Assembly: GCA_902780395.1 (NCBI GenBank) | Contig: CACZFH010000007.1 | Coordinates: 1-55,086, forward strand | Source of the DNA: an uncultured Erysipelotrichaceae bacterium | Lineage (GTDB): Bacteria > Bacillota_I > Bacilli_A > RF39 > UBA660 | Direction: 5' to 3' | Length of the DNA: 55,086 nt | Shown here: positions 1 to 55,086 of the stretch, one piece after another | Position numbering within the stretch: the first letter of the stretch is position 1 | How the letters are laid out: every line of letters starts with the position of its first letter | Position numbers and translations under genes: made by a program | Notes under the pieces: generated by a model | What the model saw: only the letters and a program-made list of their open reading frames with translations | Databases searched by the model: none | What the model was told of the DNA's origin: nothing

Positions 1-7
1 TATCAAG

Positions 8-43
8 GTTATTTCCGTTTAACATTCTAGAAACGGCAATAAC
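8..43. repeat. Interrupted inverted repeat at the left edge
   Basis: GTTATT (8-13) pairs with AATAAC (38-43), and CCGTTT (15-20) pairs with AAACGG (31-36), separated by a single 1x1 mismatch. The loop is 10 bases. No T-tract follows on either strand, so it does not look like a terminator. It may be an operator or part of an RNA that continues off the window. Confidence 0.35.
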
Positions 44-53
44 TCTGAAAAAG

Positions 54-76
54 AAAAAAATCCGTTAAAAAACGGA
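54..76 (-). terminator. Second intrinsic terminator downstream of recG
   Basis: On the minus strand the stem TCCGTT/AACGGA (6 bp, four-base loop) is followed by seven T residues. It lies about 25 bases beyond the first recG terminator, so the two act in tandem on the same transcript. Confidence 0.65.
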
Positions 77-100
77 CCTTAGTCTAAAAATTTACGAAAA

Positions 101-131
101 AATAAAAAGAAAAGAAATGTTACCATTTCTT
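101..131 (-). terminator. recG intrinsic terminator overlapping the stop codon
   Basis: AAGAAATG and CATTTCTT (112-119 and 124-131) form an 8-bp stem with a four-base loop. A T-rich run follows on the minus strand. The recG stop codon (130-132) lies in the hairpin arm. Confidence 0.7.
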
Positions 132-2127
132 AATTAACTTTCGTAATAGATTGAATAATTAATTGCTTTAATGAATCCTTATCAGTTTCTTTATTCTCTA
201 AGTATTCTTTAGAGTCTTTTTTAGCTTGAAGTAATATCTTATAATCATGCTTAATCGAAGCTATTTTAAATGACATATCTCCACTTTGCTTTGTTCCAAA
301 TAAATCACCTTGACCACGTAATTTAAAATCTTCTTCTGATATTACAAAACCATCGTCCTCTTTCTCCATGATTTTTAAACGTTCTGTATCACTATCACTA
401 ATTAAAATACATTGACTTTTACTAGTACCCCTACCAACTCTTCCACGTAATTGATGTAAAGTTGATAATCCAAACCTATCAGCATCAAATATAACCATAG
501 TAGTCGCATTTTGTACATCTACCCCTACTTCCACGACTGTAGTAGATATTAATATTTGTACCTCATTATTTTTAAATTGTTCCATAATAAGTTCTTTAGC
601 GCCACTAGCCATTTTTCCATGGACAATATCAATTTTATATTTATCCTTAAAAGCCAATTTCATTTGATCTTTTAATTCATTAACAGTAGTTAAATCACTA
701 TTTTCACTTTCTTCAATAAGAGGAGCAATCACATAGATTTGATGATTTTGCTTTAACTCTTCGTACATCATTTCTAAAACGTCTTTAATTTCACTTACTT
801 TTTTTACATAAGTATCAATTTTTTGCCTACCTTTAGGTCTTTCTTTTATTGTAGATACATCCATATCACCAAAAATAGTTAAAGCATAAGTTCTAGGAAT
901 AGGTGTCGCACTCATGTATAAAACATCTGGTTTAATACCTTTATTTTGTAAATTAGCTCTTTGATGAACCCCAAAACGATGCTGTTCATCTGTAATAACC
1001 AATCCTAAATTATTATAAGTAACTTCATCTTGAATTAAAGCATGGGTACCTATTACAATAGAAATACTTCCATCCTCTAATCCATTATAGATTTCAGTCT
1101 TTTCTTTCTTAGAAGTAGAACCAGTTAATAAAGCAATCTTAACATCAGTATCTTTCATAAACTCACATAAATTATTATAATGTTGAGTAGCTAAAATCTC
1201 TGTTGGTGCCATTAAAGCACTTTGATATCCACACAAACTATTAGCATACATACCAATAAAAGCCACAATAGTTTTTCCAGATCCAACATCCCCCTGTAGA
1301 AGACGATTCATACGATGAGGAGATTCCAAATCACCAATTACTTCATCACAAGCAATCTTTTGATCATTAGTTAAAGTAAAAGGTATTGATTCAATAAATT
1401 TATTTAGTTTTTCTCGATCTATATTTCTAATTAAACCATTCTTTTCTTTTTTATTTTGCTGCTTCAAATAATTAATTTTAAGCATAAATTGAAATAACTC
1501 TTCATATTTTAAACGAATAGTAACTTCTTTTAATTTTTCATTTGTACTTGGATTATGAATAATATTTAAAGCTGTTTTCTTATTTACAAAATGGTACTTC
1601 TCTTGATATTCAGAAGGAATATAATCTTGTATTTCTCTTCCATACATTAATAAAGCCATATTTATATAAGTTGACATATTCTTATTAGTTAACCCACTAG
1701 TACAGTGATATACAGGCTCTATTTTTACTTGATTAGATAAAACATCCAGCTTAATATCACTTGCCGTAATCACATTTTTCCCTTTATCTAGCTTTCCAAT
1801 AACAATAACATCAGTACCAACTAACAACTTACTTTTTAGAAATGCCCTATTAAAAATAGAAACACCTACAACTCCGCTTTGTGTAACAAGACGAAAATTC
1901 ATTTTATTAAGCCCAGCCTTAAAACGCATCAATATAGGAATACTTTCTACTTTTCCATCAATAATAATCTTTCCACCATCTTCAATAGTTGATAAATCAT
2001 CACGTTTTAAAACATCATAACGGAAAGGATAATGAGTAACCAAATCTTCTATTGTATTAATATTTATCTTATTTAATAAAGAAAGAGATTTAGGACCTAT
2101 TCCTTTAACATCTTTTAATTCTGCCAT
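130..2127 (-). CDS. recG: ATP-dependent DNA helicase RecG
   Basis: RecG is a superfamily 2 double-strand DNA translocase that remodels stalled replication forks and branch-migrates Holliday junctions in the cytoplasm. The 665-residue protein has the family layout. An N-terminal wedge/OB region begins with the helix-hairpin-like GIGPKSLSLL. Walker A (GDVGSGKT) is near residue 279, the DEQH box near 380, and SATPIPRT near 400. The C-terminal helicase lobe carries QLRGRVGRG. Length is slightly short compared with the usual 670-700 residues. The ATG has an AAGGAAGTGG ribosome binding site and a promoter just upstream, so it is monocistronic, and it ends in two tandem terminators. The family assignment is secure; the biological role is from the family. 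Confidence 0.97.
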   Translation of the reverse strand: MAELKDVKGIGPKSLSLLNKININTIEDLVTHYPFRYDVLKRDDLSTIEDGGKIIIDGKVESIPILMRFKAGLNKMNFRLVTQSGVVGVSIFNRAFLKSKLLVGTDVIVIGKLDKGKNVITASDIKLDVLSNQVKIEPVYHCTSGLTNKNMSTYINMALLMYGREIQDYIPSEYQEKYHFVNKKTALNIIHNPSTNEKLKEVTIRLKYEELFQFMLKINYLKQQNKKEKNGLIRNIDREKLNKFIESIPFTLTNDQKIACDEVIGDLESPHRMNRLLQGDVGSGKTIVAFIGMYANSLCGYQSALMAPTEILATQHYNNLCEFMKDTDVKIALLTGSTSKKEKTEIYNGLEDGSISIVIGTHALIQDEVTYNNLGLVITDEQHRFGVHQRANLQNKGIKPDVLYMSATPIPRTYALTIFGDMDVSTIKERPKGRQKIDTYVKKVSEIKDVLEMMYEELKQNHQIYVIAPLIEESENSDLTTVNELKDQMKLAFKDKYKIDIVHGKMASGAKELIMEQFKNNEVQILISTTVVEVGVDVQNATTMVIFDADRFGLSTLHQLRGRVGRGTSKSQCILISDSDTERLKIMEKEDDGFVISEEDFKLRGQGDLFGTKQSGDMSFKIASIKHDYKILLQAKKDSKEYLENKETDKDSLKQLIIQSITKVN

Positions 2128-2170
2128 AACACCACTTCCTTAAAACCGCAATATTGCTAACCTCTTGCAT

Positions 2171-2199
2171 ATTATAACATAAATCATTATTTTTTGAAA
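2171..2199 (-). promoter_or_regulatory. recG promoter
   Basis: On the minus strand, TTTCAA (2194-2199) stands 17 bases from TATAAT (2171-2176). The -10 is extended by TG one base upstream (TATGTTATAAT). Confidence 0.65.
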
Positions 2200-2323
2200 G
2201 AAAAAAGAGAAAAAAAGAAAGAAAAAAAACGTACTAGTTATAAAATAAATTTATGAAATACCAAATAGATTATAAACACTAATTTTATCAACAAAAAAAA
2301 AGAAAAAAAATTCAATATTTTTA

Positions 2324-2352
2324 TTGACAAAATACCCATTTTAGATTAGGAT
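2324..2352 (+). promoter_or_regulatory. Plus-strand promoter of the small RNA
   Basis: A perfect -35 TTGACA (2324-2329), a 17-base spacer and -10 TAGGAT (2347-2352) predict a start near 2358-2360. No coding gene follows on this strand, so the promoter serves the structured RNA directly downstream. It differs from the extended -10 promoters of the protein genes here. Confidence 0.65.
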
Positions 2353-2357
2353 AGGAA

Positions 2358-2494
2358 CTACCAATTCGGAATTAGGCGAATTGGTCGCTAGTATCACACT
2401 AGCCAACCCCTTTTTATTCTTTTTGGAAGCTGGCCTCAGGGGGTCCAGCTTCTCAGATTAAAAACTAAAAAAGACGTGGCCGACGTCTTTTTTT
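2358..2494 (+). ncRNA. Candidate standalone structured small RNA, about 135 nt
   Basis: The RNA has its own promoter and intrinsic terminator and no open frame. Three hairpins are visible. ACCAATTC (2360-2367) pairs with GAATTGGT (2378-2385). GCTAGT (2387-2392) pairs with ACTAGC (2398-2403). GAAGCTGG (2426-2433) pairs with CCAGCTTC (2445-2452). The third hairpin's loop contains GGGGG, which can pair with ACCCCT (2406-2411) as a pseudoknot. Otherwise ACCCCT followed by a U-run is a single-stranded C-rich segment, like the seed regions that bind Shine-Dalgarno sequences in some Bacillota small RNAs. I do not recognise it as 6S, SRP, tmRNA, RNase P or a riboswitch class known to me. Structure is read from sequence; function is unknown. 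Confidence 0.6.
2471..2494 (+). terminator. Terminator of the small RNA
   Basis: AAGACGT (2471-2477) and ACGTCTT (2483-2489) form a 7-bp stem around a five-base loop, followed by a T-run to 2494. A-rich sequence upstream makes it potentially bidirectional, but the minus-strand gene has its own terminator next to it. Confidence 0.8.
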
Positions 2495-2501
2495 GTTTCT
2501 T

Positions 2502-2527
2502 AAAAAAAAGATTGCAAAAGCAATCTT
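2502..2527 (-). terminator. Terminator of the 92-residue membrane protein gene
   Basis: On the minus strand AAGATTGC/GCAATCTT (8 bp, TTTT loop) is followed by a T-run. It begins six bases after the stop codon. Confidence 0.8.
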
Positions 2528-2533
2528 CATTAA

Positions 2534-2812
2534 TTATTCCGCAGAAATAAGCTTATCTAAACAAAACATTAAAATATAACCAAAAAAATAAGCAATTACT
2601 AAACCTAATAAAAATAAAAGTGCATTGTATACATTACCCACAATAATAAAATATAAGAACAAAATAATTCCTACAACTAATCCAAATCGAATAAACCAAA
2701 CAGATAAAAAAGATAATACTGGGATTGCCCCTTCTTCTTTATCATACTCTTCGTCAATTTCATTTTCATCTAAGTCTGCATCATAGTATTCATTCCTATT
2801 TTTTCGACTCAT
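2534..2812 (-). CDS. Small two-helix membrane protein, function unknown
   Basis: The 92-residue protein has a strongly acidic, hydrophilic N-terminal part (residues 4-28, rich in Asp and Glu). Two hydrophobic helices follow (about 34-57 and 62-86), joined by a short turn. This predicts a small integral membrane protein with the charged tail probably in the cytoplasm. It has an AAAGGGAGTG ribosome binding site, its own extended -10 promoter and its own terminator, so it is monocistronic between nifJ and recG. I do not recognise the family and assign no role. The coding call rests on the clean start signals, terminator and hydropathy pattern. Confidence 0.8.
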   Translation of the reverse strand: MSRKNRNEYYDADLDENEIDEEYDKEEGAIPVLSFLSVWFIRFGLVVGIILFLYFIIVGNVYNALLFLLGLVIAYFFGYILMFCLDKLISAE

Positions 2813-2839
2813 ATAAACACTCCCTTTTTAATTGGCTAT

Positions 2840-2848
2840 ATTATATCA
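2840..2848 (-). promoter_or_regulatory. Extended -10 promoter of the 92-residue gene
   Basis: TG-A-TATAAT on the minus strand (TATAAT at 2840-2845), about 28 bases upstream of the ATG. I see no convincing -35. Confidence 0.55.
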
Positions 2849-2856
2849 CATTATTC

Positions 2857-2889
2857 AAAAAAAATAAAGGAAAACTATTCGTTTTCCTT
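2857..2889 (-). terminator. nifJ terminator overlapping the stop codon
   Basis: AAGGAAAAC (2867-2875) and GTTTTCCTT (2881-2889) form a 9-bp stem. On the minus strand a T-run follows. The nifJ stop codon (2875-2877) is inside the hairpin. Confidence 0.8.
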
Positions 2890-5800
2890 ATTTTGTAATG
2901 TTTGATAATACTCATAAGTCAAGATAGCATCCTGCTTATTCTTTTCTAATAACTTATCAGCTTCTTTATTAATTTTACTTAAAGAACGATAACGATCTTC
3001 TCCTAAAGTAAATTCTTCATATTTTGTAAAGTCTGCTGTACTATCAACCTTAAATTCTTTATTTTGAGGATTATAATGGAATATTGGGAAATATCCAGAG
3101 GCTGTAGCCTCTTTTTCTTCTTGAATACTATTCTTCATTCCTTTGATAATTCCTTGAGCAATACATGGAGCATAAGCAATAATAATAGATGGTCCATCAT
3201 ATGCCTCAGCTTCTTTCATAACTTTAATAGCATGCATTGGATTAGCCCCTAATGAAATAGTTCCCACATAAACATGAGGATAAGACAATGCCATTTTAGC
3301 TAAATTCTTCTTAGCCGTTTCTTTACCACTAGCAGCAAATTTAGCAACAGCACCAGGTCTAGTAGATTTAGAAGCTTGTCCTCCTGTATTAGAATACACT
3401 TCAGTATCTAATACTAAAATATTAACATTTTCACGATTAGCTAAAACATGATCAATTCCATTATATCCAATATCATAAGCCCATCCATCTCCACCAATCA
3501 TCCAAACAGATTTTGGCATAATAAAGTCTTTTAATTTTATTAAACGATCAATCTTAGTTTCATCAATAACTTCTAACAAAGCTTTAGCAGATTCTTCTGT
3601 AATAGCTTCTGTATATGCTTTATATATTTCTTTTTCACTCTTCTTAACCAAATCCATATGATTTTGAATTAAAGTAACAATTTGATTTTTCATAGCTTTA
3701 TCAGCTACTCTCATACCAAAACCAAACTCAGCATTATCCTCAAACAAAGAATTAGCCCATGGAATTGAATATGGCATAGATGGAGTACTAGCTCCATAAA
3801 TAGAAGAACATCCTGTTGCATTTGCAACTATCATTCTATCCCCAAATAATTGGGTTAAAAGTTTTAAGTAAGGTGTTTCTCCACAACCAGCACAAGCTCC
3901 AGGAAATTCAAATTTAGGTTTAACAAATTGACTACCTTTAACCGTAGTAGTAGGCATAACATTTTTTTTCTCTTTTACCTCATTAAATAGATACTTATAT
4001 TCTTCATCACGCTTATCATCTAACAATTCTTGTTTCATCTTCATAACAAGAGCTTTAGCTCCTGCTTTTCCAGGACATACTTCACTACATAAACTACATC
4101 CTGTACAATCAGGTAAACTTACCCCTACCGTAAACTTCAAATCTTGATCTTTAATATTAGCATCTACTAAATGGCGTTGTACTGAATCAGGAGCATCTAA
4201 AACTTCTTTTTCATCCAATAAGAAAGGCCTAATAACTCCATGCGGACATACCAAACTACACATATTACAATTAATACAATTGCTTGGATCATAACAAGGA
4301 GCCATTTCACTACTATCCCGTTTATCTAATTTAGATGTACCAGCTTCAAATTCTCCATTAGATAATTTAACAAAACTACTAACAGGTAAAGAATCCCCTT
4401 CCATAGAGTCTATTACTTCAAATAAACTTCTCTTAGGTTGAATCTCATTATCAAAATCAACATAAGGAACTTTTACTGGAATTAATTTTTCTAAAGCAGA
4501 ATCAATTGCTTTAATATTTTTCTCTACTAGATTTCCACCTTTATTAGCAAACTTTGTACTTATATTCTCTTTAATTTTTTGAACAGCAAAATCAAAATCA
4601 ACAATCTTTCCTAATTTGAAAATAATTGTTTCCATAATAGCACTAATTTTACCAGGAAGACCTACCTCACTAGCAACATGAGAAGCATCTACAATAAACA
4701 TTTTAATATGTTTATTCTGTAAAATCTTCTTATCATGACTACTCATCATAGCAAGTACTTCATCAGCTGACTTATTAGTATTTAGAATAAATACACCCTT
4801 ATCAGATATTTTTTCTAACATTTTAATACGTCTTAAATAACTATCTTTTGTACAAACAATAATATTAGCTTTTTCCACATAATAAGTACTACAAATAGGA
4901 TTTTTCCCAAAACGTAAATTAGCAATTGTTACTCCACCACTTTTTTTAGAGTCATATTGAAAATATCCTTGTACATAAGCATTAGTATAAGTACCTGTAA
5001 TCTTCATTAAATCTTTAGATGCAGATACCATACCATCACTACCATATCCATAGATTAAGAATTCTGCATTATCACTAGGTAACATAAATTCTGCATTATA
5101 TGGAATACTTAAGTTAGTAATATCATCAAGAATACCTACCGTAAAGTTTGTATGAACATCTCTAGTATCTAAGAAATCATATACCCCTTTAATCATAGCA
5201 GGAGTTGTATTTTTACTAGAAAGACCATATCTTCCTCCATACACACTAACTTTAGCATCAACGTTTTTAATTGTTTGAACAACATCTAAGTATAATGGTT
5301 CTCCACTTGCTCCTGGTTCTTTAGTACGATCCAAAACAGCAATCTTCTTAACTGTTTTAGGCAACTCATTCAAAAAGTATTTAGCACTAAATGGACGATA
5401 CAAATGTACTTCCATTAATCCCACATTTTCATTTTTCTTATTAACCAAATACTTAACTGTTTCCTTTACAGTTTCACAAACGGATCCCATAGCAACAATA
5501 ACTTTAGTAGCATTAGGACTACCATAATAATTAAATGGCTTATAATCTCTACCTGTAATTTTTGAAATTTGACTCATATAATCATTTACAATATCAGGTA
5601 TTTTATTATAATATTCATTTCTTACTTCAGTAGCTTGAAAATAGATATCTTCATTTTGAGCAGTACCCCTAATTGATGGATGATTAGGATTCATAGCTCT
5701 TTTTCTAAATTCATCTAAAGCTTTTTGATCGATTAATTTTTTTAGTTTTTCCGTATCAATAACATCTACTTTTTGTAATTCATGGCTTGTTCTAAAACCA

Positions 5801-6306
5801 TCAAAAAAGTTTACAAAAGGTACTTTTCCCTTAATAGCAGCTAAGTGTGCAACTCCTGTTAAATCCATTACTTGTTGAACAGAACTAGAAGCTAACATAG
5901 CAAAACCAGTAGCACGTGTTGCATAAATATCTTGATGATCTCCAAAAATAGACAAAGCATGTGTCGCTAAACTACGAGCTGCTACATGAATAACACAAGG
6001 TAATTGTTCTCCTGCAATTTTATACATATTAGGAATCATTAATAATAATCCCTGAGAAGCTGTATAAGTAGTAGTTAAAGCTCCTGCTTGTAAAGAGCCA
6101 TGAACCATACCAGCAGCTCCTGCTTCAGATTCCATTTCTACTACTTTGACAGGTGTTTCAAAGAAGTTTAATTTTCCTTCACTACTCCATTTATCAGTAA
6201 GTTCTGCCATCGGACTTGCCGGTGTAATTGGATAAATACCAGCTACTTCTGTAAACCCATAAGAAGCATAAGCAGCTGCTTCATTACCATCCATTATCTT
6301 CATCAT
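2875..6306 (-). CDS. nifJ: Pyruvate:ferredoxin (flavodoxin) oxidoreductase, single chain
   Basis: This 1143-residue enzyme oxidatively decarboxylates pyruvate with CoA to acetyl-CoA and CO2, passing electrons to ferredoxin or flavodoxin. It is a cytoplasmic, oxygen-sensitive route typical of anaerobes. All domains are present in one chain. The pyrimidine-binding TPP domain starts with YPITPASP near residue 25. Two 4Fe-4S motifs lie near residues 680 (CINCNMCSLVCP) and 740 (CTGCSLCSEVCP). CAGCGETPY near 805 contributes to the third cluster. The TPP diphosphate-binding segment GGDGWAYDIGY is near 940. Length is close to the usual 1170-1200. The start has AGGAGG nine bases before ATGATG. It has its own extended -10 promoter in the 41-base gap after the AAA+ gene. 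Family assignment is secure. Confidence 0.97.
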   Translation of the reverse strand: MMKIMDGNEAAAYASYGFTEVAGIYPITPASPMAELTDKWSSEGKLNFFETPVKVVEMESEAGAAGMVHGSLQAGALTTTYTASQGLLLMIPNMYKIAGEQLPCVIHVAARSLATHALSIFGDHQDIYATRATGFAMLASSSVQQVMDLTGVAHLAAIKGKVPFVNFFDGFRTSHELQKVDVIDTEKLKKLIDQKALDEFRKRAMNPNHPSIRGTAQNEDIYFQATEVRNEYYNKIPDIVNDYMSQISKITGRDYKPFNYYGSPNATKVIVAMGSVCETVKETVKYLVNKKNENVGLMEVHLYRPFSAKYFLNELPKTVKKIAVLDRTKEPGASGEPLYLDVVQTIKNVDAKVSVYGGRYGLSSKNTTPAMIKGVYDFLDTRDVHTNFTVGILDDITNLSIPYNAEFMLPSDNAEFLIYGYGSDGMVSASKDLMKITGTYTNAYVQGYFQYDSKKSGGVTIANLRFGKNPICSTYYVEKANIIVCTKDSYLRRIKMLEKISDKGVFILNTNKSADEVLAMMSSHDKKILQNKHIKMFIVDASHVASEVGLPGKISAIMETIIFKLGKIVDFDFAVQKIKENISTKFANKGGNLVEKNIKAIDSALEKLIPVKVPYVDFDNEIQPKRSLFEVIDSMEGDSLPVSSFVKLSNGEFEAGTSKLDKRDSSEMAPCYDPSNCINCNMCSLVCPHGVIRPFLLDEKEVLDAPDSVQRHLVDANIKDQDLKFTVGVSLPDCTGCSLCSEVCPGKAGAKALVMKMKQELLDDKRDEEYKYLFNEVKEKKNVMPTTTVKGSQFVKPKFEFPGACAGCGETPYLKLLTQLFGDRMIVANATGCSSIYGASTPSMPYSIPWANSLFEDNAEFGFGMRVADKAMKNQIVTLIQNHMDLVKKSEKEIYKAYTEAITEESAKALLEVIDETKIDRLIKLKDFIMPKSVWMIGGDGWAYDIGYNGIDHVLANRENVNILVLDTEVYSNTGGQASKSTRPGAVAKFAASGKETAKKNLAKMALSYPHVYVGTISLGANPMHAIKVMKEAEAYDGPSIIIAYAPCIAQGIIKGMKNSIQEEKEATASGYFPIFHYNPQNKEFKVDSTADFTKYEEFTLGEDRYRSLSKINKEADKLLEKNKQDAILTYEYYQTLQNKENE

Positions 6307-6334
6307 ATTTATATCCTCCTATAATATCATAACC

Positions 6335-6343
6335 ATTATAACA
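6335..6343 (-). promoter_or_regulatory. Extended -10 promoter of nifJ
   Basis: TGTG-T-TATAAT on the minus strand (TATAAT at 6335-6340), 28 bases upstream of the ATG. It sits in the 41-base gap next to the end of the AAA+ gene, so nifJ can be transcribed separately from the operon upstream. Confidence 0.55.
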
Positions 6344-6347
6344 CATT

Positions 6348-7928
6348 TTAAGAAAAAGCTCCCATATTTTCAACAGAGATATCATCTTTTGTAATAGTAC
6401 AAAGTATTTTCTTCCTCTTTTTATTCTTTGTATTAGCAGCATGCTTAATAATTGTCTTTTCATAAACATTACGAATAAAACGTGCATTTCCAAAATTCTT
6501 AGTATCTTTATTTTCTTGAATAACCTTTCTTAGTTCTAAGAAAGCCTCATCTTCTACAATAAAACCAGCTTTTTTCATCATACCAGCAAATATTTCTACT
6601 AATTCATCTTCTGTATAATCATCAAATTCTAATGTATACCCAATACGAGAAACAATACCAGAATTAGAATCCAAAAAGTCTTGCATCTCTTTTGTATATC
6701 CAGCAAATATCACTACTAAATCATCTCGATAATCTTCCATTGCTTTAATAAGTGTTGCTATGGCTTCTGCATTATAAGAATTCTGATTATTTTTACTAGC
6801 TAACGCATAAGCTTCATCAATAAATAAAACTCCCCCTCTAGCTCTTTCTACTACTTCCATTGTCTTCGGAGCAGTTTGTCCAACATACTCAGCAACTAAA
6901 TCTTTAGAAGATACTTCAATTAATTTATTCTGTTTAATATATTTCAAATGATATAAAATATCAGCAATAATTCTCGCAACCGTAGTTTTTCCAGTTCCAG
7001 GATTTCCTAAGAAAACCATATGTAGATTAATATTTTTAAGATTTAAATCTTTAGCTCGATCTTTTAAAGACATATAATCAACTAATTCATGTAATGTTTT
7101 CTTTACTTTTTCAAGTCCAACTAATTCATTTAATTGTTCAAATATTTCATCCATTGTCTTATCTGTTTCTAATTTAGGAACAGTATGTTGAAAAGTTATT
7201 TCTCTACACAAACTATCTCTATAACTAGGATAATCAATTTCTTTCTTAGGATAAGTAAGAGAAATATAATCTAATATTTGAATTGCTAATGGATCTTCTT
7301 TATCAACCAAAGTCTTATCTAACACTTCTTGATAAACATCTTGAACATCAGGATCCTTTCCTATAAAACAAAATGGGAAAGACTTCTTTTCTAAAGTATT
7401 ATCAAATTCAAAGAAATATGTAATTTCATCTTCTAAACCTTCTAAAAGAATAATCTTATGATCTAAATTCTCTTCTAATAAATGAAAAAATACTTTTTTA
7501 TAAGATTCATCTCTTAAATATAATCCTTTAATATCTTTAATAATAATATAGTTTTTAGAGAAAGCTTCTTTTACTTTATCAATTGTATCTACTTCGTAAA
7601 AAGATATAACTGAGGAACCACTTCCAACATATTGATAACAAGAAATTGCTTGTTTTATTAAATCTTCAAATCTATGAATAGTTTCCGTATTATCACTTTT
7701 TAAAACAAAATGAAAATCTAAATATCTTTCTTCTTCTTTCTCATGATATTTCCTCATATATTCAAAAATTTTCTTTAATAAATCTTTTGATTCTTCATCT
7801 AATAATAAAGTATCCACATCTTGTAATGGAAAAGCTGTTCTAGAAGCTACTTCCTCTTCTTGCTTTTCACTTACTATAGGACTTCCAAAAAAATCTTTAT
7901 AAACATCTGCTAAATAATCATTATTCAT
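6348..7928 (-). CDS. AAA+ ATPase of the CbxX/CfqX (SpoVK-like) family
   Basis: The 526-residue protein has an unassigned N-terminal half (about 1-265, acidic) and a C-terminal AAA+ domain of the CbxX/CfqX/SpoVK type. Walker A (GNPGTGKTT) is near residue 309, Walker B (GVLFIDEAYA) near 366, a sensor-1 segment (VIFAGY) near 408, and an arginine-finger candidate (VSRIGYTLEF) near 430. Family members are hexameric ATP-driven remodelers such as Rubisco activase CbbX; the substrate here is unknown. It is the last gene of a five-gene operon, after telA with a 37-base gap that contains a small hairpin. The start has GAGGTGAT at good spacing. The N-terminal half may read out the TelA/XpaC/VWA partners; that is inference. 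Confidence 0.88.
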   Translation of the reverse strand: MNNDYLADVYKDFFGSPIVSEKQEEEVASRTAFPLQDVDTLLLDEESKDLLKKIFEYMRKYHEKEEERYLDFHFVLKSDNTETIHRFEDLIKQAISCYQYVGSGSSVISFYEVDTIDKVKEAFSKNYIIIKDIKGLYLRDESYKKVFFHLLEENLDHKIILLEGLEDEITYFFEFDNTLEKKSFPFCFIGKDPDVQDVYQEVLDKTLVDKEDPLAIQILDYISLTYPKKEIDYPSYRDSLCREITFQHTVPKLETDKTMDEIFEQLNELVGLEKVKKTLHELVDYMSLKDRAKDLNLKNINLHMVFLGNPGTGKTTVARIIADILYHLKYIKQNKLIEVSSKDLVAEYVGQTAPKTMEVVERARGGVLFIDEAYALASKNNQNSYNAEAIATLIKAMEDYRDDLVVIFAGYTKEMQDFLDSNSGIVSRIGYTLEFDDYTEDELVEIFAGMMKKAGFIVEDEAFLELRKVIQENKDTKNFGNARFIRNVYEKTIIKHAANTKNKKRKKILCTITKDDISVENMGAFS

Positions 7929-7940
7929 AATATCACCTCA

Positions 7941-7962
7941 AAAACAAGCCGACGATTTCGGC
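7941..7962 (-). terminator. Weak hairpin between telA and the AAA+ gene
   Basis: GCCGA (7948-7952) and TCGGC (7958-7962) form a 5-bp GC-rich stem. On the minus strand TTGTTTTTGAGG follows, running into the AAA+ ribosome binding site. It could attenuate or stabilise the mRNA between the two genes rather than fully terminate. Confidence 0.35.
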
Positions 7963-7965
7963 GGC

Positions 7966-9120
7966 CTATTTAATTTTATCCATATTTATTTCAAGCATTT
8001 TAGCTTTTAATTCTTTTTCAATTTCTTGAAGTTCTTTCTCAGCTTCTTGTCTTTGAATTCTACCATTTTTATGAATTTCTATAACTGAATCTAATGTTTC
8101 AATAATATCTGCATTAGTTTTCTTCAATGTTTCAATGTCAATAATAGCTCTTTCAGATTCCTTAGCAATATCAATAGATCCTTGCTTCAATATCTCACTA
8201 TTCTTCTTCAACATATCATTAGTAAGATTAGAAACAGCTTGTTGATTCTTTAAAGCATTTTTAGCATTAGTAATACCTAATGCCAAAACCATTTGATTTT
8301 TCCATAATGGAATGGTATTGGTAATAGAACTTTGTATTTTTTCTACTAATTCTGCTTCATTATTTTGTAGTAAACGAATTTGTGGAGCCATCTGAATAGA
8401 AATAATACGAGTAGTTTTTAAATCATATATTTTCTTTTCAAAACGATTAATTGTATTTTCCATATCATTTACTTTTTGTACATCAATTTGTTCTCCAGAC
8501 TCTTCTGCTTTTTTCTTTAGTTCAGGAAGAACAACCTCTTTTAATTCTTTAATCTTTTTTTCACCAGCAATAATATACAAAGAGATTTCTTTAAAATATG
8601 TAAGATTCTTCTCATACATCGTATCAAAAATAGCAATATCCTTTAACATTTGAATCTTATCTTTTTCTAAACCATTTTCAATAACATCAATATTTTTTTC
8701 AATTTTCGTATATTTAGCAATAATTTTATCAAATTGCTTTTTAGCATTCGTAAATAGTTTACCAAGCCCTTTAGAATCTTTTGTAACATCTCCATCAAAA
8801 GATTTAATTTGAGCAACTAACTCTGCTAATAAATCACCAGCAGCTCCAGTATTCTTAGTTTTTACGTCCTCTAAAACACTATCTGAAAATTCTGATATTT
8901 TTGCTTGAGAAGCAGCACCAAATTGCAATACTTGAGTAGAATCAAAAACATCTATTTTCTGAACAAACTCATCAATAGCTTCTTTTTCTTCTTTAGATAA
9001 TAAATCATAATTTAAAGATTCTTCTATTTTTTCCTCTGTAACTTTCTCAGTACTATTAACTAACCCTTCCACTTTTTTTTCTGTTTTTGAACTTTCTAAT
9101 TTTAACTCTAATCCATTCAT
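7966..9120 (-). CDS. TelA-family (toxic anion resistance) protein
   Basis: The 384-residue, largely helical, highly charged protein matches the TelA/YaaN family in length and layout. Markers include the central IQMAPQIRLLQ and the conserved IPLWKNQMVLALG segment near residues 270-285, followed by a long coiled-coil C-terminus. The family is named after tellurite resistance, but its biochemical function is unsettled; members are cytoplasmic and usually adjacent to XpaC. Here the XpaC-like gene is two genes upstream in the same operon. The start ATG is three bases from the previous stop, with GGAG in that gene's 3' end. I call the family with confidence but not a specific resistance phenotype. 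Confidence 0.9.
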   Translation of the reverse strand: MNGLELKLESSKTEKKVEGLVNSTEKVTEEKIEESLNYDLLSKEEKEAIDEFVQKIDVFDSTQVLQFGAASQAKISEFSDSVLEDVKTKNTGAAGDLLAELVAQIKSFDGDVTKDSKGLGKLFTNAKKQFDKIIAKYTKIEKNIDVIENGLEKDKIQMLKDIAIFDTMYEKNLTYFKEISLYIIAGEKKIKELKEVVLPELKKKAEESGEQIDVQKVNDMENTINRFEKKIYDLKTTRIISIQMAPQIRLLQNNEAELVEKIQSSITNTIPLWKNQMVLALGITNAKNALKNQQAVSNLTNDMLKKNSEILKQGSIDIAKESERAIIDIETLKKTNADIIETLDSVIEIHKNGRIQRQEAEKELQEIEKELKAKMLEINMDKIK

Positions 9121-9123
9121 TTT

Positions 9124-10323
9124 TTATTCTCCATTCTTTAAATATTCTATTAATTGATTATAAGTATCCATTTTTAAACTTGATACAGTACTAGTAATTG
9201 TCTGAGGGACTCCAATTCCAATTGATGAAACATCATAACTTCCCCCTGTTATACCTGTTCTAAATCCATACTTTTCCCAAGCTATTTGTTGAATATCTTT
9301 ATCATCAAATGCCTCATATAATTTTTTTCCATTATCAGTAAAATAAGCATAACAATGAGAATTCCAAATAGTTGGAGAAGGATAAAGAATTCGAATACTA
9401 TCTTTTACTTGACTGAATCCATCTGGATTAGAATTAGCAAAATCGATAATACTCTTTTCGTAATCTACAATCATAGGCTGTCCTCCCATACCTGTTTTTA
9501 GATATCGTTCAAACAAATCAGCAGGAGTATTATTCATATACCCAGATTTAATATAAAATTGTTTCAATTTAGGTAAATTATCTTGAATCTTGTCATCTGT
9601 TACTTGCCCCTCACTCAAAGTAGATAGTAATAAACCATAATAAGTAGCTCCTGGAGAAGAAGTAACTGGATCAGTAGAAGCAATATTAAGATTTCCATAT
9701 AATTCAGATAACCCAACATCTGACCACTTTTTACCATTCAAAATATAATCCATTAATCGATTCATATCACTAATATAGTAAACTCCATCATTCTCAGTTA
9801 CTATTCCTTCTTGAATCAAAGCATCCACTACTTTTTGCCAACTATAAATAACTATAGGAGTATTAAGAGTTAAACTACCACCTTTAACACTATAACGATC
9901 TGCTTCATTATTTTCTTTATTAGGAGCTAACTTATAATAATCATAAAATCTTTGATCAGAAGTAAATAAAGCATCATAAGTAGAAACCCCTTCTGAATGA
10001 ATTGTATAAGAAGTATCTCCACCACTAATAGCATTAGCAATAGATTGATTTCCTAAACCAACAGATTCTCTTATCAATGGCCATTGAACCGTCTTTCCAT
10101 TACTCCAATTATCAAAAACAACCTCTAGCTTATATTTTTTCTTAAGTATTTTTAACACCTCTTCATCAGCCAAAAAATCTTCTTTTCCACCACCTGTCGC
10201 AACATAAACAGTTGTAAGATTTCCTAATGGCCCAATTTCTTTTGTATTGATATATTTCATTCCTATAATAGCTAATACTAGTACGACAAAAATACCAATA
10301 CCAATAATTTGCTTTTTATTCAT
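9124..10323 (-). CDS. Membrane-anchored extracellular substrate-binding-like protein
   Basis: The 399-residue protein has one N-terminal hydrophobic segment (about 5-22) with no lipobox. The extracellular domain resembles class II periplasmic-binding proteins of the SBP_bac_11 (molybdate-binding-like) type. A T/S-rich ligand-loop motif STDPVTSSPGATYYG lies near residues 215-230, and a late GFRTGITGG segment near 355. It looks paralogous to the binding domain of the SBP/VWA protein two genes upstream, which carries NPITTNSGASAYLG and GRRTWYGG at equivalent places. No ABC permease or ATPase is nearby, so it is probably a sensor or scaffold rather than a transporter component (inference). It starts in a one-base stop/start overlap (TAATG) with the XpaC-like gene. 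Confidence 0.78.
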   Translation of the reverse strand: MNKKQIIGIGIFVVLVLAIIGMKYINTKEIGPLGNLTTVYVATGGGKEDFLADEEVLKILKKKYKLEVVFDNWSNGKTVQWPLIRESVGLGNQSIANAISGGDTSYTIHSEGVSTYDALFTSDQRFYDYYKLAPNKENNEADRYSVKGGSLTLNTPIVIYSWQKVVDALIQEGIVTENDGVYYISDMNRLMDYILNGKKWSDVGLSELYGNLNIASTDPVTSSPGATYYGLLLSTLSEGQVTDDKIQDNLPKLKQFYIKSGYMNNTPADLFERYLKTGMGGQPMIVDYEKSIIDFANSNPDGFSQVKDSIRILYPSPTIWNSHCYAYFTDNGKKLYEAFDDKDIQQIAWEKYGFRTGITGGSYDVSSIGIGVPQTITSTVSSLKMDTYNQLIEYLKNGE

Positions 10324-10943
10324 TATTCATCACTCTCCTTTTTAATTGGAAATTCCGCATCATTAAATCCATCTGCTTTCAAAAGAGAATTAAACACTTT
10401 CATTTCAACATCCATATCCACAATCTCTTTTCGATATAAATTATCTAGTATTTTTTTATAAGCTTTACTTATCTCTCCAATCATCTTATTAGTTGATTTA
10501 ATAAATTCTTTACTTTCTGAAGAAGATAATTTTTGATTTTCAATTTCATCATAACGATCTACTAATTTAATAGTAATTGGTAGATAATAATCAAAGAAAT
10601 TATTTGTTTGCTTTAACTTACTAGGATTCTTTGAAATCGTATCAATAATCTTTGTTACAGAATCATTAATATCATTTAATTGTTTTTTTATTTCTTCATC
10701 CTCTAAAAGAGGAATCATATTCAAAATATGTTTATTCTGTTTTTTGGCAGTATTCAATAACTTATATAAACTAGGATCAGTATCTTTTAAAGTCAACTTT
10801 GATTCTCCAAGAACCAGTTCTCCAGCACCAAAGGCCGCCGCTCCAATTATAATAGAAGGTACCATAGGTGCTGATAAAACTAAATAAGGAACTGCAAAAA
10901 AGGCTCCACCAATAACTGCCGAAAGTATCTCTTTATTTTTCAT
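10323..10943 (-). CDS. XpaC-like protein (5-bromo-4-chloroindolyl phosphate hydrolysis family)
   Basis: The 206-residue protein begins with hydrophobic segments (about 8-26 and 27-44, rich in Gly and Ala). A charged helical cytoplasmic domain follows with KLLNTAKKQNKHI near residue 63 and YYLPITIKLVDRYDEIE near 118. This layout fits the XpaC family, which is commonly paired with TelA/YaaN. Despite the family's historical name, an enzymatic activity is not established. It is the second gene of the operon, nine bases after the SBP/VWA gene with an AGGAGG site, and overlaps the next gene by one base. The TelA-XpaC pairing supports both assignments. Confidence 0.82.
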   Translation of the reverse strand: MKNKEILSAVIGGAFFAVPYLVLSAPMVPSIIIGAAAFGAGELVLGESKLTLKDTDPSLYKLLNTAKKQNKHILNMIPLLEDEEIKKQLNDINDSVTKIIDTISKNPSKLKQTNNFFDYYLPITIKLVDRYDEIENQKLSSSESKEFIKSTNKMIGEISKAYKKILDNLYRKEIVDMDVEMKVFNSLLKADGFNDAEFPIKKESDE

Positions 10944-10952
10944 ACATTCCTC

Positions 10953-12569
10953 CTAATTATATCCTCTAACTTCTGTAAAAGCATCAATCAAACTACTAGT
11001 CCCATCAAATACTTTTCCATTAGATAAATCTGCTAATTTATCTAACTGACTACGATCAGCATCCGCAAATTGAATGGAATAAATAGGAATTTTAGAAGGC
11101 ATTTCTTCATAAAGACTTTTTACCGAAGAAAACGTTCCTACATTTCCTTTACCATCTGTCATAACAATAATAGATGTATTATATTGATCTGTATTCTCAT
11201 TCCATAATGATTTAAGAGCTCTCTCAACAGCAGGATATAAAGCAGTTCCACCATTCGGTTTTCGATCTTTAATCTGTTGATTTAATATTGCCAATTCACT
11301 TTCACTATTAGCAGTCCAATAAGTATCCGTTTTAGAATTGAAAGGGATTACATCAACAATATCATCTCCCATAAACTGTAGTAAATCATCAGCTGCCCTA
11401 TCAGTCAAAATATAATCCATAGCATCTCTTAATTCTTCAATTCCTTCTCCCCACATACTACCAGAATAATCAAGACAAAATACAACGTGAACAGGTTTTC
11501 TCAAACTACTCTGATAAAGTGCTAAAGCTTGTCGAATCACTGCTGTAGCAGGGTATTTCAAAGGAGAAATATAGTGAGTTGTATTAATACCCCAATCAGG
11601 GTTAAATATCTTTTTATCAACATGATCATTAACTCCCCCATACCAAGTTCTACGACCATATTTTGCCAATAATTTCTGACCTTCCTCACCAACTAAAAAG
11701 GTAGTCAATTTACTAAACTGTTCTTTTTTGTTTTCATCTTTTTGATCAATATAACTAATTGGACTATCTGAAATAGAAACTCCATCAATTGGATATAAAG
11801 CATATAAAACTTCTTTTCCAGCTTTTTCTAAAGCTTGATTAATATGGATAATAGAAGATTCATAAGTAAAAACAGCTTCATAATCTCCATTAACAAACAT
11901 CTCTTCTAGATACTCTTCATCTCCACTAGATCTCTCTAATCCTGTAAAGAAATTTTTTAATTTTTCTTTTAAAGCTTCATCATCTAACGTTTCTTTTGTT
12001 AATACTTCAGATTTCCCAGCTAAAGTAGTTAAAATACCTAAATAAGCACTAGCACCACTATTTGTCGTAATAGGATTAGGCATACTAAATTTTAATTGTC
12101 CATCCTGCACCACTTTAACAATATCTTCTGTATACAAATCTTTTCCAACAAACCCTAACTCTTCTGCTTTAGATTTCCGTATACCAAAAACAATAGGATT
12201 TATACTAGTAGATTTAGTATCTGATATTCTTGTAACATTATTATCAATAGCATAGGTCCAAATAGAATTAGATAACCAAACCGCATCATACTGTTCTCCT
12301 TGATTTAACCTTCTAGTAATTTTTAAAGTATCATCATACTCTATTTTCATTTTAATATTATTTTTCTTAGCAAAATCTAATATTTCATCTTCAAAAACTT
12401 TGTTCTCTGAACTAGAAATCAAATAAAAATAATTACTAGAATACTCATGTTTCTTATCTTCCGGAATAATATCTGATTGAAAAGAATGAATCATAATATA
12501 TCCTATAATTAATATAAAAATCCAAAATCCCCACGAAAAATCATTTTTTATCTTTTTTTTACTTGCCAT
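10953..12569 (-). CDS. Membrane-anchored substrate-binding plus von Willebrand factor A protein
   Basis: The 538-residue protein has one N-terminal membrane segment (about 13-30). An SBP_bac_11-type binding domain (about 45-325) carries NPITTNSGASAYLG near residue 165 and GRRTWYGG near 308. A C-terminal VWA domain (about 350-535) has the MIDAS motif DYSGSM near 367, the conserved Thr in GGTALYPAV, and MTDGKGN near 473. VWA domains with an intact MIDAS bind ligands through a divalent metal. The SBP+VWA combination is a known architecture of uncertain function. It is the first gene of the operon, with a promoter 37 bases upstream and a GAAGGGATG ribosome binding site. I infer an outward-facing module whose signal or force is relayed to the cytoplasmic TelA and AAA+ proteins. 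Confidence 0.88.
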   Translation of the reverse strand: MASKKKIKNDFSWGFWIFILIIGYIMIHSFQSDIIPEDKKHEYSSNYFYLISSSENKVFEDEILDFAKKNNIKMKIEYDDTLKITRRLNQGEQYDAVWLSNSIWTYAIDNNVTRISDTKSTSINPIVFGIRKSKAEELGFVGKDLYTEDIVKVVQDGQLKFSMPNPITTNSGASAYLGILTTLAGKSEVLTKETLDDEALKEKLKNFFTGLERSSGDEEYLEEMFVNGDYEAVFTYESSIIHINQALEKAGKEVLYALYPIDGVSISDSPISYIDQKDENKKEQFSKLTTFLVGEEGQKLLAKYGRRTWYGGVNDHVDKKIFNPDWGINTTHYISPLKYPATAVIRQALALYQSSLRKPVHVVFCLDYSGSMWGEGIEELRDAMDYILTDRAADDLLQFMGDDIVDVIPFNSKTDTYWTANSESELAILNQQIKDRKPNGGTALYPAVERALKSLWNENTDQYNTSIIVMTDGKGNVGTFSSVKSLYEEMPSKIPIYSIQFADADRSQLDKLADLSNGKVFDGTSSLIDAFTEVRGYN

Positions 12570-12605
12570 ATAAACATCCCTTCTACCCGTTCATTCTACA
12601 ATTTT

Positions 12606-12634
12606 ATTTTATCATTAATTAAATGAGAAAACAA
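12606..12634 (-). promoter_or_regulatory. Promoter of the SBP/VWA-XpaC-SBP-TelA-AAA operon
   Basis: Minus strand: TTGTTT (12629-12634), a 17-base spacer, then TAAAAT (12606-12611) extended by TG one base upstream. It lies directly after the terminator of the previous gene. Confidence 0.6.
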
Positions 12635-12640
12635 CTTATC

Positions 12641-12666
12641 AAAAAAAAAGTAGAGAGACTCTACTT
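12641..12666 (-). terminator. Terminator of the first phosphodiester glycosidase gene
   Basis: AAGTAGAG and CTCTACTT (12648-12655 and 12659-12666) form an 8-bp stem with a three-base loop. Nine T residues follow on the minus strand. The TAG stop codon (12661-12663) lies in the arm. Confidence 0.85.
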
Positions 12667-13737
12667 ATAATTTGCTTTAACAGGAGCCTGTGCAGGCTTA
12701 TTTTGCTTATTAGTAACAATCCAAGCATTAGACACTGTTCTACCACCATATTCTCCACCAGCAGAAGGTCTATTCCATAATTTACCTTCAATACTCATAG
12801 TACTAGATGCTCCTCCATCTAAATTAGCTGCATTATAAGCTTTATAACGAAGCAAGATATCGATTACATCATTCATAGTTGCTCCAGTACTATATCCAGG
12901 TAATCTACCTTCTATAATAAGGAACAATACAACACCATCTTTTCTTTGAGCAATTACACTTCTAGGAGCTGTACCCCAACCACCATCTCCGTGGATTTTA
13001 GCGGTTTTACCATTTACAATTAAATTAGGTCCAAATTCAACAGCTTCTACCACACCATCTAAAATTGCCTTTTCTGGATTATCATTAGTTAAATATAATT
13101 TATGGTCCTTAGTAAAAGCAATTAAACCACCACTACCACCAGCATGATTCCAAATTAGTTTTCCATTTTGAACGATAGCACCATAAGGAATAGAACCATT
13201 TCCCCAACCATCTAAATCTTCAAAACCACCACCATTAATACCAACTAATCCATCATTATTCTTAACTAAAGTATTAACACTTTGTCCAGCTTTTCCCAAC
13301 TTAGAAGAAACTGCTAAAGTAACATCACTAGGATCATATACCGCAATTAACCACCCCTTATATTTAGGCTCAATAATACGAATGGTCTTATAAACATCAT
13401 TTCCTGAATCTTTTGTAAATAATTCTTCCTCATATTTACTAGTATAATGAGTAATTCCCTCACTACTACCAATGACAATATCATCTAAGTTCATTACTTC
13501 TGTACTTTGTTCAATATAATTTTCACTCATAACTTTATTAACTGTATCTTCACTATACAAAGTATAAGCTAAATATTTATGAGACATTGTTGTCATAGCC
13601 GTTGGAATCCAAAAACTCTTAAAAGAATCCGTCTGAATTAAAATAAGTCCATCTAAAACAATAATATCTAATAATACTATTAAAATGGTAAGTTTACTAA
13701 TTTTTTTAAAATGTAATTTTTTCTTCCTATTCTTCAT
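12661..13737 (-). CDS. Membrane-anchored phosphodiester glycosidase (NAGPA-type)
   Basis: The 358-residue protein has one N-terminal membrane helix (about 14-33) and an extracellular NAGPA/phosphodiester glycosidase domain. Family members hydrolyse sugar-1-phosphodiester bonds, for example in teichoic acid or exopolysaccharide. Conserved features include INGGGFEDLDGWGNG near residue 165, a GGWGTAPRSVIAQRKDG block near 250, and the AANLDGGASST motif near 305. It closely resembles the 346-residue protein two genes away (SFKxFW, AMTTxSHxYLA and later motifs in the same order). I choose the ATG at 13737: the longer frame starts at TTG (13752) but its first codons contain the GTGGAGTGAT ribosome binding site. 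It follows the 455-residue gene with a four-base gap and ends at a strong terminator. Confidence 0.9.
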   Translation of the reverse strand: MKNRKKKLHFKKISKLTILIVLLDIIVLDGLILIQTDSFKSFWIPTAMTTMSHKYLAYTLYSEDTVNKVMSENYIEQSTEVMNLDDIVIGSSEGITHYTSKYEEELFTKDSGNDVYKTIRIIEPKYKGWLIAVYDPSDVTLAVSSKLGKAGQSVNTLVKNNDGLVGINGGGFEDLDGWGNGSIPYGAIVQNGKLIWNHAGGSGGLIAFTKDHKLYLTNDNPEKAILDGVVEAVEFGPNLIVNGKTAKIHGDGGWGTAPRSVIAQRKDGVVLFLIIEGRLPGYSTGATMNDVIDILLRYKAYNAANLDGGASSTMSIEGKLWNRPSAGGEYGGRTVSNAWIVTNKQNKPAQAPVKANYK

Positions 13738-13741
13738 AATA

Positions 13742-15109
13742 TCACTCCACAATATAAGGATCCAAAATAGTTCCCTTTCCCTTTTTTATTCCATCTTTAG
13801 CAATACAAACAACTGGTACTACTGGTTTTTCTTCTCTTACATCTGATTCCTTTAAAAGTCCAGATGAATAACGATCATATTCCATACTTCCTACTAATGA
13901 AGTTGTATTAACATAATAATAATTAGCTAATTCTGAACTTACTATTGGATCAAATACATTTAATAAAGTCACTTTTGAACTAACTATATTTTTAAAGATA
14001 TTCAAATAACTATATCCTTGATCATCACTAATCTCTCCTATATAAGAAGGACAATCCAATAACATTGTAGCATAATTTAGTTGATTTAAATAGGTAGTAT
14101 TTAAATAATAACCAATATTTTTTTTATCAGATATTGAAAAAACACTATTAGTATTACTATAAGGTAACAATACATTATTTCCATTTTCTTGAATATATCC
14201 ATTCAAATGTAGCCGTAATACATCTCCCTCTTGAGCATAAACACGCCACATATCATTTCCTAATTTGATATAACGACCACCAATTTGATTATCTTCATCA
14301 AATGCCAAACGATAAGGATTACTCTCTGTTCCATCTCCAGAAGAAATAGTAGTATTTGCCTTTACAGTTAAAACCGGACGAATTCCAAAGCCATTTAAAG
14401 AATCGCAACTTTTAACACTTCCATCTTCTTCAACATATAAATTTTCTTGATCTTTTGAATATCCCAATAAATAGAAAAGATCTCCTGTATTTAAAAAACT
14501 ATTCTTTCCATTTGCTGCGATATAATCCATAATAGTTAATAAACCAACATAATCAGAATACTTCTCTTCACCATTCACAATTTGACTATCAGTCAAAATA
14601 TCTTCTGTATAACTTGTTTTTTGAAAGTATTCAGATATATTAGAAATCGTAGAATAATAGACTCCTGAATGCTCTTCTTCACCTTTTTCTAACCATAAAC
14701 GAACATTTGACTTTTGATATGAAACATCCTCTCCCCAAGGAAAAGACGCTACATAATCCTCACTAACTATTCTTACACTTTGATCACTTGCTATACGAAT
14801 AATTCTAAATAGATTACTACCTAATAATACATAATTATTCTTAACATTCCCTTTAAAGACATACTCTTTAGAATCTTGATAAAGTCCATCTCCTGAAGAA
14901 ACAACCGGATTATTCTGTATAACAATACCATTTAATGTTTCTGCATCCTGGACTTTCTTTTGATTCTGTTTACTATAAAAGTATAAACTTCTATAACCAA
15001 AATAAACAACAATTCCAATAACAAGAACTAAACTAATAAAGTCAAATAGGAATTCATGAATAGTAAAAATATGTTTTTGTTTTTTCTTAGTCTTTTTCTT
15101 CTTTTTCAT
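13742..15109 (-). CDS. Anchored extracellular protein with two DUF6273-like repeats, function unknown
   Basis: The 455-residue protein has a very basic N-terminus (Lys-rich, residues 2-13), a membrane helix (about 22-42) and an extracellular part with an internal duplication. Both halves carry a segment of the form xxxLGxxxxRIxRI/LGNDMWRVYAQ (near residues 95 and 285) and a G-x-GT-x-x-x-PY motif (SGDGTESNPY near 257, KGKGTILDPY at the extreme C-terminus). The same GNGTKENPYII motif occurs near the N-terminus of the giant repeat protein. The fold resembles the DUF6273-like modules of anaerobic Bacillota surface proteins, an assignment by eye. It has its own promoter and is cotranscribed with the glycosidase gene downstream. 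No catalytic role is evident. Confidence 0.7.
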   Translation of the reverse strand: MKKKKKTKKKQKHIFTIHEFLFDFISLVLVIGIVVYFGYRSLYFYSKQNQKKVQDAETLNGIVIQNNPVVSSGDGLYQDSKEYVFKGNVKNNYVLLGSNLFRIIRIASDQSVRIVSEDYVASFPWGEDVSYQKSNVRLWLEKGEEEHSGVYYSTISNISEYFQKTSYTEDILTDSQIVNGEEKYSDYVGLLTIMDYIAANGKNSFLNTGDLFYLLGYSKDQENLYVEEDGSVKSCDSLNGFGIRPVLTVKANTTISSGDGTESNPYRLAFDEDNQIGGRYIKLGNDMWRVYAQEGDVLRLHLNGYIQENGNNVLLPYSNTNSVFSISDKKNIGYYLNTTYLNQLNYATMLLDCPSYIGEISDDQGYSYLNIFKNIVSSKVTLLNVFDPIVSSELANYYYVNTTSLVGSMEYDRYSSGLLKESDVREEKPVVPVVCIAKDGIKKGKGTILDPYIVE

Positions 15110-15131
15110 GCTTACTTCTTCACCTTAAGAA

Positions 15132-15140
15132 ATTATATCA
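15132..15140 (-). promoter_or_regulatory. Extended -10 promoter of the 455-residue gene
   Basis: TTTTG-A-TATAAT on the minus strand (TATAAT at 15132-15137), immediately after the preceding gene's terminator hairpin. Confidence 0.55.
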
Positions 15141-15171
15141 AAAGAAAAGCATAAGTACAAGACTTATGCTT
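15141..15171 (-). terminator. Terminator of the second phosphodiester glycosidase gene
   Basis: AAGCATAAGT (15147-15156) and ACTTATGCTT (15162-15171) form a 10-bp stem with a five-base loop. TTCTTT follows on the minus strand. Confidence 0.8.
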
Positions 15172-15183
15172 AGAAAAACAAGA

Positions 15184-16224
15184 CTATTTCACAATCCAAA
15201 AAGTAGACATATTTCTTAATCCGTTTTCTCCTCCAGCAACTGGTGTATTAATGATTTTTCCATTGATTACCAATTCTGAAGAACTACCACCATCTAAATT
15301 AGCAGCATTATAAGCACCATATTGTTCCATAATATCTGTTAAATCTACCATATCTGCTCCAATACTCGAAGGAATTCTTCCATTAATTACTAAAAATAAA
15401 ACTATTCCATCCTTTCTTTGACCAATGGCACTTCGAGGAGCAATTCCCCAACCACCATTTCCTTTAATAAAGCTTCTTTTACCATTAATAATCAAATAAG
15501 GACCAAATTCAATCGCATCTCGATATCCTACTTCAATAGCTTTTTCCTTGGTCATATTACCAAGAATTAATTTATCTTCTTTAGTAAAGCCTATGAATCC
15601 TCCACCCATTTGAGCGTCATCATAATCACTAACAACATTACCATATGAAATAACTGTTCCATGAGGAAGTGCCCCATTACTATTCCAATCTGGATCATAA
15701 AAACCTCCAGCATTCATAGCAATAATAGCTTTTTCTCTTTCACTAACTTTTAAAATAGATTCTCCCATAACCCCAAGTTTTGAAGTAGTAGCAATATGAA
15801 TGCGAGAAGGATCATATATAGCAACTAAAAATCCTTGATATCCTTGTCCTTTAATTTGTATTAATTTATATAAATCATTATCAGAATCTTTCTGTAATAT
15901 CTGTTTTTCATATTCATTTCGATAAATCATCGTTTTATATTTTCTTAATGAAATATCATCAGGATTACTAATCTCATCTACTTCTATAATACGATTATTC
16001 TTTAATACCTCTTGAATATATTTATCACTATAAATAAAAGTCGCTAAGTACTGATGACTTTTAGTAGTCATAGCACTAGTAATCCAAAACTCTTTAAAAG
16101 ACGTAAAAGGTCCATAAAACAAAAACAAAAAAGAAGAAAAACATACGATATAAACAACACATATAATCGCTACTATTTTTCTTTTAATAGGCCATTTATA
16201 TCTACTTTTCTTCTCATTTTTCAT
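15184..16224 (-). CDS. Second membrane-anchored phosphodiester glycosidase (NAGPA-type)
   Basis: The 346-residue paralogue of the 358-residue glycosidase has a basic N-terminus, one membrane helix (about 15-35) and an extracellular NAGPA-type domain. Motifs occur in the same order: MNAGGFYDPDWNSNG near residue 180, GGWGIAPRSAIGQRKDG near 255, and AANLDGGSSSE near 310. The substrate is presumably a sugar phosphodiester of wall or capsule polymers (inference from family). It is translated from an ATG with a GAGGAATAA site, two bases after the small 188-residue membrane protein gene, so the two are coupled. Two such enzymes in neighbouring transcription units suggest different polymers or a recent duplication. 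Confidence 0.9.
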   Translation of the reverse strand: MKNEKKSRYKWPIKRKIVAIICVVYIVCFSSFLFLFYGPFTSFKEFWITSAMTTKSHQYLATFIYSDKYIQEVLKNNRIIEVDEISNPDDISLRKYKTMIYRNEYEKQILQKDSDNDLYKLIQIKGQGYQGFLVAIYDPSRIHIATTSKLGVMGESILKVSEREKAIIAMNAGGFYDPDWNSNGALPHGTVISYGNVVSDYDDAQMGGGFIGFTKEDKLILGNMTKEKAIEVGYRDAIEFGPYLIINGKRSFIKGNGGWGIAPRSAIGQRKDGIVLFLVINGRIPSSIGADMVDLTDIMEQYGAYNAANLDGGSSSELVINGKIINTPVAGGENGLRNMSTFWIVK

Positions 16225-16226
16225 AT

Positions 16227-16793
16227 TTATTCCTCACAACCATCAAATAACCCATCTTCATTATAATCAACAAAATACTTATTTGTTTGATACTTACGAA
16301 TTCTAAATAGAGTTCCCCTACTTTTCTCATATTCATTATATAAATCAATATTCTTATTATATAATTCAATATCAGAAACAAAATAATTTACTACTTGCTC
16401 ATAAATACTTTTATAATTAGTACATTTACTATTAACAGAACCATCAGGATAATAAACATTATCACATAAGTCTTTTAAAGATAATACATTTTTAGATAAT
16501 TCATCTACTAAATGCTCATAATTAGATAATCCTTCTTCTATCTTTTTATGATTTTGATACATCGTTTCATAATAAATATTACCCAAATAATTTTGATATA
16601 ACTCATCTCTCATCATTTCAAACATACTAGTATTAGTACTAAATATTTCAAAAGAATCATTTACTTCATAAATACGATGATAAGTCTCTTCTCTATCTTT
16701 TTGTAAACCCAAGATAAAAGTAGCAACTGATCCAGAAAAAATCAGAATAAAACTAAGTGTCATAATTCCTAATGCAAGCTTTCTAGAATTCAT
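16227..16793 (-). CDS. Single-pass membrane protein, function unknown
   Basis: The 188-residue protein has a hydrophobic segment (about 7-28). The remainder is hydrophilic, Tyr-, Asn- and Glu-rich and mostly helical, with no recognisable catalytic motif. Two Cys (CDNVYYPDGSVNSKC) could form an extracellular disulfide. The C-terminus NEDGLFDGCEE resembles an Asp-rich calcium loop but is only a single short match. I start at 16793, where AGGTGAT precedes ATG; a longer in-frame start at 16823 lacks a site. It has an extended -10 promoter and leads a two-gene unit with the second phosphodiester glycosidase, so a role with that enzyme is plausible but unproven. Confidence 0.72.
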   Translation of the reverse strand: MNSRKLALGIMTLSFILIFSGSVATFILGLQKDREETYHRIYEVNDSFEIFSTNTSMFEMMRDELYQNYLGNIYYETMYQNHKKIEEGLSNYEHLVDELSKNVLSLKDLCDNVYYPDGSVNSKCTNYKSIYEQVVNYFVSDIELYNKNIDLYNEYEKSRGTLFRIRKYQTNKYFVDYNEDGLFDGCEE

Positions 16794-16809
16794 ACTATCA
16801 CCTATCTTT

Positions 16810-16818
16810 ATTCTAGCA
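16810..16818 (-). promoter_or_regulatory. Extended -10 promoter of the 188-residue gene
   Basis: TTTG-C-TAGAAT on the minus strand (TAGAAT at 16810-16815), 17 bases upstream of the chosen ATG and downstream of a strong terminator. Confidence 0.5.
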
Positions 16819-16847
16819 AACAACCAAAAAAAAGTATAGAAAAGTAA

Positions 16848-16879
16848 GAAAAGAAAAAGTAACTTTACTTTTTCTTTTC
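16848..16879 (-). terminator. Terminator of the glycosyltransferase/pseudopilin operon
   Basis: A perfect 15-bp inverted repeat (16848-16862 and 16865-16879) around a two-base center, A/T-rich with T-rich sequence beyond on the minus strand. The TGA stop of the last gene (16878-16880) overlaps the arm. Confidence 0.7.
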
Positions 16880-17369
16880 AATAATTTGACACTATTATTT
16901 TACTTTTTTCCTCTTCGGTTAAATATTCCAAAGTATAATTCTCCATATTTGGAATGGTTTTACCAACATATTGAGAAGTAGTTTTAACAGGTTTTCCAGG
17001 TTTCAAATCAGTAAAATAAACAACTAAATAGTCATCTCCAAAAACCATCTTATAAGAACCACTTTTTTTAGATGAACTCTTATTTGTAATTACATAATCA
17101 ACTCTTCCCTCATTACCTAAATAGTAAAATGTAGCTTCACTAATACATATATCATCAATACAATGATCTTTTTTTAAATCATCATTAGAATATTCCGTAG
17201 TCCCTTCAATCTCTTTTACTTCACCAGAAAAGTGATATTTTTCATTTGACTTTTTATTTTCTTTTTTATCAGGAGCTAACCAAACACCTAAGAAGATAAC
17301 TATTAAAAGAGCAAAAATAACCAACACAATAAATACTACTTCTTTATGTTTATTTACCCATTTTTTCAT
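16878..17369 (-). CDS. Small membrane-anchored extracellular protein, function unknown
   Basis: The 163-residue protein has a short basic N-terminus, one membrane helix (about 11-30) and an extracellular domain of about 125 residues. One Cys pair (HCIDDIC) could form a disulfide, and the domain is rich in alternating beta-type residues (SGSYKMVFGDDYLVVYF). The real start is the ATG at 17369: a perfect AAGGAGGT lies at good spacing, spanning the end of the pseudopilin gene. A longer frame to 17465 merely reads through the end of that gene. It is the last gene of the operon, one base after the 1319-residue pseudopilin. A role as partner or accessory of that pseudopilin is inferred from position only. 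Confidence 0.78.
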   Translation of the reverse strand: MKKWVNKHKEVVFIVLVIFALLIVIFLGVWLAPDKKENKKSNEKYHFSGEVKEIEGTTEYSNDDLKKDHCIDDICISEATFYYLGNEGRVDYVITNKSSSKKSGSYKMVFGDDYLVVYFTDLKPGKPVKTTSQYVGKTIPNMENYTLEYLTEEEKSKIIVSNY

Positions 17370-17370
17370 A

Positions 17371-20300
17371 TTATTGACTACCTCCTTCAAAGAATGGATC
17401 ATTAATATTTTCAGTAATCCTAATATATGGCTCATTATCATTAGTTTTATAATCATATAATCCATCTTCTACACATTTTGGACATATTCCATTAGTATTA
17501 GGAACTTCCGTCAAAGTAATTTCTTCATCCCCATCAGTATAACTACTAGTGTATCTTTTATAATGAGAATGGTTTATATAATCTCTACCATTAATGGAAA
17601 TGGTCCATTCCACATCGTCATGGAATAAATAAGCACCAAAGATATTTTGACGAGTATAATTATTATTTTTCTTAAAACATTCCTTAAAAGCACAAGTTGC
17701 CTCATATTCCACTGTTACAGGATTACTACTACATAATACATTTGGACTAAATCTATCATAATAAGTAATAGTCTTATTATAATATCCGAAAATATTAGAA
17801 GTAGAATCCCCAGAAACCGGATTAGACTCAAAACATTTACCACTGCATCGATCCATACTAATTTCTTGGTTTGAATAAGTAACCGTTTCATAAACAGGAT
17901 TTCCACTACCATCTAAAACAGGATCACCATTTTCATCTAAAATTGGTATAGGCTTTCCATCATCATTTTTTACTACTACAGAATAAGTTTTATCAGGCAA
18001 ATAAGTATATTGAACCTTAGGTTTTTTGTTATAATTCGGCTGACTACATTGAGTATAAGGATTTGAAACAACAGACGTAGAAACAATATGCTGATCATCA
18101 AAACTATCCCACTCAGAATCTCTTACAAAGAAATAGAGAGTCACATTAGAAGTATTTGTATTGTCATTTTGATAAGAAACTGTATGATACTGTTTATCGG
18201 TACCATCATAAACCGTTGTTAAATAATCATCCTCATCACAACTATCCGTTTTTGAAATACAGACTTGATAAGTATCATTATAGTCTGATACTAGGAAAGT
18301 AACATCAATATTTTTACCAGTTGTTGGAACGGCATCTACTGATTCAATAACAGGCTTAGCATCCAAGAAAGGCATAAAATTATATTCCTTTGTCTTAGTT
18401 GTTGCTCCATCAGTATCAACTAATTTGGCAAATATATTAAACCTAGTTCTTCCATTATAACTTGTTTGATGAAAGAAATTAGCATTATTTAAAATATAAC
18501 GAGAAGTAAATGGCATAAAATCAGTACAATGCTCCGTTGTATCAGTATTTTTAGTATAACAATATTGAATTTGTAAGTCATCATCATGATTATCAGGAGC
18601 ATCATCATCTGCTTCTGCAAATAACTCATACCAAACAATAGGAAGAGCCATGTTATTTTCATTACGATATCCATGATAAGTTGGTCCCCAGAAAATCTTA
18701 GGTGGTTGTTTTTTATAAATCTTATAAGTTGCTGAAGCTTCAACAATTTCACTATTTACACTATCTTTGGCAAATACATACAATTTTTTAGTAGATCCAT
18801 CTAAAAGATTATTTGGATTAAGTGGAGTAAAGGAATAACCAATAGGAATTGGACCATTTTCATTTTTAAAATTGGATAATGGTTGGAAGTTTGTACAAGT
18901 TTCATTCTCTGAAACACAAATAGAAACTCCTTCATCACCAAAATCATCAAAAGCATCAACCTCATAATAGACTTCATGGTTTCCACTTTGTTCAACTGGG
19001 CACATTACCGAATTCTTACAAGCAGGTTCCCTACTGTAAATCCTAAAAGAATCTATAACCGGAGGAGAATCCTGATAAACCTGATACTCAGTTAGTTGAT
19101 TTACTCCTGCTCCATAAGAATCTCTAACCGTAACATTAACATTATGAACACTACCATCATAAGTTCCACCTAAATGTATAATCTGAGTACCATCAATAAG
19201 ATCTTTTAAAGGTTGATTACTAACAATAGTATTTTCATTATCCACAATATCAACCAACATATTATCAATAGTATCATAATCGTCTTCCATCATAATATCC
19301 AATTTTGTATATAAGCTTCCTGCTTCAAACTTATCAACCCCAGCAGCTATTATTTTAAGATAATTAATGATAGGAGGTTGATTCTCATAAATCTTATAAT
19401 CAAAAGAATTATGAACCGTATTACCAAATGAATCAACTACATATAAATAAAATGTATGAGTAGAACCATCATAAGAACTAGCATTAACTGTTATTGGGAC
19501 ATGCTTGCCATAATATTCTGCATAAGAAACATAGTGTTCATTAATAAATGGAGTGTAACCCTCAGGTTCATTTCCCGTTGCTTCCTCAACAATACAATCA
19601 GCTTCATTTTCAGAAACACAAACCATAAGCTCATCAACTGAATCAATATCATCTGTTATACCTGCTGTAAATAAAGCATTTTTACTACCACCAGTATCCC
19701 CTGGACACCATGATTGAAGTACGCAAGGAACATCTGCGGATTCTACATTAAAAGAATTAATAGTTGGACTTTTATCACGATATAAAACATAAGAAACCGT
19801 TTGAGAAGCAGATTGTCCTTCCGAATCAGTTACTGTTACCGTAATATCTCGAGTAGAACCATCATACGATCCCACGATTACATAATCAAAATCATTATCA
19901 TCTGCATTATCCCTCATGTCATACTCAACAACTCCAGAAACACCATCATTAATAGATACTTTTAAATGTCCAAGTGAATCAGCATCATCACTTGCTCGAA
20001 CACGAACTGTAACATTTTTAGAACCAGTCGAAGTAAAACTTTTCTCTTTTGATGTAACTGTAACACTTTCCGTAAAAGAAGGAGCAGCATTAGCTGTTGT
20101 ATCATAAGTAAGTGTTTTAGATGATACTAACCCCATCGTATCTTTTATAAAAATAGTTAAGTAATGAGTTAAACCATCACGACTACATGGACCATTACAA
20201 TTTGTAAATGTATATTCCATCTGATTATTACTATCAAAAACACTTGAATATGATTGATAATTATTACACTCAGTAATAGGATCACTATTTATACTATCAT

Positions 20301-21330
20301 CAAGACAAACTTGTAAACTAGGAAGTGGATCATAATCATCTTCCACATCTACTGTCAAGACTCCAGTCAAAGATGCAAACGAATCACTCGGTCTTTTTTT
20401 AACAGAACTACTACCTATTACAGGAGCTGTATTAGAATGAACTTCATAAATGATTTTTTTACGATCTTTATTTCCATCAGGATCTTTCACAAGAACATAC
20501 AATGTTATTCTAGAACCAATTGTATATCCTTCTGTTGAAAAGTCAAAATCATGGAAGAAAGATGTATAAGCATCACCATATGGTTCACCATTTACTTCTT
20601 GATAATTAGTAGTAGATAGATATACCATCAAATCACTTAAAGGTGTATCTCCATCTTCTGCTTTTAAAGTTAAAGTAGCATCTAAAGTATTAAATGGTTT
20701 AGAAGAAGATACAAGTCTAGCACTCATAATACGAGGAGATGACTCATCTACAACAGATTCATCAGCAATAACTGCATTATTATAAATAGCACTAATTTCT
20801 CCATTTTCATCTAGATAATTACCACCTAAATAATTATTAATATAAAGACCATCAATGCTTTCAACATTAATTAATTCATCTTCATCAAAATCAACTACCA
20901 AACTAGTAGAACCACTAGAGTATAGTTTATCATTTGTTACTAGATAAACTCCTCTATAGTTACCATCTTTCTTTTTCTCTACTAACATAACTGAATATTG
21001 TAATTCAGAACCAGTATTCTTAACAACAACGAAAGATTTTTCTCTTTGATAGGCACCTTCATATGGAGAATTTTCAAAATCTTGATTATCCAAATATAAC
21101 AAACTAAGAACAATACAATTCCCAGGATCTGGTTTTTCTATTTCAGTATTATTAGCTCTAAGTCTATATTCAGCTTGAGCAACTAATTTCTGTGCATCAG
21201 CAATATATATCTTTTCACGACTCTTAAAAACCATTCTCGTGATTGTTGGAAAAGCAAAAGTAACCAACAATCCTAAAATAACAATTGCTGCTAATAATTC
21301 AACAAGTGTAAACCCTTTCTTATTCTTCAT
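17371..21330 (-). CDS. Giant pseudopilin-like surface protein with tandem Ig/cadherin-like domains
   Basis: The 1319-residue protein begins with a class III (type IV prepilin) signal: basic MKNKKG, then FTLVELLAAIVILGLL, with the conserved Glu at +5 of the predicted cleavage site. A prepilin peptidase would cut after Gly6. After a pilin-like helix (about 25-60) and a globular region comes a tandem array of about eight domains of roughly 100-115 residues (about 190-1160). Each ends in a pattern like YDGSTxxxxVxVxDSxG...YxIY and restarts with PPxI or SPxI. Paired Cys recur. The C-terminal region (about 1160-1319) is Cys/Tyr-rich. Ordinary pilins are 120-200 residues, so this is a pilus- or pseudopilus-displayed adhesin candidate. 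ATG at 21330 is chosen (AGGAGG six bases away); a GTG lies six bases upstream. No pilus motor is in the window. Confidence 0.88.
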   Translation of the reverse strand: MKNKKGFTLVELLAAIVILGLLVTFAFPTITRMVFKSREKIYIADAQKLVAQAEYRLRANNTEIEKPDPGNCIVLSLLYLDNQDFENSPYEGAYQREKSFVVVKNTGSELQYSVMLVEKKKDGNYRGVYLVTNDKLYSSGSTSLVVDFDEDELINVESIDGLYINNYLGGNYLDENGEISAIYNNAVIADESVVDESSPRIMSARLVSSSKPFNTLDATLTLKAEDGDTPLSDLMVYLSTTNYQEVNGEPYGDAYTSFFHDFDFSTEGYTIGSRITLYVLVKDPDGNKDRKKIIYEVHSNTAPVIGSSSVKKRPSDSFASLTGVLTVDVEDDYDPLPSLQVCLDDSINSDPITECNNYQSYSSVFDSNNQMEYTFTNCNGPCSRDGLTHYLTIFIKDTMGLVSSKTLTYDTTANAAPSFTESVTVTSKEKSFTSTGSKNVTVRVRASDDADSLGHLKVSINDGVSGVVEYDMRDNADDNDFDYVIVGSYDGSTRDITVTVTDSEGQSASQTVSYVLYRDKSPTINSFNVESADVPCVLQSWCPGDTGGSKNALFTAGITDDIDSVDELMVCVSENEADCIVEEATGNEPEGYTPFINEHYVSYAEYYGKHVPITVNASSYDGSTHTFYLYVVDSFGNTVHNSFDYKIYENQPPIINYLKIIAAGVDKFEAGSLYTKLDIMMEDDYDTIDNMLVDIVDNENTIVSNQPLKDLIDGTQIIHLGGTYDGSVHNVNVTVRDSYGAGVNQLTEYQVYQDSPPVIDSFRIYSREPACKNSVMCPVEQSGNHEVYYEVDAFDDFGDEGVSICVSENETCTNFQPLSNFKNENGPIPIGYSFTPLNPNNLLDGSTKKLYVFAKDSVNSEIVEASATYKIYKKQPPKIFWGPTYHGYRNENNMALPIVWYELFAEADDDAPDNHDDDLQIQYCYTKNTDTTEHCTDFMPFTSRYILNNANFFHQTSYNGRTRFNIFAKLVDTDGATTKTKEYNFMPFLDAKPVIESVDAVPTTGKNIDVTFLVSDYNDTYQVCISKTDSCDEDDYLTTVYDGTDKQYHTVSYQNDNTNTSNVTLYFFVRDSEWDSFDDQHIVSTSVVSNPYTQCSQPNYNKKPKVQYTYLPDKTYSVVVKNDDGKPIPILDENGDPVLDGSGNPVYETVTYSNQEISMDRCSGKCFESNPVSGDSTSNIFGYYNKTITYYDRFSPNVLCSSNPVTVEYEATCAFKECFKKNNNYTRQNIFGAYLFHDDVEWTISINGRDYINHSHYKRYTSSYTDGDEEITLTEVPNTNGICPKCVEDGLYDYKTNDNEPYIRITENINDPFFEGGSQ

Positions 21331-21346
21331 AAACACCCTCCTATCT

Positions 21347-22150
21347 CTAATGAAATAATCTATAATAAATGTAGCTTATTAGAACAATAATAATATTAAT
21401 TACTATTTTTAATAATAAAATTGGCATCTTAATCAAATAAAAACCACCTAAATCTAATACCAACAAAAGAATTGGTAATAATAAGAATACTTTTCTTTGA
21501 TGAGTTTTTTGCCATGTAACAGCAATCATACTAGTAATTACAAAACTTATAACTACATTAAGATAAGTATCAATAGATAAACAAAATAGTATCCAAAATA
21601 TAATAAAATTAACAACAGCATATATTCCATAAGGCGCTAAAGGATAACTCTTATTAAACCATGAAGTATGATTACTATTTTCTATATAATCCTCTATTAA
21701 TTTTATCATATTTGGGGTGTTACTTTCAAACTTTTTAGGCTTAAAATTTCTACTTTTTTCAATTAATTTTCCAAGCTTATGAAAATCCTTTAATTCCAAG
21801 ATATATCCCATAGAGGCAAATTCTCCAATTATTTGCTTTTGATGATCATTATGATGTTCCCTATACTTAGCTAACCTAGCTGCTGCAATCACTTTTTTAC
21901 CCTTCTTGATTGCACTTAAAATACTACCTGCTCCTCCATGAGTAATTATTAAATCTGCTTGATCCATTAACTTTTCAAACTCTGGAGCTGGTAACAAATC
22001 AAATATTTCCATATGCTCAGAATGATATTTCGTTTGCCCAGCTTGAACAATTACTTTATCCTTAATAACACCCTTTTCAATTTCTTGATCAATAGCTTTT
22101 AATAAACGAGGAAATTCTTTATCTTGTGTTCCTAAAATAACAAGTATCAT
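21347..22150 (-). CDS. Alg13/PssE-type glycosyltransferase subunit fused to a GtrA-like membrane domain
   Basis: The 267-residue protein has an N-terminal Alg13/PssE-like domain (about 1-165), the UDP-sugar-binding half of a two-part GT28-type transferase. Visible motifs are MILVILGTQ at the start, THGGAGSI near residue 72 and AARLAKYREHHNDHQ near 90. It then has about four hydrophobic helices (about 180-265), with a pattern like GtrA flippase-type proteins, such as the SFVITSMIAVTWQKTHQRKVF region near 213. PssE proteins are normally about 160 residues without this extension. The ATG at 22150 overlaps the Alg14-like gene's stop (TAATG), which excludes the longer frame to 22207. Together the two genes would add a sugar to a lipid-linked carrier at the inner membrane face. 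Confidence 0.85.
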   Translation of the reverse strand: MILVILGTQDKEFPRLLKAIDQEIEKGVIKDKVIVQAGQTKYHSEHMEIFDLLPAPEFEKLMDQADLIITHGGAGSILSAIKKGKKVIAAARLAKYREHHNDHQKQIIGEFASMGYILELKDFHKLGKLIEKSRNFKPKKFESNTPNMIKLIEDYIENSNHTSWFNKSYPLAPYGIYAVVNFIIFWILFCLSIDTYLNVVISFVITSMIAVTWQKTHQRKVFLLLPILLLVLDLGGFYLIKMPILLLKIVINIIIVLISYIYYRLFH

Positions 22151-22626
22151 TAGAAAATCCACCCCCCATAAACAGCATTTGGATATAACTCTTTCATACT
22201 TTCCCATTGAACGATAAATTGATCACTAATTGGATATAATAATTTACCAGTAGAGGTCTTAGTAACCATATTAGCAAATGTTTCAATATAAATAATCTTA
22301 CTACCAAATATTTTTCCTAAACAACACATAGGACCAGCTGTATGAACTCCTGTAGTAATAATATAATCTGGTCTATATTGAAAATAGTAATATAAACTAA
22401 TAAAACAATTACATAGTAATTTAAAAGGATAAGAGATAATATGATGTTTTGTACCATAAATCAAAAAATGTACTTTATCATGATAAATATCTTTTAAATA
22501 TAAATTAGACTTAGTTTTCTCAGTAATTAAACAATATTGATAATTAGAAAACATTGGCTCTAACTGTAACAATTCCTTTAAATGCCCACCAGTAGAAGCA
22601 ATAAACATTACTCTTTTTTTATTCAT
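22150..22626 (-). CDS. Alg14/PssD-type glycosyltransferase subunit
   Basis: The 158-residue protein matches Alg14/PssD, the membrane-recruiting half of a two-subunit UDP-sugar transferase. Features are the N-terminal MFIASTGGHLKELLQL, the central YRPDYIITTGVHTAGPMC near residue 90, KIIYIETFANM near 115, and the C-terminal QFIVQWESMKELYP. A hydrophobic stretch around residues 65-85 fits a membrane-associated helix. The ATG at 22626 is chosen over the in-frame GTG at 22635, because GAGAGTGAT precedes the ATG. It overlaps the GT4 gene by eight bases and the Alg13-like gene by one, implying coupled translation of a complex. The product is probably a lipid-linked glycan or exopolysaccharide intermediate (family inference). 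Confidence 0.9.
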   Translation of the reverse strand: MNKKRVMFIASTGGHLKELLQLEPMFSNYQYCLITEKTKSNLYLKDIYHDKVHFLIYGTKHHIISYPFKLLCNCFISLYYYFQYRPDYIITTGVHTAGPMCCLGKIFGSKIIYIETFANMVTKTSTGKLLYPISDQFIVQWESMKELYPNAVYGGWIF

Positions 22627-23767
22627 AAATATCACTCTCTTCTATTAAAGAAATCCATTCTTCTCCAACAATTTCACTAGCATATTTTTTTACGCTTTCT
22701 CGAGCTTGCTTTCCAATTTTTATTCTTTTTTCAGGATGTTCAACTAAATCTCCAATTTTTTGAACCATAGCTTTCATATTACGATTACGAATTAAAAAGC
22801 CATTTTCCCCACTAACAATAATTTCTCTTGCTCCTTCTGCCGAATCAAAAGCTACACAAGGAACTCCATGACTCATAGCTTCTATTAAAACAATCCCAAA
22901 TGATTCTGTAAAAGAAGTCATCAAGTAGATAGATGATTTTTGCAACAAGCCATCAATAGCATCTTTCTTTTGAAAACCATGAAAAGTAACTTTTTCATCT
23001 AAATGATTATCACGAACGTATCTTTCCAAAGCCCCTCTTTGATCTCCATCACCTACAATATCTAATGTCCAATCTGGATATTTTCTTTGTAATAGTCTAA
23101 ATAGTTTTAATAAATCCATATAGCCTTTTTCTGAGGATAATCGTCCCACTGAAATGAAACGATTATTCTTTAAAGGAGCCAATTTCTTAGGAAAATTCTC
23201 AATAGCATTAGGTATCATAATACACATACAATTACTATTCTTTAATTGTCTCTGATAAAATTTCTGTAAATCTTTAGAAACTAATACTAAATAATCTAAA
23301 TTTCGGGCACTACGACTTATATTATTAGCGTATTTGTAATTTCCATGATAATGATTATGCTCCCATCCTATCTTTAAAACAGAATCTTTAGCATATCCAC
23401 TCACCCAATAATTAAATATATCTCTCGTCGAAATAATGACATCAGCATCACACTGACGAATATAAGATGTCATACTGTGTTTTCTTTTATAAAGTGTCTT
23501 TGTAGAAATAATACCTTCACGAAAAACACCTAAAATATTCTTACGATGAAGTGCTTCCCGAAATTCTTCACGGTTTGGTTTCAAATGAGGATTTAAATAA
23601 TTAACATGAACTCTCTTGTCGATAGAAAAAACACTATTTTCATATAACTGATAGCAACAAGCTATTTCCACATCATATTTTGAACACAAAGAATTTGCAA
23701 GAGTTACAATTGATTTTTCAATTCCACCATACCCTAAATGAAGAGATAATATAACAACTTTTTTCAT
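22619..23767 (-). CDS. Glycosyltransferase family 4 protein
   Basis: The 382-residue GT-B-fold protein belongs to family GT4 (retaining, nucleotide-sugar-dependent). The N-terminal glycine-rich loop is HLGYGGIEKS near residue 10. The C-terminal lobe has ISVGRLSSEKGY near 205, VGDGDQRGALE near 238, and the E-x7-E nucleotide-sugar motif ESFGIVLIEA near 287. It lacks membrane helices and probably works at the cytoplasmic membrane face. It is the first gene of the operon that includes the Alg14/Alg13 pair and the giant pseudopilin, raising the possibility that the glycan is attached to or exported with the pilin-like protein (inference). The start has AAGGAGATG eight bases before ATG. Confidence 0.93.
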   Translation of the reverse strand: MKKVVILSLHLGYGGIEKSIVTLANSLCSKYDVEIACCYQLYENSVFSIDKRVHVNYLNPHLKPNREEFREALHRKNILGVFREGIISTKTLYKRKHSMTSYIRQCDADVIISTRDIFNYWVSGYAKDSVLKIGWEHNHYHGNYKYANNISRSARNLDYLVLVSKDLQKFYQRQLKNSNCMCIMIPNAIENFPKKLAPLKNNRFISVGRLSSEKGYMDLLKLFRLLQRKYPDWTLDIVGDGDQRGALERYVRDNHLDEKVTFHGFQKKDAIDGLLQKSSIYLMTSFTESFGIVLIEAMSHGVPCVAFDSAEGAREIIVSGENGFLIRNRNMKAMVQKIGDLVEHPEKRIKIGKQARESVKKYASEIVGEEWISLIEESDIYE

Positions 23768-23814
23768 CCATACATCTCCTTATCAAAAGGAATTACCCAT
23801 TTACATTATATCAC

Positions 23815-23823
23815 GAAATAATA
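23815..23823 (-). promoter_or_regulatory. Extended -10 promoter of the glycosyltransferase/pseudopilin operon
   Basis: CGTG-A-TATAAT on the minus strand (TATAAT at 23815-23820), about 48 bases upstream of the GT4 start and just after the preceding terminator. Confidence 0.55.
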
Positions 23824-23827
23824 ATAT

Positions 23828-23859
23828 AAAAAAAGAATTCTCATAAAAGAATTCTTTTT
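23828..23859 (-). terminator. Terminator of the 1013-residue pseudopilin gene
   Basis: AAAAAGAATTCT and AGAATTCTTTTT form a 12-bp stem with a six-base loop and a T-run on the minus strand. The stop codon is a few bases upstream. Confidence 0.8.
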
Positions 23860-23863
23860 ATAA

Positions 23864-26800
23864 TTAAGAACAATAGCCACCTCTACTACACCATTTCGTC
23901 ATATAGCCAGAATCATTACATCCACCTTCAGGAGGAATAAGATAATAATTACTATCTCTACAAGCTGTAACCCAATCATTTTCAACTGCACCTCCGTTAG
24001 GTGTCTTGTTAATATCATACTCATTTGTATTAAGAAAGAATAAACTACCATTTATCCAACGCCATCCATGTAGCTGACAACCTTCCTCAGCACCACAATT
24101 TCCTTCTCCCGAAAAAATACGATTATTTTTATCACTATAATAAGACCAAAAAGTTAAAGGAACAACATCTTCTGCGCTCATAAATGTTCTTATATAAAAA
24201 CGATGTGCCCAACCATGAACCCAATAAGCCCATTGATAATTACCATTTTTAGCGTCTTGATCATTGCGTCTATGATAAAGAACATTATATTCTAAAGGTG
24301 TATATTTCCAAAATCCACCAGTATGCAAAGTATTACCAGTATATTGTGCATAAATAAACCATGTATTAGAGTTTCCTGCATAATCTTCAACATACAATTT
24401 TAAAGTAGAACCATGATTTCTAGAAGTTATTGTTCTATAAATACCACCATTACCAGAAGTTTGAGAATTATAAACCAAATCGCCCTCATTAAAACCAGTT
24501 TGATAATCATACTTAGCATATATCTTTTTTATTTTAATCTGGGAAGTTACATCAGTAGCATTAAAAGTACTTGTATCAAACCAAACCTGAGAATGTCCGC
24601 CATTAACATTAAAAATATCACCAATATAATCTACATTATACTCATTATGAGTATTAGGAACAGGCTTTCTACGACTCCAACTTACAGTAGAATCACTACA
24701 ACCACTATCCAAATGGTTTCTCACATAATTAACACAAGCACTAGTATTACTTTTCAGTACTAAACGCCTATTTTTTTCATTATCACATTCAGAATAATAA
24801 CCTTTACAATCAACAAAATTACAAGCCGTATTAGGCACCATCTGGCACTTATCATCATTTCCAAATAAAGAGGAACGATATTGATAAACAATACTATTAA
24901 TAACTGGAGCCGTTTTATCTATTTTGATTTCTCTAGCTCCTGCTGTATAACAATTACCAACGTTGTCACATACTTTCCAATAAGAAGTAGTAGTTCCCTC
25001 AGTTTTATAATACTTACTAGTTACCTGTTCTTCACTATGTGAAGCAACACCAGTAGAAGTTAAATAATAACCTTTTAGTCCAGAGCCACCATCAGTAGCA
25101 CCAGAAACCACTGCATACACATTAGTATTGGTCCAAGTTCCACTAGAATAGCTATTTAAACCAGAAGTACTAGTCGGAGCACTATCACCAGTTGCTTTAT
25201 ACATATTAATTACCATATTTGCTGGAGGCGTTTTATCTATTTTTACAGTTTGATTACTAGCACAATTAGTCTTATTACCAGCTTTATCTTCAACAGTACC
25301 TGGAGAAGCAGTAGTAGTATTAATATCTGTAGTAAAAGTCTTATGAATAGTTTCAGAAACACATCCACTAATATTATCAGTACAAGCCCCATATAAAGTA
25401 AGATCTTCTTTTCTCCAATTTTTATCCTCTCCAGAATTCTTACAAACTGGTTGTTCCAAATCTAAGGCTGCTAAAATATTAACTCTAACTTTATTTCCCG
25501 ATAAATCGGTAACCGTAATATTTCCTTTTCTCCAACCTTCACTTGATTTATCAATATAAAAATTATGAACAGTATTAGAAATATCAAAATTATAATTAAC
25601 TACTTCATCTGTATAATCAAAATTTGTAATATTATCCTTCTTTTGTCTTTTTTGATTAGCACTCCATATTCCAGATGATCTAGTAACATTATCATCAACA
25701 CTCATCTCATAATAAATACCATTAGGAAAATTATCAATATTCAACCACTGATCAGCCCCATGTCCACTAGCATATTTAGTTAATGTTTGCGTAGGTGCAG
25801 CATCATTAGCAACAATAGTAGCTTCCAAACTACCCTTAGAACCATCAGCATTTCTCTTATAAGCATTAATTGTAAGGGTCGGAGCAGTCCAATCTAAGTG
25901 AACATTAACTGAGCAATCTGTTTTATTTCCAGCATTATCTTCAATCGTAATAACACCTTTATCCATTTCAGTTGTAAATGTTTTTACATATTTATCACGG
26001 ACACAACCACTACCATTTCCATCAGTACATTTTACAGTAATTATACGTTTTCTATCTTGATTATTCCAATAATCATCATCCGCTTGACCTTCAATAGAAC
26101 TACAAATTGGAGGTGTTTCATCTAAATAAAAAGAATTTAAAGAAGTCTCAAAAACTCCACCAGCTATATTATAAGCACTAACTGTTATCTTAAAAGTACT
26201 TACAGTAGTAATATCTACATAATCTCTCAATTTCTTATGAATATTAACTACTTTACTATCATTGGCATCAATAGAACCAGAATTATATACCTCAGTAAAT
26301 AAATCATCACTCTCACAAGTACCAGCACTCTTATAACAAGCAGAAATAGCATAAGAATAACCATCTAGTGCTAAATTACCAGCACTGTTTCCCTTAATAT
26401 CAATATCAGTCATAGCAATAGTTACATTTTCAGAAGCAGTAGCAATATTATTTCCTTGCTCATCAGTGTATACAATAGATATTACTGGTTTTTCAGGCTC
26501 AATAGAACTAGGAATTTCATCTCCTTCACAATAAAGATAAGGAGTATAAGTATATCCATTATTAGCATATTTATAAATACGAACAACTGAATCTTCCATA
26601 CAAGAATTTTTATCATAATCTACCAAATCTTCTTTAAGAAAATTAGTTTTTTTCAAATCTTTAGCTTTTATCAGAGTACTCTCACCAACTGTTTTAGGTA
26701 AAGCTTGACTATTACCACTAGCATAACTTTTAGCAGCCATTTCTAAAGTTTTTTCCATACTATCACGACTATCACTTTTAGAACGATTAATCAACATAGT

Positions 26801-26905
26801 AACCCCAGGAATAGCTACTATCATAATAATACCCAAAATAGCAATAACTGCTAGTAATTCAACTAACGTAAAACCTTTTGAATTATGTCTTTTTATATTC
26901 AACAT
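23864..26905 (-). CDS. Second giant pseudopilin-like surface protein with Ig-like repeats
   Basis: The 1013-residue protein starts with a basic leader and GFTLVELLAVIAILGIIMIV, a class III prepilin signal with Glu at the expected +5 position; cleavage is expected after the Gly near residue 11. After the pilin helix and a globular part (to about 140) come tandem bacterial Ig-like domains with linkers of the type DKTPPxxxxxxY, DWTAPTLTI and DKTAPVINS, and repeated C-x-G-S-G-C type loops. The C-terminal 300 residues are Cys-, Trp- and Tyr-rich (CGAEEGCQLHGW), probably a disulfide-stabilised tip or binding domain. It is monocistronic: own extended -10 promoter, AGGTGATGA ribosome binding site and terminator. 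It differs from the other pseudopilin in repeats and is not a simple duplicate. Confidence 0.87.
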   Translation of the reverse strand: MLNIKRHNSKGFTLVELLAVIAILGIIMIVAIPGVTMLINRSKSDSRDSMEKTLEMAAKSYASGNSQALPKTVGESTLIKAKDLKKTNFLKEDLVDYDKNSCMEDSVVRIYKYANNGYTYTPYLYCEGDEIPSSIEPEKPVISIVYTDEQGNNIATASENVTIAMTDIDIKGNSAGNLALDGYSYAISACYKSAGTCESDDLFTEVYNSGSIDANDSKVVNIHKKLRDYVDITTVSTFKITVSAYNIAGGVFETSLNSFYLDETPPICSSIEGQADDDYWNNQDRKRIITVKCTDGNGSGCVRDKYVKTFTTEMDKGVITIEDNAGNKTDCSVNVHLDWTAPTLTINAYKRNADGSKGSLEATIVANDAAPTQTLTKYASGHGADQWLNIDNFPNGIYYEMSVDDNVTRSSGIWSANQKRQKKDNITNFDYTDEVVNYNFDISNTVHNFYIDKSSEGWRKGNITVTDLSGNKVRVNILAALDLEQPVCKNSGEDKNWRKEDLTLYGACTDNISGCVSETIHKTFTTDINTTTASPGTVEDKAGNKTNCASNQTVKIDKTPPANMVINMYKATGDSAPTSTSGLNSYSSGTWTNTNVYAVVSGATDGGSGLKGYYLTSTGVASHSEEQVTSKYYKTEGTTTSYWKVCDNVGNCYTAGAREIKIDKTAPVINSIVYQYRSSLFGNDDKCQMVPNTACNFVDCKGYYSECDNEKNRRLVLKSNTSACVNYVRNHLDSGCSDSTVSWSRRKPVPNTHNEYNVDYIGDIFNVNGGHSQVWFDTSTFNATDVTSQIKIKKIYAKYDYQTGFNEGDLVYNSQTSGNGGIYRTITSRNHGSTLKLYVEDYAGNSNTWFIYAQYTGNTLHTGGFWKYTPLEYNVLYHRRNDQDAKNGNYQWAYWVHGWAHRFYIRTFMSAEDVVPLTFWSYYSDKNNRIFSGEGNCGAEEGCQLHGWRWINGSLFFLNTNEYDINKTPNGGAVENDWVTACRDSNYYLIPPEGGCNDSGYMTKWCSRGGYCS

Positions 26906-26926
26906 TCATCACCTACTCTAAACAAT

Positions 26927-26935
26927 AGTATAACA
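26927..26935 (-). promoter_or_regulatory. Extended -10 promoter of the 1013-residue pseudopilin gene
   Basis: CTATG-T-TATACT on the minus strand (TATACT at 26927-26932), about 22 bases upstream of the ATG. Confidence 0.55.
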
Positions 26936-26968
26936 TAGTGCCATTAAAATATCACTATTTTTTTTCAA

Positions 26969-26990
26969 AAAAAAACCGTTAAAAACGGAT
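26969..26990 (-). terminator. Terminator of the Pro/Ala/Val/Met-rich protein gene
   Basis: On the minus strand ATCCGTT-TTT-AACGG is followed by a run of about nine T residues, nine bases after the stop codon. The stem sequence resembles the second recG terminator. Confidence 0.75.
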
Positions 26991-26999
26991 TTTTAAATC

Positions 27000-27944
27000 T
27001 TATTGCACAGGACCCATTGGTTGAACTGGTGCTACTGGCTGAACAGGAGCAACTTCACCCATATTAGGTGTCATCATAACTGGATCAGTTGGTTGTGATT
27101 GAACTGGTTGTGGTGCAACAGAAGGCATTGTTTGAGTATTTTGTAATGGATCTGCCCCACCATAAATTTGATGACTAGGTTCTGGATTTACATTTATATC
27201 AGTTACTGCTGGACTAGCCCCACCATAAATTACAGGTGCTGGAGCCTCAGGAGCAGTCATAGTTGGTTGTACCATCACTGGTTCTGAAGATGCAATTTGA
27301 GGTGCCACAGGAGTAACCTCTACTGGTGCAACTTCAACAGGGCTAGACAATACTTCTGTTGGAGCTGCCATAGGAGCCTCAGCAGGCATTCCCATTGGAG
27401 CAACTGGTTGAACTGGTGTCTCAACTGGCATTTCAACAGGTGCTGCAGGCATTACTGGAATTTCCGTTGGCATTGCTGGAGCAACTGGTTGAACAGGTGT
27501 CTCAACTGGCATTTCAACAGGTGCTACAGGAACTTCAGGCATAACAGGTGCAACTTCTGGAGTTGCGACAGGTGCCACATAAGGATCAACAACAGGTGCA
27601 ACTTGTTGTTGAACTGCCATTGGATCAATCATTGGTGCTGCTTCAGGCATTGCAGGAACACTCTCAACAGGTGTAGGCATAACCATCGGATTGGCAGCAA
27701 TTTGATTAGCTTCTGGCATAGTCATAGCTGGTGCAGCAGGTTGTGCTACGTCAGGTGTAACAGGAGCTGGTGCTGGTGCTGCATTAGTAGTAGAAGCAGC
27801 TTCACTTTCCTGTTTCTTTTTCTCTTTCTTAGATTTTTTACCCGTAATAAGTAAAATAATAAATGCAATTAATAATAGGCACAAACCTCCTGTAATAAAC
27901 ATTCCAGGTACAGTTGTAAACCACGATAAATCAAAATTACTCAT
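27000..27944 (-). CDS. Single-pass membrane protein with a long Pro/Ala/Val/Met-rich repeat tail
   Basis: The 314-residue protein has a short N-terminus, one membrane helix (about 14-36), a Lys/Ser-rich stretch (GKKSKKEKKKQ) and about 260 residues of low-complexity Pro, Ala, Val, Met and Gln. Repeats include two near-identical PVEMPVETPVQPVAP units and two IYGGA-type units. The Lys cluster right after the helix favours a cytoplasmic location for the tail (positive-inside rule), unlike most neighbours. The ATG at 27944 has GGGAG upstream; a longer frame to 28007 runs through the promoter. Such tails are usually disordered spacers. I cannot assign a function. It is monocistronic with a good promoter and terminator. 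Confidence 0.75.
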   Translation of the reverse strand: MSNFDLSWFTTVPGMFITGGLCLLLIAFIILLITGKKSKKEKKKQESEAASTTNAAPAPAPVTPDVAQPAAPAMTMPEANQIAANPMVMPTPVESVPAMPEAAPMIDPMAVQQQVAPVVDPYVAPVATPEVAPVMPEVPVAPVEMPVETPVQPVAPAMPTEIPVMPAAPVEMPVETPVQPVAPMGMPAEAPMAAPTEVLSSPVEVAPVEVTPVAPQIASSEPVMVQPTMTAPEAPAPVIYGGASPAVTDINVNPEPSHQIYGGADPLQNTQTMPSVAPQPVQSQPTDPVMMTPNMGEVAPVQPVAPVQPMGPVQ

Positions 27945-27978
27945 TTTATCTACTCCCTTTATTCTATAATCTATATCT

Positions 27979-28007
27979 ATGATAACAAAAAAAAATTCCA
28001 ATTGCAA
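27979..28007 (-). promoter_or_regulatory. Promoter of the Pro/Ala/Val/Met-rich protein gene
   Basis: Minus strand: TTGCAA (28002-28007), a 17-base spacer and TATCAT (27979-27984), the latter extended by TG one base upstream. Confidence 0.6.
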
Positions 28008-28032
28008 ACATTTTATTTTATATACACTTTCT

Positions 28033-28692
28033 TTACAATGTAAATCTTGTCCAATATCCTTTTTTCATAGGATACAATTGGAATGATAACTCCTCTTTTG
28101 TTACAGGATGTATAAATGTCAATTGATAGGCAAATAAACATATTTGTTGATTATCAAGCACTCCATATCTCTGATCTCCTAATAAATAATGACCCCTAGA
28201 AGCAAATTGTACTCTAATTTGATGATGTCGACCAGTCTTTAACATAATAGATACTAAACTACAATCATATTCTTCATTATAATCTAATACTTCATATTCT
28301 AAAATTGCTTTTTTTCCATTAGAAGAAATAATACTATTTCCATCAGAACCCTTTTCTATATAATCTATCCATTCGTCTTTTTCTTTTTCAAGTTTTCCAT
28401 GAACAATTGCTAAATACTTTTTAACCACTTTATGCTCATTAAAACTTTTACATAAACGACTAGCAGCCTTACTACTTCTAGCAAAAACCATAATACCACC
28501 AACTGGCCGATCTAAACGATGAACCAAACCAAGATATACATTTCCTGGTTTATGATACTTTTCTTTTATATACTGTTTTACCATATCTAACAAAGATAAA
28601 TCACCAGTACTATCTCCCTGGCTTAGTACATTATAAGGTTTTTCAACCACAATAATATGATTATCCTCATATAATACATTTAACTTATTCAT
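28033..28692 (-). CDS. RluA-family pseudouridine synthase
   Basis: The 219-residue enzyme isomerises uridine to pseudouridine in rRNA or tRNA. The RluA signature HRLDRPVGG with the catalytic Asp is near residue 66. ILEYEVLDYN and the TGRHHQIRVQFASRGH segment near 150 follow, as does GDQRYG. It lacks an N-terminal S4 RNA-binding domain, so it resembles the short RluA type; the modified position cannot be read from sequence. The start at 28692 has GGGAG four bases upstream and overlaps the methyltransferase gene by eight bases. Longer starts lie entirely within that gene. Pairing with an rRNA methyltransferase gene suggests both act in ribosome modification. Confidence 0.92.
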   Translation of the reverse strand: MNKLNVLYEDNHIIVVEKPYNVLSQGDSTGDLSLLDMVKQYIKEKYHKPGNVYLGLVHRLDRPVGGIMVFARSSKAASRLCKSFNEHKVVKKYLAIVHGKLEKEKDEWIDYIEKGSDGNSIISSNGKKAILEYEVLDYNEEYDCSLVSIMLKTGRHHQIRVQFASRGHYLLGDQRYGVLDNQQICLFAYQLTFIHPVTKEELSFQLYPMKKGYWTRFTL

Positions 28693-29557
28693 AAGACTCC
28701 CATCTTCCATAAATACCACATGGCAACACTAGTGACTGTTTCGTAATAGGCAATCCTACTTCCCCACTAGAAATAATTCCTTTAGTATGTTTTTGAACTG
28801 TCAATTTTAAAATATTTTCTAATACCATAGGAGATAAACCAGTAGTATAAGAATTAATTAAAAAGAATAATGGCTTATCAGATAATAATTCAGTACAAAG
28901 ACTAACTAAATGAGCTAAATCTTTCTCAATATCCCATACTTCTCCATTAGCTCCTCTTCCATAACTAGGAGGATCCATAATAATAGCATCATAATGTTTA
29001 CCCCGACGTATTTCTCTTTCAACAAATTTAACTACATCATCTACAATATAACGAACATGATCTCCTTGATATCCCGAAGAGTTAACATTTTCTTTACACC
29101 AATCAACCATTCCTTTAGAAGAATCAACATGAGTAACATATGCTCCTGCTGAAAGACAAGCAACACTTGCTCCACCTGTATAAGCAAATAAATTTAATAC
29201 TTTAATATCTCTATTACTATTTTTTATTTTATTTATCATAAAATTCCAATTAATAGCTTGTTCTGGAAATAACCCAGTATGTTTAAATCCCATCTGTTTA
29301 ATATGAAAAGATAAATTCTTATAATGAATCATCCAAGAACCAGGTACCGTTCGAAGATTTTCCCAAGAACCTCCCCCTTTATTACTTCGATGATAAACAG
29401 CATCTATTTTCCCTTTATATTTTAAAGAAAGATCTCCCAAATCCCAAATAACTTGTGGATCTGGTCTTAGTAAATATATATTTCCCCATCTTTCATATTT
29501 TTCTCCTAAAGAAGCATCAATACATTCATAATCTTCCCAATCATTTGCAAGTAACAT
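28685..29557 (-). CDS. Class I SAM-dependent methyltransferase, RlmI/RlmK-like
   Basis: The 290-residue protein resembles the 23S rRNA cytosine/guanine methyltransferases RlmI and RlmK. The SAM-binding motif I LNLFAYTGGASVACLSAGA lies near residue 122. The acidic motif II is VTHVDSS, and the motif IV catalytic loop IIMDPPSYGRG is near 195. The FPEQAINWNF segment near 97 is typical of this family. It lacks the N-terminal PUA domain of RlmI. I start at 29557, after GGGGTG: a longer ATG at 29578 lies right on the -10 promoter element, so it probably precedes the transcript start. The specific RNA target is unknown. It is cotranscribed with the pseudouridine synthase gene. Confidence 0.88.
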   Translation of the reverse strand: MLLANDWEDYECIDASLGEKYERWGNIYLLRPDPQVIWDLGDLSLKYKGKIDAVYHRSNKGGGSWENLRTVPGSWMIHYKNLSFHIKQMGFKHTGLFPEQAINWNFMINKIKNSNRDIKVLNLFAYTGGASVACLSAGAYVTHVDSSKGMVDWCKENVNSSGYQGDHVRYIVDDVVKFVEREIRRGKHYDAIIMDPPSYGRGANGEVWDIEKDLAHLVSLCTELLSDKPLFFLINSYTTGLSPMVLENILKLTVQKHTKGIISSGEVGLPITKQSLVLPCGIYGRWESYE

Positions 29558-29578
29558 AGTACACCCCATTTCCAACAT

Positions 29579-29587
29579 AGTATAACA
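29579..29587 (-). promoter_or_regulatory. Extended -10 promoter of the methyltransferase/pseudouridine synthase unit
   Basis: ATATG-T-TATACT on the minus strand (TATACT at 29579-29584). Its position sets the methyltransferase start at 29557 rather than 29578. Confidence 0.55.
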
Positions 29588-29600
29588 TATAATTATAAAA

Positions 29601-29622
29601 GAAAAAAGGTACTAAATACCTT
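29601..29622 (-). terminator. Terminator of the zinc-ribbon protein gene
   Basis: AAGGTA and TACCTT (29606-29611 and 29617-29622) form a 6-bp stem with a five-base loop, followed by TTTTC on the minus strand. The TAG stop (29612-29614) lies in the loop. Confidence 0.7.
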
Positions 29623-30337
29623 CATCAATAGACTTTCTTCCTCGAATAATACTTTGACAATAACCACAACGAGTTTTTCCACGAATATCTACATCATTTA
29701 AAGCTCCACAATTTGGACAATGAACAGATTCTATATCAGTATCTACCTTTCTCTTTTCAACAGAATAATAAAGAATTTGACGATCTATTGTATCTAACTT
29801 TATTCCATTAATTAATCCTTTATCATACAAATATTTAATATCTTGATATACTTTTTCTCGTAATTCTTTAATAGTTAAATAATTTGGATTATTAATAACA
29901 TTAGCAATTTCATTAATTTGTAAATGACTACCATATACAAATGGTTTATATTTCTCTAACAACAATTGATCTTCTTCACTACAAGGTAATAATTGTAAAT
30001 TAACCGTATCAATATAATAATCTCCTATATATCTTTTATTCTTTAAATATCGTATCTTTAGAATACACTCCGGTACACCACATAAACTCATTTCTGCAAT
30101 CTTCTTAATATCTGTTATTTTATTATGTGAAATAAGATTAAAAATCTGATTCAATTTCCAATCAAAATCTTGATCATTAGGAACATATTCTCCATAAAAC
30201 TTAGCATATTTCTGATAAGAATTTTGATTAACATGTTTTGCATCAATCGCTTTTTTCGAAGGTGAGGAAAAAGCCTTTTTAAAACCACCTACTAATATCA
30301 AAATAATTAAGTAAAAAAATAATATATATATAATCAT
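29612..30337 (-). CDS. Membrane-anchored protein with C-terminal zinc ribbon, function unknown
   Basis: The 241-residue protein has an N-terminal hydrophobic helix (about 2-18), a charged linker and an alpha/beta middle region with Tyr-rich helices. It ends in a rubredoxin-like zinc ribbon, CPNCG...RCGYCQ (near residues 212-232). The Lys-rich linker after the helix (KKAFSSPSKKAIDAK) and the zinc ribbon favour a cytoplasmic domain. I do not recognise the middle domain. The start has AGGGAG upstream and it follows the lipoprotein gene with a nine-base gap, so the two are cotranscribed. They may form an inside/outside pair at the membrane, which is only inference. Confidence 0.7.
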   Translation of the reverse strand: MIIYILFFYLIILILVGGFKKAFSSPSKKAIDAKHVNQNSYQKYAKFYGEYVPNDQDFDWKLNQIFNLISHNKITDIKKIAEMSLCGVPECILKIRYLKNKRYIGDYYIDTVNLQLLPCSEEDQLLLEKYKPFVYGSHLQINEIANVINNPNYLTIKELREKVYQDIKYLYDKGLINGIKLDTIDRQILYYSVEKRKVDTDIESVHCPNCGALNDVDIRGKTRCGYCQSIIRGRKSIDEGI

Positions 30338-30346
30338 AAATTCTCC

Positions 30347-31174
30347 CTAAGATGCTACTGAAAAAGTCATCTGATAATCAGTAATTAACAAAGAACCATT
30401 ATAAACAATTATTCTATCATTATACTTAGAAAAAATAGGCTCTTCTTTCATTTCATAAGTACAAGAAATATCAGCATATTTTTTACACTCATCGCCATTG
30501 GTTACTACCATACGATAAACTGTTTCTTCTGTCTTAAGAAATGTATTAATAGAATCACCAGCATAATTAAAATCGACAATTCTAGAACCATAATCAGATT
30601 TAGAATAAACAATTTTAGTACTAACTAATTGAGGAGGAGAATTTCTATCAATACTAATTACTTCATTACCATAAATATTACCATCTGTTTTCAATATATA
30701 ATAAAGACCTGTACTTCTATCAGCCGTTATAACTTTTACAACATCTTCATCTTTTAATAAAATATCATAAATCAAATAGGAATTATCCGTTTCAGGAATT
30801 TCGGAATAGCTATTAACATTATTTTGAGACATTAAATAATAATACTTTCCATCAGTCGCTTTAATAATACTATCATCCAAAATAGCTTTTACTCTTAATG
30901 TAGTTTCTGCCTCTTTACATTGTTCATTATTAGCATAAGGTTGCCCCATAGATATTTCATATATCTTACCCTCACTGTTAATAATATGTGTTCCTGTTAA
31001 ATAAAGAATTTTCTCACGAGCCGTTTTTTCTTTTCCCTGTGGATAAAATCTAGCACAAGCAAACTTATTACCAACATTAAAACCAGCATGTCTAAGTTCT
31101 CTAGTAACTGTACCATTACAAGCAGTACATAATAAACAAACTAGAATGAATAAAAAACAATACTTTTTTTTCAT
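30347..31174 (-). CDS. Lipoprotein, function unknown
   Basis: The 275-residue protein has a signal peptide with a lipobox: FILVCLLCTAC, cleaved before the Cys near residue 19, so it should be lipid-anchored outside the membrane. The mature part is beta-rich with repeated short Tyr/Ile strands and short loops, for example GKIYEISMGQ, GKYYYLMSQN, GLYYILKTDGNIYG and TVYRMVVTNG, compatible with a beta-propeller or repeat-sheet fold. Four further Cys are present. No enzyme motif is visible. It has an extended -10 promoter about 25 bases upstream and leads a two-gene operon with the zinc-ribbon protein. Confidence 0.75.
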   Translation of the reverse strand: MKKKYCFLFILVCLLCTACNGTVTRELRHAGFNVGNKFACARFYPQGKEKTAREKILYLTGTHIINSEGKIYEISMGQPYANNEQCKEAETTLRVKAILDDSIIKATDGKYYYLMSQNNVNSYSEIPETDNSYLIYDILLKDEDVVKVITADRSTGLYYILKTDGNIYGNEVISIDRNSPPQLVSTKIVYSKSDYGSRIVDFNYAGDSINTFLKTEETVYRMVVTNGDECKKYADISCTYEMKEEPIFSKYNDRIIVYNGSLLITDYQMTFSVAS

Positions 31175-31198
31175 AAAACATTCCCTACCTTCATAAAA

Positions 31199-31207
31199 AA
31201 TATATCA
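31199..31207 (-). promoter_or_regulatory. Extended -10 promoter of the lipoprotein gene
   Basis: TTGTG-A-TATATT on the minus strand (TATATT at 31199-31204), between the end of the preceding gene and the lipoprotein start. Confidence 0.5.
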
Positions 31208-31227
31208 CAAAAAAAGAAGAAAGAAAA

Positions 31228-32079
31228 CTAGAATTTTCTAATGATGTCAAATATATCTTGTATTTTAGATGCATCTTCCTTACTATATTTTTCAATCACT
31301 TCTTCTACTTTTATTTTCTTCTTAGTTTTTCCATCTTTATGAAATAATTTATCTAATTTTTTATAAACGATTTCAATACTTTCCTGATCTGTTATAAATT
31401 GTTTACTTTCTACCTGCATAATTCCTAATTTCTTTTTTCCACCATTCAAGCGAAAAGTAAAATAATCAAATTTTCTTAGTACTCTTCCCCTTCGCTGATT
31501 TTCCAAAATCATAATTGCTAATAACAAATTAGAAATTTCTTTTTCATCACAATGTAAATCATCATAATATCGATCTTTCAATTTAACATATTGAACAAGC
31601 ACCATTTCCCTACTAATCAAATGATCAGTTTTTGAAACAGTATTTTGTAAAATATTTCTATTCTTAAAAAAGAAATAGAAAAATATAAATAGTAAAAACC
31701 ATATAATAATACGAAAATCTTTTCCTGATAAAAAAACTTGATCAACTCGATTGATAAATTCTTGATTAAGTATAAAACCAATAATAACTAATACTGAGTA
31801 ATAATAAACATTTTGTTCACTTTTATCAAAAAAATCTCTTTCTAAGAAATAACTATGATAGATTAAATCAATAAAAAACATAAATACAAATATAAAAAAG
31901 ATCTGTTCAGTATAAGAAAAAATAAATCTTTTCATCATACCAGATATAACTAGCAACAAGAATATGGATATTATCATCTTTTCTAGTTTTGTAAGTTTAT
32001 ATTTATGATTCAAACCTAATACTATTAAAAAAAATACTATGCCAAAAAACATATATAAAAACCAACCTAATAACCCCAT
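31228..32079 (-). CDS. Multi-spanning membrane protein with cytoplasmic tail, function unknown
   Basis: The 283-residue protein has about five hydrophobic helices in its first 140 residues (near 5-23, 33-52, 53-75, 90-107 and 115-133). A charged helical tail of about 145 residues (Lys/Glu-rich, KKKIKVEEVIEKYSKED) is probably cytoplasmic. No transporter or enzyme signature is visible. ATG at 32079 is chosen, with AAGAGG eight bases upstream; an in-frame GTG at 32088 overlaps that site. It has a good promoter with both hexamers and seems monocistronic. The weak AGAAAA/TTTTCT hairpin after its stop is not a convincing terminator. Confidence 0.72.
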   Translation of the reverse strand: MGLLGWFLYMFFGIVFFLIVLGLNHKYKLTKLEKMIISIFLLLVISGMMKRFIFSYTEQIFFIFVFMFFIDLIYHSYFLERDFFDKSEQNVYYYSVLVIIGFILNQEFINRVDQVFLSGKDFRIIIWFLLFIFFYFFFKNRNILQNTVSKTDHLISREMVLVQYVKLKDRYYDDLHCDEKEISNLLLAIMILENQRRGRVLRKFDYFTFRLNGGKKKLGIMQVESKQFITDQESIEIVYKKLDKLFHKDGKTKKKIKVEEVIEKYSKEDASKIQDIFDIIRKF

Positions 32080-32100
32080 ACATGACACCTCTTAAAAGCT

Positions 32101-32129
32101 ATTATAATAAAATAAGATAATTAATACAA
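32101..32129 (-). promoter_or_regulatory. Promoter of the multi-spanning membrane protein gene
   Basis: Minus strand: TTGTAT (32124-32129), a 17-base spacer and TATAAT (32101-32106), 22 bases upstream of the ATG. Confidence 0.6.
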
Positions 32130-32149
32130 TAAAAGAATATAATTGTTAA

Positions 32150-32443
32150 TCATTTGTTTAAACTCTTCAATCTATTCTTAATCATAAAAACTAAATCCAT
32201 AGGACCTTTCATTAGATTAAGAACAATTAAAGCATCTTGTAATTTTGTTTTATCAGATAATTCTTCTTTTATTTTTTTAGCTTCTTTTACATAATCAAAA
32301 TTAGGAATTGGATTTTCCTTAACTACGGCTTTAATATATTCTTCTATTTCTTTCATCATGTAAACTTTTAACGGATACTCATCCATTATCCCAACTCCAT
32401 AGTATCCTCCAACTAAATAACGAAACTGATTTTCCAATTCCAT
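32150..32443 (-). CDS. Small cytoplasmic protein, function unknown
   Basis: The 97-residue protein has no membrane segment. A mixed N-terminal part (FRYLVGGYYGVGIMDEYPL) is followed by Lys/Glu-rich helices with amphipathic spacing. I do not recognise it. It has its own extended -10 promoter, an AGGTGG ribosome binding site and ends in TGA. It is divergent from the only plus-strand TasA-like gene, sharing an 87-base intergenic region, so a regulatory link is possible but unproven. Confidence 0.6.
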   Translation of the reverse strand: MELENQFRYLVGGYYGVGIMDEYPLKVYMMKEIEEYIKAVVKENPIPNFDYVKEAKKIKEELSDKTKLQDALIVLNLMKGPMDLVFMIKNRLKSLNK

Positions 32444-32459
32444 ACTACCACCTAATAAT

Positions 32460-32468
32460 ATATTAACA
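32460..32468 (-). promoter_or_regulatory. Extended -10 promoter of the 97-residue gene
   Basis: TTATG-T-TAATAT on the minus strand (TAATAT at 32460-32465), 16 bases upstream of the start. It diverges from the TasA-like gene's promoter 40 bases away. Confidence 0.5.
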
Positions 32469-32505
32469 TAAGAAAGAAAAAAAACTACTAAAAAAGAAAA
32501 TCTTA

Positions 32506-32514
32506 TGTTAAAAT
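32506..32514 (+). promoter_or_regulatory. Extended -10 promoter of the plus-strand TasA-like gene
   Basis: TTATG-T-TAAAAT (TAAAAT at 32509-32514), 16 bases upstream of the chosen ATG. It matches the extended -10 form of the minus-strand genes. Confidence 0.5.
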
Positions 32515-32530
32515 GATAATAGGTGATACT

Positions 32531-33124
32531 ATGAAGAAGAAAGATATCCGTTTTCTGATAATATTTATAGTAATTGTAACATTCTCACTATTTTATTTAT
32601 TCCAATCATCGTATGCAAAATACCGAAAACAAGTATCAGCAGGAATGCAAGCAACCATAGCCAGTTGGAATATCAAAGTAAATAATGAGAATATCAATAA
32701 CAAATCAACTCTAACAAATAGTATTATTCCAACAATAGATTCAAATCAATATATAAAATCCGGAGTTATTGCTCCTGGTTCTACTGGACACTTTGAAGTT
32801 GTAATAAATGCCGAAGATGTAGATGTAGACTTTAATTATGAAATAGAAAGTGAAGTTGATGAAAATACTCCTCTAACCGATTTAACCTTTACTGGTTACA
32901 AGATAGGAACAGGAGCTGTTCAAACCTTTTCAGGAGGAAATACTACTATCACAGGAAACATAACTAAAAACACCTCAGATACTACAATAACAGTCTATTT
33001 TACTTGGAATGACAGTGCAACCAATAATATGAATAATCAAGCGGATACTGAATATGCCATTGATGAAGACCATGAAAATACCAATATTATTGTAAGTATC
33101 CACTTTACTCAAAGATCTTCCTAA
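32531..33124 (+). CDS. TasA/camelysin-like anchored surface protein (SipW-type substrate)
   Basis: The 197-residue protein has one N-terminal hydrophobic helix (about 6-27), followed by QSSYAKYRKQVSAGMQATIASWNIKVN at the mature end: only the A-K-Y and A-x-W pattern matters here. This boundary is typical of SipW-dependent TasA/camelysin-like proteins. The rest is a beta-rich domain with the recurring APGSTGHFEVVINAE phrase near residue 75, also seen as SPGSTGTISLELDP in the 207-residue neighbour. Function is probably as a fibre or matrix subunit, by family. The ATG at 32531 has GGTGAT at good spacing. It is the only protein gene on the plus strand, has its own promoter and terminator, and lies at the edge of the minus-strand island it resembles. 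Confidence 0.8.
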   Translation: MKKKDIRFLIIFIVIVTFSLFYLFQSSYAKYRKQVSAGMQATIASWNIKVNNENINNKSTLTNSIIPTIDSNQYIKSGVIAPGSTGHFEVVINAEDVDVDFNYEIESEVDENTPLTDLTFTGYKIGTGAVQTFSGGNTTITGNITKNTSDTTITVYFTWNDSATNNMNNQADTEYAIDEDHENTNIIVSIHFTQRSS

Positions 33125-33138
33125 GATCTTTTTTTTTT
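33111..33138 (+). terminator. Terminator of the plus-strand TasA-like gene
   Basis: AAAGATCTT (33111-33119) and AAGATCTTT (33123-33131) form a 9-bp stem with a three-base loop, followed by T residues to 33138. The TAA stop is in the hairpin. Confidence 0.85.
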
Positions 33139-33141
33139 GCT

Positions 33142-33164
33142 AAAAAAAACCGAAATCGGTTTTT
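33142..33164 (-). terminator. Terminator of the surface-assembly island
   Basis: AAAACCGA (33146-33153) and TCGGTTTT (33156-33163) pair, with a T-run on the minus strand. The stop of the 248-residue gene (33163-33165) overlaps the arm. It converges back to back with the plus-strand terminator. Confidence 0.75.
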
Positions 33165-33909
33165 AATGAACTTGTTCTACTAATAAACGCATATTCATAA
33201 CCAAACAAGCTTGTCCAGAAGTTGCTTCATATTGAGCACACTGCATTCCAAAGAAACTATCAGCATCATCTTTTATTAAATACAAATTATTTCTTTGAGT
33301 ATTAAAAGCTGCTTGATTAGCAATAGGTGTTTCTGTATAAGTAGTACCAGATTTTAAATAGTAATAAAATGATTCATTATAATCATATACTTCATTCTGT
33401 TGATAATATTTTGGTGTTTGCGAATCATAAGGCCATACAATATTCACCTCAAAAGTAACACTATCAGTAGGAGACAAAACATAACTACTGGCATCAAACG
33501 TTACTGAAAAAGGATAATAATTCTCCAAGTAATCTTCTACATCTTGAATATTAGTCAAATTAATTGTATGTCCCAGTATTGAAAGGCTCAATACATCATA
33601 AGAAAAGTTTGCAGAAACATCACTATTAGACTCAATCTCAATAGTTTTGTTAAAATCTGGCATTCCTGGCTTCATTTTTGTAACTTCCACCACAATATCT
33701 CTAGCAATAACACCAGTATTATCTTTAAATTCTACATCCCAAGCTGCTACCGTAGCATCTAATTCCAATCCTGCATTAGCTGAAAAAGCAAACCATGCAA
33801 AAATATTAACACCCAAAGTAAAAAGTGCTAATAAGATACTAAAGTATTTTCTCTTATTCAAGCTTTTACGAAAGCTTTCTAATTGTTCTTTAGTAATTTG
33901 CTTTTTCAT
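33163..33909 (-). CDS. TasA/camelysin-like anchored surface protein
   Basis: The 248-residue protein has a charged N-terminus, one hydrophobic helix (about 22-44) and a mature end AGLELDATVAAWDVEF, which carries the A-A-W-D-V pattern common after the signal helix in TasA/camelysin-like proteins. The extracellular part is beta-rich with many Tyr and Asn, a PGMPDFNKTIEIES phrase near residue 80 and two Cys late in the chain (MQCAQ, QACLV). It is probably a fibre or coat subunit processed by the SipW-type peptidase encoded immediately upstream (11-base gap). The ribosome binding site is AAGGAAGG. It is the last gene of the island. Family placement is by pattern. Confidence 0.75.
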   Translation of the reverse strand: MKKQITKEQLESFRKSLNKRKYFSILLALFTLGVNIFAWFAFSANAGLELDATVAAWDVEFKDNTGVIARDIVVEVTKMKPGMPDFNKTIEIESNSDVSANFSYDVLSLSILGHTINLTNIQDVEDYLENYYPFSVTFDASSYVLSPTDSVTFEVNIVWPYDSQTPKYYQQNEVYDYNESFYYYLKSGTTYTETPIANQAAFNTQRNNLYLIKDDADSFFGMQCAQYEATSGQACLVMNMRLLVEQVH

Positions 33910-33920
33910 AGACCCTTCCT

Positions 33921-34625
33921 TTATATTATTTCTTCATCAAATACCTTTTTTTCTACAACTTCTTCGATTTCTTCTTTATCTGAAGGAACTTCTTCTTCTT
34001 TATTTTTTTCCACAAGAACTGTGGATTGTTCAACTTCACTCTTTTCTTTTTTTATCTCTTTAATCTCATTTTTTTCTAATTGAATGTCAGTTATTGTTTG
34101 TAAAACTTCTAACACAATAATCAGTACCAAAGGACAAAAGATTAATAAGAAAAATCCTAACTGACTCTTTACAACATGATTTAATAAAGATATTAGAGGT
34201 ACAATCCCAACAACTTTTCCTAATACTTGTTTTTCACTAATTACCGGATCTGCAACTGGTGCATTTACACCTTTCGTTGTAAAAATCTTTTTGCCATCTT
34301 CTCCAACTTCAATCTTTATAATACGGTGGGTAATAAGCATACCTTCTAAGCCCCCACGATTACCTTGATAAGCAATGTCATCTCCTACTTTTAGTGTATT
34401 AGTATCACAATCTTGTACAGCAATAACATCATTTATCTCATAAACACCTGACATCGATCCCGTTGCAACAGTAAATAAACGATATCCCATAACACTTTTA
34501 TTACCACTAAATCTTTGTAAAACAACAAATACAACATAGAAAAGAATAATAGCCCCCAAGATAAAACGAACTAATCCCATTGCAAACTGAAATAATTTAT
34601 TGTCAAATATTTTTTTCACCTTCAT
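33921..34625 (-). CDS. SipW-type (S26B) signal peptidase
   Basis: The 234-residue protein is an ER/archaeal-type signal peptidase like Bacillus SipW, which cleaves TasA-type secreted proteins. The N-terminal membrane helix (about 12-35) leads to ATGSMSGVYEI, with the catalytic Ser near residue 58. ITHRI near 103 supplies the His that replaces Lys in this subfamily. A second membrane helix (about 155-180) is followed by a Lys/Glu-rich cytoplasmic tail of about 55 residues, longer than in SipW. The start overlaps the DUF2357 gene by ATGA, so the two are translationally coupled. Likely substrates are the small TasA-like proteins encoded in this island (inference). Confidence 0.92.
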   Translation of the reverse strand: MKVKKIFDNKLFQFAMGLVRFILGAIILFYVVFVVLQRFSGNKSVMGYRLFTVATGSMSGVYEINDVIAVQDCDTNTLKVGDDIAYQGNRGGLEGMLITHRIIKIEVGEDGKKIFTTKGVNAPVADPVISEKQVLGKVVGIVPLISLLNHVVKSQLGFFLLIFCPLVLIIVLEVLQTITDIQLEKNEIKEIKKEKSEVEQSTVLVEKNKEEEVPSDKEEIEEVVEKKVFDEEII

Positions 34626-35728
34626 GCCTCTTTTCGTAAGTGATTCAATACATCATTCAATGATTTTTCTTCTCTCTCTAATCGATCTTCCAATACTCCA
34701 TAAATCCGTTTAGAACGATTTTCATTTCTTTCTTTGATATTTTTAATCTGTTTCAAAAAAGCTTCTTGTATTTTATCCTCTGTTAAATCTGGATCTGTAT
34801 CTAATAAATTCTCAACCAATCTTTGAATCATTTGATTAATAATATTAGATTCCGTAGTAGCTTGACTACTACTAATAAAATTCTTATTAGCAATAAAAGC
34901 CATTAAGAATGCTTGATCATATTCATTTTTCAAAATACCTTTATCAAAAAATTCTCTTTTCTCTTTTTCTTTTTTATCTTTACTTTCAAATGCTTGAATA
35001 AAATTCCATAACTCTTCTGCTTTTCTAAAATTAGGATTTTTCAAAATAACATTTGTCTTTTTAATAGGACTATGAACTGGTTCAAAATGAAGTTTACTTA
35101 ATATCTGCATTAATTCACTGCCGAAGAATCCATCAATTTGCGTTTTTACCTTCCGAATTCTTTCAGCATAAGTCATTTCTCCCCTATCTCCACTATGTTC
35201 TTGAATATTCTTAGTAACATCACTAACATCAATACTTATTTTTAAATCTTCCCCATAAACTTTGGTATTAGCCTCATACTTTAATAAATTCTTATCCAAA
35301 CAATAGCTTGATCCAGATGTATTAGAAACTCTCATTTCAAAGAACAAACGTAGATTATTTAAAAGGGTATGAATAAAACGATTTTCATAAGTATCCATAC
35401 TTTCTTCTTTATTAATATTCAAAATCTTAGATGGTTTAACATCGCCATCCTTATCAATATCTTGAATTAGATTGGTATGTTGCGTAAGATGAATAACTGA
35501 TTCAACAGTAACTTTTCTAGCCAACTCAACTTTAACAATCTCTTCTTCATTTATAATAAATCTCTTAGGATTACGAATAATATTATCAATATAAGGAAGG
35601 CAATCTTCAATAAGATCAAGCCACCCATAATCAAATTCTTTCATATCATAATCTTTTTTTACAAATAATGTGGAATTCAAATTATGAAGAAATAACTCAT
35701 CATCATCTAATACCTCTTCTTGATCCAT
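34622..35728 (-). CDS. DUF2357/McrC-like protein, partner of the McrB-like ATPase
   Basis: The 368-residue protein is hydrophilic and mainly helical, without membrane segments. The segment MDTYENRFIHTLLNNLRLF near residue 120 resembles the ENRF hallmark of DUF2357 domains, which lie in McrC-like partners of McrB-type ATPases. The C-terminus is rich in Lys and Glu helices (KNIKERNENRSKRIYGVLED). I see no PD-(D/E)xK nuclease motif, so it probably cannot cut DNA. The start at 35728 has a perfect AGGAGGTGAT; the longer frame begins at GTG inside it. The gene follows the ATPase with a 15-base gap and is coupled to SipW downstream. The DUF2357 assignment is by eye from a short motif plus context. 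Confidence 0.68.
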   Translation of the reverse strand: MDQEEVLDDDELFLHNLNSTLFVKKDYDMKEFDYGWLDLIEDCLPYIDNIIRNPKRFIINEEEIVKVELARKVTVESVIHLTQHTNLIQDIDKDGDVKPSKILNINKEESMDTYENRFIHTLLNNLRLFFEMRVSNTSGSSYCLDKNLLKYEANTKVYGEDLKISIDVSDVTKNIQEHSGDRGEMTYAERIRKVKTQIDGFFGSELMQILSKLHFEPVHSPIKKTNVILKNPNFRKAEELWNFIQAFESKDKKEKEKREFFDKGILKNEYDQAFLMAFIANKNFISSSQATTESNIINQMIQRLVENLLDTDPDLTEDKIQEAFLKQIKNIKERNENRSKRIYGVLEDRLEREEKSLNDVLNHLRKEA

Positions 35729-35743
35729 TGAAATCACCTCCTA

Positions 35744-37276
35744 TTAAACTAATTTCTTAAGTCTTAATAAATATTCCTTACATTCATTAAAGTTTTCTTT
35801 TCCAAAACTCTTATCCAAAAATTCAATAAATGGATCTATTTCATCACGAATATAAGCTAAGTTTAATTGTTCAAATTTACGTAAGATTTTACGAGCAATA
35901 TAATAATCTACTCCATCAACTTCAGTACCACCACAAGCTATATAAGTTGCTACAAAATCTCTCATCTGTTTAACAATACGGTTACCAAAAGCAATACGGA
36001 AATGTTTAATAACATAATCATCCATATCATTAATTTTACCTTCCATTTCAGAAGTTAATGGATATTTACTTTTAGCTTCAGCAAATAAACCTTCCAAATA
36101 AGAACTATTTATATTCATAGCTTCTGTATCAACCGGTTCAAATACTTGCCCTTTATCATTAATATCAATTGGCATAGCACGGTCATACACTTTATCAGTA
36201 ACAGCAAACGTTGAGTCATCATTATTAATTGTACCAATATACCACATATTACCAGGAATCTGTAATTTACCATTCTTCAATAACTTTGGATCGGTGTCCC
36301 AAGAACTAGGAACTAACTCAATAATCCATTCATCACGAGAAGGCATTTCCAAAATAGATAACATTTCAGCAAAATAATACTCAACACGAGCAATATTCAT
36401 CTCATCTAGTACAGTAACATATACATCATCTGTATAATTAGCCAAATAAAGTCCCTTTAATACTTCTGTTTCATTAAATTTCTTAGTAAATTCATTGAAA
36501 TAACCAAATAACTCGGTACGATCTCTCCAAGAAGGTTGAACAGAAGCAATAATTGCATCATTCTTAATAAATTTACCCCAAGCATAAGCCAAAGAAGTTT
36601 TACCAGTACCAGAAATACCTTGTAAGATAACTAACTTAGTAGCAGATAATCCTGAAATAAATAATCGAATCATATTCGTCGTATAATAAAGTCTTAATTT
36701 AGAAGCACAGAAATTTCTAAATGATTCAACTAATTCTTCTAAAGTAAAAGTATTACCATATTGTTGAACTTTATAATCTCTAAACTGCAAATCAATTGCA
36801 TGAAGTTTACTGAAACGATAGTTATCTAAATCACCATCTAAATTATCCGTACTTTCTGTTTCTTCTGAAGTAACAGTAGCTTCTTCTCCAGGTTTTAATC
36901 CTAATTGAGAAACTTTCATTGCTAAAATCTTCTCTTTTTCTTGTACCAAAGAAGCAACTTCTCTGTTTAATTCTCCAATCTCATTTAACATAGATTCTTG
37001 TTCAACTAAAGTTTTTCTAAACTTAATATATTTTTTAACAAAGAATCCAATTATTAAAACAATTAAAGCTAGTACAAAGAACATAACTAAAACAGCAATC
37101 ACAACAAGTACCCATTCAGCAACATTTAAATCTTTTCGATAAAACTCAATAACATATAAATATTCTTGTACACTAAATATTTGTATAATTCCTTTAAAGA
37201 ATCCTCCAACAATCATACCGATTCCACGGAAAAATACAGACATGAATTCATATAAAAATCGAACAAAGGTATTCAT
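35744..37276 (-). CDS. Membrane-anchored McrB-like AAA+ ATPase
   Basis: The 510-residue protein has N-terminal hydrophobic segments (about 5-35 and 50-80), a coiled-coil-like Glu/Lys region to about 130 and an AAA+ domain of the McrB/dynein-like type. Walker A ILQGISGTGKTS is near residue 220. The WRDRTELFGYF segment near 255 and Walker B VLDEMNIARVEYYFAEML near 290 are typical of McrB-like GTPases/ATPases. Sensor 1 is IGTINNDDST near 350 and an Arg finger candidate VYDRAMPID near 363. Classic McrB is soluble with a DNA-binding N-terminus; here two membrane segments replace it. The ATG at 37276 has AGGAGG six bases away. The gene sits between an unassigned protein and a DUF2357 protein within a secretion locus. 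Confidence 0.85.
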   Translation of the reverse strand: MNTFVRFLYEFMSVFFRGIGMIVGGFFKGIIQIFSVQEYLYVIEFYRKDLNVAEWVLVVIAVLVMFFVLALIVLIIGFFVKKYIKFRKTLVEQESMLNEIGELNREVASLVQEKEKILAMKVSQLGLKPGEEATVTSEETESTDNLDGDLDNYRFSKLHAIDLQFRDYKVQQYGNTFTLEELVESFRNFCASKLRLYYTTNMIRLFISGLSATKLVILQGISGTGKTSLAYAWGKFIKNDAIIASVQPSWRDRTELFGYFNEFTKKFNETEVLKGLYLANYTDDVYVTVLDEMNIARVEYYFAEMLSILEMPSRDEWIIELVPSSWDTDPKLLKNGKLQIPGNMWYIGTINNDDSTFAVTDKVYDRAMPIDINDKGQVFEPVDTEAMNINSSYLEGLFAEAKSKYPLTSEMEGKINDMDDYVIKHFRIAFGNRIVKQMRDFVATYIACGGTEVDGVDYYIARKILRKFEQLNLAYIRDEIDPFIEFLDKSFGKENFNECKEYLLRLKKLV

Positions 37277-37277
37277 A

Positions 37278-38333
37278 TTACTCCTCCTCAAATACTAAAA
37301 CTTCCATAGAATCACTATGATAACCTAAGAAATATTCCCTATTAGTGTATTTGCAATCACTAACAACTAAATAACGGAATACCCCTTCTTGACGGATACT
37401 ATCTGTTTTTTGATAGACATCACTGATATGAGAAAAATCTTGTATACAGGCAAAATGATAATCCTCCACAAAAGCACCTTCCTGAGCTTGATAAGTAGGA
37501 AAAGAAACACAGATAATAACATAACGACGAAATAAAGGATTATCAATTAAATCAAATATCTCATCATCGATTTTCCCTCTATGAATAACTGAATCAGGAA
37601 ATTCAATAAAAATTAAAGGAATCTTCTTCTTTTCCAATACACTTTTTAATAAGAAAAAGGATACTTTTTGAATCAAACAACGAATTTTTAAACGACTTAA
37701 ATCTTTATGTTGATATACTTTATAAATCGTAGTAGTACGATAAACATCCAAAGCCTTAATAGAAGGTATAAGTTTATAAAATACTTTATCTTCTTTACCC
37801 TCAAATTTATACTCTTCTATTTGATAATAATTATCTTCATAATTCAATAATTTTAAAGAATTTTGATATGTTTCACGAACCAAAGAAATAAGTTTATTTC
37901 TACGATCTTTTACCAGCTTATTAAGAATCTCATTTTCATCTAAAAAAGCATTAATCTTTTCACTAACATCTTCTTTAGAATCAAATGATAATGAATCAAT
38001 CTTAATTATTTCAAAACAGATAGGATTTAAATCTCTGATTTTTTGACAATGTTCTTTATATTCCTCATTACTAACAAGTAATTCATAAGAACGATAATCA
38101 TAAAGCATTTCTTCCATAATACCCTTCAATTCTTTTTTTAAGTTGTCAATAGAATATTCTTCATCATCATCAATTGTATGAAAAACATGATAGTAATAAT
38201 TATCTACATAAGTTTGAAAATACTCATGAAAAACAGACTGAATAAAATCATCTTGATTTTCAGTCATAAACTTTGCATATGCTACAAGGCGATTTATTTT
38301 ATAATTCATAAAAATTGTAATTAAATTGTTCAT
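37278..38333 (-). CDS. Unassigned cytoplasmic protein of the ATPase/DUF2357 cluster
   Basis: The 351-residue protein has no membrane segment and no motif I can name. The N-terminal half is helical with many Tyr, Asp and Glu. The C-terminal half alternates strands and helices (IPLIFIEFPDS, RRYVIICVSF, VEDYHFACIQDF, FRYLVVSDCKY), which suggests an alpha/beta or barrel-like fold. It is the first gene of a unit with the McrB-like ATPase (one-base gap), the DUF2357 protein, SipW and the last TasA-like protein. A promoter precedes it and GGTGAT lies at good distance from the ATG. The tight spacing suggests a subunit or substrate adaptor of the ATPase; that is inference. Confidence 0.7.
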   Translation of the reverse strand: MNNLITIFMNYKINRLVAYAKFMTENQDDFIQSVFHEYFQTYVDNYYYHVFHTIDDDEEYSIDNLKKELKGIMEEMLYDYRSYELLVSNEEYKEHCQKIRDLNPICFEIIKIDSLSFDSKEDVSEKINAFLDENEILNKLVKDRRNKLISLVRETYQNSLKLLNYEDNYYQIEEYKFEGKEDKVFYKLIPSIKALDVYRTTTIYKVYQHKDLSRLKIRCLIQKVSFFLLKSVLEKKKIPLIFIEFPDSVIHRGKIDDEIFDLIDNPLFRRYVIICVSFPTYQAQEGAFVEDYHFACIQDFSHISDVYQKTDSIRQEGVFRYLVVSDCKYTNREYFLGYHSDSMEVLVFEEE

Positions 38334-38359
38334 AAAAAATCACCTACCCTATCGTATAA

Positions 38360-38368
38360 ATTATAACA
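38360..38368 (-). promoter_or_regulatory. Internal promoter before the ATPase/DUF2357/SipW unit
   Basis: CTATG-T-TATAAT on the minus strand (TATAAT at 38360-38365), 27 bases upstream of the 351-residue gene. A nearby TTGACT with a 17-base spacer to TATACG offers a second possible promoter. Confidence 0.5.
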
Positions 38369-38390
38369 TAGAACTAGTCAAAAAAATATC

Positions 38391-39326
38391 TTAATTTGCA
38401 GAAATTACAGAAACTGTAATAATAGATGAATTGTTGACTATTGGATATGTATAATTTTGTGTAACATCATTTTTATAAAAAAGAATTGAGTTACTAGAAC
38501 TAGCATTTACCTTAAAAGAAAACTTTTTGACATATTGGAATCCACCTATCGTTTGTTCCTCATAATTTGTATTAAGCCGTGATAAGAATAACTTATCAGT
38601 CATATCAACAAACAAAATAGTTGGATCATATTGAACAGTAACTATAGCTGAAAAGCACTTAGCTTTATCTGTATCACTCAAATTACTATAATCATCTAAA
38701 GAAACTTGATCACCTTGTGAATAATTACCAAAAGCTTGCTCTACCTCATAGTAAGAAATAGCATTAGTAAAATTAATAAGCAAATACTTAGAGTTAACAC
38801 TATCAACAATTTCATAAGAAAAGTCACTCTTCTCAACACCAATGGTATAAGTAGCCGACATAGTCTTTGCATAAGGAGAAGAAGAAACTACCCAAGTATT
38901 AACAACCACTGTGTCCCCCTCATAGAAATTCTGAAGAGGTGTTACCGTAATAGTATAAGTGTCACTAGTATCTTCAGGATGTAAAACCCCTTCTGTATCA
39001 CTAAGAGTACAAGTTACTGTACTTGGACAACTAACATAGATATCATAATCGATATCTGTAGTTGTATAACGAGTATCACTTTTACGGTTATTTAAATCAA
39101 TTGTCAAAGGATAAGAATTAACTCCATCCCAATTAGTAATAGAAAAGTTTTTTCCATTAACTGCTAAAATACTACTATTAAAATAGAAAGCTTTTGTTTC
39201 TAAAATAAATTCATTAACAATATTTTTAATATATCGTCCAAAAACAACAGTTGCTAGAAAGAATACTAATAATAATACTAAAATAATCATACTAGCAATC
39301 CGATGTTCTCTAATAAATTTCATCAT
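38391..39326 (-). CDS. Anchored surface protein of the SipW/TasA-like island
   Basis: The 311-residue protein has one N-terminal membrane helix (about 10-32). The signal boundary VVFGRYIKNIVNEFILETKAF resembles that of the 204-residue neighbour. The extracellular part is beta-rich: a C-x6-C pair (SCPSTVTC) near residue 105, Ig-like strands such as TYTITVTPLQNFYEGDTV near 125, and a second domain ending in strand-rich Tyr/Asn sequence. It is probably a structural component. The start ATG has AGGAGG six bases upstream and is 10 bases after the 204-residue gene. There is no promoter in between, so it shares a transcript with its two upstream neighbours. I cannot name a Pfam-type family with confidence. 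Confidence 0.72.
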   Translation of the reverse strand: MMKFIREHRIASMIILVLLLVFFLATVVFGRYIKNIVNEFILETKAFYFNSSILAVNGKNFSITNWDGVNSYPLTIDLNNRKSDTRYTTTDIDYDIYVSCPSTVTCTLSDTEGVLHPEDTSDTYTITVTPLQNFYEGDTVVVNTWVVSSSPYAKTMSATYTIGVEKSDFSYEIVDSVNSKYLLINFTNAISYYEVEQAFGNYSQGDQVSLDDYSNLSDTDKAKCFSAIVTVQYDPTILFVDMTDKLFLSRLNTNYEEQTIGGFQYVKKFSFKVNASSSNSILFYKNDVTQNYTYPIVNNSSIITVSVISAN

Positions 39327-39336
39327 AGTATTCCTC

Positions 39337-39951
39337 CTATATTATTTGTTGAGAATTAATAGTAACTTCAATACTTTCAATAGAATTTGCATAAACTGGG
39401 TTATTAGCATAGGTAGCTGGATAGTTAATAACCATTGTATAAATATCTGTCACATGACTTGTATAAGCCATCTGATAAGTAGACCCTGAAGTATATAAAC
39501 GATACCAAGCTGAATCAGCATCTTGCCTTGTCTGAGCACCACCATTAAAAATATTAGTTGCTCCTACTGCCGTATGTAACTCATTTCGATACATACTTAT
39601 TGTAATTGGTAAATTCGTAGTAGTCCGCACCTGAATCGTATAAGAGATATCCACATCACTTTCCTTAGTTGTATTAAAATTAGATACACTAAACTTATAA
39701 ACATAAGGATCATTACTAGGAATAATACCATCAGAATCTAAATTAAAAGATAATTTTTCATCTTCAAAAATATATAAAGCTTTATCAATATTGGAATTAA
39801 TCATAGCCCTTACCTCATATCTAGCAAAGGCCATTCCTAATAAATATTTAGCTAAAAAGAAAACTAAAAATAAAATCAACGCAAAAAGAAGAAAACGAAT
39901 CTTTTCTTTCATATATGGTGTTTCTTGTAATTTTCTTCTTAATGTTTCCAT
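39337..39951 (-). CDS. Anchored surface protein of the SipW/TasA-like island
   Basis: The 204-residue protein has a charged N-terminus, one membrane helix (about 18-40) and a boundary of the form GMAFARYEVRAMINSNIDKA, like other SipW-type substrates (A-R-Y after the helix). The mature part is a beta-rich domain (YIFEDEKLSFNLDSDG, YKFSVSNFNTTKE, DISYTIQVRTTTNLPITIS) resembling camelysin/TasA folds. It has no Cys and no enzyme motif. It is 12 bases after the 207-residue gene, with AAAGGAG upstream of ATG, so the trio 207/204/311 is one unit. Family assignment is by pattern. Confidence 0.75.
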   Translation of the reverse strand: METLRRKLQETPYMKEKIRFLLFALILFLVFFLAKYLLGMAFARYEVRAMINSNIDKALYIFEDEKLSFNLDSDGIIPSNDPYVYKFSVSNFNTTKESDVDISYTIQVRTTTNLPITISMYRNELHTAVGATNIFNGGAQTRQDADSAWYRLYTSGSTYQMAYTSHVTDIYTMVINYPATYANNPVYANSIESIEVTINSQQII

Positions 39952-39963
39952 ATTTCTCCTTTA

Positions 39964-40587
39964 CTAACCAGAATAAGGGGTTAAAGTTTCTCCTTGGTAC
40001 TGTAATCCATGAAAATGGATTTCAAATAAATCATCATAAGCTTGACTATCTTCAGTAATTCCTTCAATATCGGTTAAATAATCAAAGAAAAAACCTACAC
40101 TAATATGAATCTTCTTACCATTAGCAATATCTGTCAAAGAGATAATACCAGAATAAGTATCAACTCCTGTTCTAATAAAAGTATCATCATCAGAAGTAAT
40201 ATTACTAAAATTCAATAATTTATCTTCATCAATAACTTTATCAACAAAGCGAAATTCATAAAGAATAGCTACTTCACTACCAGCAGGATCTAATTCCAAA
40301 CTAATTGTTCCAGTACTACCAGGAGATAACTTTGCTTCTCTTGTATGAGTAGAAACCCATGTAGTATTATCTAATATAATTTGATTATTAAGAGTACTAT
40401 CATTATTTTCAACAACATCCACTCCATTTATGCTCAAATGAATTCCTGCTGTCTTAGTACTTGCATTAGCATCAATCTCAGACTCAAATGCCGTATAAGT
40501 ATTCTTTGATCCTAAATACAAAAAACAAACTACTATTAGAATTAACACAATAATAATATATTTTTTTTCACGTTTCTCTGTATCCAT
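39964..40587 (-). CDS. TasA/camelysin-like anchored surface protein
   Basis: The 207-residue protein has an N-terminal basic stretch, one membrane helix (about 10-26) and SKNTYTAFESEIDANASTKT at the mature end, close to the SipW/TasA pattern. AGIHLSINGVDV, SPGSTGTISLELDP near residue 88 and a beta-rich remainder follow. The SPGSTG phrase also occurs in the plus-strand gene at 32.5 kb. It is probably a structural surface subunit. It leads a three-gene unit, with an extended -10 promoter, an upstream terminator, and ATAGGAGAT before the ATG. Confidence 0.78.
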   Translation of the reverse strand: MDTEKREKKYIIIVLILIVVCFLYLGSKNTYTAFESEIDANASTKTAGIHLSINGVDVVENNDSTLNNQIILDNTTWVSTHTREAKLSPGSTGTISLELDPAGSEVAILYEFRFVDKVIDEDKLLNFSNITSDDDTFIRTGVDTYSGIISLTDIANGKKIHISVGFFFDYLTDIEGITEDSQAYDDLFEIHFHGLQYQGETLTPYSG

Positions 40588-40605
40588 ATAATCTCCTATA
40601 ATATC

Positions 40606-40614
40606 ATTATAACA
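40606..40614 (-). promoter_or_regulatory. Extended -10 promoter of the 207/204/311 unit
   Basis: CTATG-T-TATAAT on the minus strand (TATAAT at 40606-40611), 18 bases upstream of the start and directly after a terminator hairpin. Confidence 0.55.
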
Positions 40615-40617
40615 TAG

Positions 40618-40645
40618 AAAAAGGATTATTTAAAATAATCCTTTT
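40618..40645 (-). terminator. Terminator of the pseudo-signal-peptidase gene
   Basis: AAAAGGATTAT and ATAATCCTTTT form an AT-rich stem of about 11 bp around a short loop, followed by TTTTTC on the minus strand, eight bases after the stop. Confidence 0.7.
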
Positions 40646-40653
40646 GAAATTTT

Positions 40654-41289
40654 TTATATAATTTCTTCTTTTTCTTTGTCATCCTTAGTTACTATCTTCT
40701 CTTCTTTTACTTCCTTCTTAGTTTCTACTTTCTTTTTTACCTCATCATCATCATTTTCATCTTCATCTACTCTTTCATAACGAATAATCATTACAAATTC
40801 ATATACTTGATAAATAAAGACAATCATAATAGGTAATAACACTAAGAATAAGAAACCTACTCGACTCTCAACAACATCCAAAAATGCTCCTAATCCTTTA
40901 TAAGTACTAGTATATTTTCCAATGATACGAGTATCAACAACAGTAATTTCATCGTCTCCATGTTTAATCGTAAATAAAGAAGTATAACCATCATCATCAA
41001 TTTTTAAAATAACATCACTACGAACAACATAAGTTTCATTATAAGCAGCATAATAGTAAATAACATCTCCCACTTTAAAGTCATTACTATTCTTAATAAC
41101 TAATAAATCACCTTTTTTTGCTACAGTCATATTTCTCTCATCAATTAAACTAACATTATCAAATGTATAATCCCCAAACTGCGTATATCCATATTTATTA
41201 CGACATAGAATAAATGCAGTAATAGCAATAACATAAACGATAATAATTACTTCAAAGATAGACCAAACCAACCGTCCAAATTTTTTCAT
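40654..41289 (-). CDS. Signal-peptidase-fold paralogue lacking catalytic residues
   Basis: The 211-residue protein has the layout of the two SipW-type peptidases here: an N-terminal helix (about 8-28), an extracellular S26-like domain, a second helix (about 140-165) and a Lys/Glu-rich cytoplasmic tail. GDLLVIKNSNDFKVGDVIYYY aligns with the GDVI region and IIGKYTSTYKGLGAFLDVVE with the IIGKV region of the active enzymes. However, where those have ATGSMSG this has YTFDNVSLIDERN, and where they have ITHR it has VVRSD. The Ser and His of the dyad are therefore missing, and it is probably a pseudoenzyme, chaperone or docking subunit. It has its own promoter and terminator and follows the giant protein gene. 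Confidence 0.75.
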   Translation of the reverse strand: MKKFGRLVWSIFEVIIIVYVIAITAFILCRNKYGYTQFGDYTFDNVSLIDERNMTVAKKGDLLVIKNSNDFKVGDVIYYYAAYNETYVVRSDVILKIDDDGYTSLFTIKHGDDEITVVDTRIIGKYTSTYKGLGAFLDVVESRVGFLFLVLLPIMIVFIYQVYEFVMIIRYERVDEDENDDDEVKKKVETKKEVKEEKIVTKDDKEKEEII

Positions 41290-41306
41290 CTACTATCACC
41301 ATCCTA

Positions 41307-41335
41307 ATATTATCATACTTATAAAAGAATTTCAA
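41307..41335 (-). promoter_or_regulatory. Promoter of the pseudo-signal-peptidase gene
   Basis: Minus strand: TTGAAA (41330-41335), a 17-base spacer and TAATAT (41307-41312) extended by TATG one base upstream. It begins right after the giant protein's stop codon. I see no terminator for the giant gene here, so read-through is likely. Confidence 0.6.
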
Positions 41336-41340
41336 ACTTA

Positions 41341-44300
41341 TTATGTTAAATTTTTCTTAACAATAACATATTTAATTTCTTCATCAATTAATTGATTTCC
41401 ATCATATAATTTAAAGACAACTTTATAAGTACCACTTGTTAAACTACTTTGTAATTGGAAATCTAAAGATTCCTCATCATCACTCATTGTAAAGCTTACT
41501 TCATTTCCACTAACAACAGTCAAATTATTGGTAAATAATTGACTAAATGGAACCGAATCATACTCTATAGCATCAATAGAAGTAACCTTTCTCTTATAAA
41601 TTTCAACCCTAAAGTTTGGATTTGTCAATTGTGACTCATATTTTACATCATAAGTATTAATTCTAGAACCAGCTAAATTCAAACCAGTTTCACCATTAAC
41701 AACTTTCGCCAAATCATCACAATCAACAGTAATTGAGTTATCAGCACTAACAACCGTTACATTAAATTGTTGAGTAACTGAGTTTTCTTGATGCGAATTA
41801 TGAAGACCATCGTCAGAAGCAAATAACACATATCGAACTTTATACTGTCCAGCTGGTAAATTCTTATTAGCAACAATTCTCATATTACGATTCAAATTAG
41901 ATACTTTATTAGATAGTTTAATTCTAAAGATACCATCACCATCAGCAAAGTATTCTTGATTACCTACAAAGATACTTGTACCAATTAATAAACTTGAACT
42001 AACTGGATCATCATTCATATCTAAGAATATAACATTAAGACCCATACTACTTGATTCATAATTTGTATCAATAACAGATTCACGGTTTTCTGTTTCATTA
42101 TATTGAATTTCTGTAGCATATGAAAATTCATCAGCAATATTATAATACAAATAAGAATCTGTATCTTGAATAGTTTGATTCAAAACAACATTACTACTTT
42201 CATAAGTATTATAAACCATCAAATCTTCACGAATACCTAAAACACCTAATTTAGTACGATCCTCATTATCACGCAATTCAAATAAAATATTATTATTTAA
42301 ATGATCACCTGTAGTAGTCGTCTCTTTAAAGTCAAAGATAAAGATAAATTCCTCATCAGCAAAATGACTATCCGAATCATAATATAATTGATTAGCAATA
42401 CTATCATCATATGTATTATTAGTACTAGTACTATCCATTAATATAAACTGATCCAGTCGATAAGAAACCTCATTATATTGATTCATTTGTTGAACAGAAT
42501 CATCATACACAGCTTGTGTAACTCTAAAATAATAATAATTAGGTCTATCATCATTAGCACCAAAATCTAACATTGTAATCATTGTATTTAATGGTAAAAC
42601 ATGATCACTAGTAATAACATGATAATAATCATTATTACGTCCATAAACACTTTCAAATGTTGGACTAGATAAAATCATCGAAAAATAAGCTGTAAACTGA
42701 CTTTGATTAGTAATATTAACCATAGTAGAAGAAGGCATTTCATACTTTCTATCATAAGTAATAGAAGCATCATAACTATCTCCATCATTATACTTTCTAG
42801 CAACTAAATTAATAGTAACAGTAATAAATGTTATATCATAATCAATAGCATTAATAGGAACAGCCGCTTGTAGAGTCAAAACAACTGTACCTAAATTAGC
42901 TTGTAAATCAATATTCTTAGTATGGTACAAATAAAACATCAATGACGGAGCAACCGCTCTACTATCAGTATGATAATAATCATCTCCTAAAGTATCTCCA
43001 TCTCCATCACTAATCAATTTAGTAACTCCATAACTCATCCACTCTTGAGTTTCAGCTTTCATAGATAAACCTAAAACACTATTAGCCTCTTCTGGAGTTT
43101 GGCCAATTCTTGGTACTAAGTTAGAGTCAATCAAACTAACATCAGGATTTAAACCACTACTATCAAATCCTAAAACAGTAAAAGTTGTATCTCCATCAGC
43201 AAAATCAATTAATTGTAATTCATAAGTACCTAAAGAAGAATACTTAGAAGCAGTTAAAGTAAATTCATAATTAATAGCTTCAAATCCAATAATCCAACGA
43301 TAACCAGTTTCTCCAATAGGGCTAGGATCAATATAGTATGTTTCAATAGAAGTAAAAGTCTCTTCATCTAATTGATTTGAATAGAAACCGTCTTTAGTAA
43401 TATCATGATTAACATTACGTAAACCAACTACATAACTACCACCAATAATTTCTAAAGAAGCATTACCACTATCTCCATAAGAAAAAGCCGGATCATATAA
43501 ACCAAAACGATAAGTACCATTATCAAATGCTTGATACATTCCAAAGAATGTCATACCTGTTACTCTACCATAAGAAGTAGCCGCCTGATTAACCGTAACA
43601 TTTAAGTTTTGACCAGGAATCATATAAATACGATTATCAACATTTTTAGTAACAGTTCCATTATCATCATCAATATTTACAGTAGCTGGTACTAACCCAT
43701 TATTAGTATCAACACCACTATAAAATTCCTTTAATAAGTTAGCATTATGATGCATCATTAAAGTAGAATTATTCTTTAAAATCAAATGATCAATAATATT
43801 AAGAGAATAATCAATATCAGAATACTCATTAGTACGGTCTGTTGTACCATATAATTCTATAACCGAAGAATCTATTACTAGATTATTTGCTCTTTGAATA
43901 GAAATACAAACATTAGGATGAGCAAAAGTACCTAAATTCTTAACATTAACATTAGAAGTTCCAGAAGAACTAGATGCATTACCACTACCAAAGATACTAC
44001 CATTAATAACGAAATCATGAGAATGAGATTCATAACCAGAACCATCAATATTAACAGTAATACCTTCTGTTACCGAAATAAATGTCCAGTCATAAGTAGT
44101 ACTTCCAGAGGCATTACTTTCACCTCCACCAAAAACAGTACCAGAAATAACAATATCATCTTCAACTAATCCATTTAAATTAACAGCACTAGTTCCGATA
44201 TTCGTTTCTGTAATACCATAAACAACAGCCATTTTTGGTCCACCATAAACATTTCCATGAATCTTTCCACCAACAATATTAACTTTAGCAATAGCCCCAC

Positions 44301-47300
44301 CATTAGCTGCTAAACCAGTAGAAGCTGCATTTCCTGAACCAAAGACACAACCATCATTAGGAGCCACACTTGTTGCTGTTCCAATTTCAGAAGATCCATC
44401 AATTGTAATAGTAGAATTACCAGCAACAACGGCTGTACTACCATTACCACCAGCAAAAGCATTTCCTTGAATATGACTATCAGTAACATATACTAATGTA
44501 CTTCCATCAACAACTCCTTCATTTCCTCCACCATAAATATTATTAATTACAGTAGAAGAATTTATATCTAGAAGTGTATTAGTACTAACTCCAGCAGCAT
44601 CTCCACCACCATAAATATCAGTAGCTGTTGTATTAGTTACAGAAACATTGGTTGACCCAACACCTGCACTTTTACCACCACCATAGATAGTTCCAATCGT
44701 ACCAGAAGTAGTTGTAATATTAGCATTAGTAGTTATTCCACCAAAGTTGTTACCACCATAAACATTAGAAATCATTGGTGTTGTTGTATTACTACCGATA
44801 TTAACATTAGAAGTAGCTATATCACCAGATTCATTAGAACCACCAAATACATTTCCAACTGTACCATTTAAAATGGTAACATGAGAAGTCGTAAGACCAG
44901 CTTCATTTCCTCCACCATAGACATTATCAATAGTACCACTATGAATCGTTACATAAGATGTAGTAGCTCCTGCATTATCTCCTCCACCAAACACATTCGT
45001 AATAGTAGAAGTAGTAGCATCAACATTAGTTGTTCCAGTTGTACCACCTTGATTATTTCCACCATATAAAGCAGTTAATTGTGATCCAGTAATATCCACA
45101 TCACTAGTAGTAACATCTCCACTAACATTAGAACCACCAAATACATTACCAGCAGTAGAATTAGTAATCGTTACATGAGAATTAGTAAGTCCAGCTTCTT
45201 TTCCACCACCGTAAACATCATTAACAGTAACTCCTGTAACATTGACATAAGAATTAGTAGAATCAGCTTCATTTCCACCACCATAGATATCTCCAGTGAT
45301 TGTTCCACCACTAACATCTACATGAGTAGTAGCTGTTCTTCCATCTTCGTTATTTCCACCATATATATCTGTAACACTACCTGAAGTAACCGTAACATTA
45401 GAAGTTGTTACATTTCCTATTACGTTAGATCCACCATATAGATTACCCGTAATAGTAGAACCTTGTAAACGAATATCCGTAGTATTTTGACCAGTATTAT
45501 TACCTCCACCATAGGCATTACCAATCGTACCACCATTCAAATAAACGATATCTGAACCACTAGGTTGTCCTGCAGCATCATTTCCACCATAAACAGTTCC
45601 AATCGTACCACCATCAACAGTAACAGTAACATTACCAACCACTCTTGGTGTATAACTAGAAGATCCTTTACCACCACCAAAGACACTATTTTGAATCGTA
45701 CCACCTTCAATGGTAACACTTGTAGTTCCACCAGCTGTTGTAGTTGTATAGTTAGCAGCATTAACCGTACCATAAGCAGAACCACCATAAACAGAACCTT
45801 TAATTAAACCGCTTGAAATAGTAACATCAACATTATTACGTACAAATGTACCACGGGTATAAACACTATTATTGCTGGTGTAACCACCTTCACCACCACC
45901 GTAGACATCATTATCAATTTCGCCACCATTAATGTTAACATTAACAGATCCATAAATAATACCACTACTATTACTTCCACCATAAACAGAACCTTTAACC
46001 ACTCCATTAGTCATAGTAATATTAACTGTTGAAGTAACAGAAGTACTACCACTACCATTATTATTTCCACCACCATAGACATTTCCATTGATAGTTCCAC
46101 CTAATAATTGAATATTAGTAGTTGACGTATTAGAAGAACTTTGAGCCCCAACAGAACCATAATTTCCTCCACCATAAACGTTCCCTGCTATTTCAGCTTG
46201 ACCATCGATAATGACATTAGAATTATCGGCAGCACCTAACCCATCTTTATTAGTATTACCATTACCAACTCCAAAGACAGATCCAATTTCTGCTCCAAAC
46301 AAAGCATTTGCTGCTCCACCTACTTTACAATTACCACCAACATAAATAAAGGTATCACCATATAAAACACCAGTATCCGAACTACTATTAGTAATTGTAG
46401 AACCATTACTACCACCAAAGATATTATTATTAACAACTCCACCAGTGGCATTAACAACACGATTTCCATAAGTAGCTCCAGATCCCGAAGAAGCAAAAAT
46501 TACATCAACACTTCCACCTTTTACATTAATATCAACACTATTAAGATCTTGAGTAGCTTGAACAGAACCTAATCCACCAATGATGTTATAAATATATCCA
46601 CCTTCAACTGTAATTCGACGATATCCATAAATTGTCGCACCACGACCACCTACATAAATACCAGAATATAATCCATTCTTACTAGTTCCAAAACTACCAC
46701 TTCTAACATAGATATCATATAACTTAGAAGTATTATCATTACCTCGTACTGTAACAGTACCACCATGCCCTTGGAAAGAATAATAAACATTCAAATTATC
46801 ATTATCATTAAGTGCTCTATCAATATCACAACCTAAATATGTTTTAGAGTAAACATACAAAGTACCTCTTGCTCCTGTAGATTCATATTGATAAATATTA
46901 TTATATTTTCCACTTTCAATAATCAACGAAAAATGATAAGGATCACTAGCCGAACCTTTTGTAAATGAAGAAGTTCTAAAAGTACCACCCCAAACACCTT
47001 TCATCCATCTATTACTAGCTTGAGAAATTCCTCTACCTACTTTAAAATTAAAATAATTTCCAACAAGGGCATTGGTACTAACATAACTACTACTTGAAGT
47101 TAAAGAAGCACTTGCTGATGTATCTGTCGTTATATTAAGATGTTCAATTCTAGCATCAGCATTAGCAACCATACTATCCCATGATAAACGAATAGTTCCA
47201 CCTGTATTATTATTTCCATTAATACCTGTAATCGTAACAGGTTTGGTAATAGAAAAACCATCATGAGTTCCACTTAAAATCATAATATTAGTATCTCTAG

Positions 47301-49392
47301 TAACTAAGTAATAATATTGAGTAGTACCTTGTGCATAATTAACGTTTCCGTATTCATCATAATATTGAAGTAACTTATAATAATTACAAGTACCGCTGCA
47401 ATTACCATGCATCAAATTACCATTACCATCATATAACCCTTCAACACTTCCACCATTATAAACCGTTACTCTTTGATAATTACCAGCAACAATTTTATCA
47501 CTTGCAAAATAAGGTGTAATAACCAAAGTATAGCTTGGTGTATGCATCCTAACAACAGCATCAGGAGGATTTGGGAAAGTTAATTCATAATAAGTAGTAC
47601 CCTGAATATAATCAGAAGTATCATTAAGTGTTAAATAAGTACATCCACCACGAGTTGTACAACGAGTTCCTGGAGTAATATACTGTCCATTTGTTTGATA
47701 GCAATCAACATCATTTGGAAAATAACTATAACGTGCAAGAGTTTTTTGAACATAATAACCGGACATATCCTCATAAATACGTTCCTCTTCATTAGGATAT
47801 TCTTCCATTCCTCTATTTTTTAAATTAGTAAAACTAGTAGACGTTACCGTAGTAGCATCAGTCCAAGAAGTTTTAAATTCAATCGAAATAGTCTCTCCAG
47901 CACTTGCTGGAATAGTAACTGTTCTTTCATAATAATCCATATCTAATTGAATTACTGCATTAGGATAATCAGTAACCCAACCATTAAAAGCTTTTCCTGT
48001 AGGTCTCTTAGCCCAAGGATTATCAATCAAAGTAAAAGTAACTTTACCATCTACAATTGGATAATATTTATAATAATAAATCTTATCATAAGCTTCCGTA
48101 TTACTTACTTGTCCATAAATAGTATTGTCATTTACATCATGACTATCATAAACCATATAAACTTTTGCTAAATTAGTATCACCATATAAATTATGATTTT
48201 GCCCATCAGGAATAGTTGAATCAGCAGAAAAAGTATAATTCATTCCTAAATAATGATTATAATCACTAGTTAAATCATTTAAATAAAGAGAAGTCCCACT
48301 ATATCCAGTATCATGTAAAGTAATAGAAGCAGCCTTTCTAATAGAAAAATTAAAGCTCTTAGACTCTACCGGTACATCTTCTACTTTTTCTTCAAAAATA
48401 CGTAAAACAAAATGATTATCAACATAATCCCAATAAAAAGGGCTTTCCATATTTTCATTCAATTTAGCAAGTAGAGCTTCATCAGTAATAACATCCTCTT
48501 GTTGATAATAATGATCATCATGATAATAGAAATAGTTAGGAATATCAATATTCTCTAAATCTGTAGAACTATTAATTAATGTAATATGATTAACAAAATT
48601 AGTAATCTCAGGTAATTCTTCTCCCCCAAAGAAAGTTAATGTTTGATTCTCTAAATTACTTGTAATTTCACCATCCAAATAAACATTATGAACTTTACTA
48701 TGATTGGCATCACCCATAAATGCATAAATATAATTATCAGCAGTAGTTACTTTAGAAAAATCAATATTATAATTAAGTAAAATAATATTCTGAAAAACAG
48801 AAAGAGTCTCGCCAGATTCTGTATCGGTAACCTCATTAATACCAATAAAAGGCGAAACAACAATTTTAATTTCACTATCTTCTACTTCAATCCGATAATT
48901 ATCAACCGTTAATCTTTCAATAGAAGCATCTTTTGTCTTTGTAAATAAAGAATAATAAGATTCCTCAGAAAAAACAACAGGTTCAACAATCTTAAAATTC
49001 TTAAGAGCATAGCCAGCCCCATCAAAATGACCAGCAAATATTCTTTCTTCTTCCCCTTCTATAACACCAATTGGTTTAATAGCATTCTGATTAAAATCAA
49101 TATCATTTCCTAAAGAATAATACAAATTACTATAAGCAAAAGAATTGTCTCCCTCAATTAATTGTTTAAAATACATATATTCAGATGCATCTTTAATAAT
49201 ATAAGGATTCTCTTTAGTACCATTTCCTAAAGAAAAACTAGTTGCTACTGTATAACCATCCCATCCATCTGGATCTGCTAATGTATAAACGCTTGTTATA
49301 AAAGAATAAATTCCAAAAGAAGCAACAGCCAAAATAAAAAGAGCAGCAAAATAAAGATAGATTTTTGTACTGATATTAAAATTCTTTTTCAC
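41341..49392 (-). CDS. Giant repeat surface protein with YGGGN-type beta-helix
   Basis: The 2683-residue protein has one N-terminal membrane helix (about 10-33). A signal boundary near TLADPDGWDG, a GNGTKENPYII motif and a GLUG-like FAGHFDGAGYALKNF segment (near 125) follow. A Cys-containing Tyr-rich region (about 340-700) comes next. Residues about 985-1765 form an array of 25-residue repeats built on V-Y-G-G-G-N, a parallel beta-helix design typical of adhesins. The C-terminal 900 residues hold several beta-sandwich-like domains. There is no LPXTG anchor. The start is the GTG at 49392, eight bases after GGAAG; the GTG at 49401 lies directly against the ribosome site. It follows the extended SipW gene by 16 bases, probably one transcript. 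Confidence 0.9.
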   Translation of the reverse strand: MKKNFNISTKIYLYFAALFILAVASFGIYSFITSVYTLADPDGWDGYTVATSFSLGNGTKENPYIIKDASEYMYFKQLIEGDNSFAYSNLYYSLGNDIDFNQNAIKPIGVIEGEEERIFAGHFDGAGYALKNFKIVEPVVFSEESYYSLFTKTKDASIERLTVDNYRIEVEDSEIKIVVSPFIGINEVTDTESGETLSVFQNIILLNYNIDFSKVTTADNYIYAFMGDANHSKVHNVYLDGEITSNLENQTLTFFGGEELPEITNFVNHITLINSSTDLENIDIPNYFYYHDDHYYQQEDVITDEALLAKLNENMESPFYWDYVDNHFVLRIFEEKVEDVPVESKSFNFSIRKAASITLHDTGYSGTSLYLNDLTSDYNHYLGMNYTFSADSTIPDGQNHNLYGDTNLAKVYMVYDSHDVNDNTIYGQVSNTEAYDKIYYYKYYPIVDGKVTFTLIDNPWAKRPTGKAFNGWVTDYPNAVIQLDMDYYERTVTIPASAGETISIEFKTSWTDATTVTSTSFTNLKNRGMEEYPNEEERIYEDMSGYYVQKTLARYSYFPNDVDCYQTNGQYITPGTRCTTRGGCTYLTLNDTSDYIQGTTYYELTFPNPPDAVVRMHTPSYTLVITPYFASDKIVAGNYQRVTVYNGGSVEGLYDGNGNLMHGNCSGTCNYYKLLQYYDEYGNVNYAQGTTQYYYLVTRDTNIMILSGTHDGFSITKPVTITGINGNNNTGGTIRLSWDSMVANADARIEHLNITTDTSASASLTSSSSYVSTNALVGNYFNFKVGRGISQASNRWMKGVWGGTFRTSSFTKGSASDPYHFSLIIESGKYNNIYQYESTGARGTLYVYSKTYLGCDIDRALNDNDNLNVYYSFQGHGGTVTVRGNDNTSKLYDIYVRSGSFGTSKNGLYSGIYVGGRGATIYGYRRITVEGGYIYNIIGGLGSVQATQDLNSVDINVKGGSVDVIFASSGSGATYGNRVVNATGGVVNNNIFGGSNGSTITNSSSDTGVLYGDTFIYVGGNCKVGGAANALFGAEIGSVFGVGNGNTNKDGLGAADNSNVIIDGQAEIAGNVYGGGNYGSVGAQSSSNTSTTNIQLLGGTINGNVYGGGNNNGSGSTSVTSTVNITMTNGVVKGSVYGGSNSSGIIYGSVNVNINGGEIDNDVYGGGEGGYTSNNSVYTRGTFVRNNVDVTISSGLIKGSVYGGSAYGTVNAANYTTTTAGGTTSVTIEGGTIQNSVFGGGKGSSSYTPRVVGNVTVTVDGGTIGTVYGGNDAAGQPSGSDIVYLNGGTIGNAYGGGNNTGQNTTDIRLQGSTITGNLYGGSNVIGNVTTSNVTVTSGSVTDIYGGNNEDGRTATTHVDVSGGTITGDIYGGGNEADSTNSYVNVTGVTVNDVYGGGKEAGLTNSHVTITNSTAGNVFGGSNVSGDVTTSDVDITGSQLTALYGGNNQGGTTGTTNVDATTSTITNVFGGGDNAGATTSYVTIHSGTIDNVYGGGNEAGLTTSHVTILNGTVGNVFGGSNESGDIATSNVNIGSNTTTPMISNVYGGNNFGGITTNANITTTSGTIGTIYGGGKSAGVGSTNVSVTNTTATDIYGGGDAAGVSTNTLLDINSSTVINNIYGGGNEGVVDGSTLVYVTDSHIQGNAFAGGNGSTAVVAGNSTITIDGSSEIGTATSVAPNDGCVFGSGNAASTGLAANGGAIAKVNIVGGKIHGNVYGGPKMAVVYGITETNIGTSAVNLNGLVEDDIVISGTVFGGGESNASGSTTYDWTFISVTEGITVNIDGSGYESHSHDFVINGSIFGSGNASSSSGTSNVNVKNLGTFAHPNVCISIQRANNLVIDSSVIELYGTTDRTNEYSDIDYSLNIIDHLILKNNSTLMMHHNANLLKEFYSGVDTNNGLVPATVNIDDDNGTVTKNVDNRIYMIPGQNLNVTVNQAATSYGRVTGMTFFGMYQAFDNGTYRFGLYDPAFSYGDSGNASLEIIGGSYVVGLRNVNHDITKDGFYSNQLDEETFTSIETYYIDPSPIGETGYRWIIGFEAINYEFTLTASKYSSLGTYELQLIDFADGDTTFTVLGFDSSGLNPDVSLIDSNLVPRIGQTPEEANSVLGLSMKAETQEWMSYGVTKLISDGDGDTLGDDYYHTDSRAVAPSLMFYLYHTKNIDLQANLGTVVLTLQAAVPINAIDYDITFITVTINLVARKYNDGDSYDASITYDRKYEMPSSTMVNITNQSQFTAYFSMILSSPTFESVYGRNNDYYHVITSDHVLPLNTMITMLDFGANDDRPNYYYFRVTQAVYDDSVQQMNQYNEVSYRLDQFILMDSTSTNNTYDDSIANQLYYDSDSHFADEEFIFIFDFKETTTTGDHLNNNILFELRDNEDRTKLGVLGIREDLMVYNTYESSNVVLNQTIQDTDSYLYYNIADEFSYATEIQYNETENRESVIDTNYESSSMGLNVIFLDMNDDPVSSSLLIGTSIFVGNQEYFADGDGIFRIKLSNKVSNLNRNMRIVANKNLPAGQYKVRYVLFASDDGLHNSHQENSVTQQFNVTVVSADNSITVDCDDLAKVVNGETGLNLAGSRINTYDVKYESQLTNPNFRVEIYKRKVTSIDAIEYDSVPFSQLFTNNLTVVSGNEVSFTMSDDEESLDFQLQSSLTSGTYKVVFKLYDGNQLIDEEIKYVIVKKNLT
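44100..46500 (-). repeat. YGGGN repeat array within the giant protein
   Basis: About 25-29 degenerate copies of a 75-base (25-codon) unit. Each encodes (V/I/L)-(Y/F)-G-G-(G/S/N)-(N/K/D)-x-x-G, followed by a Thr/Ser/Asn-rich strand of the form x-V-T-I-x-x-G-T-I. Nucleotide copies diverge, so amplification is not recent. The low-complexity sequence generates spurious open frames on both strands. Confidence 0.85.
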
Positions 49393-49408
49393 TGCTCTCA
49401 CTTCCTAA

Positions 49409-50638
49409 TTAATAATTTTCAATTTTAGCCATTCTTTCAATTTTATCTAATTCAAATACATTTTTATTATCAAATTTATTAGATACTTTCTGCATAAAAG
49501 ATATCAATGTTTTTACTTGTTTAATTGCATTTTTATCTGACTTTTGAATTTGACGGAACAAATTGTCTTTATCAAACATTACTTTATATCTTAATATTTT
49601 ATAAATACCATCAAACATCTCATCATCATTATATAAAATAGAATAAGTTAACAACCTCAAGAACACATAAATAGGCATATCAAACACACGATTTCTAATA
49701 ATCTCCGTTAATCCAACACGATTCAAATCATAATCATATATTTCTGTAAACTTAGGGCTTGAAATATCATCCAATAATTGTTCCACATTATTTAATAATA
49801 ATAAATGACATAATCTATAAACATATTGATATTTAGCCAACCATTTCTTGTTCATTCTCGCTTTTGCAACATTTTTGTTTTTACATTTCAAAATAGATAC
49901 TACCAAATCAATGGTTTCTTTTTCAACAGCTTCTCTTTTTTTCTTTTTATCAGGTTCTTCAACCATATATTCATCAAAATCTAATACCTCTACTTCATTT
50001 TCTAATTCTTTTTCATGAGATCTCTTTAATTTTTCCATCTCTTCAATAGCAATAGTAACTGTTAATCCAGTAGAAGTATCTTCAACTACAGGCTTAGGGC
50101 TTTCAAAGATAGCATCTGGTATTTTAACCGGAGCCTTAGTTTCTTTTACCACAAACTTCTTAATAATATTATCAAAATTAACAAGTGCTAATAGAATAAA
50201 TACAATTAAGAAAATAGCAATCGTTTTCAATATAAAACTAGGTGAAATAATGAACTTAACTTTACCAATAATTTGATCTCTAGTAATAGCATCATCTACT
50301 GCATTATTCACATCACCTTTAGTAATATAAGTATTTCCATTCTTATTTACCAAACGATGAGTAATAATATCTCCATCTTTATTCTTATAAGTAATAATTT
50401 CATTGGTTTTAACATCTTTTGTTATCTTAACAAAGATAACATCATCCACTTCAATTGTTCCTGACATACTACCAGTAGCAACAACAAAATAAGTATAACC
50501 AAAAACATTAACATAATCCTTCTTCAATAAATCAGTAACAATAAAAGTATAAACACATAGTAAAACTAATAATACCAAAAAGCCAGTCGCAACATACTTT
50601 AAGATATCCTTCACTTTTTTCACCCTTGTCACCACCAA
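49409..50638 (-). CDS. SipW-type signal peptidase with a long cytoplasmic extension
   Basis: The 409-residue protein begins with an S26B signal peptidase: first helix (about 14-36), ATGSMSGTIEVDD with the catalytic Ser near residue 57, ITHRLV with the His near 93, DVNNAVDDAITRDQIIGKV near 110, and a second helix (about 135-155). About 240 further residues follow: an acidic linker, then a helical domain (KWLAKYQYVYRLCHLLLLNN near 265). SipW proteins are usually near 190 residues. The extension would be cytoplasmic and may couple processing to the neighbouring ATPase or giant protein (inference). All candidate starts are TTG or GTG: 50638 is the longest, but GTG at 50623 or 50614 has a better ribosome site. 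It has its own extended -10 promoter. Confidence 0.88.
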   Translation of the reverse strand: MVVTRVKKVKDILKYVATGFLVLLVLLCVYTFIVTDLLKKDYVNVFGYTYFVVATGSMSGTIEVDDVIFVKITKDVKTNEIITYKNKDGDIITHRLVNKNGNTYITKGDVNNAVDDAITRDQIIGKVKFIISPSFILKTIAIFLIVFILLALVNFDNIIKKFVVKETKAPVKIPDAIFESPKPVVEDTSTGLTVTIAIEEMEKLKRSHEKELENEVEVLDFDEYMVEEPDKKKKREAVEKETIDLVVSILKCKNKNVAKARMNKKWLAKYQYVYRLCHLLLLNNVEQLLDDISSPKFTEIYDYDLNRVGLTEIIRNRVFDMPIYVFLRLLTYSILYNDDEMFDGIYKILRYKVMFDKDNLFRQIQKSDKNAIKQVKTLISFMQKVSNKFDNKNVFELDKIERMAKIENY

Positions 50639-50659
50639 TCCATTCTATTCTCACTTTAC

Positions 50660-50668
50660 ATTATAGCA
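50660..50668 (-). promoter_or_regulatory. Extended -10 promoter of the extended SipW/giant protein unit
   Basis: CTATG-C-TATAAT on the minus strand (TATAAT at 50660-50665), just beyond the terminator of the 541-residue gene. Confidence 0.55.
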
Positions 50669-50694
50669 TAGAAAAAAAAACTATAAAAGTTTTT
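50669..50694 (-). terminator. AT-rich terminator of the 541-residue gene
   Basis: AAAAACT (50676-50682) and AGTTTTT (50688-50694) form a 7-bp stem with a five-base loop and a T-run on the minus strand. It is about 60 bases after the stop and weaker than the other terminators here. Confidence 0.5.
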
Positions 50695-50754
50695 TTATCA
50701 ATATTATGAATAATTTTTAATAATAGTATTCCCAATTTATTAAATACCATACTT

Positions 50755-52380
50755 TTAAATAACACTATCATCAGGTGCTTCGCCTATAATTTCATGCATT
50801 TTACAAATAACATCAATACGATGAATACTAGTGTTACTACGCTCAATATTTTGGATTAAATTAATGAAAGAAACACTCTCCATAGTAGAATCAATTGTCT
50901 CAGCACTAATCATATCACTAGTAACATTCAATTTTAATAATTTATATTTATCAGCTAAAATATCCGTAACATTATAATCAGCAAAAATATTAATTTCTCT
51001 TAAGAAAGCATTATTAGGATTATATAAAAATCTAAATAAATCATTTATATTTTCTTCTAAAGTCTTTTCACTAAAATCATCACTAGAAAAAGATTTTTCT
51101 AAATATGAGAAAGATTTTAAAGAAGCAATAAATAAATCATAAATACTAGCAGATTCACTAATACTAGATAATTGATAAGAAATTTCTAAATCCTGTAGTT
51201 CTTGATATAAAGAATCTAATTTTCTAACTTGTTCATTCATTTTTAACATACTTTGATTTATCTTATCATCACTCTTTTTAGCTAAAAAACCAATACCATT
51301 AGCCTTTAAATACTCTTTATAAATACCCTGACGATTTTTCTCTTCTTTTTCAATTTCCTTTTTCTTATTTAAATAAGAAGTCTTAGCACTATCTTTCCCT
51401 TTATATTTCTCAACTAAATCTTTAATCATAAACTCATAATGATAGTATTTCTTCAATTCATTCAAAGTAACATATAAGCCCATCATAGCTGAGTTATAAC
51501 TGCTTTTTTCTTCTTCATCTAAAGAAGCATAAATACCAGTAATAGCAAACATATCGTAGTTTTTAACCCTAGCTGGAGCATTTTCTAAAAAATCAGCTAT
51601 TTTTTTCTTACCACTTAAAAATAGTTGTGTATTATAATACTCATCCATAGCAATTTTATTACCAATATCAAAACGAAGAGAAGTATACCTTGAAACTAAG
51701 TCATTTTCAGTTATCCCATTTTCTTGAAATAACTTCAATTTCCTTGTAGAAACATATTCTGCTAACTCTTTGGCATATTTCTGAGTAATAAACATTAAAT
51801 TCATTTTTAACTGCAATTTTATATCAGGACACATAAAAAAGATTTTATCAAAAACATCATGCATATGATTAGAATCAGAATTTTCTAAAAAAGAACTCAT
51901 ATATTTTTCAGTAAACATAGTATACTTAAAATCATCTAAAGTAAGAGATAAACCCATTTCTTTAAAAGCATCTAGAAATCTTTGAATACAACTATTTAAC
52001 TCTTCCAAAGAAGTTTCCTCCTTAATAGAAGAAATAATAAAATCTAAATCAGTTTTAAATGTATCTGAAATATCCGAATTCAACTTAATAAAGAACAATA
52101 GTTTTCCTACTTCTTCAAGCTCACCCTCATATTCACTTGTCTTATCTACAGGCATTAATTTAGAATAACGCCTAGTAATCTCATTACGCACAGACCCTAA
52201 ATACTGATCAAATAAATCTTGCTGCTTATTAACATATGAATTTCGATTTTCTGCTGCCTCATGATAAAACTTTTCTTTTGTTCTCTTAGTTCCTTCTTCA
52301 GTTTCCATAACAAAAGAATCAATATGATTATGATCTATTTCCATCGATTTAAGGATAGTGCAACTATCTAAACTACTCAT
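50755..52380 (-). CDS. Large helical cytoplasmic protein, function unknown
   Basis: The 541-residue protein is almost entirely helical and charged, with no membrane segment, signal peptide or nucleotide-binding motif. Parts look like coiled coil, for example KGKDSAKTSYLNKKKEIEKE near residue 330 and MNEQVRKLDSLYQELQDLEI near 388. I do not recognise it. It overlaps the end of the 50-residue gene by eight bases (ATGAGTAG), which fixes the ATG at 52380 and suggests coupled translation. It sits between the first TasA-like pair and the SipW/giant protein unit. A cytosolic assembly, chaperone or scaffold role for the surface system is plausible from position only. Confidence 0.75.
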   Translation of the reverse strand: MSSLDSCTILKSMEIDHNHIDSFVMETEEGTKRTKEKFYHEAAENRNSYVNKQQDLFDQYLGSVRNEITRRYSKLMPVDKTSEYEGELEEVGKLLFFIKLNSDISDTFKTDLDFIISSIKEETSLEELNSCIQRFLDAFKEMGLSLTLDDFKYTMFTEKYMSSFLENSDSNHMHDVFDKIFFMCPDIKLQLKMNLMFITQKYAKELAEYVSTRKLKLFQENGITENDLVSRYTSLRFDIGNKIAMDEYYNTQLFLSGKKKIADFLENAPARVKNYDMFAITGIYASLDEEEKSSYNSAMMGLYVTLNELKKYYHYEFMIKDLVEKYKGKDSAKTSYLNKKKEIEKEEKNRQGIYKEYLKANGIGFLAKKSDDKINQSMLKMNEQVRKLDSLYQELQDLEISYQLSSISESASIYDLFIASLKSFSYLEKSFSSDDFSEKTLEENINDLFRFLYNPNNAFLREINIFADYNVTDILADKYKLLKLNVTSDMISAETIDSTMESVSFINLIQNIERSNTSIHRIDVICKMHEIIGEAPDDSVI

Positions 52381-52525
52381 TAGTAATTTCACCACCTTCT
52401 ACATCCACTGAAGTATCTATTAGACAAGAGCGTAAATAATCTAAATGTTCCATTATTTTATGATATAGAACAAGTAAATCATCGTCCCCCAAATTTTGAA
52501 TTTCATTTAACACTTTATCGTCCAT
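52373..52525 (-). CDS. Small acidic 50-residue protein, coupled to the 541-residue gene
   Basis: This 50-residue frame starts at ATG 52525 with a very good GAGGTGAT three bases upstream and ends in TAG eight bases inside the next gene. The protein is acidic (MDDKVLNEIQ, GDDDLLVLYH, DVEGGEITNE) with one amphipathic helix and one Cys. It has no signal peptide. It fills what would otherwise be a gap with an unexplained ribosome binding site. Read-through past the weak terminator upstream would express it. Support is the ribosome site, codon usage and start/stop overlap; I assign no function. Confidence 0.6.
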   Translation of the reverse strand: MDDKVLNEIQNLGDDDLLVLYHKIMEHLDYLRSCLIDTSVDVEGGEITNE

Positions 52526-52540
52526 ATTATCACCTCATAG

Positions 52541-52570
52541 AATAAAAAGCCTTCTATCAGGAAGGCTTTT
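52541..52570 (-). terminator. Terminator after the 333-residue surface protein gene
   Basis: AAAAGCCTTC (52545-52554) and GAAGGCTTTT (52561-52570) form a 10-bp stem with a six-base loop. TTTTTATT follows on the minus strand. No promoter is visible before the 50-residue gene, so some read-through may occur. Confidence 0.8.
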
Positions 52571-52588
52571 AATACTTATGTATTATTA

Positions 52589-53590
52589 TTAAGCACCAGA
52601 ATCAATGCTAAATTGTAAATTATAAGTTAATGCACTACCAGATGCATGGTCTTCACAGTCAACATCTTGACCTTCAATCCACATATAAATTCTAATTTTA
52701 GTAACACCTTCAGCAACATCAAATGCACTTAAATAAGTACTTTCTGGAATACCAGCTGCTACACTTCCAACAGTAGTTATATCACCAAAGAAGCTATTAC
52801 TTGTACTATTTAAAGCAACATTATCAGCAGCTAAGATTTCAGCCTTAACACCTTTATAAGTAAGTTTAGAACCTCCAGTTTGACCAACGTCAATTCCATA
52901 AACGTTAGAAGCATTCGCAACTCCAGAAGCAGTATGAACATCATAGTTTGGCTCCCAGAAGAATCTACTTTCAGCTCCTTTTAAAGCATAAGCACTAGAA
53001 GCAGGAGATCCATAAGCTACACTACCTTCTTTAATGAAAGCAACACGAGCAGCATTTTGAATACCTTTATCAGTTCCACTAGCAACAACGCTAGAATTAG
53101 AAGTTAAATAAACAGTTTGAGCTTGAGAAGATTGGAAGAATAAATCAAATGCTATAAAATCTCCTGAAGATCCATTAACTTCTTGTGATTCCTCAGCTAT
53201 CAACACGTTTGTACCAGTTGTTAAATTTGCTTCAACTGTTCCACGGAACATTTTCATGTATCCTGTAGTACTATTAACCTCACCAATTGTAGATACTGGA
53301 ACAATCATATTCGTTCCACTAGGTAATTGGTTACGTACTCCTGACCAAGTAGCTCCTGTAATATCAGCATTAGTAACAATTGACTTCCAATTTACAGCAT
53401 CTGTTGAAATCTGTAAACCTTGAGAAGTACTAACATTAACATCAATACTTTCTACAGTAACTGTTCTATTAGCTGTGAACCATGCATATGTTGCTGTTCC
53501 TAATGTAGCTATCAACAGCAAAATCATAATTAACGCTACTAATATTTTTCTTCTTCTTTTCCTATTTTTCTTTGATTCATTTCTTGTCAT
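52589..53590 (-). CDS. Anchored surface protein with SipW-type signal
   Basis: The 333-residue protein has a very basic N-terminus (SKKNRKRRRK), one hydrophobic helix (about 18-36) and the boundary LGTATYAWFTANRTVTVESIDVNV. The A-T-Y-A-W-F-T pattern is the classic SipW-dependent signal. The mature part is Ser/Thr/Ala-rich and beta-rich. Near the C-terminus it has IRIYMWIEGQDVDCEDHASG, a motif shared with the 236-residue protein encoded next to it (VVIWIEGDDPEC). Probably a structural fibre or matrix subunit, and the most Ala/Ser/Gly-rich of the set, as expected for a major subunit. ATG at 53590 is preferred; an ATG at 53599 lies too close to GGAG. It is followed by a strong terminator, consistent with high expression. 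Confidence 0.82.
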   Translation of the reverse strand: MTRNESKKNRKRRRKILVALIMILLLIATLGTATYAWFTANRTVTVESIDVNVSTSQGLQISTDAVNWKSIVTNADITGATWSGVRNQLPSGTNMIVPVSTIGEVNSTTGYMKMFRGTVEANLTTGTNVLIAEESQEVNGSSGDFIAFDLFFQSSQAQTVYLTSNSSVVASGTDKGIQNAARVAFIKEGSVAYGSPASSAYALKGAESRFFWEPNYDVHTASGVANASNVYGIDVGQTGGSKLTYKGVKAEILAADNVALNSTSNSFFGDITTVGSVAAGIPESTYLSAFDVAEGVTKIRIYMWIEGQDVDCEDHASGSALTYNLQFSIDSGA

Positions 53591-53604
53591 TTTCCCCATA
53601 CTCC

Positions 53605-54315
53605 TTATTTGTTATTTTTTAATTTAATATGTTCTTCCGTAAAGTCCATATGTAGTTTTATCTCTCCACCTAGTAAATCGTTCTTGCATTCAGGATCATC
53701 ACCCTCAATCCAAATAACAACCGTGTATCGATCTTTAGCTTTTGGTTTAAAGTCCCTTCGTTGTTCCAACACCGCTATTGAGTCAGATGCAAACGTTTTA
53801 GTTCCTTCCTCAGCCCCACCAGTAACTTTACTTTTTTTGGCATAAATAGTACGCTCCCCATTTCGAATAATCATAACTCGAATTGCTTCATCAACATTAA
53901 GAATCGTATCATCTATATCCATCTCATACCAATAATGTACTGTTTCATTACCAGCATTTATTACATAGAACGTATAAGCAATATAATTATTCCCATTATG
54001 AGATCCAACGCTTTCTGTATCAATATCATCTGGAATCCAATTAACAGATATATTATCCATATAATCAATAGTTTCAGCACTCAACTTCCATGCCCTTCCA
54101 GAAGCTTTTCCACTTTCTGATAAAAAGACATTCTTTCGATTTGCTAAATTCTGATCCAGAGAAACAGTAAATCGTCCACCCTCATATACAATATATAAAA
54201 CCAAATAGATTATCGAAATAAGAATTAATAAAAGTAAAAAAGATATCTTAACTATTTTCTTATATAATTCCCTTTTATAGATCTTCTCGGCTGTCATTGC
54301 TACTTCATTTTTCAT
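53605..54315 (-). CDS. Anchored surface protein sharing a WIEGxDxxC motif with its neighbour
   Basis: The 236-residue protein has a charged N-terminus, one membrane helix (about 21-43) and a beta-rich extracellular domain. The segment RYTVVIWIEGDDPECKNDLL near the C-terminus matches the 333-residue neighbour's WIEGQDVDCED in sequence and position. AWKLSAETIDYMDNISVNW and VHYWYEMDIDD phrases are present earlier. It is probably a minor or base subunit of the same structure. It is the first gene of the island, with a good promoter 62 bases upstream and GTGGTGAT before the ATG. The next gene starts 15 bases after its stop, so the two are cotranscribed. Confidence 0.78.
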   Translation of the reverse strand: MKNEVAMTAEKIYKRELYKKIVKISFLLLLILISIIYLVLYIVYEGGRFTVSLDQNLANRKNVFLSESGKASGRAWKLSAETIDYMDNISVNWIPDDIDTESVGSHNGNNYIAYTFYVINAGNETVHYWYEMDIDDTILNVDEAIRVMIIRNGERTIYAKKSKVTGGAEEGTKTFASDSIAVLEQRRDFKPKAKDRYTVVIWIEGDDPECKNDLLGGEIKLHMDFTEEHIKLKNNK

Positions 54316-54376
54316 TCAATCACCACTTGCCTATATATTGATTAATTATGCCACCTTTCCTACTATGTTCAATATC

Positions 54377-54405
54377 ATTATAGCCACAAAATAACATTAA
54401 ATCAA
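54377..54405 (-). promoter_or_regulatory. Promoter of the first surface-island unit
   Basis: Minus strand: TTGATT (54400-54405), a 17-base spacer and TATAAT (54377-54382). Unlike most promoters here it lacks the TG extension but has both hexamers. The predicted leader is about 55 bases. Confidence 0.65.
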
Positions 54406-54413
54406 TACAAAAA

Positions 54414-54729
54414 TTAAAAATAATTAAATTTATAAATTATATTCATAAAAAAACCAGTATATATTACTTTAATACCAAATAAGTTTTGAAAATCATTTGG
54501 TTTAATAGTTTCAAAAGCCCTAATTTCAATTGAATTTGATTCACATAAACTAAGTAAAATAGAAATAATTTCTTTCTTTACACATAAGTGTAAACCAATT
54601 ACAAATAATCAAATAACATTAACTTCTTGCATAATTCTCACTAAAATAAATAGAACATGAGTATATACATATGAATAATTTTAGATAAAAATGTTCCAAT
54701 ATATCTTATACTATATATATTTTATGCAT
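54414..54729 (-). pseudogene. Possible decayed small gene between the surface island and tRNA-Leu
   Basis: The 518-base interval 54316-54833 holds no intact gene. On the minus strand an extended -10 (TATACT at 54753-54758), an AGGAG site (54738-54742) and ATG 54729 begin a frame that stops after seven codons. Another frame from ATG 54632 has TGA at codon 8, then 64 open codons to TAA at 54414. A frameshifted, interrupted former gene would explain this. The residues do not match a family I recognise. A leader peptide or small RNA is the alternative. The hairpins TTTACAC/GTGTAAA and ACCAAAT/ATTTGGT also lie here. Confidence 0.3.
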
Positions 54730-54789
54730 TTTTGTATCTCCTATTCTAAAAAAGTATAACACATGAAAAAAAAAGAAACAACTATCAAA

Positions 54790-54818
54790 TAATAAAACTC
54801 GAATCATAACAATTCGAG
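54790..54818 (-). terminator. Terminator of tRNA-Leu
   Basis: CTCGAAT (54798-54804) and ATTCGAG (54812-54818) form a 7-bp stem with a seven-base loop. TTTTATT follows on the minus strand, about 16 bases after the tRNA's CCA. A T-run on the plus strand makes it potentially bidirectional. Confidence 0.75.
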
Positions 54819-54833
54819 CTTTTTTCTTAATTA

Positions 54834-54920
54834 TGGTGCTTCCATCCGGACTTGAACCGGAACTCTATCGCTAGAAGCAGATTTTGAGTCTGCCGCGTCT
54901 ACCAATTTCGCCATGGAAGC
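54834..54920 (-). tRNA. tRNA-Leu (anticodon CAA, reads UUG)
   Basis: The minus strand reads as an 87-base class II tRNA with encoded CCA. The acceptor stem GCTTCCA pairs with TGGAAGC (discriminator A). The anticodon stem GCAGA/TCTGC encloses the loop CTCAAAA, giving anticodon CAA. A variable arm (TTCTAGCGATAGAG) and the T-loop GGTTCAAGTCC follow. It has its own promoter and terminator. Confidence 0.96.
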
Positions 54921-54933
54921 AAGGTATACAAAA

Positions 54934-54961
54934 ATTATACCATAAGGATAAATAAAATCAA
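54934..54961 (-). promoter_or_regulatory. tRNA-Leu promoter
   Basis: Minus strand: TTGATT (54956-54961), a 16-base spacer and TATAAT (54934-54939) extended by TG one base upstream. The -10 lies about 14 bases from the tRNA 5' end. Confidence 0.65.
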
Positions 54962-55008
54962 GATATAAGTACTTTTACTTTTCCTTTTCGTTAATTTTTA
55001 TTTGGATG

Positions 55009-55086
55009 TCCGTTTTTAATTAAATAACGGAATTAAGTCTGATTATAGTATAATATTACATGTTTCTATGCAGTTATAAGGAGGAA
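55009..55086 (+). promoter_or_regulatory. Promoter, inverted repeat and ribosome binding site of a plus-strand gene beyond the window
   Basis: TATAAT (55049-55054) lies 23 bases upstream of AAGGAGG (55078-55084), so a start codon is expected a few bases beyond 55086. The inverted repeat TCCGTT/AACGGA (55009-55014 and 55026-55031) sits where the -35 would be, and no good -35 hexamer is visible. The repeat may be an operator. The gene itself is not in the window. Confidence 0.45.

Follow-up and report, generated by a model that had tools for sequence, protein, structure and literature searches.

The window (the whole stretch of 55,086 nucleotides that was analysed) carries a membrane-anchored McrB-type AAA+ ATPase, a DUF2357 protein and a third protein of 351 residues within a locus of SipW-type signal peptidases and secreted proteins. 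The presence of this trio at a secretion locus is not due to chance, because its gene order is near-fixed in 106 related loci, the ATPase, the 351-residue protein and a secreted protein are co-present within the genus, and neighbours of the same kinds recur throughout the class. The locus is a variant of CoCoPALM, a system that is named but uncharacterised, and we consider it probable that the trio is a CoCoPALM-type, NTP-driven motor that processes or assembles SipW-dependent surface fibres.

CoCoPALM systems were described as McrB GTPases of the NxD type that are joined to an FtsB-like transmembrane and coiled-coil domain (Bell et al. 2024, eLife, PMC11090510). That source, which also defines the NxD motif, treats them in one main-text passage inside a defence survey. 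There they are tied to signal peptidases, pilus assembly is offered as a guess and their study is deferred; no function is given and no EAL protein is mentioned. Our locus resembles them in its NxD McrB-type NTPase with an N-terminal transmembrane helix and coiled coil (the latter by sequence), in its McrC/DUF2357 homologue and in its linked signal peptidase, as SipW flanks the trio and most of its relatives. New here, beyond that passage, are an EAL-fold third component of 351 residues, gene fusions with SipW, a SipW-like protein without catalytic residues, the secreted proteins, three architectures, the co-presence of the genes and the contrast with nuclease-bearing relatives. In the literature searched, which leaves out most subscription journals, we found neither a functional McrB-SipW paper nor a later one on CoCoPALM. 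The initial annotation had proposed that the McrB/DUF2357 engine was recruited to secretion or surface assembly and that such a use was undescribed. Recruitment is strongly supported by the neighbourhood, co-presence, SipW fusions and nuclease contrast; novelty holds in part, as CoCoPALM had already been reported (PMC11090510).

The three genes are adjacent and co-directional on the minus strand, in the order 351-residue protein, ATPase, DUF2357 protein (Table 1). The ATPase ORF opens with TTG at 37291, and the ATG at 37276 is the better start; a single base separates it from the stop codon of the 351-residue gene (TAA-T-ATG). The DUF2357 gene probably starts at an ATG near 35728, 8 nt past AGGAGG, and overlaps the adjoining SipW gene by ATGA. 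Both junctions are as first annotated.

Table 1 Features of the trio and its surroundings in the window, in order of position.
Feature	Coordinates	Strand	Basis
Secreted protein, SipW-type signal; opposite strand in most relatives	32513..33124	+	
Secreted protein, SipW-type signal; invariant AWF after hydrophobic stretch	33163..33909	-	
SipW-type signal peptidase; catalytic Ser and His invariant	33921..34625	-	NCBIfam, alignment
DUF2357 (McrC N-terminal-like) partner	ORF 34622..35737	-	PF09823 match; AF2 model
Membrane-anchored McrB-type AAA+ NTPase	35744..37276 (ORF to 37291)	-	McrB profile and motifs
NxD signature (N-N-D, then D or E; NNDD here)	36218..36226	-	alignment
Walker B core LDEMN	36395..36409	-	invariant, 34-sequence alignment
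Walker A GISGTGKTS	36593..36619	-	invariant, 34-sequence alignment
Coiled-coil-like region after transmembrane helix, FtsL/FtsB-like	36905..37036	-	sequence and heptad count
ATPase transmembrane helix, ORF residues 63-81	37049..37105	-	hydropathy 3.66
351-aa third trio protein; N-terminal half helical, C-terminal half with predicted EAL fold	37278..38333	-	
Predicted degenerate EAL-fold domain, model residues 166-350	37281..37835	-	structural comparison of AF2 model
311-aa secreted protein directly upstream of trio	38391..39326	-	
Small secreted protein	39337..39951	-	
Small secreted protein	39964..40587	-	
SipW-like pseudopeptidase; catalytic Ser and His not conserved	40654..41289	-	NCBIfam, alignment
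2686-aa repetitive surface protein, YGGGN-type repeats	41341..49401	-	
Third SipW-like signal peptidase; GSM and THR motifs, C-terminal extension	49409..50638	-	PF00717
546-aa conserved associated protein; recurs at related loci	50755..52395	-	

The assignment of the ATPase to the McrB family is borne out by profile searches: its AAA_5 match in Pfam is weak (0.031), NCBIfam McrB matches at 8.9e-6, and a profile of the ATPase family finds solved McrB structures (6hz4, E=1.3e-5). Walker A, Walker B and NxD are conserved throughout the alignment, "invariant" referring to their core residues; N-N-D is invariant in the 34 ATPase sequences, and N-x-D-[DE] is present in every architecture surveyed. 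The membrane segments first annotated at the N-terminus come down to one strong transmembrane helix, hydrophobic throughout the family alignment, and a weak hydrophobic stretch (ORF residues 23-41). A coiled-coil-like stretch follows the helix, and NCBIfam FtsL gives a weak match to the ATPase (E=0.025). No DNA-recognition domain was matched at the N-terminus in Pfam, in line with the first annotation.

Its partner matches PF09823 (E=2.5e-11), well over the Pfam cutoff, and is indeed a DUF2357 protein. Pfam gave no match to a PD-(D/E)xK nuclease in this protein, and no PD-(D/E)xK core is seen in its moderately confident AF2 model (pLDDT 78); the lack of a nuclease motif noted at first is upheld, and such a nuclease was found in neither the ATPase nor its partner. 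The same Pfam library does detect PDDEXK_7 in a true relative (9.5e-52). The model includes a long C-terminal helix of 51 residues, and it is too uncertain for a fold assignment, with no McrC fold among its top structural rows. In McrBC biology, DUF2357 stimulates the NTPase ring (PMC11090510). The trio shares with the E. coli McrBC type IV restriction system an AAA+ core with intact NTPase motifs, the DUF2357 activator domain and the pairing of the two genes. Unlike McrBC, it has no DNA-reading domain, PD-(D/E)xK nuclease or defence neighbours, it is anchored in the membrane, and its signature is NxD rather than NxxD.

Cytosolic McrB relatives reached by the same searches have no transmembrane segments. 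The partners of two of them combine DUF2357 with PDDEXK_7 (9.5e-52 and 7.4e-27); one of the two lies near a C5 DNA methylase and the other adjoins a Vsr-like gene (by sequence). Since these nuclease-bearing relatives show the opposite traits, the membrane anchor, loss of the nuclease and secretion context co-occur, a contrast drawn from few cytosolic loci. In the tree all membrane forms group to one side of a branch supported at 100/97, the cytosolic rows being long and their exact placement unsure.

The McrB/DUF2357 ancestry of the trio would also suit a membrane-anchored derivative of type IV restriction that still detects invasion and responds at the membrane. CoCoPALM was described within a defence survey (PMC11090510), and the ATPase matches the PADLOC candidate model PDC-M26A (E=4.5e-37); this model covers mainly the AAA core that nuclease-linked and membrane forms have in common. 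PADLOC on 97 neighbours detected no coherent defence system, the matches being scattered and generic (RecG-type helicase, patatin, AAA and three mad2 that were not traced to individual genes), which speaks against a defence island. With every long locus having secretion, EAL or surface neighbours, and with no nuclease in Pfam or the AF2 model, we judge a defence function improbable.

The SipW gene adjoining the trio matches NF046067 (8.5e-23) and TIGR02228 over its cutoff; Ser57, Met58 and His100 are present in all aligned relatives, and the protein has a SEC11 sequence match. The third SipW-like gene matches PF00717 just under the Pfam cutoff (E=2.2e-4), and the 546-residue protein has no match in Pfam. 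Two of the three SipW-like genes, one of them without catalytic residues, had been missed by the initial annotation, as had the EAL-like third protein and the class-wide extent of the family. Acidic-hydrophobic C-terminal tails (e.g. DEEII, EIELL) occur in 27 of 81 and 16 of 54 SipW proteins against 5 of 440 background ORFs; most SipWs do not have the motif, which is possibly a docking tail. The neighbouring secreted proteins have no TasA or camelysin match in Pfam, NCBIfam or PDB sequences, and could be termed TasA-like from their signal type and arrangement. In its SipW-type peptidase and proteins with SipW-type signals the locus resembles the SipW-TasA-TapA biofilm fibre operon of Bacillus; unlike there, the substrates are not TasA by sequence. 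No dedicated AAA+ motor is known from the Bacillus fibre operon.

The collection comprised 80 loci taken from species genomes plus some 30 from relatives. The 106 related loci compared have the near-fixed order SipW1, three secreted proteins, 351-residue protein, ATPase, DUF2357 protein, SipW2 and secreted protein, which stays near-invariant while ATPase identity drops to about 52-65%. Among 39 genomes of the same genus, the ATPase and the 351-residue protein are both present in 31 and both absent in 8, and the 311-residue secreted protein occurs in 26 of the 31 genomes with the ATPase and in 0 of the 8 without it (Fisher 1.6e-8 and 2.1e-5, respectively, with kinship ignored and some of the 8 genomes incomplete). 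For the class, a DUF2357 profile detects family members in 85 of 296 genomes. At 81 loci outside the genus we counted SipW-like genes at 61, EAL-domain genes at 31, proteins with SipW-type signals at 58 and giant surface proteins at 39; these classes come from profile hits and a loose signal-sequence pattern, and the last two counts are approximate. SipW, EAL, SipW-signal or giant surface genes are present in each of the 67 stretches that reach 11 kb or more. Over the loci as a whole, most come from one class and are partly redundant.

Three architectures were distinguished. Architecture A combines the pair with SipW and secreted proteins; architecture B has a surface protein of roughly 2100 residues and, directly upstream of the ATPase, a dead GGDEF-EAL protein; in architecture C, DUF2357 is flanked by two ATPases and adjoins giant repeat proteins. 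Architectures B and C have no SipW near the pair, and the giant surface proteins are kept. More distant relatives have 3-5 or 11-12 transmembrane helices, the former group mostly with adjoining SipW-like and SipW-signal proteins and the latter mostly without. In one relative (L166) the trio adjoins Tad/Flp-like pilus genes, including a T2SSE ATPase, in favour of a role in surface assembly.

A gene for about 320-360 residues, or longer, lies directly upstream of the ATPase wherever the contig permits, and comparison of profiles shows the encoded proteins to be homologous (99.8% and 98.8% probability). Their sequences diverge far more quickly than that of the ATPase, e.g. with 48-50% identity against 88%. 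In five relatives (L165, L167, L170, L171 and L172) the homologue is lengthened by an extra N-terminus. This is a signal peptidase by Pfam in L171 and L167, which are fusions of SipW with the 351-residue protein; in L170 it resembles a dead SipW by sequence, and L165 and L172 are similar in length.

The AF2 model of the 351-residue protein is confident (pLDDT 94.3, pTM 0.89). The best match of its C-terminal half in VIA-align is FimX (7lkq, Z 12.6, rmsd 3.3, 169 aligned), and 50 of 50 among the matches listed for the model are EAL domains; the top Foldseek matches are EAL domains too, yet with E no better than 5e-3. The EAL catalytic residues (acidic, Asn, Lys) are not conserved in the family alignment, whose EAL-like part has 0 acidic columns at 90% or above and scattered ones only at 60-85%. 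Pfam EAL does not match the protein, and hhalign of the family against EAL alignments stays short of significance (E 0.04-0.43); going through the dead EAL proteins of architecture B gave no significant kinship by sequence either. Because the catalytic residues are not conserved and sequence profiles miss the kinship, we speak of an EAL-fold protein rather than of an EAL family member: the prediction is an EAL fold that is catalytically dead, with membership of the EAL family unproven. Two facts of context make the EAL reading more likely, namely that the dead proteins at the same position in architecture B are undoubted EAL homologues without catalytic motifs, and that intact EAL genes are present at many architecture A loci. 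Against the sequences of solved structures the family profile gave chance matches only. A PD-(D/E)xK nuclease, considered on account of a VVSDCKY motif, was rejected, as family members do not conserve the motif and the fold predicted is a different one.

FimX and LapD are regulators of a pilus or an adhesin. The 351-residue protein is like FimX, LapD and YdiV in its predicted EAL fold without catalytic residues, and differs from them in the absence of detectable sequence kinship, in its added helical N-terminal half and in a host without clear c-di-GMP enzymes. Control by c-di-GMP is doubtful in the genome that carries our locus, because it has no Pfam EAL and its sole GGDEF is degenerate (RTDGNEF); on the same grounds c-di-GMP signalling there was ruled against.

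Gene context speaks for association rather than mechanism, and the following scheme is how we picture the motor. The McrB-like AAA+ protein would form a ring at the membrane's inner face, tethered there by its transmembrane helix and coiled coil. The DUF2357 protein would insert into this ring and activate NTP hydrolysis, the part that McrC plays in McrBC. With no nuclease, the work would be done on proteins; since the DNA reader and nuclease are gone and a membrane anchor is gained, the likeliest cargo is protein, either SipW complexes or SipW-dependent surface subunits. The ring may be coupled to SipW peptidases, perhaps in part via the acidic-hydrophobic tails of some of them, and would drive the processing, extraction or polymerisation of SipW-dependent secreted proteins and of the giant surface protein. 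The 351-residue protein could serve as a regulatory or docking adaptor between motor and SipW, like FimX, LapD or YdiV, and probably binds proteins rather than turning over c-di-GMP.

NorQ and RavA, which are related AAA+ proteins, act as maturation chaperones. By analogy, the ATPase and DUF2357 protein may be a MoxR/RavA-like chaperone that remodels or activates the SipW complex, for instance by pairing active with dead SipW, and has no role in fibre growth. The locus does have one SipW-like protein without catalytic residues beside two that look active, and SipW is fused to the 351-residue protein in relatives; yet giant surface proteins are kept in architectures B and C, where no SipW lies near the pair, and we consider this reading unlikely.

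If the trio is indeed a surface-assembly motor, a restriction motor has been domesticated for building surface structures on a large scale, the CoCoPALM class is explained, and many gut Bacilli gain a surface machine with a specific energy source. A McrB/DUF2357 pair need then not mean defence, which is a caution for defence-gene predictors, and the EAL-fold link would hint at a c-di-GMP-style control point on the motor, or at its fossil. More tentatively, nuclease-free NxD-McrB/DUF2357 pairs in general may be an NTP-driven machine for export or polymerisation of surface proteins that is not built on known secretion ATPases; EAL-fold adaptors would control it, and it would be widely distributed among gut Bacilli.

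The FtsB/FtsL-like helix and coiled coil also bring to mind a scaffold for the envelope or cell division, like PcdA of Staphylococcus, an McrB-derived division protein that carries EVE domains and degraded Walker motifs and has no partner of the McrC type (PMC10602043). The trio resembles PcdA in having an McrB-family AAA+ protein, probably co-opted outside defence for an envelope role, and is unlike it in its invariant NTPase motifs and retained partner. A scaffold would agree with the weak FtsL match, the PcdA precedent (PMC10602043) and two relatives, one with its trio adjoining the mraZ-rsmH-ftsI region (L168) and one with its trio near ftsI-mraY-ftsW-like genes (L166). We hold it to be very improbable: only divergent paralogues lie at division genes, and the main family, missing as it is from 8 of the 39 genus genomes, does not behave like a core division factor; SipW and secreted proteins are the partners that it keeps throughout.

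Architecture C places the gene for the DUF2357 partner between two McrB-type ATPase genes, beside giant repeat proteins. In six such loci (L142, L147, L153, L159, L160 and L231) the two ATPases carry membrane anchors that are unlike each other, yet their AAA coding DNA is 98.8-100% identical within each genome (~1.1 kb compared). Near identity of the AAA DNA despite differing anchors suggests gene conversion, and perhaps the two ATPases would form mixed rings. The copies are only ~78-80% identical in L219, L230, L232 and L238.

ATPases of ~900 amino acids with 11-12 TM helices adjoin DUF2357 partners in L256-L260 and L263; these are a polytopic McrB form, and SipW-type signal peptidases are mostly absent near them. 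ATPases with 3-5 TM helices (L252-L255, L262 and L268) adjoin SipW-like genes and proteins with SipW-type signals, and are followed by genes that resemble ABC transporters in sequence.

Among the SipW-type proteins of the window, the one upstream of the secreted proteins lacks the catalytic Ser/His, a loss kept in relatives, and is a signal-peptidase pseudoenzyme. This protein and the SipW after DUF2357 both have EEII at the C-terminus, and among related SipWs the endings EEII, IELL and IEIL occur, possibly a docking or degradation tail.

Coordinates of the features discussed
Feature	Location	Positions	Strand	Length (aa)
SipW after DUF2357	window	33921-34625	-	
SipW-like protein	window	40654-41289	-	
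Giant repeat protein	window	41341-49401		2686
Locus of the GGDEF protein (L176)	G000:C8	28800-31800		
Locus with pilus operon and divergent trio (L166)	G317:C34	4200-24100		

The giant protein of the window contains YGGGN-type repeats in large number, and a Pfam search of it returned no domain above cutoff. In the sole GGDEF protein of the same genome the motif is degenerate, reading RTDGNEF, and the N-terminus is ligand-binding-like by sequence. Across the genus, the majority of genomes give a single GGDEF match, and the matching protein is about as long as this one.

In L166, a locus of another genome, a Tad/Flp-like pilus operon encoding a T2SSE ATPase (Pfam) and, by sequence, CpaB-, TadB- and TadC-like proteins is directly followed by a divergent trio; after the trio comes a TM protein whose acidic repeats are of the DIDGDG type. 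Division and cell-wall genes lie near the divergent trios of L168 (mraZ-rsmH-ftsI) and L166 (ftsI-mraY-ftsW, assigned by sequence).
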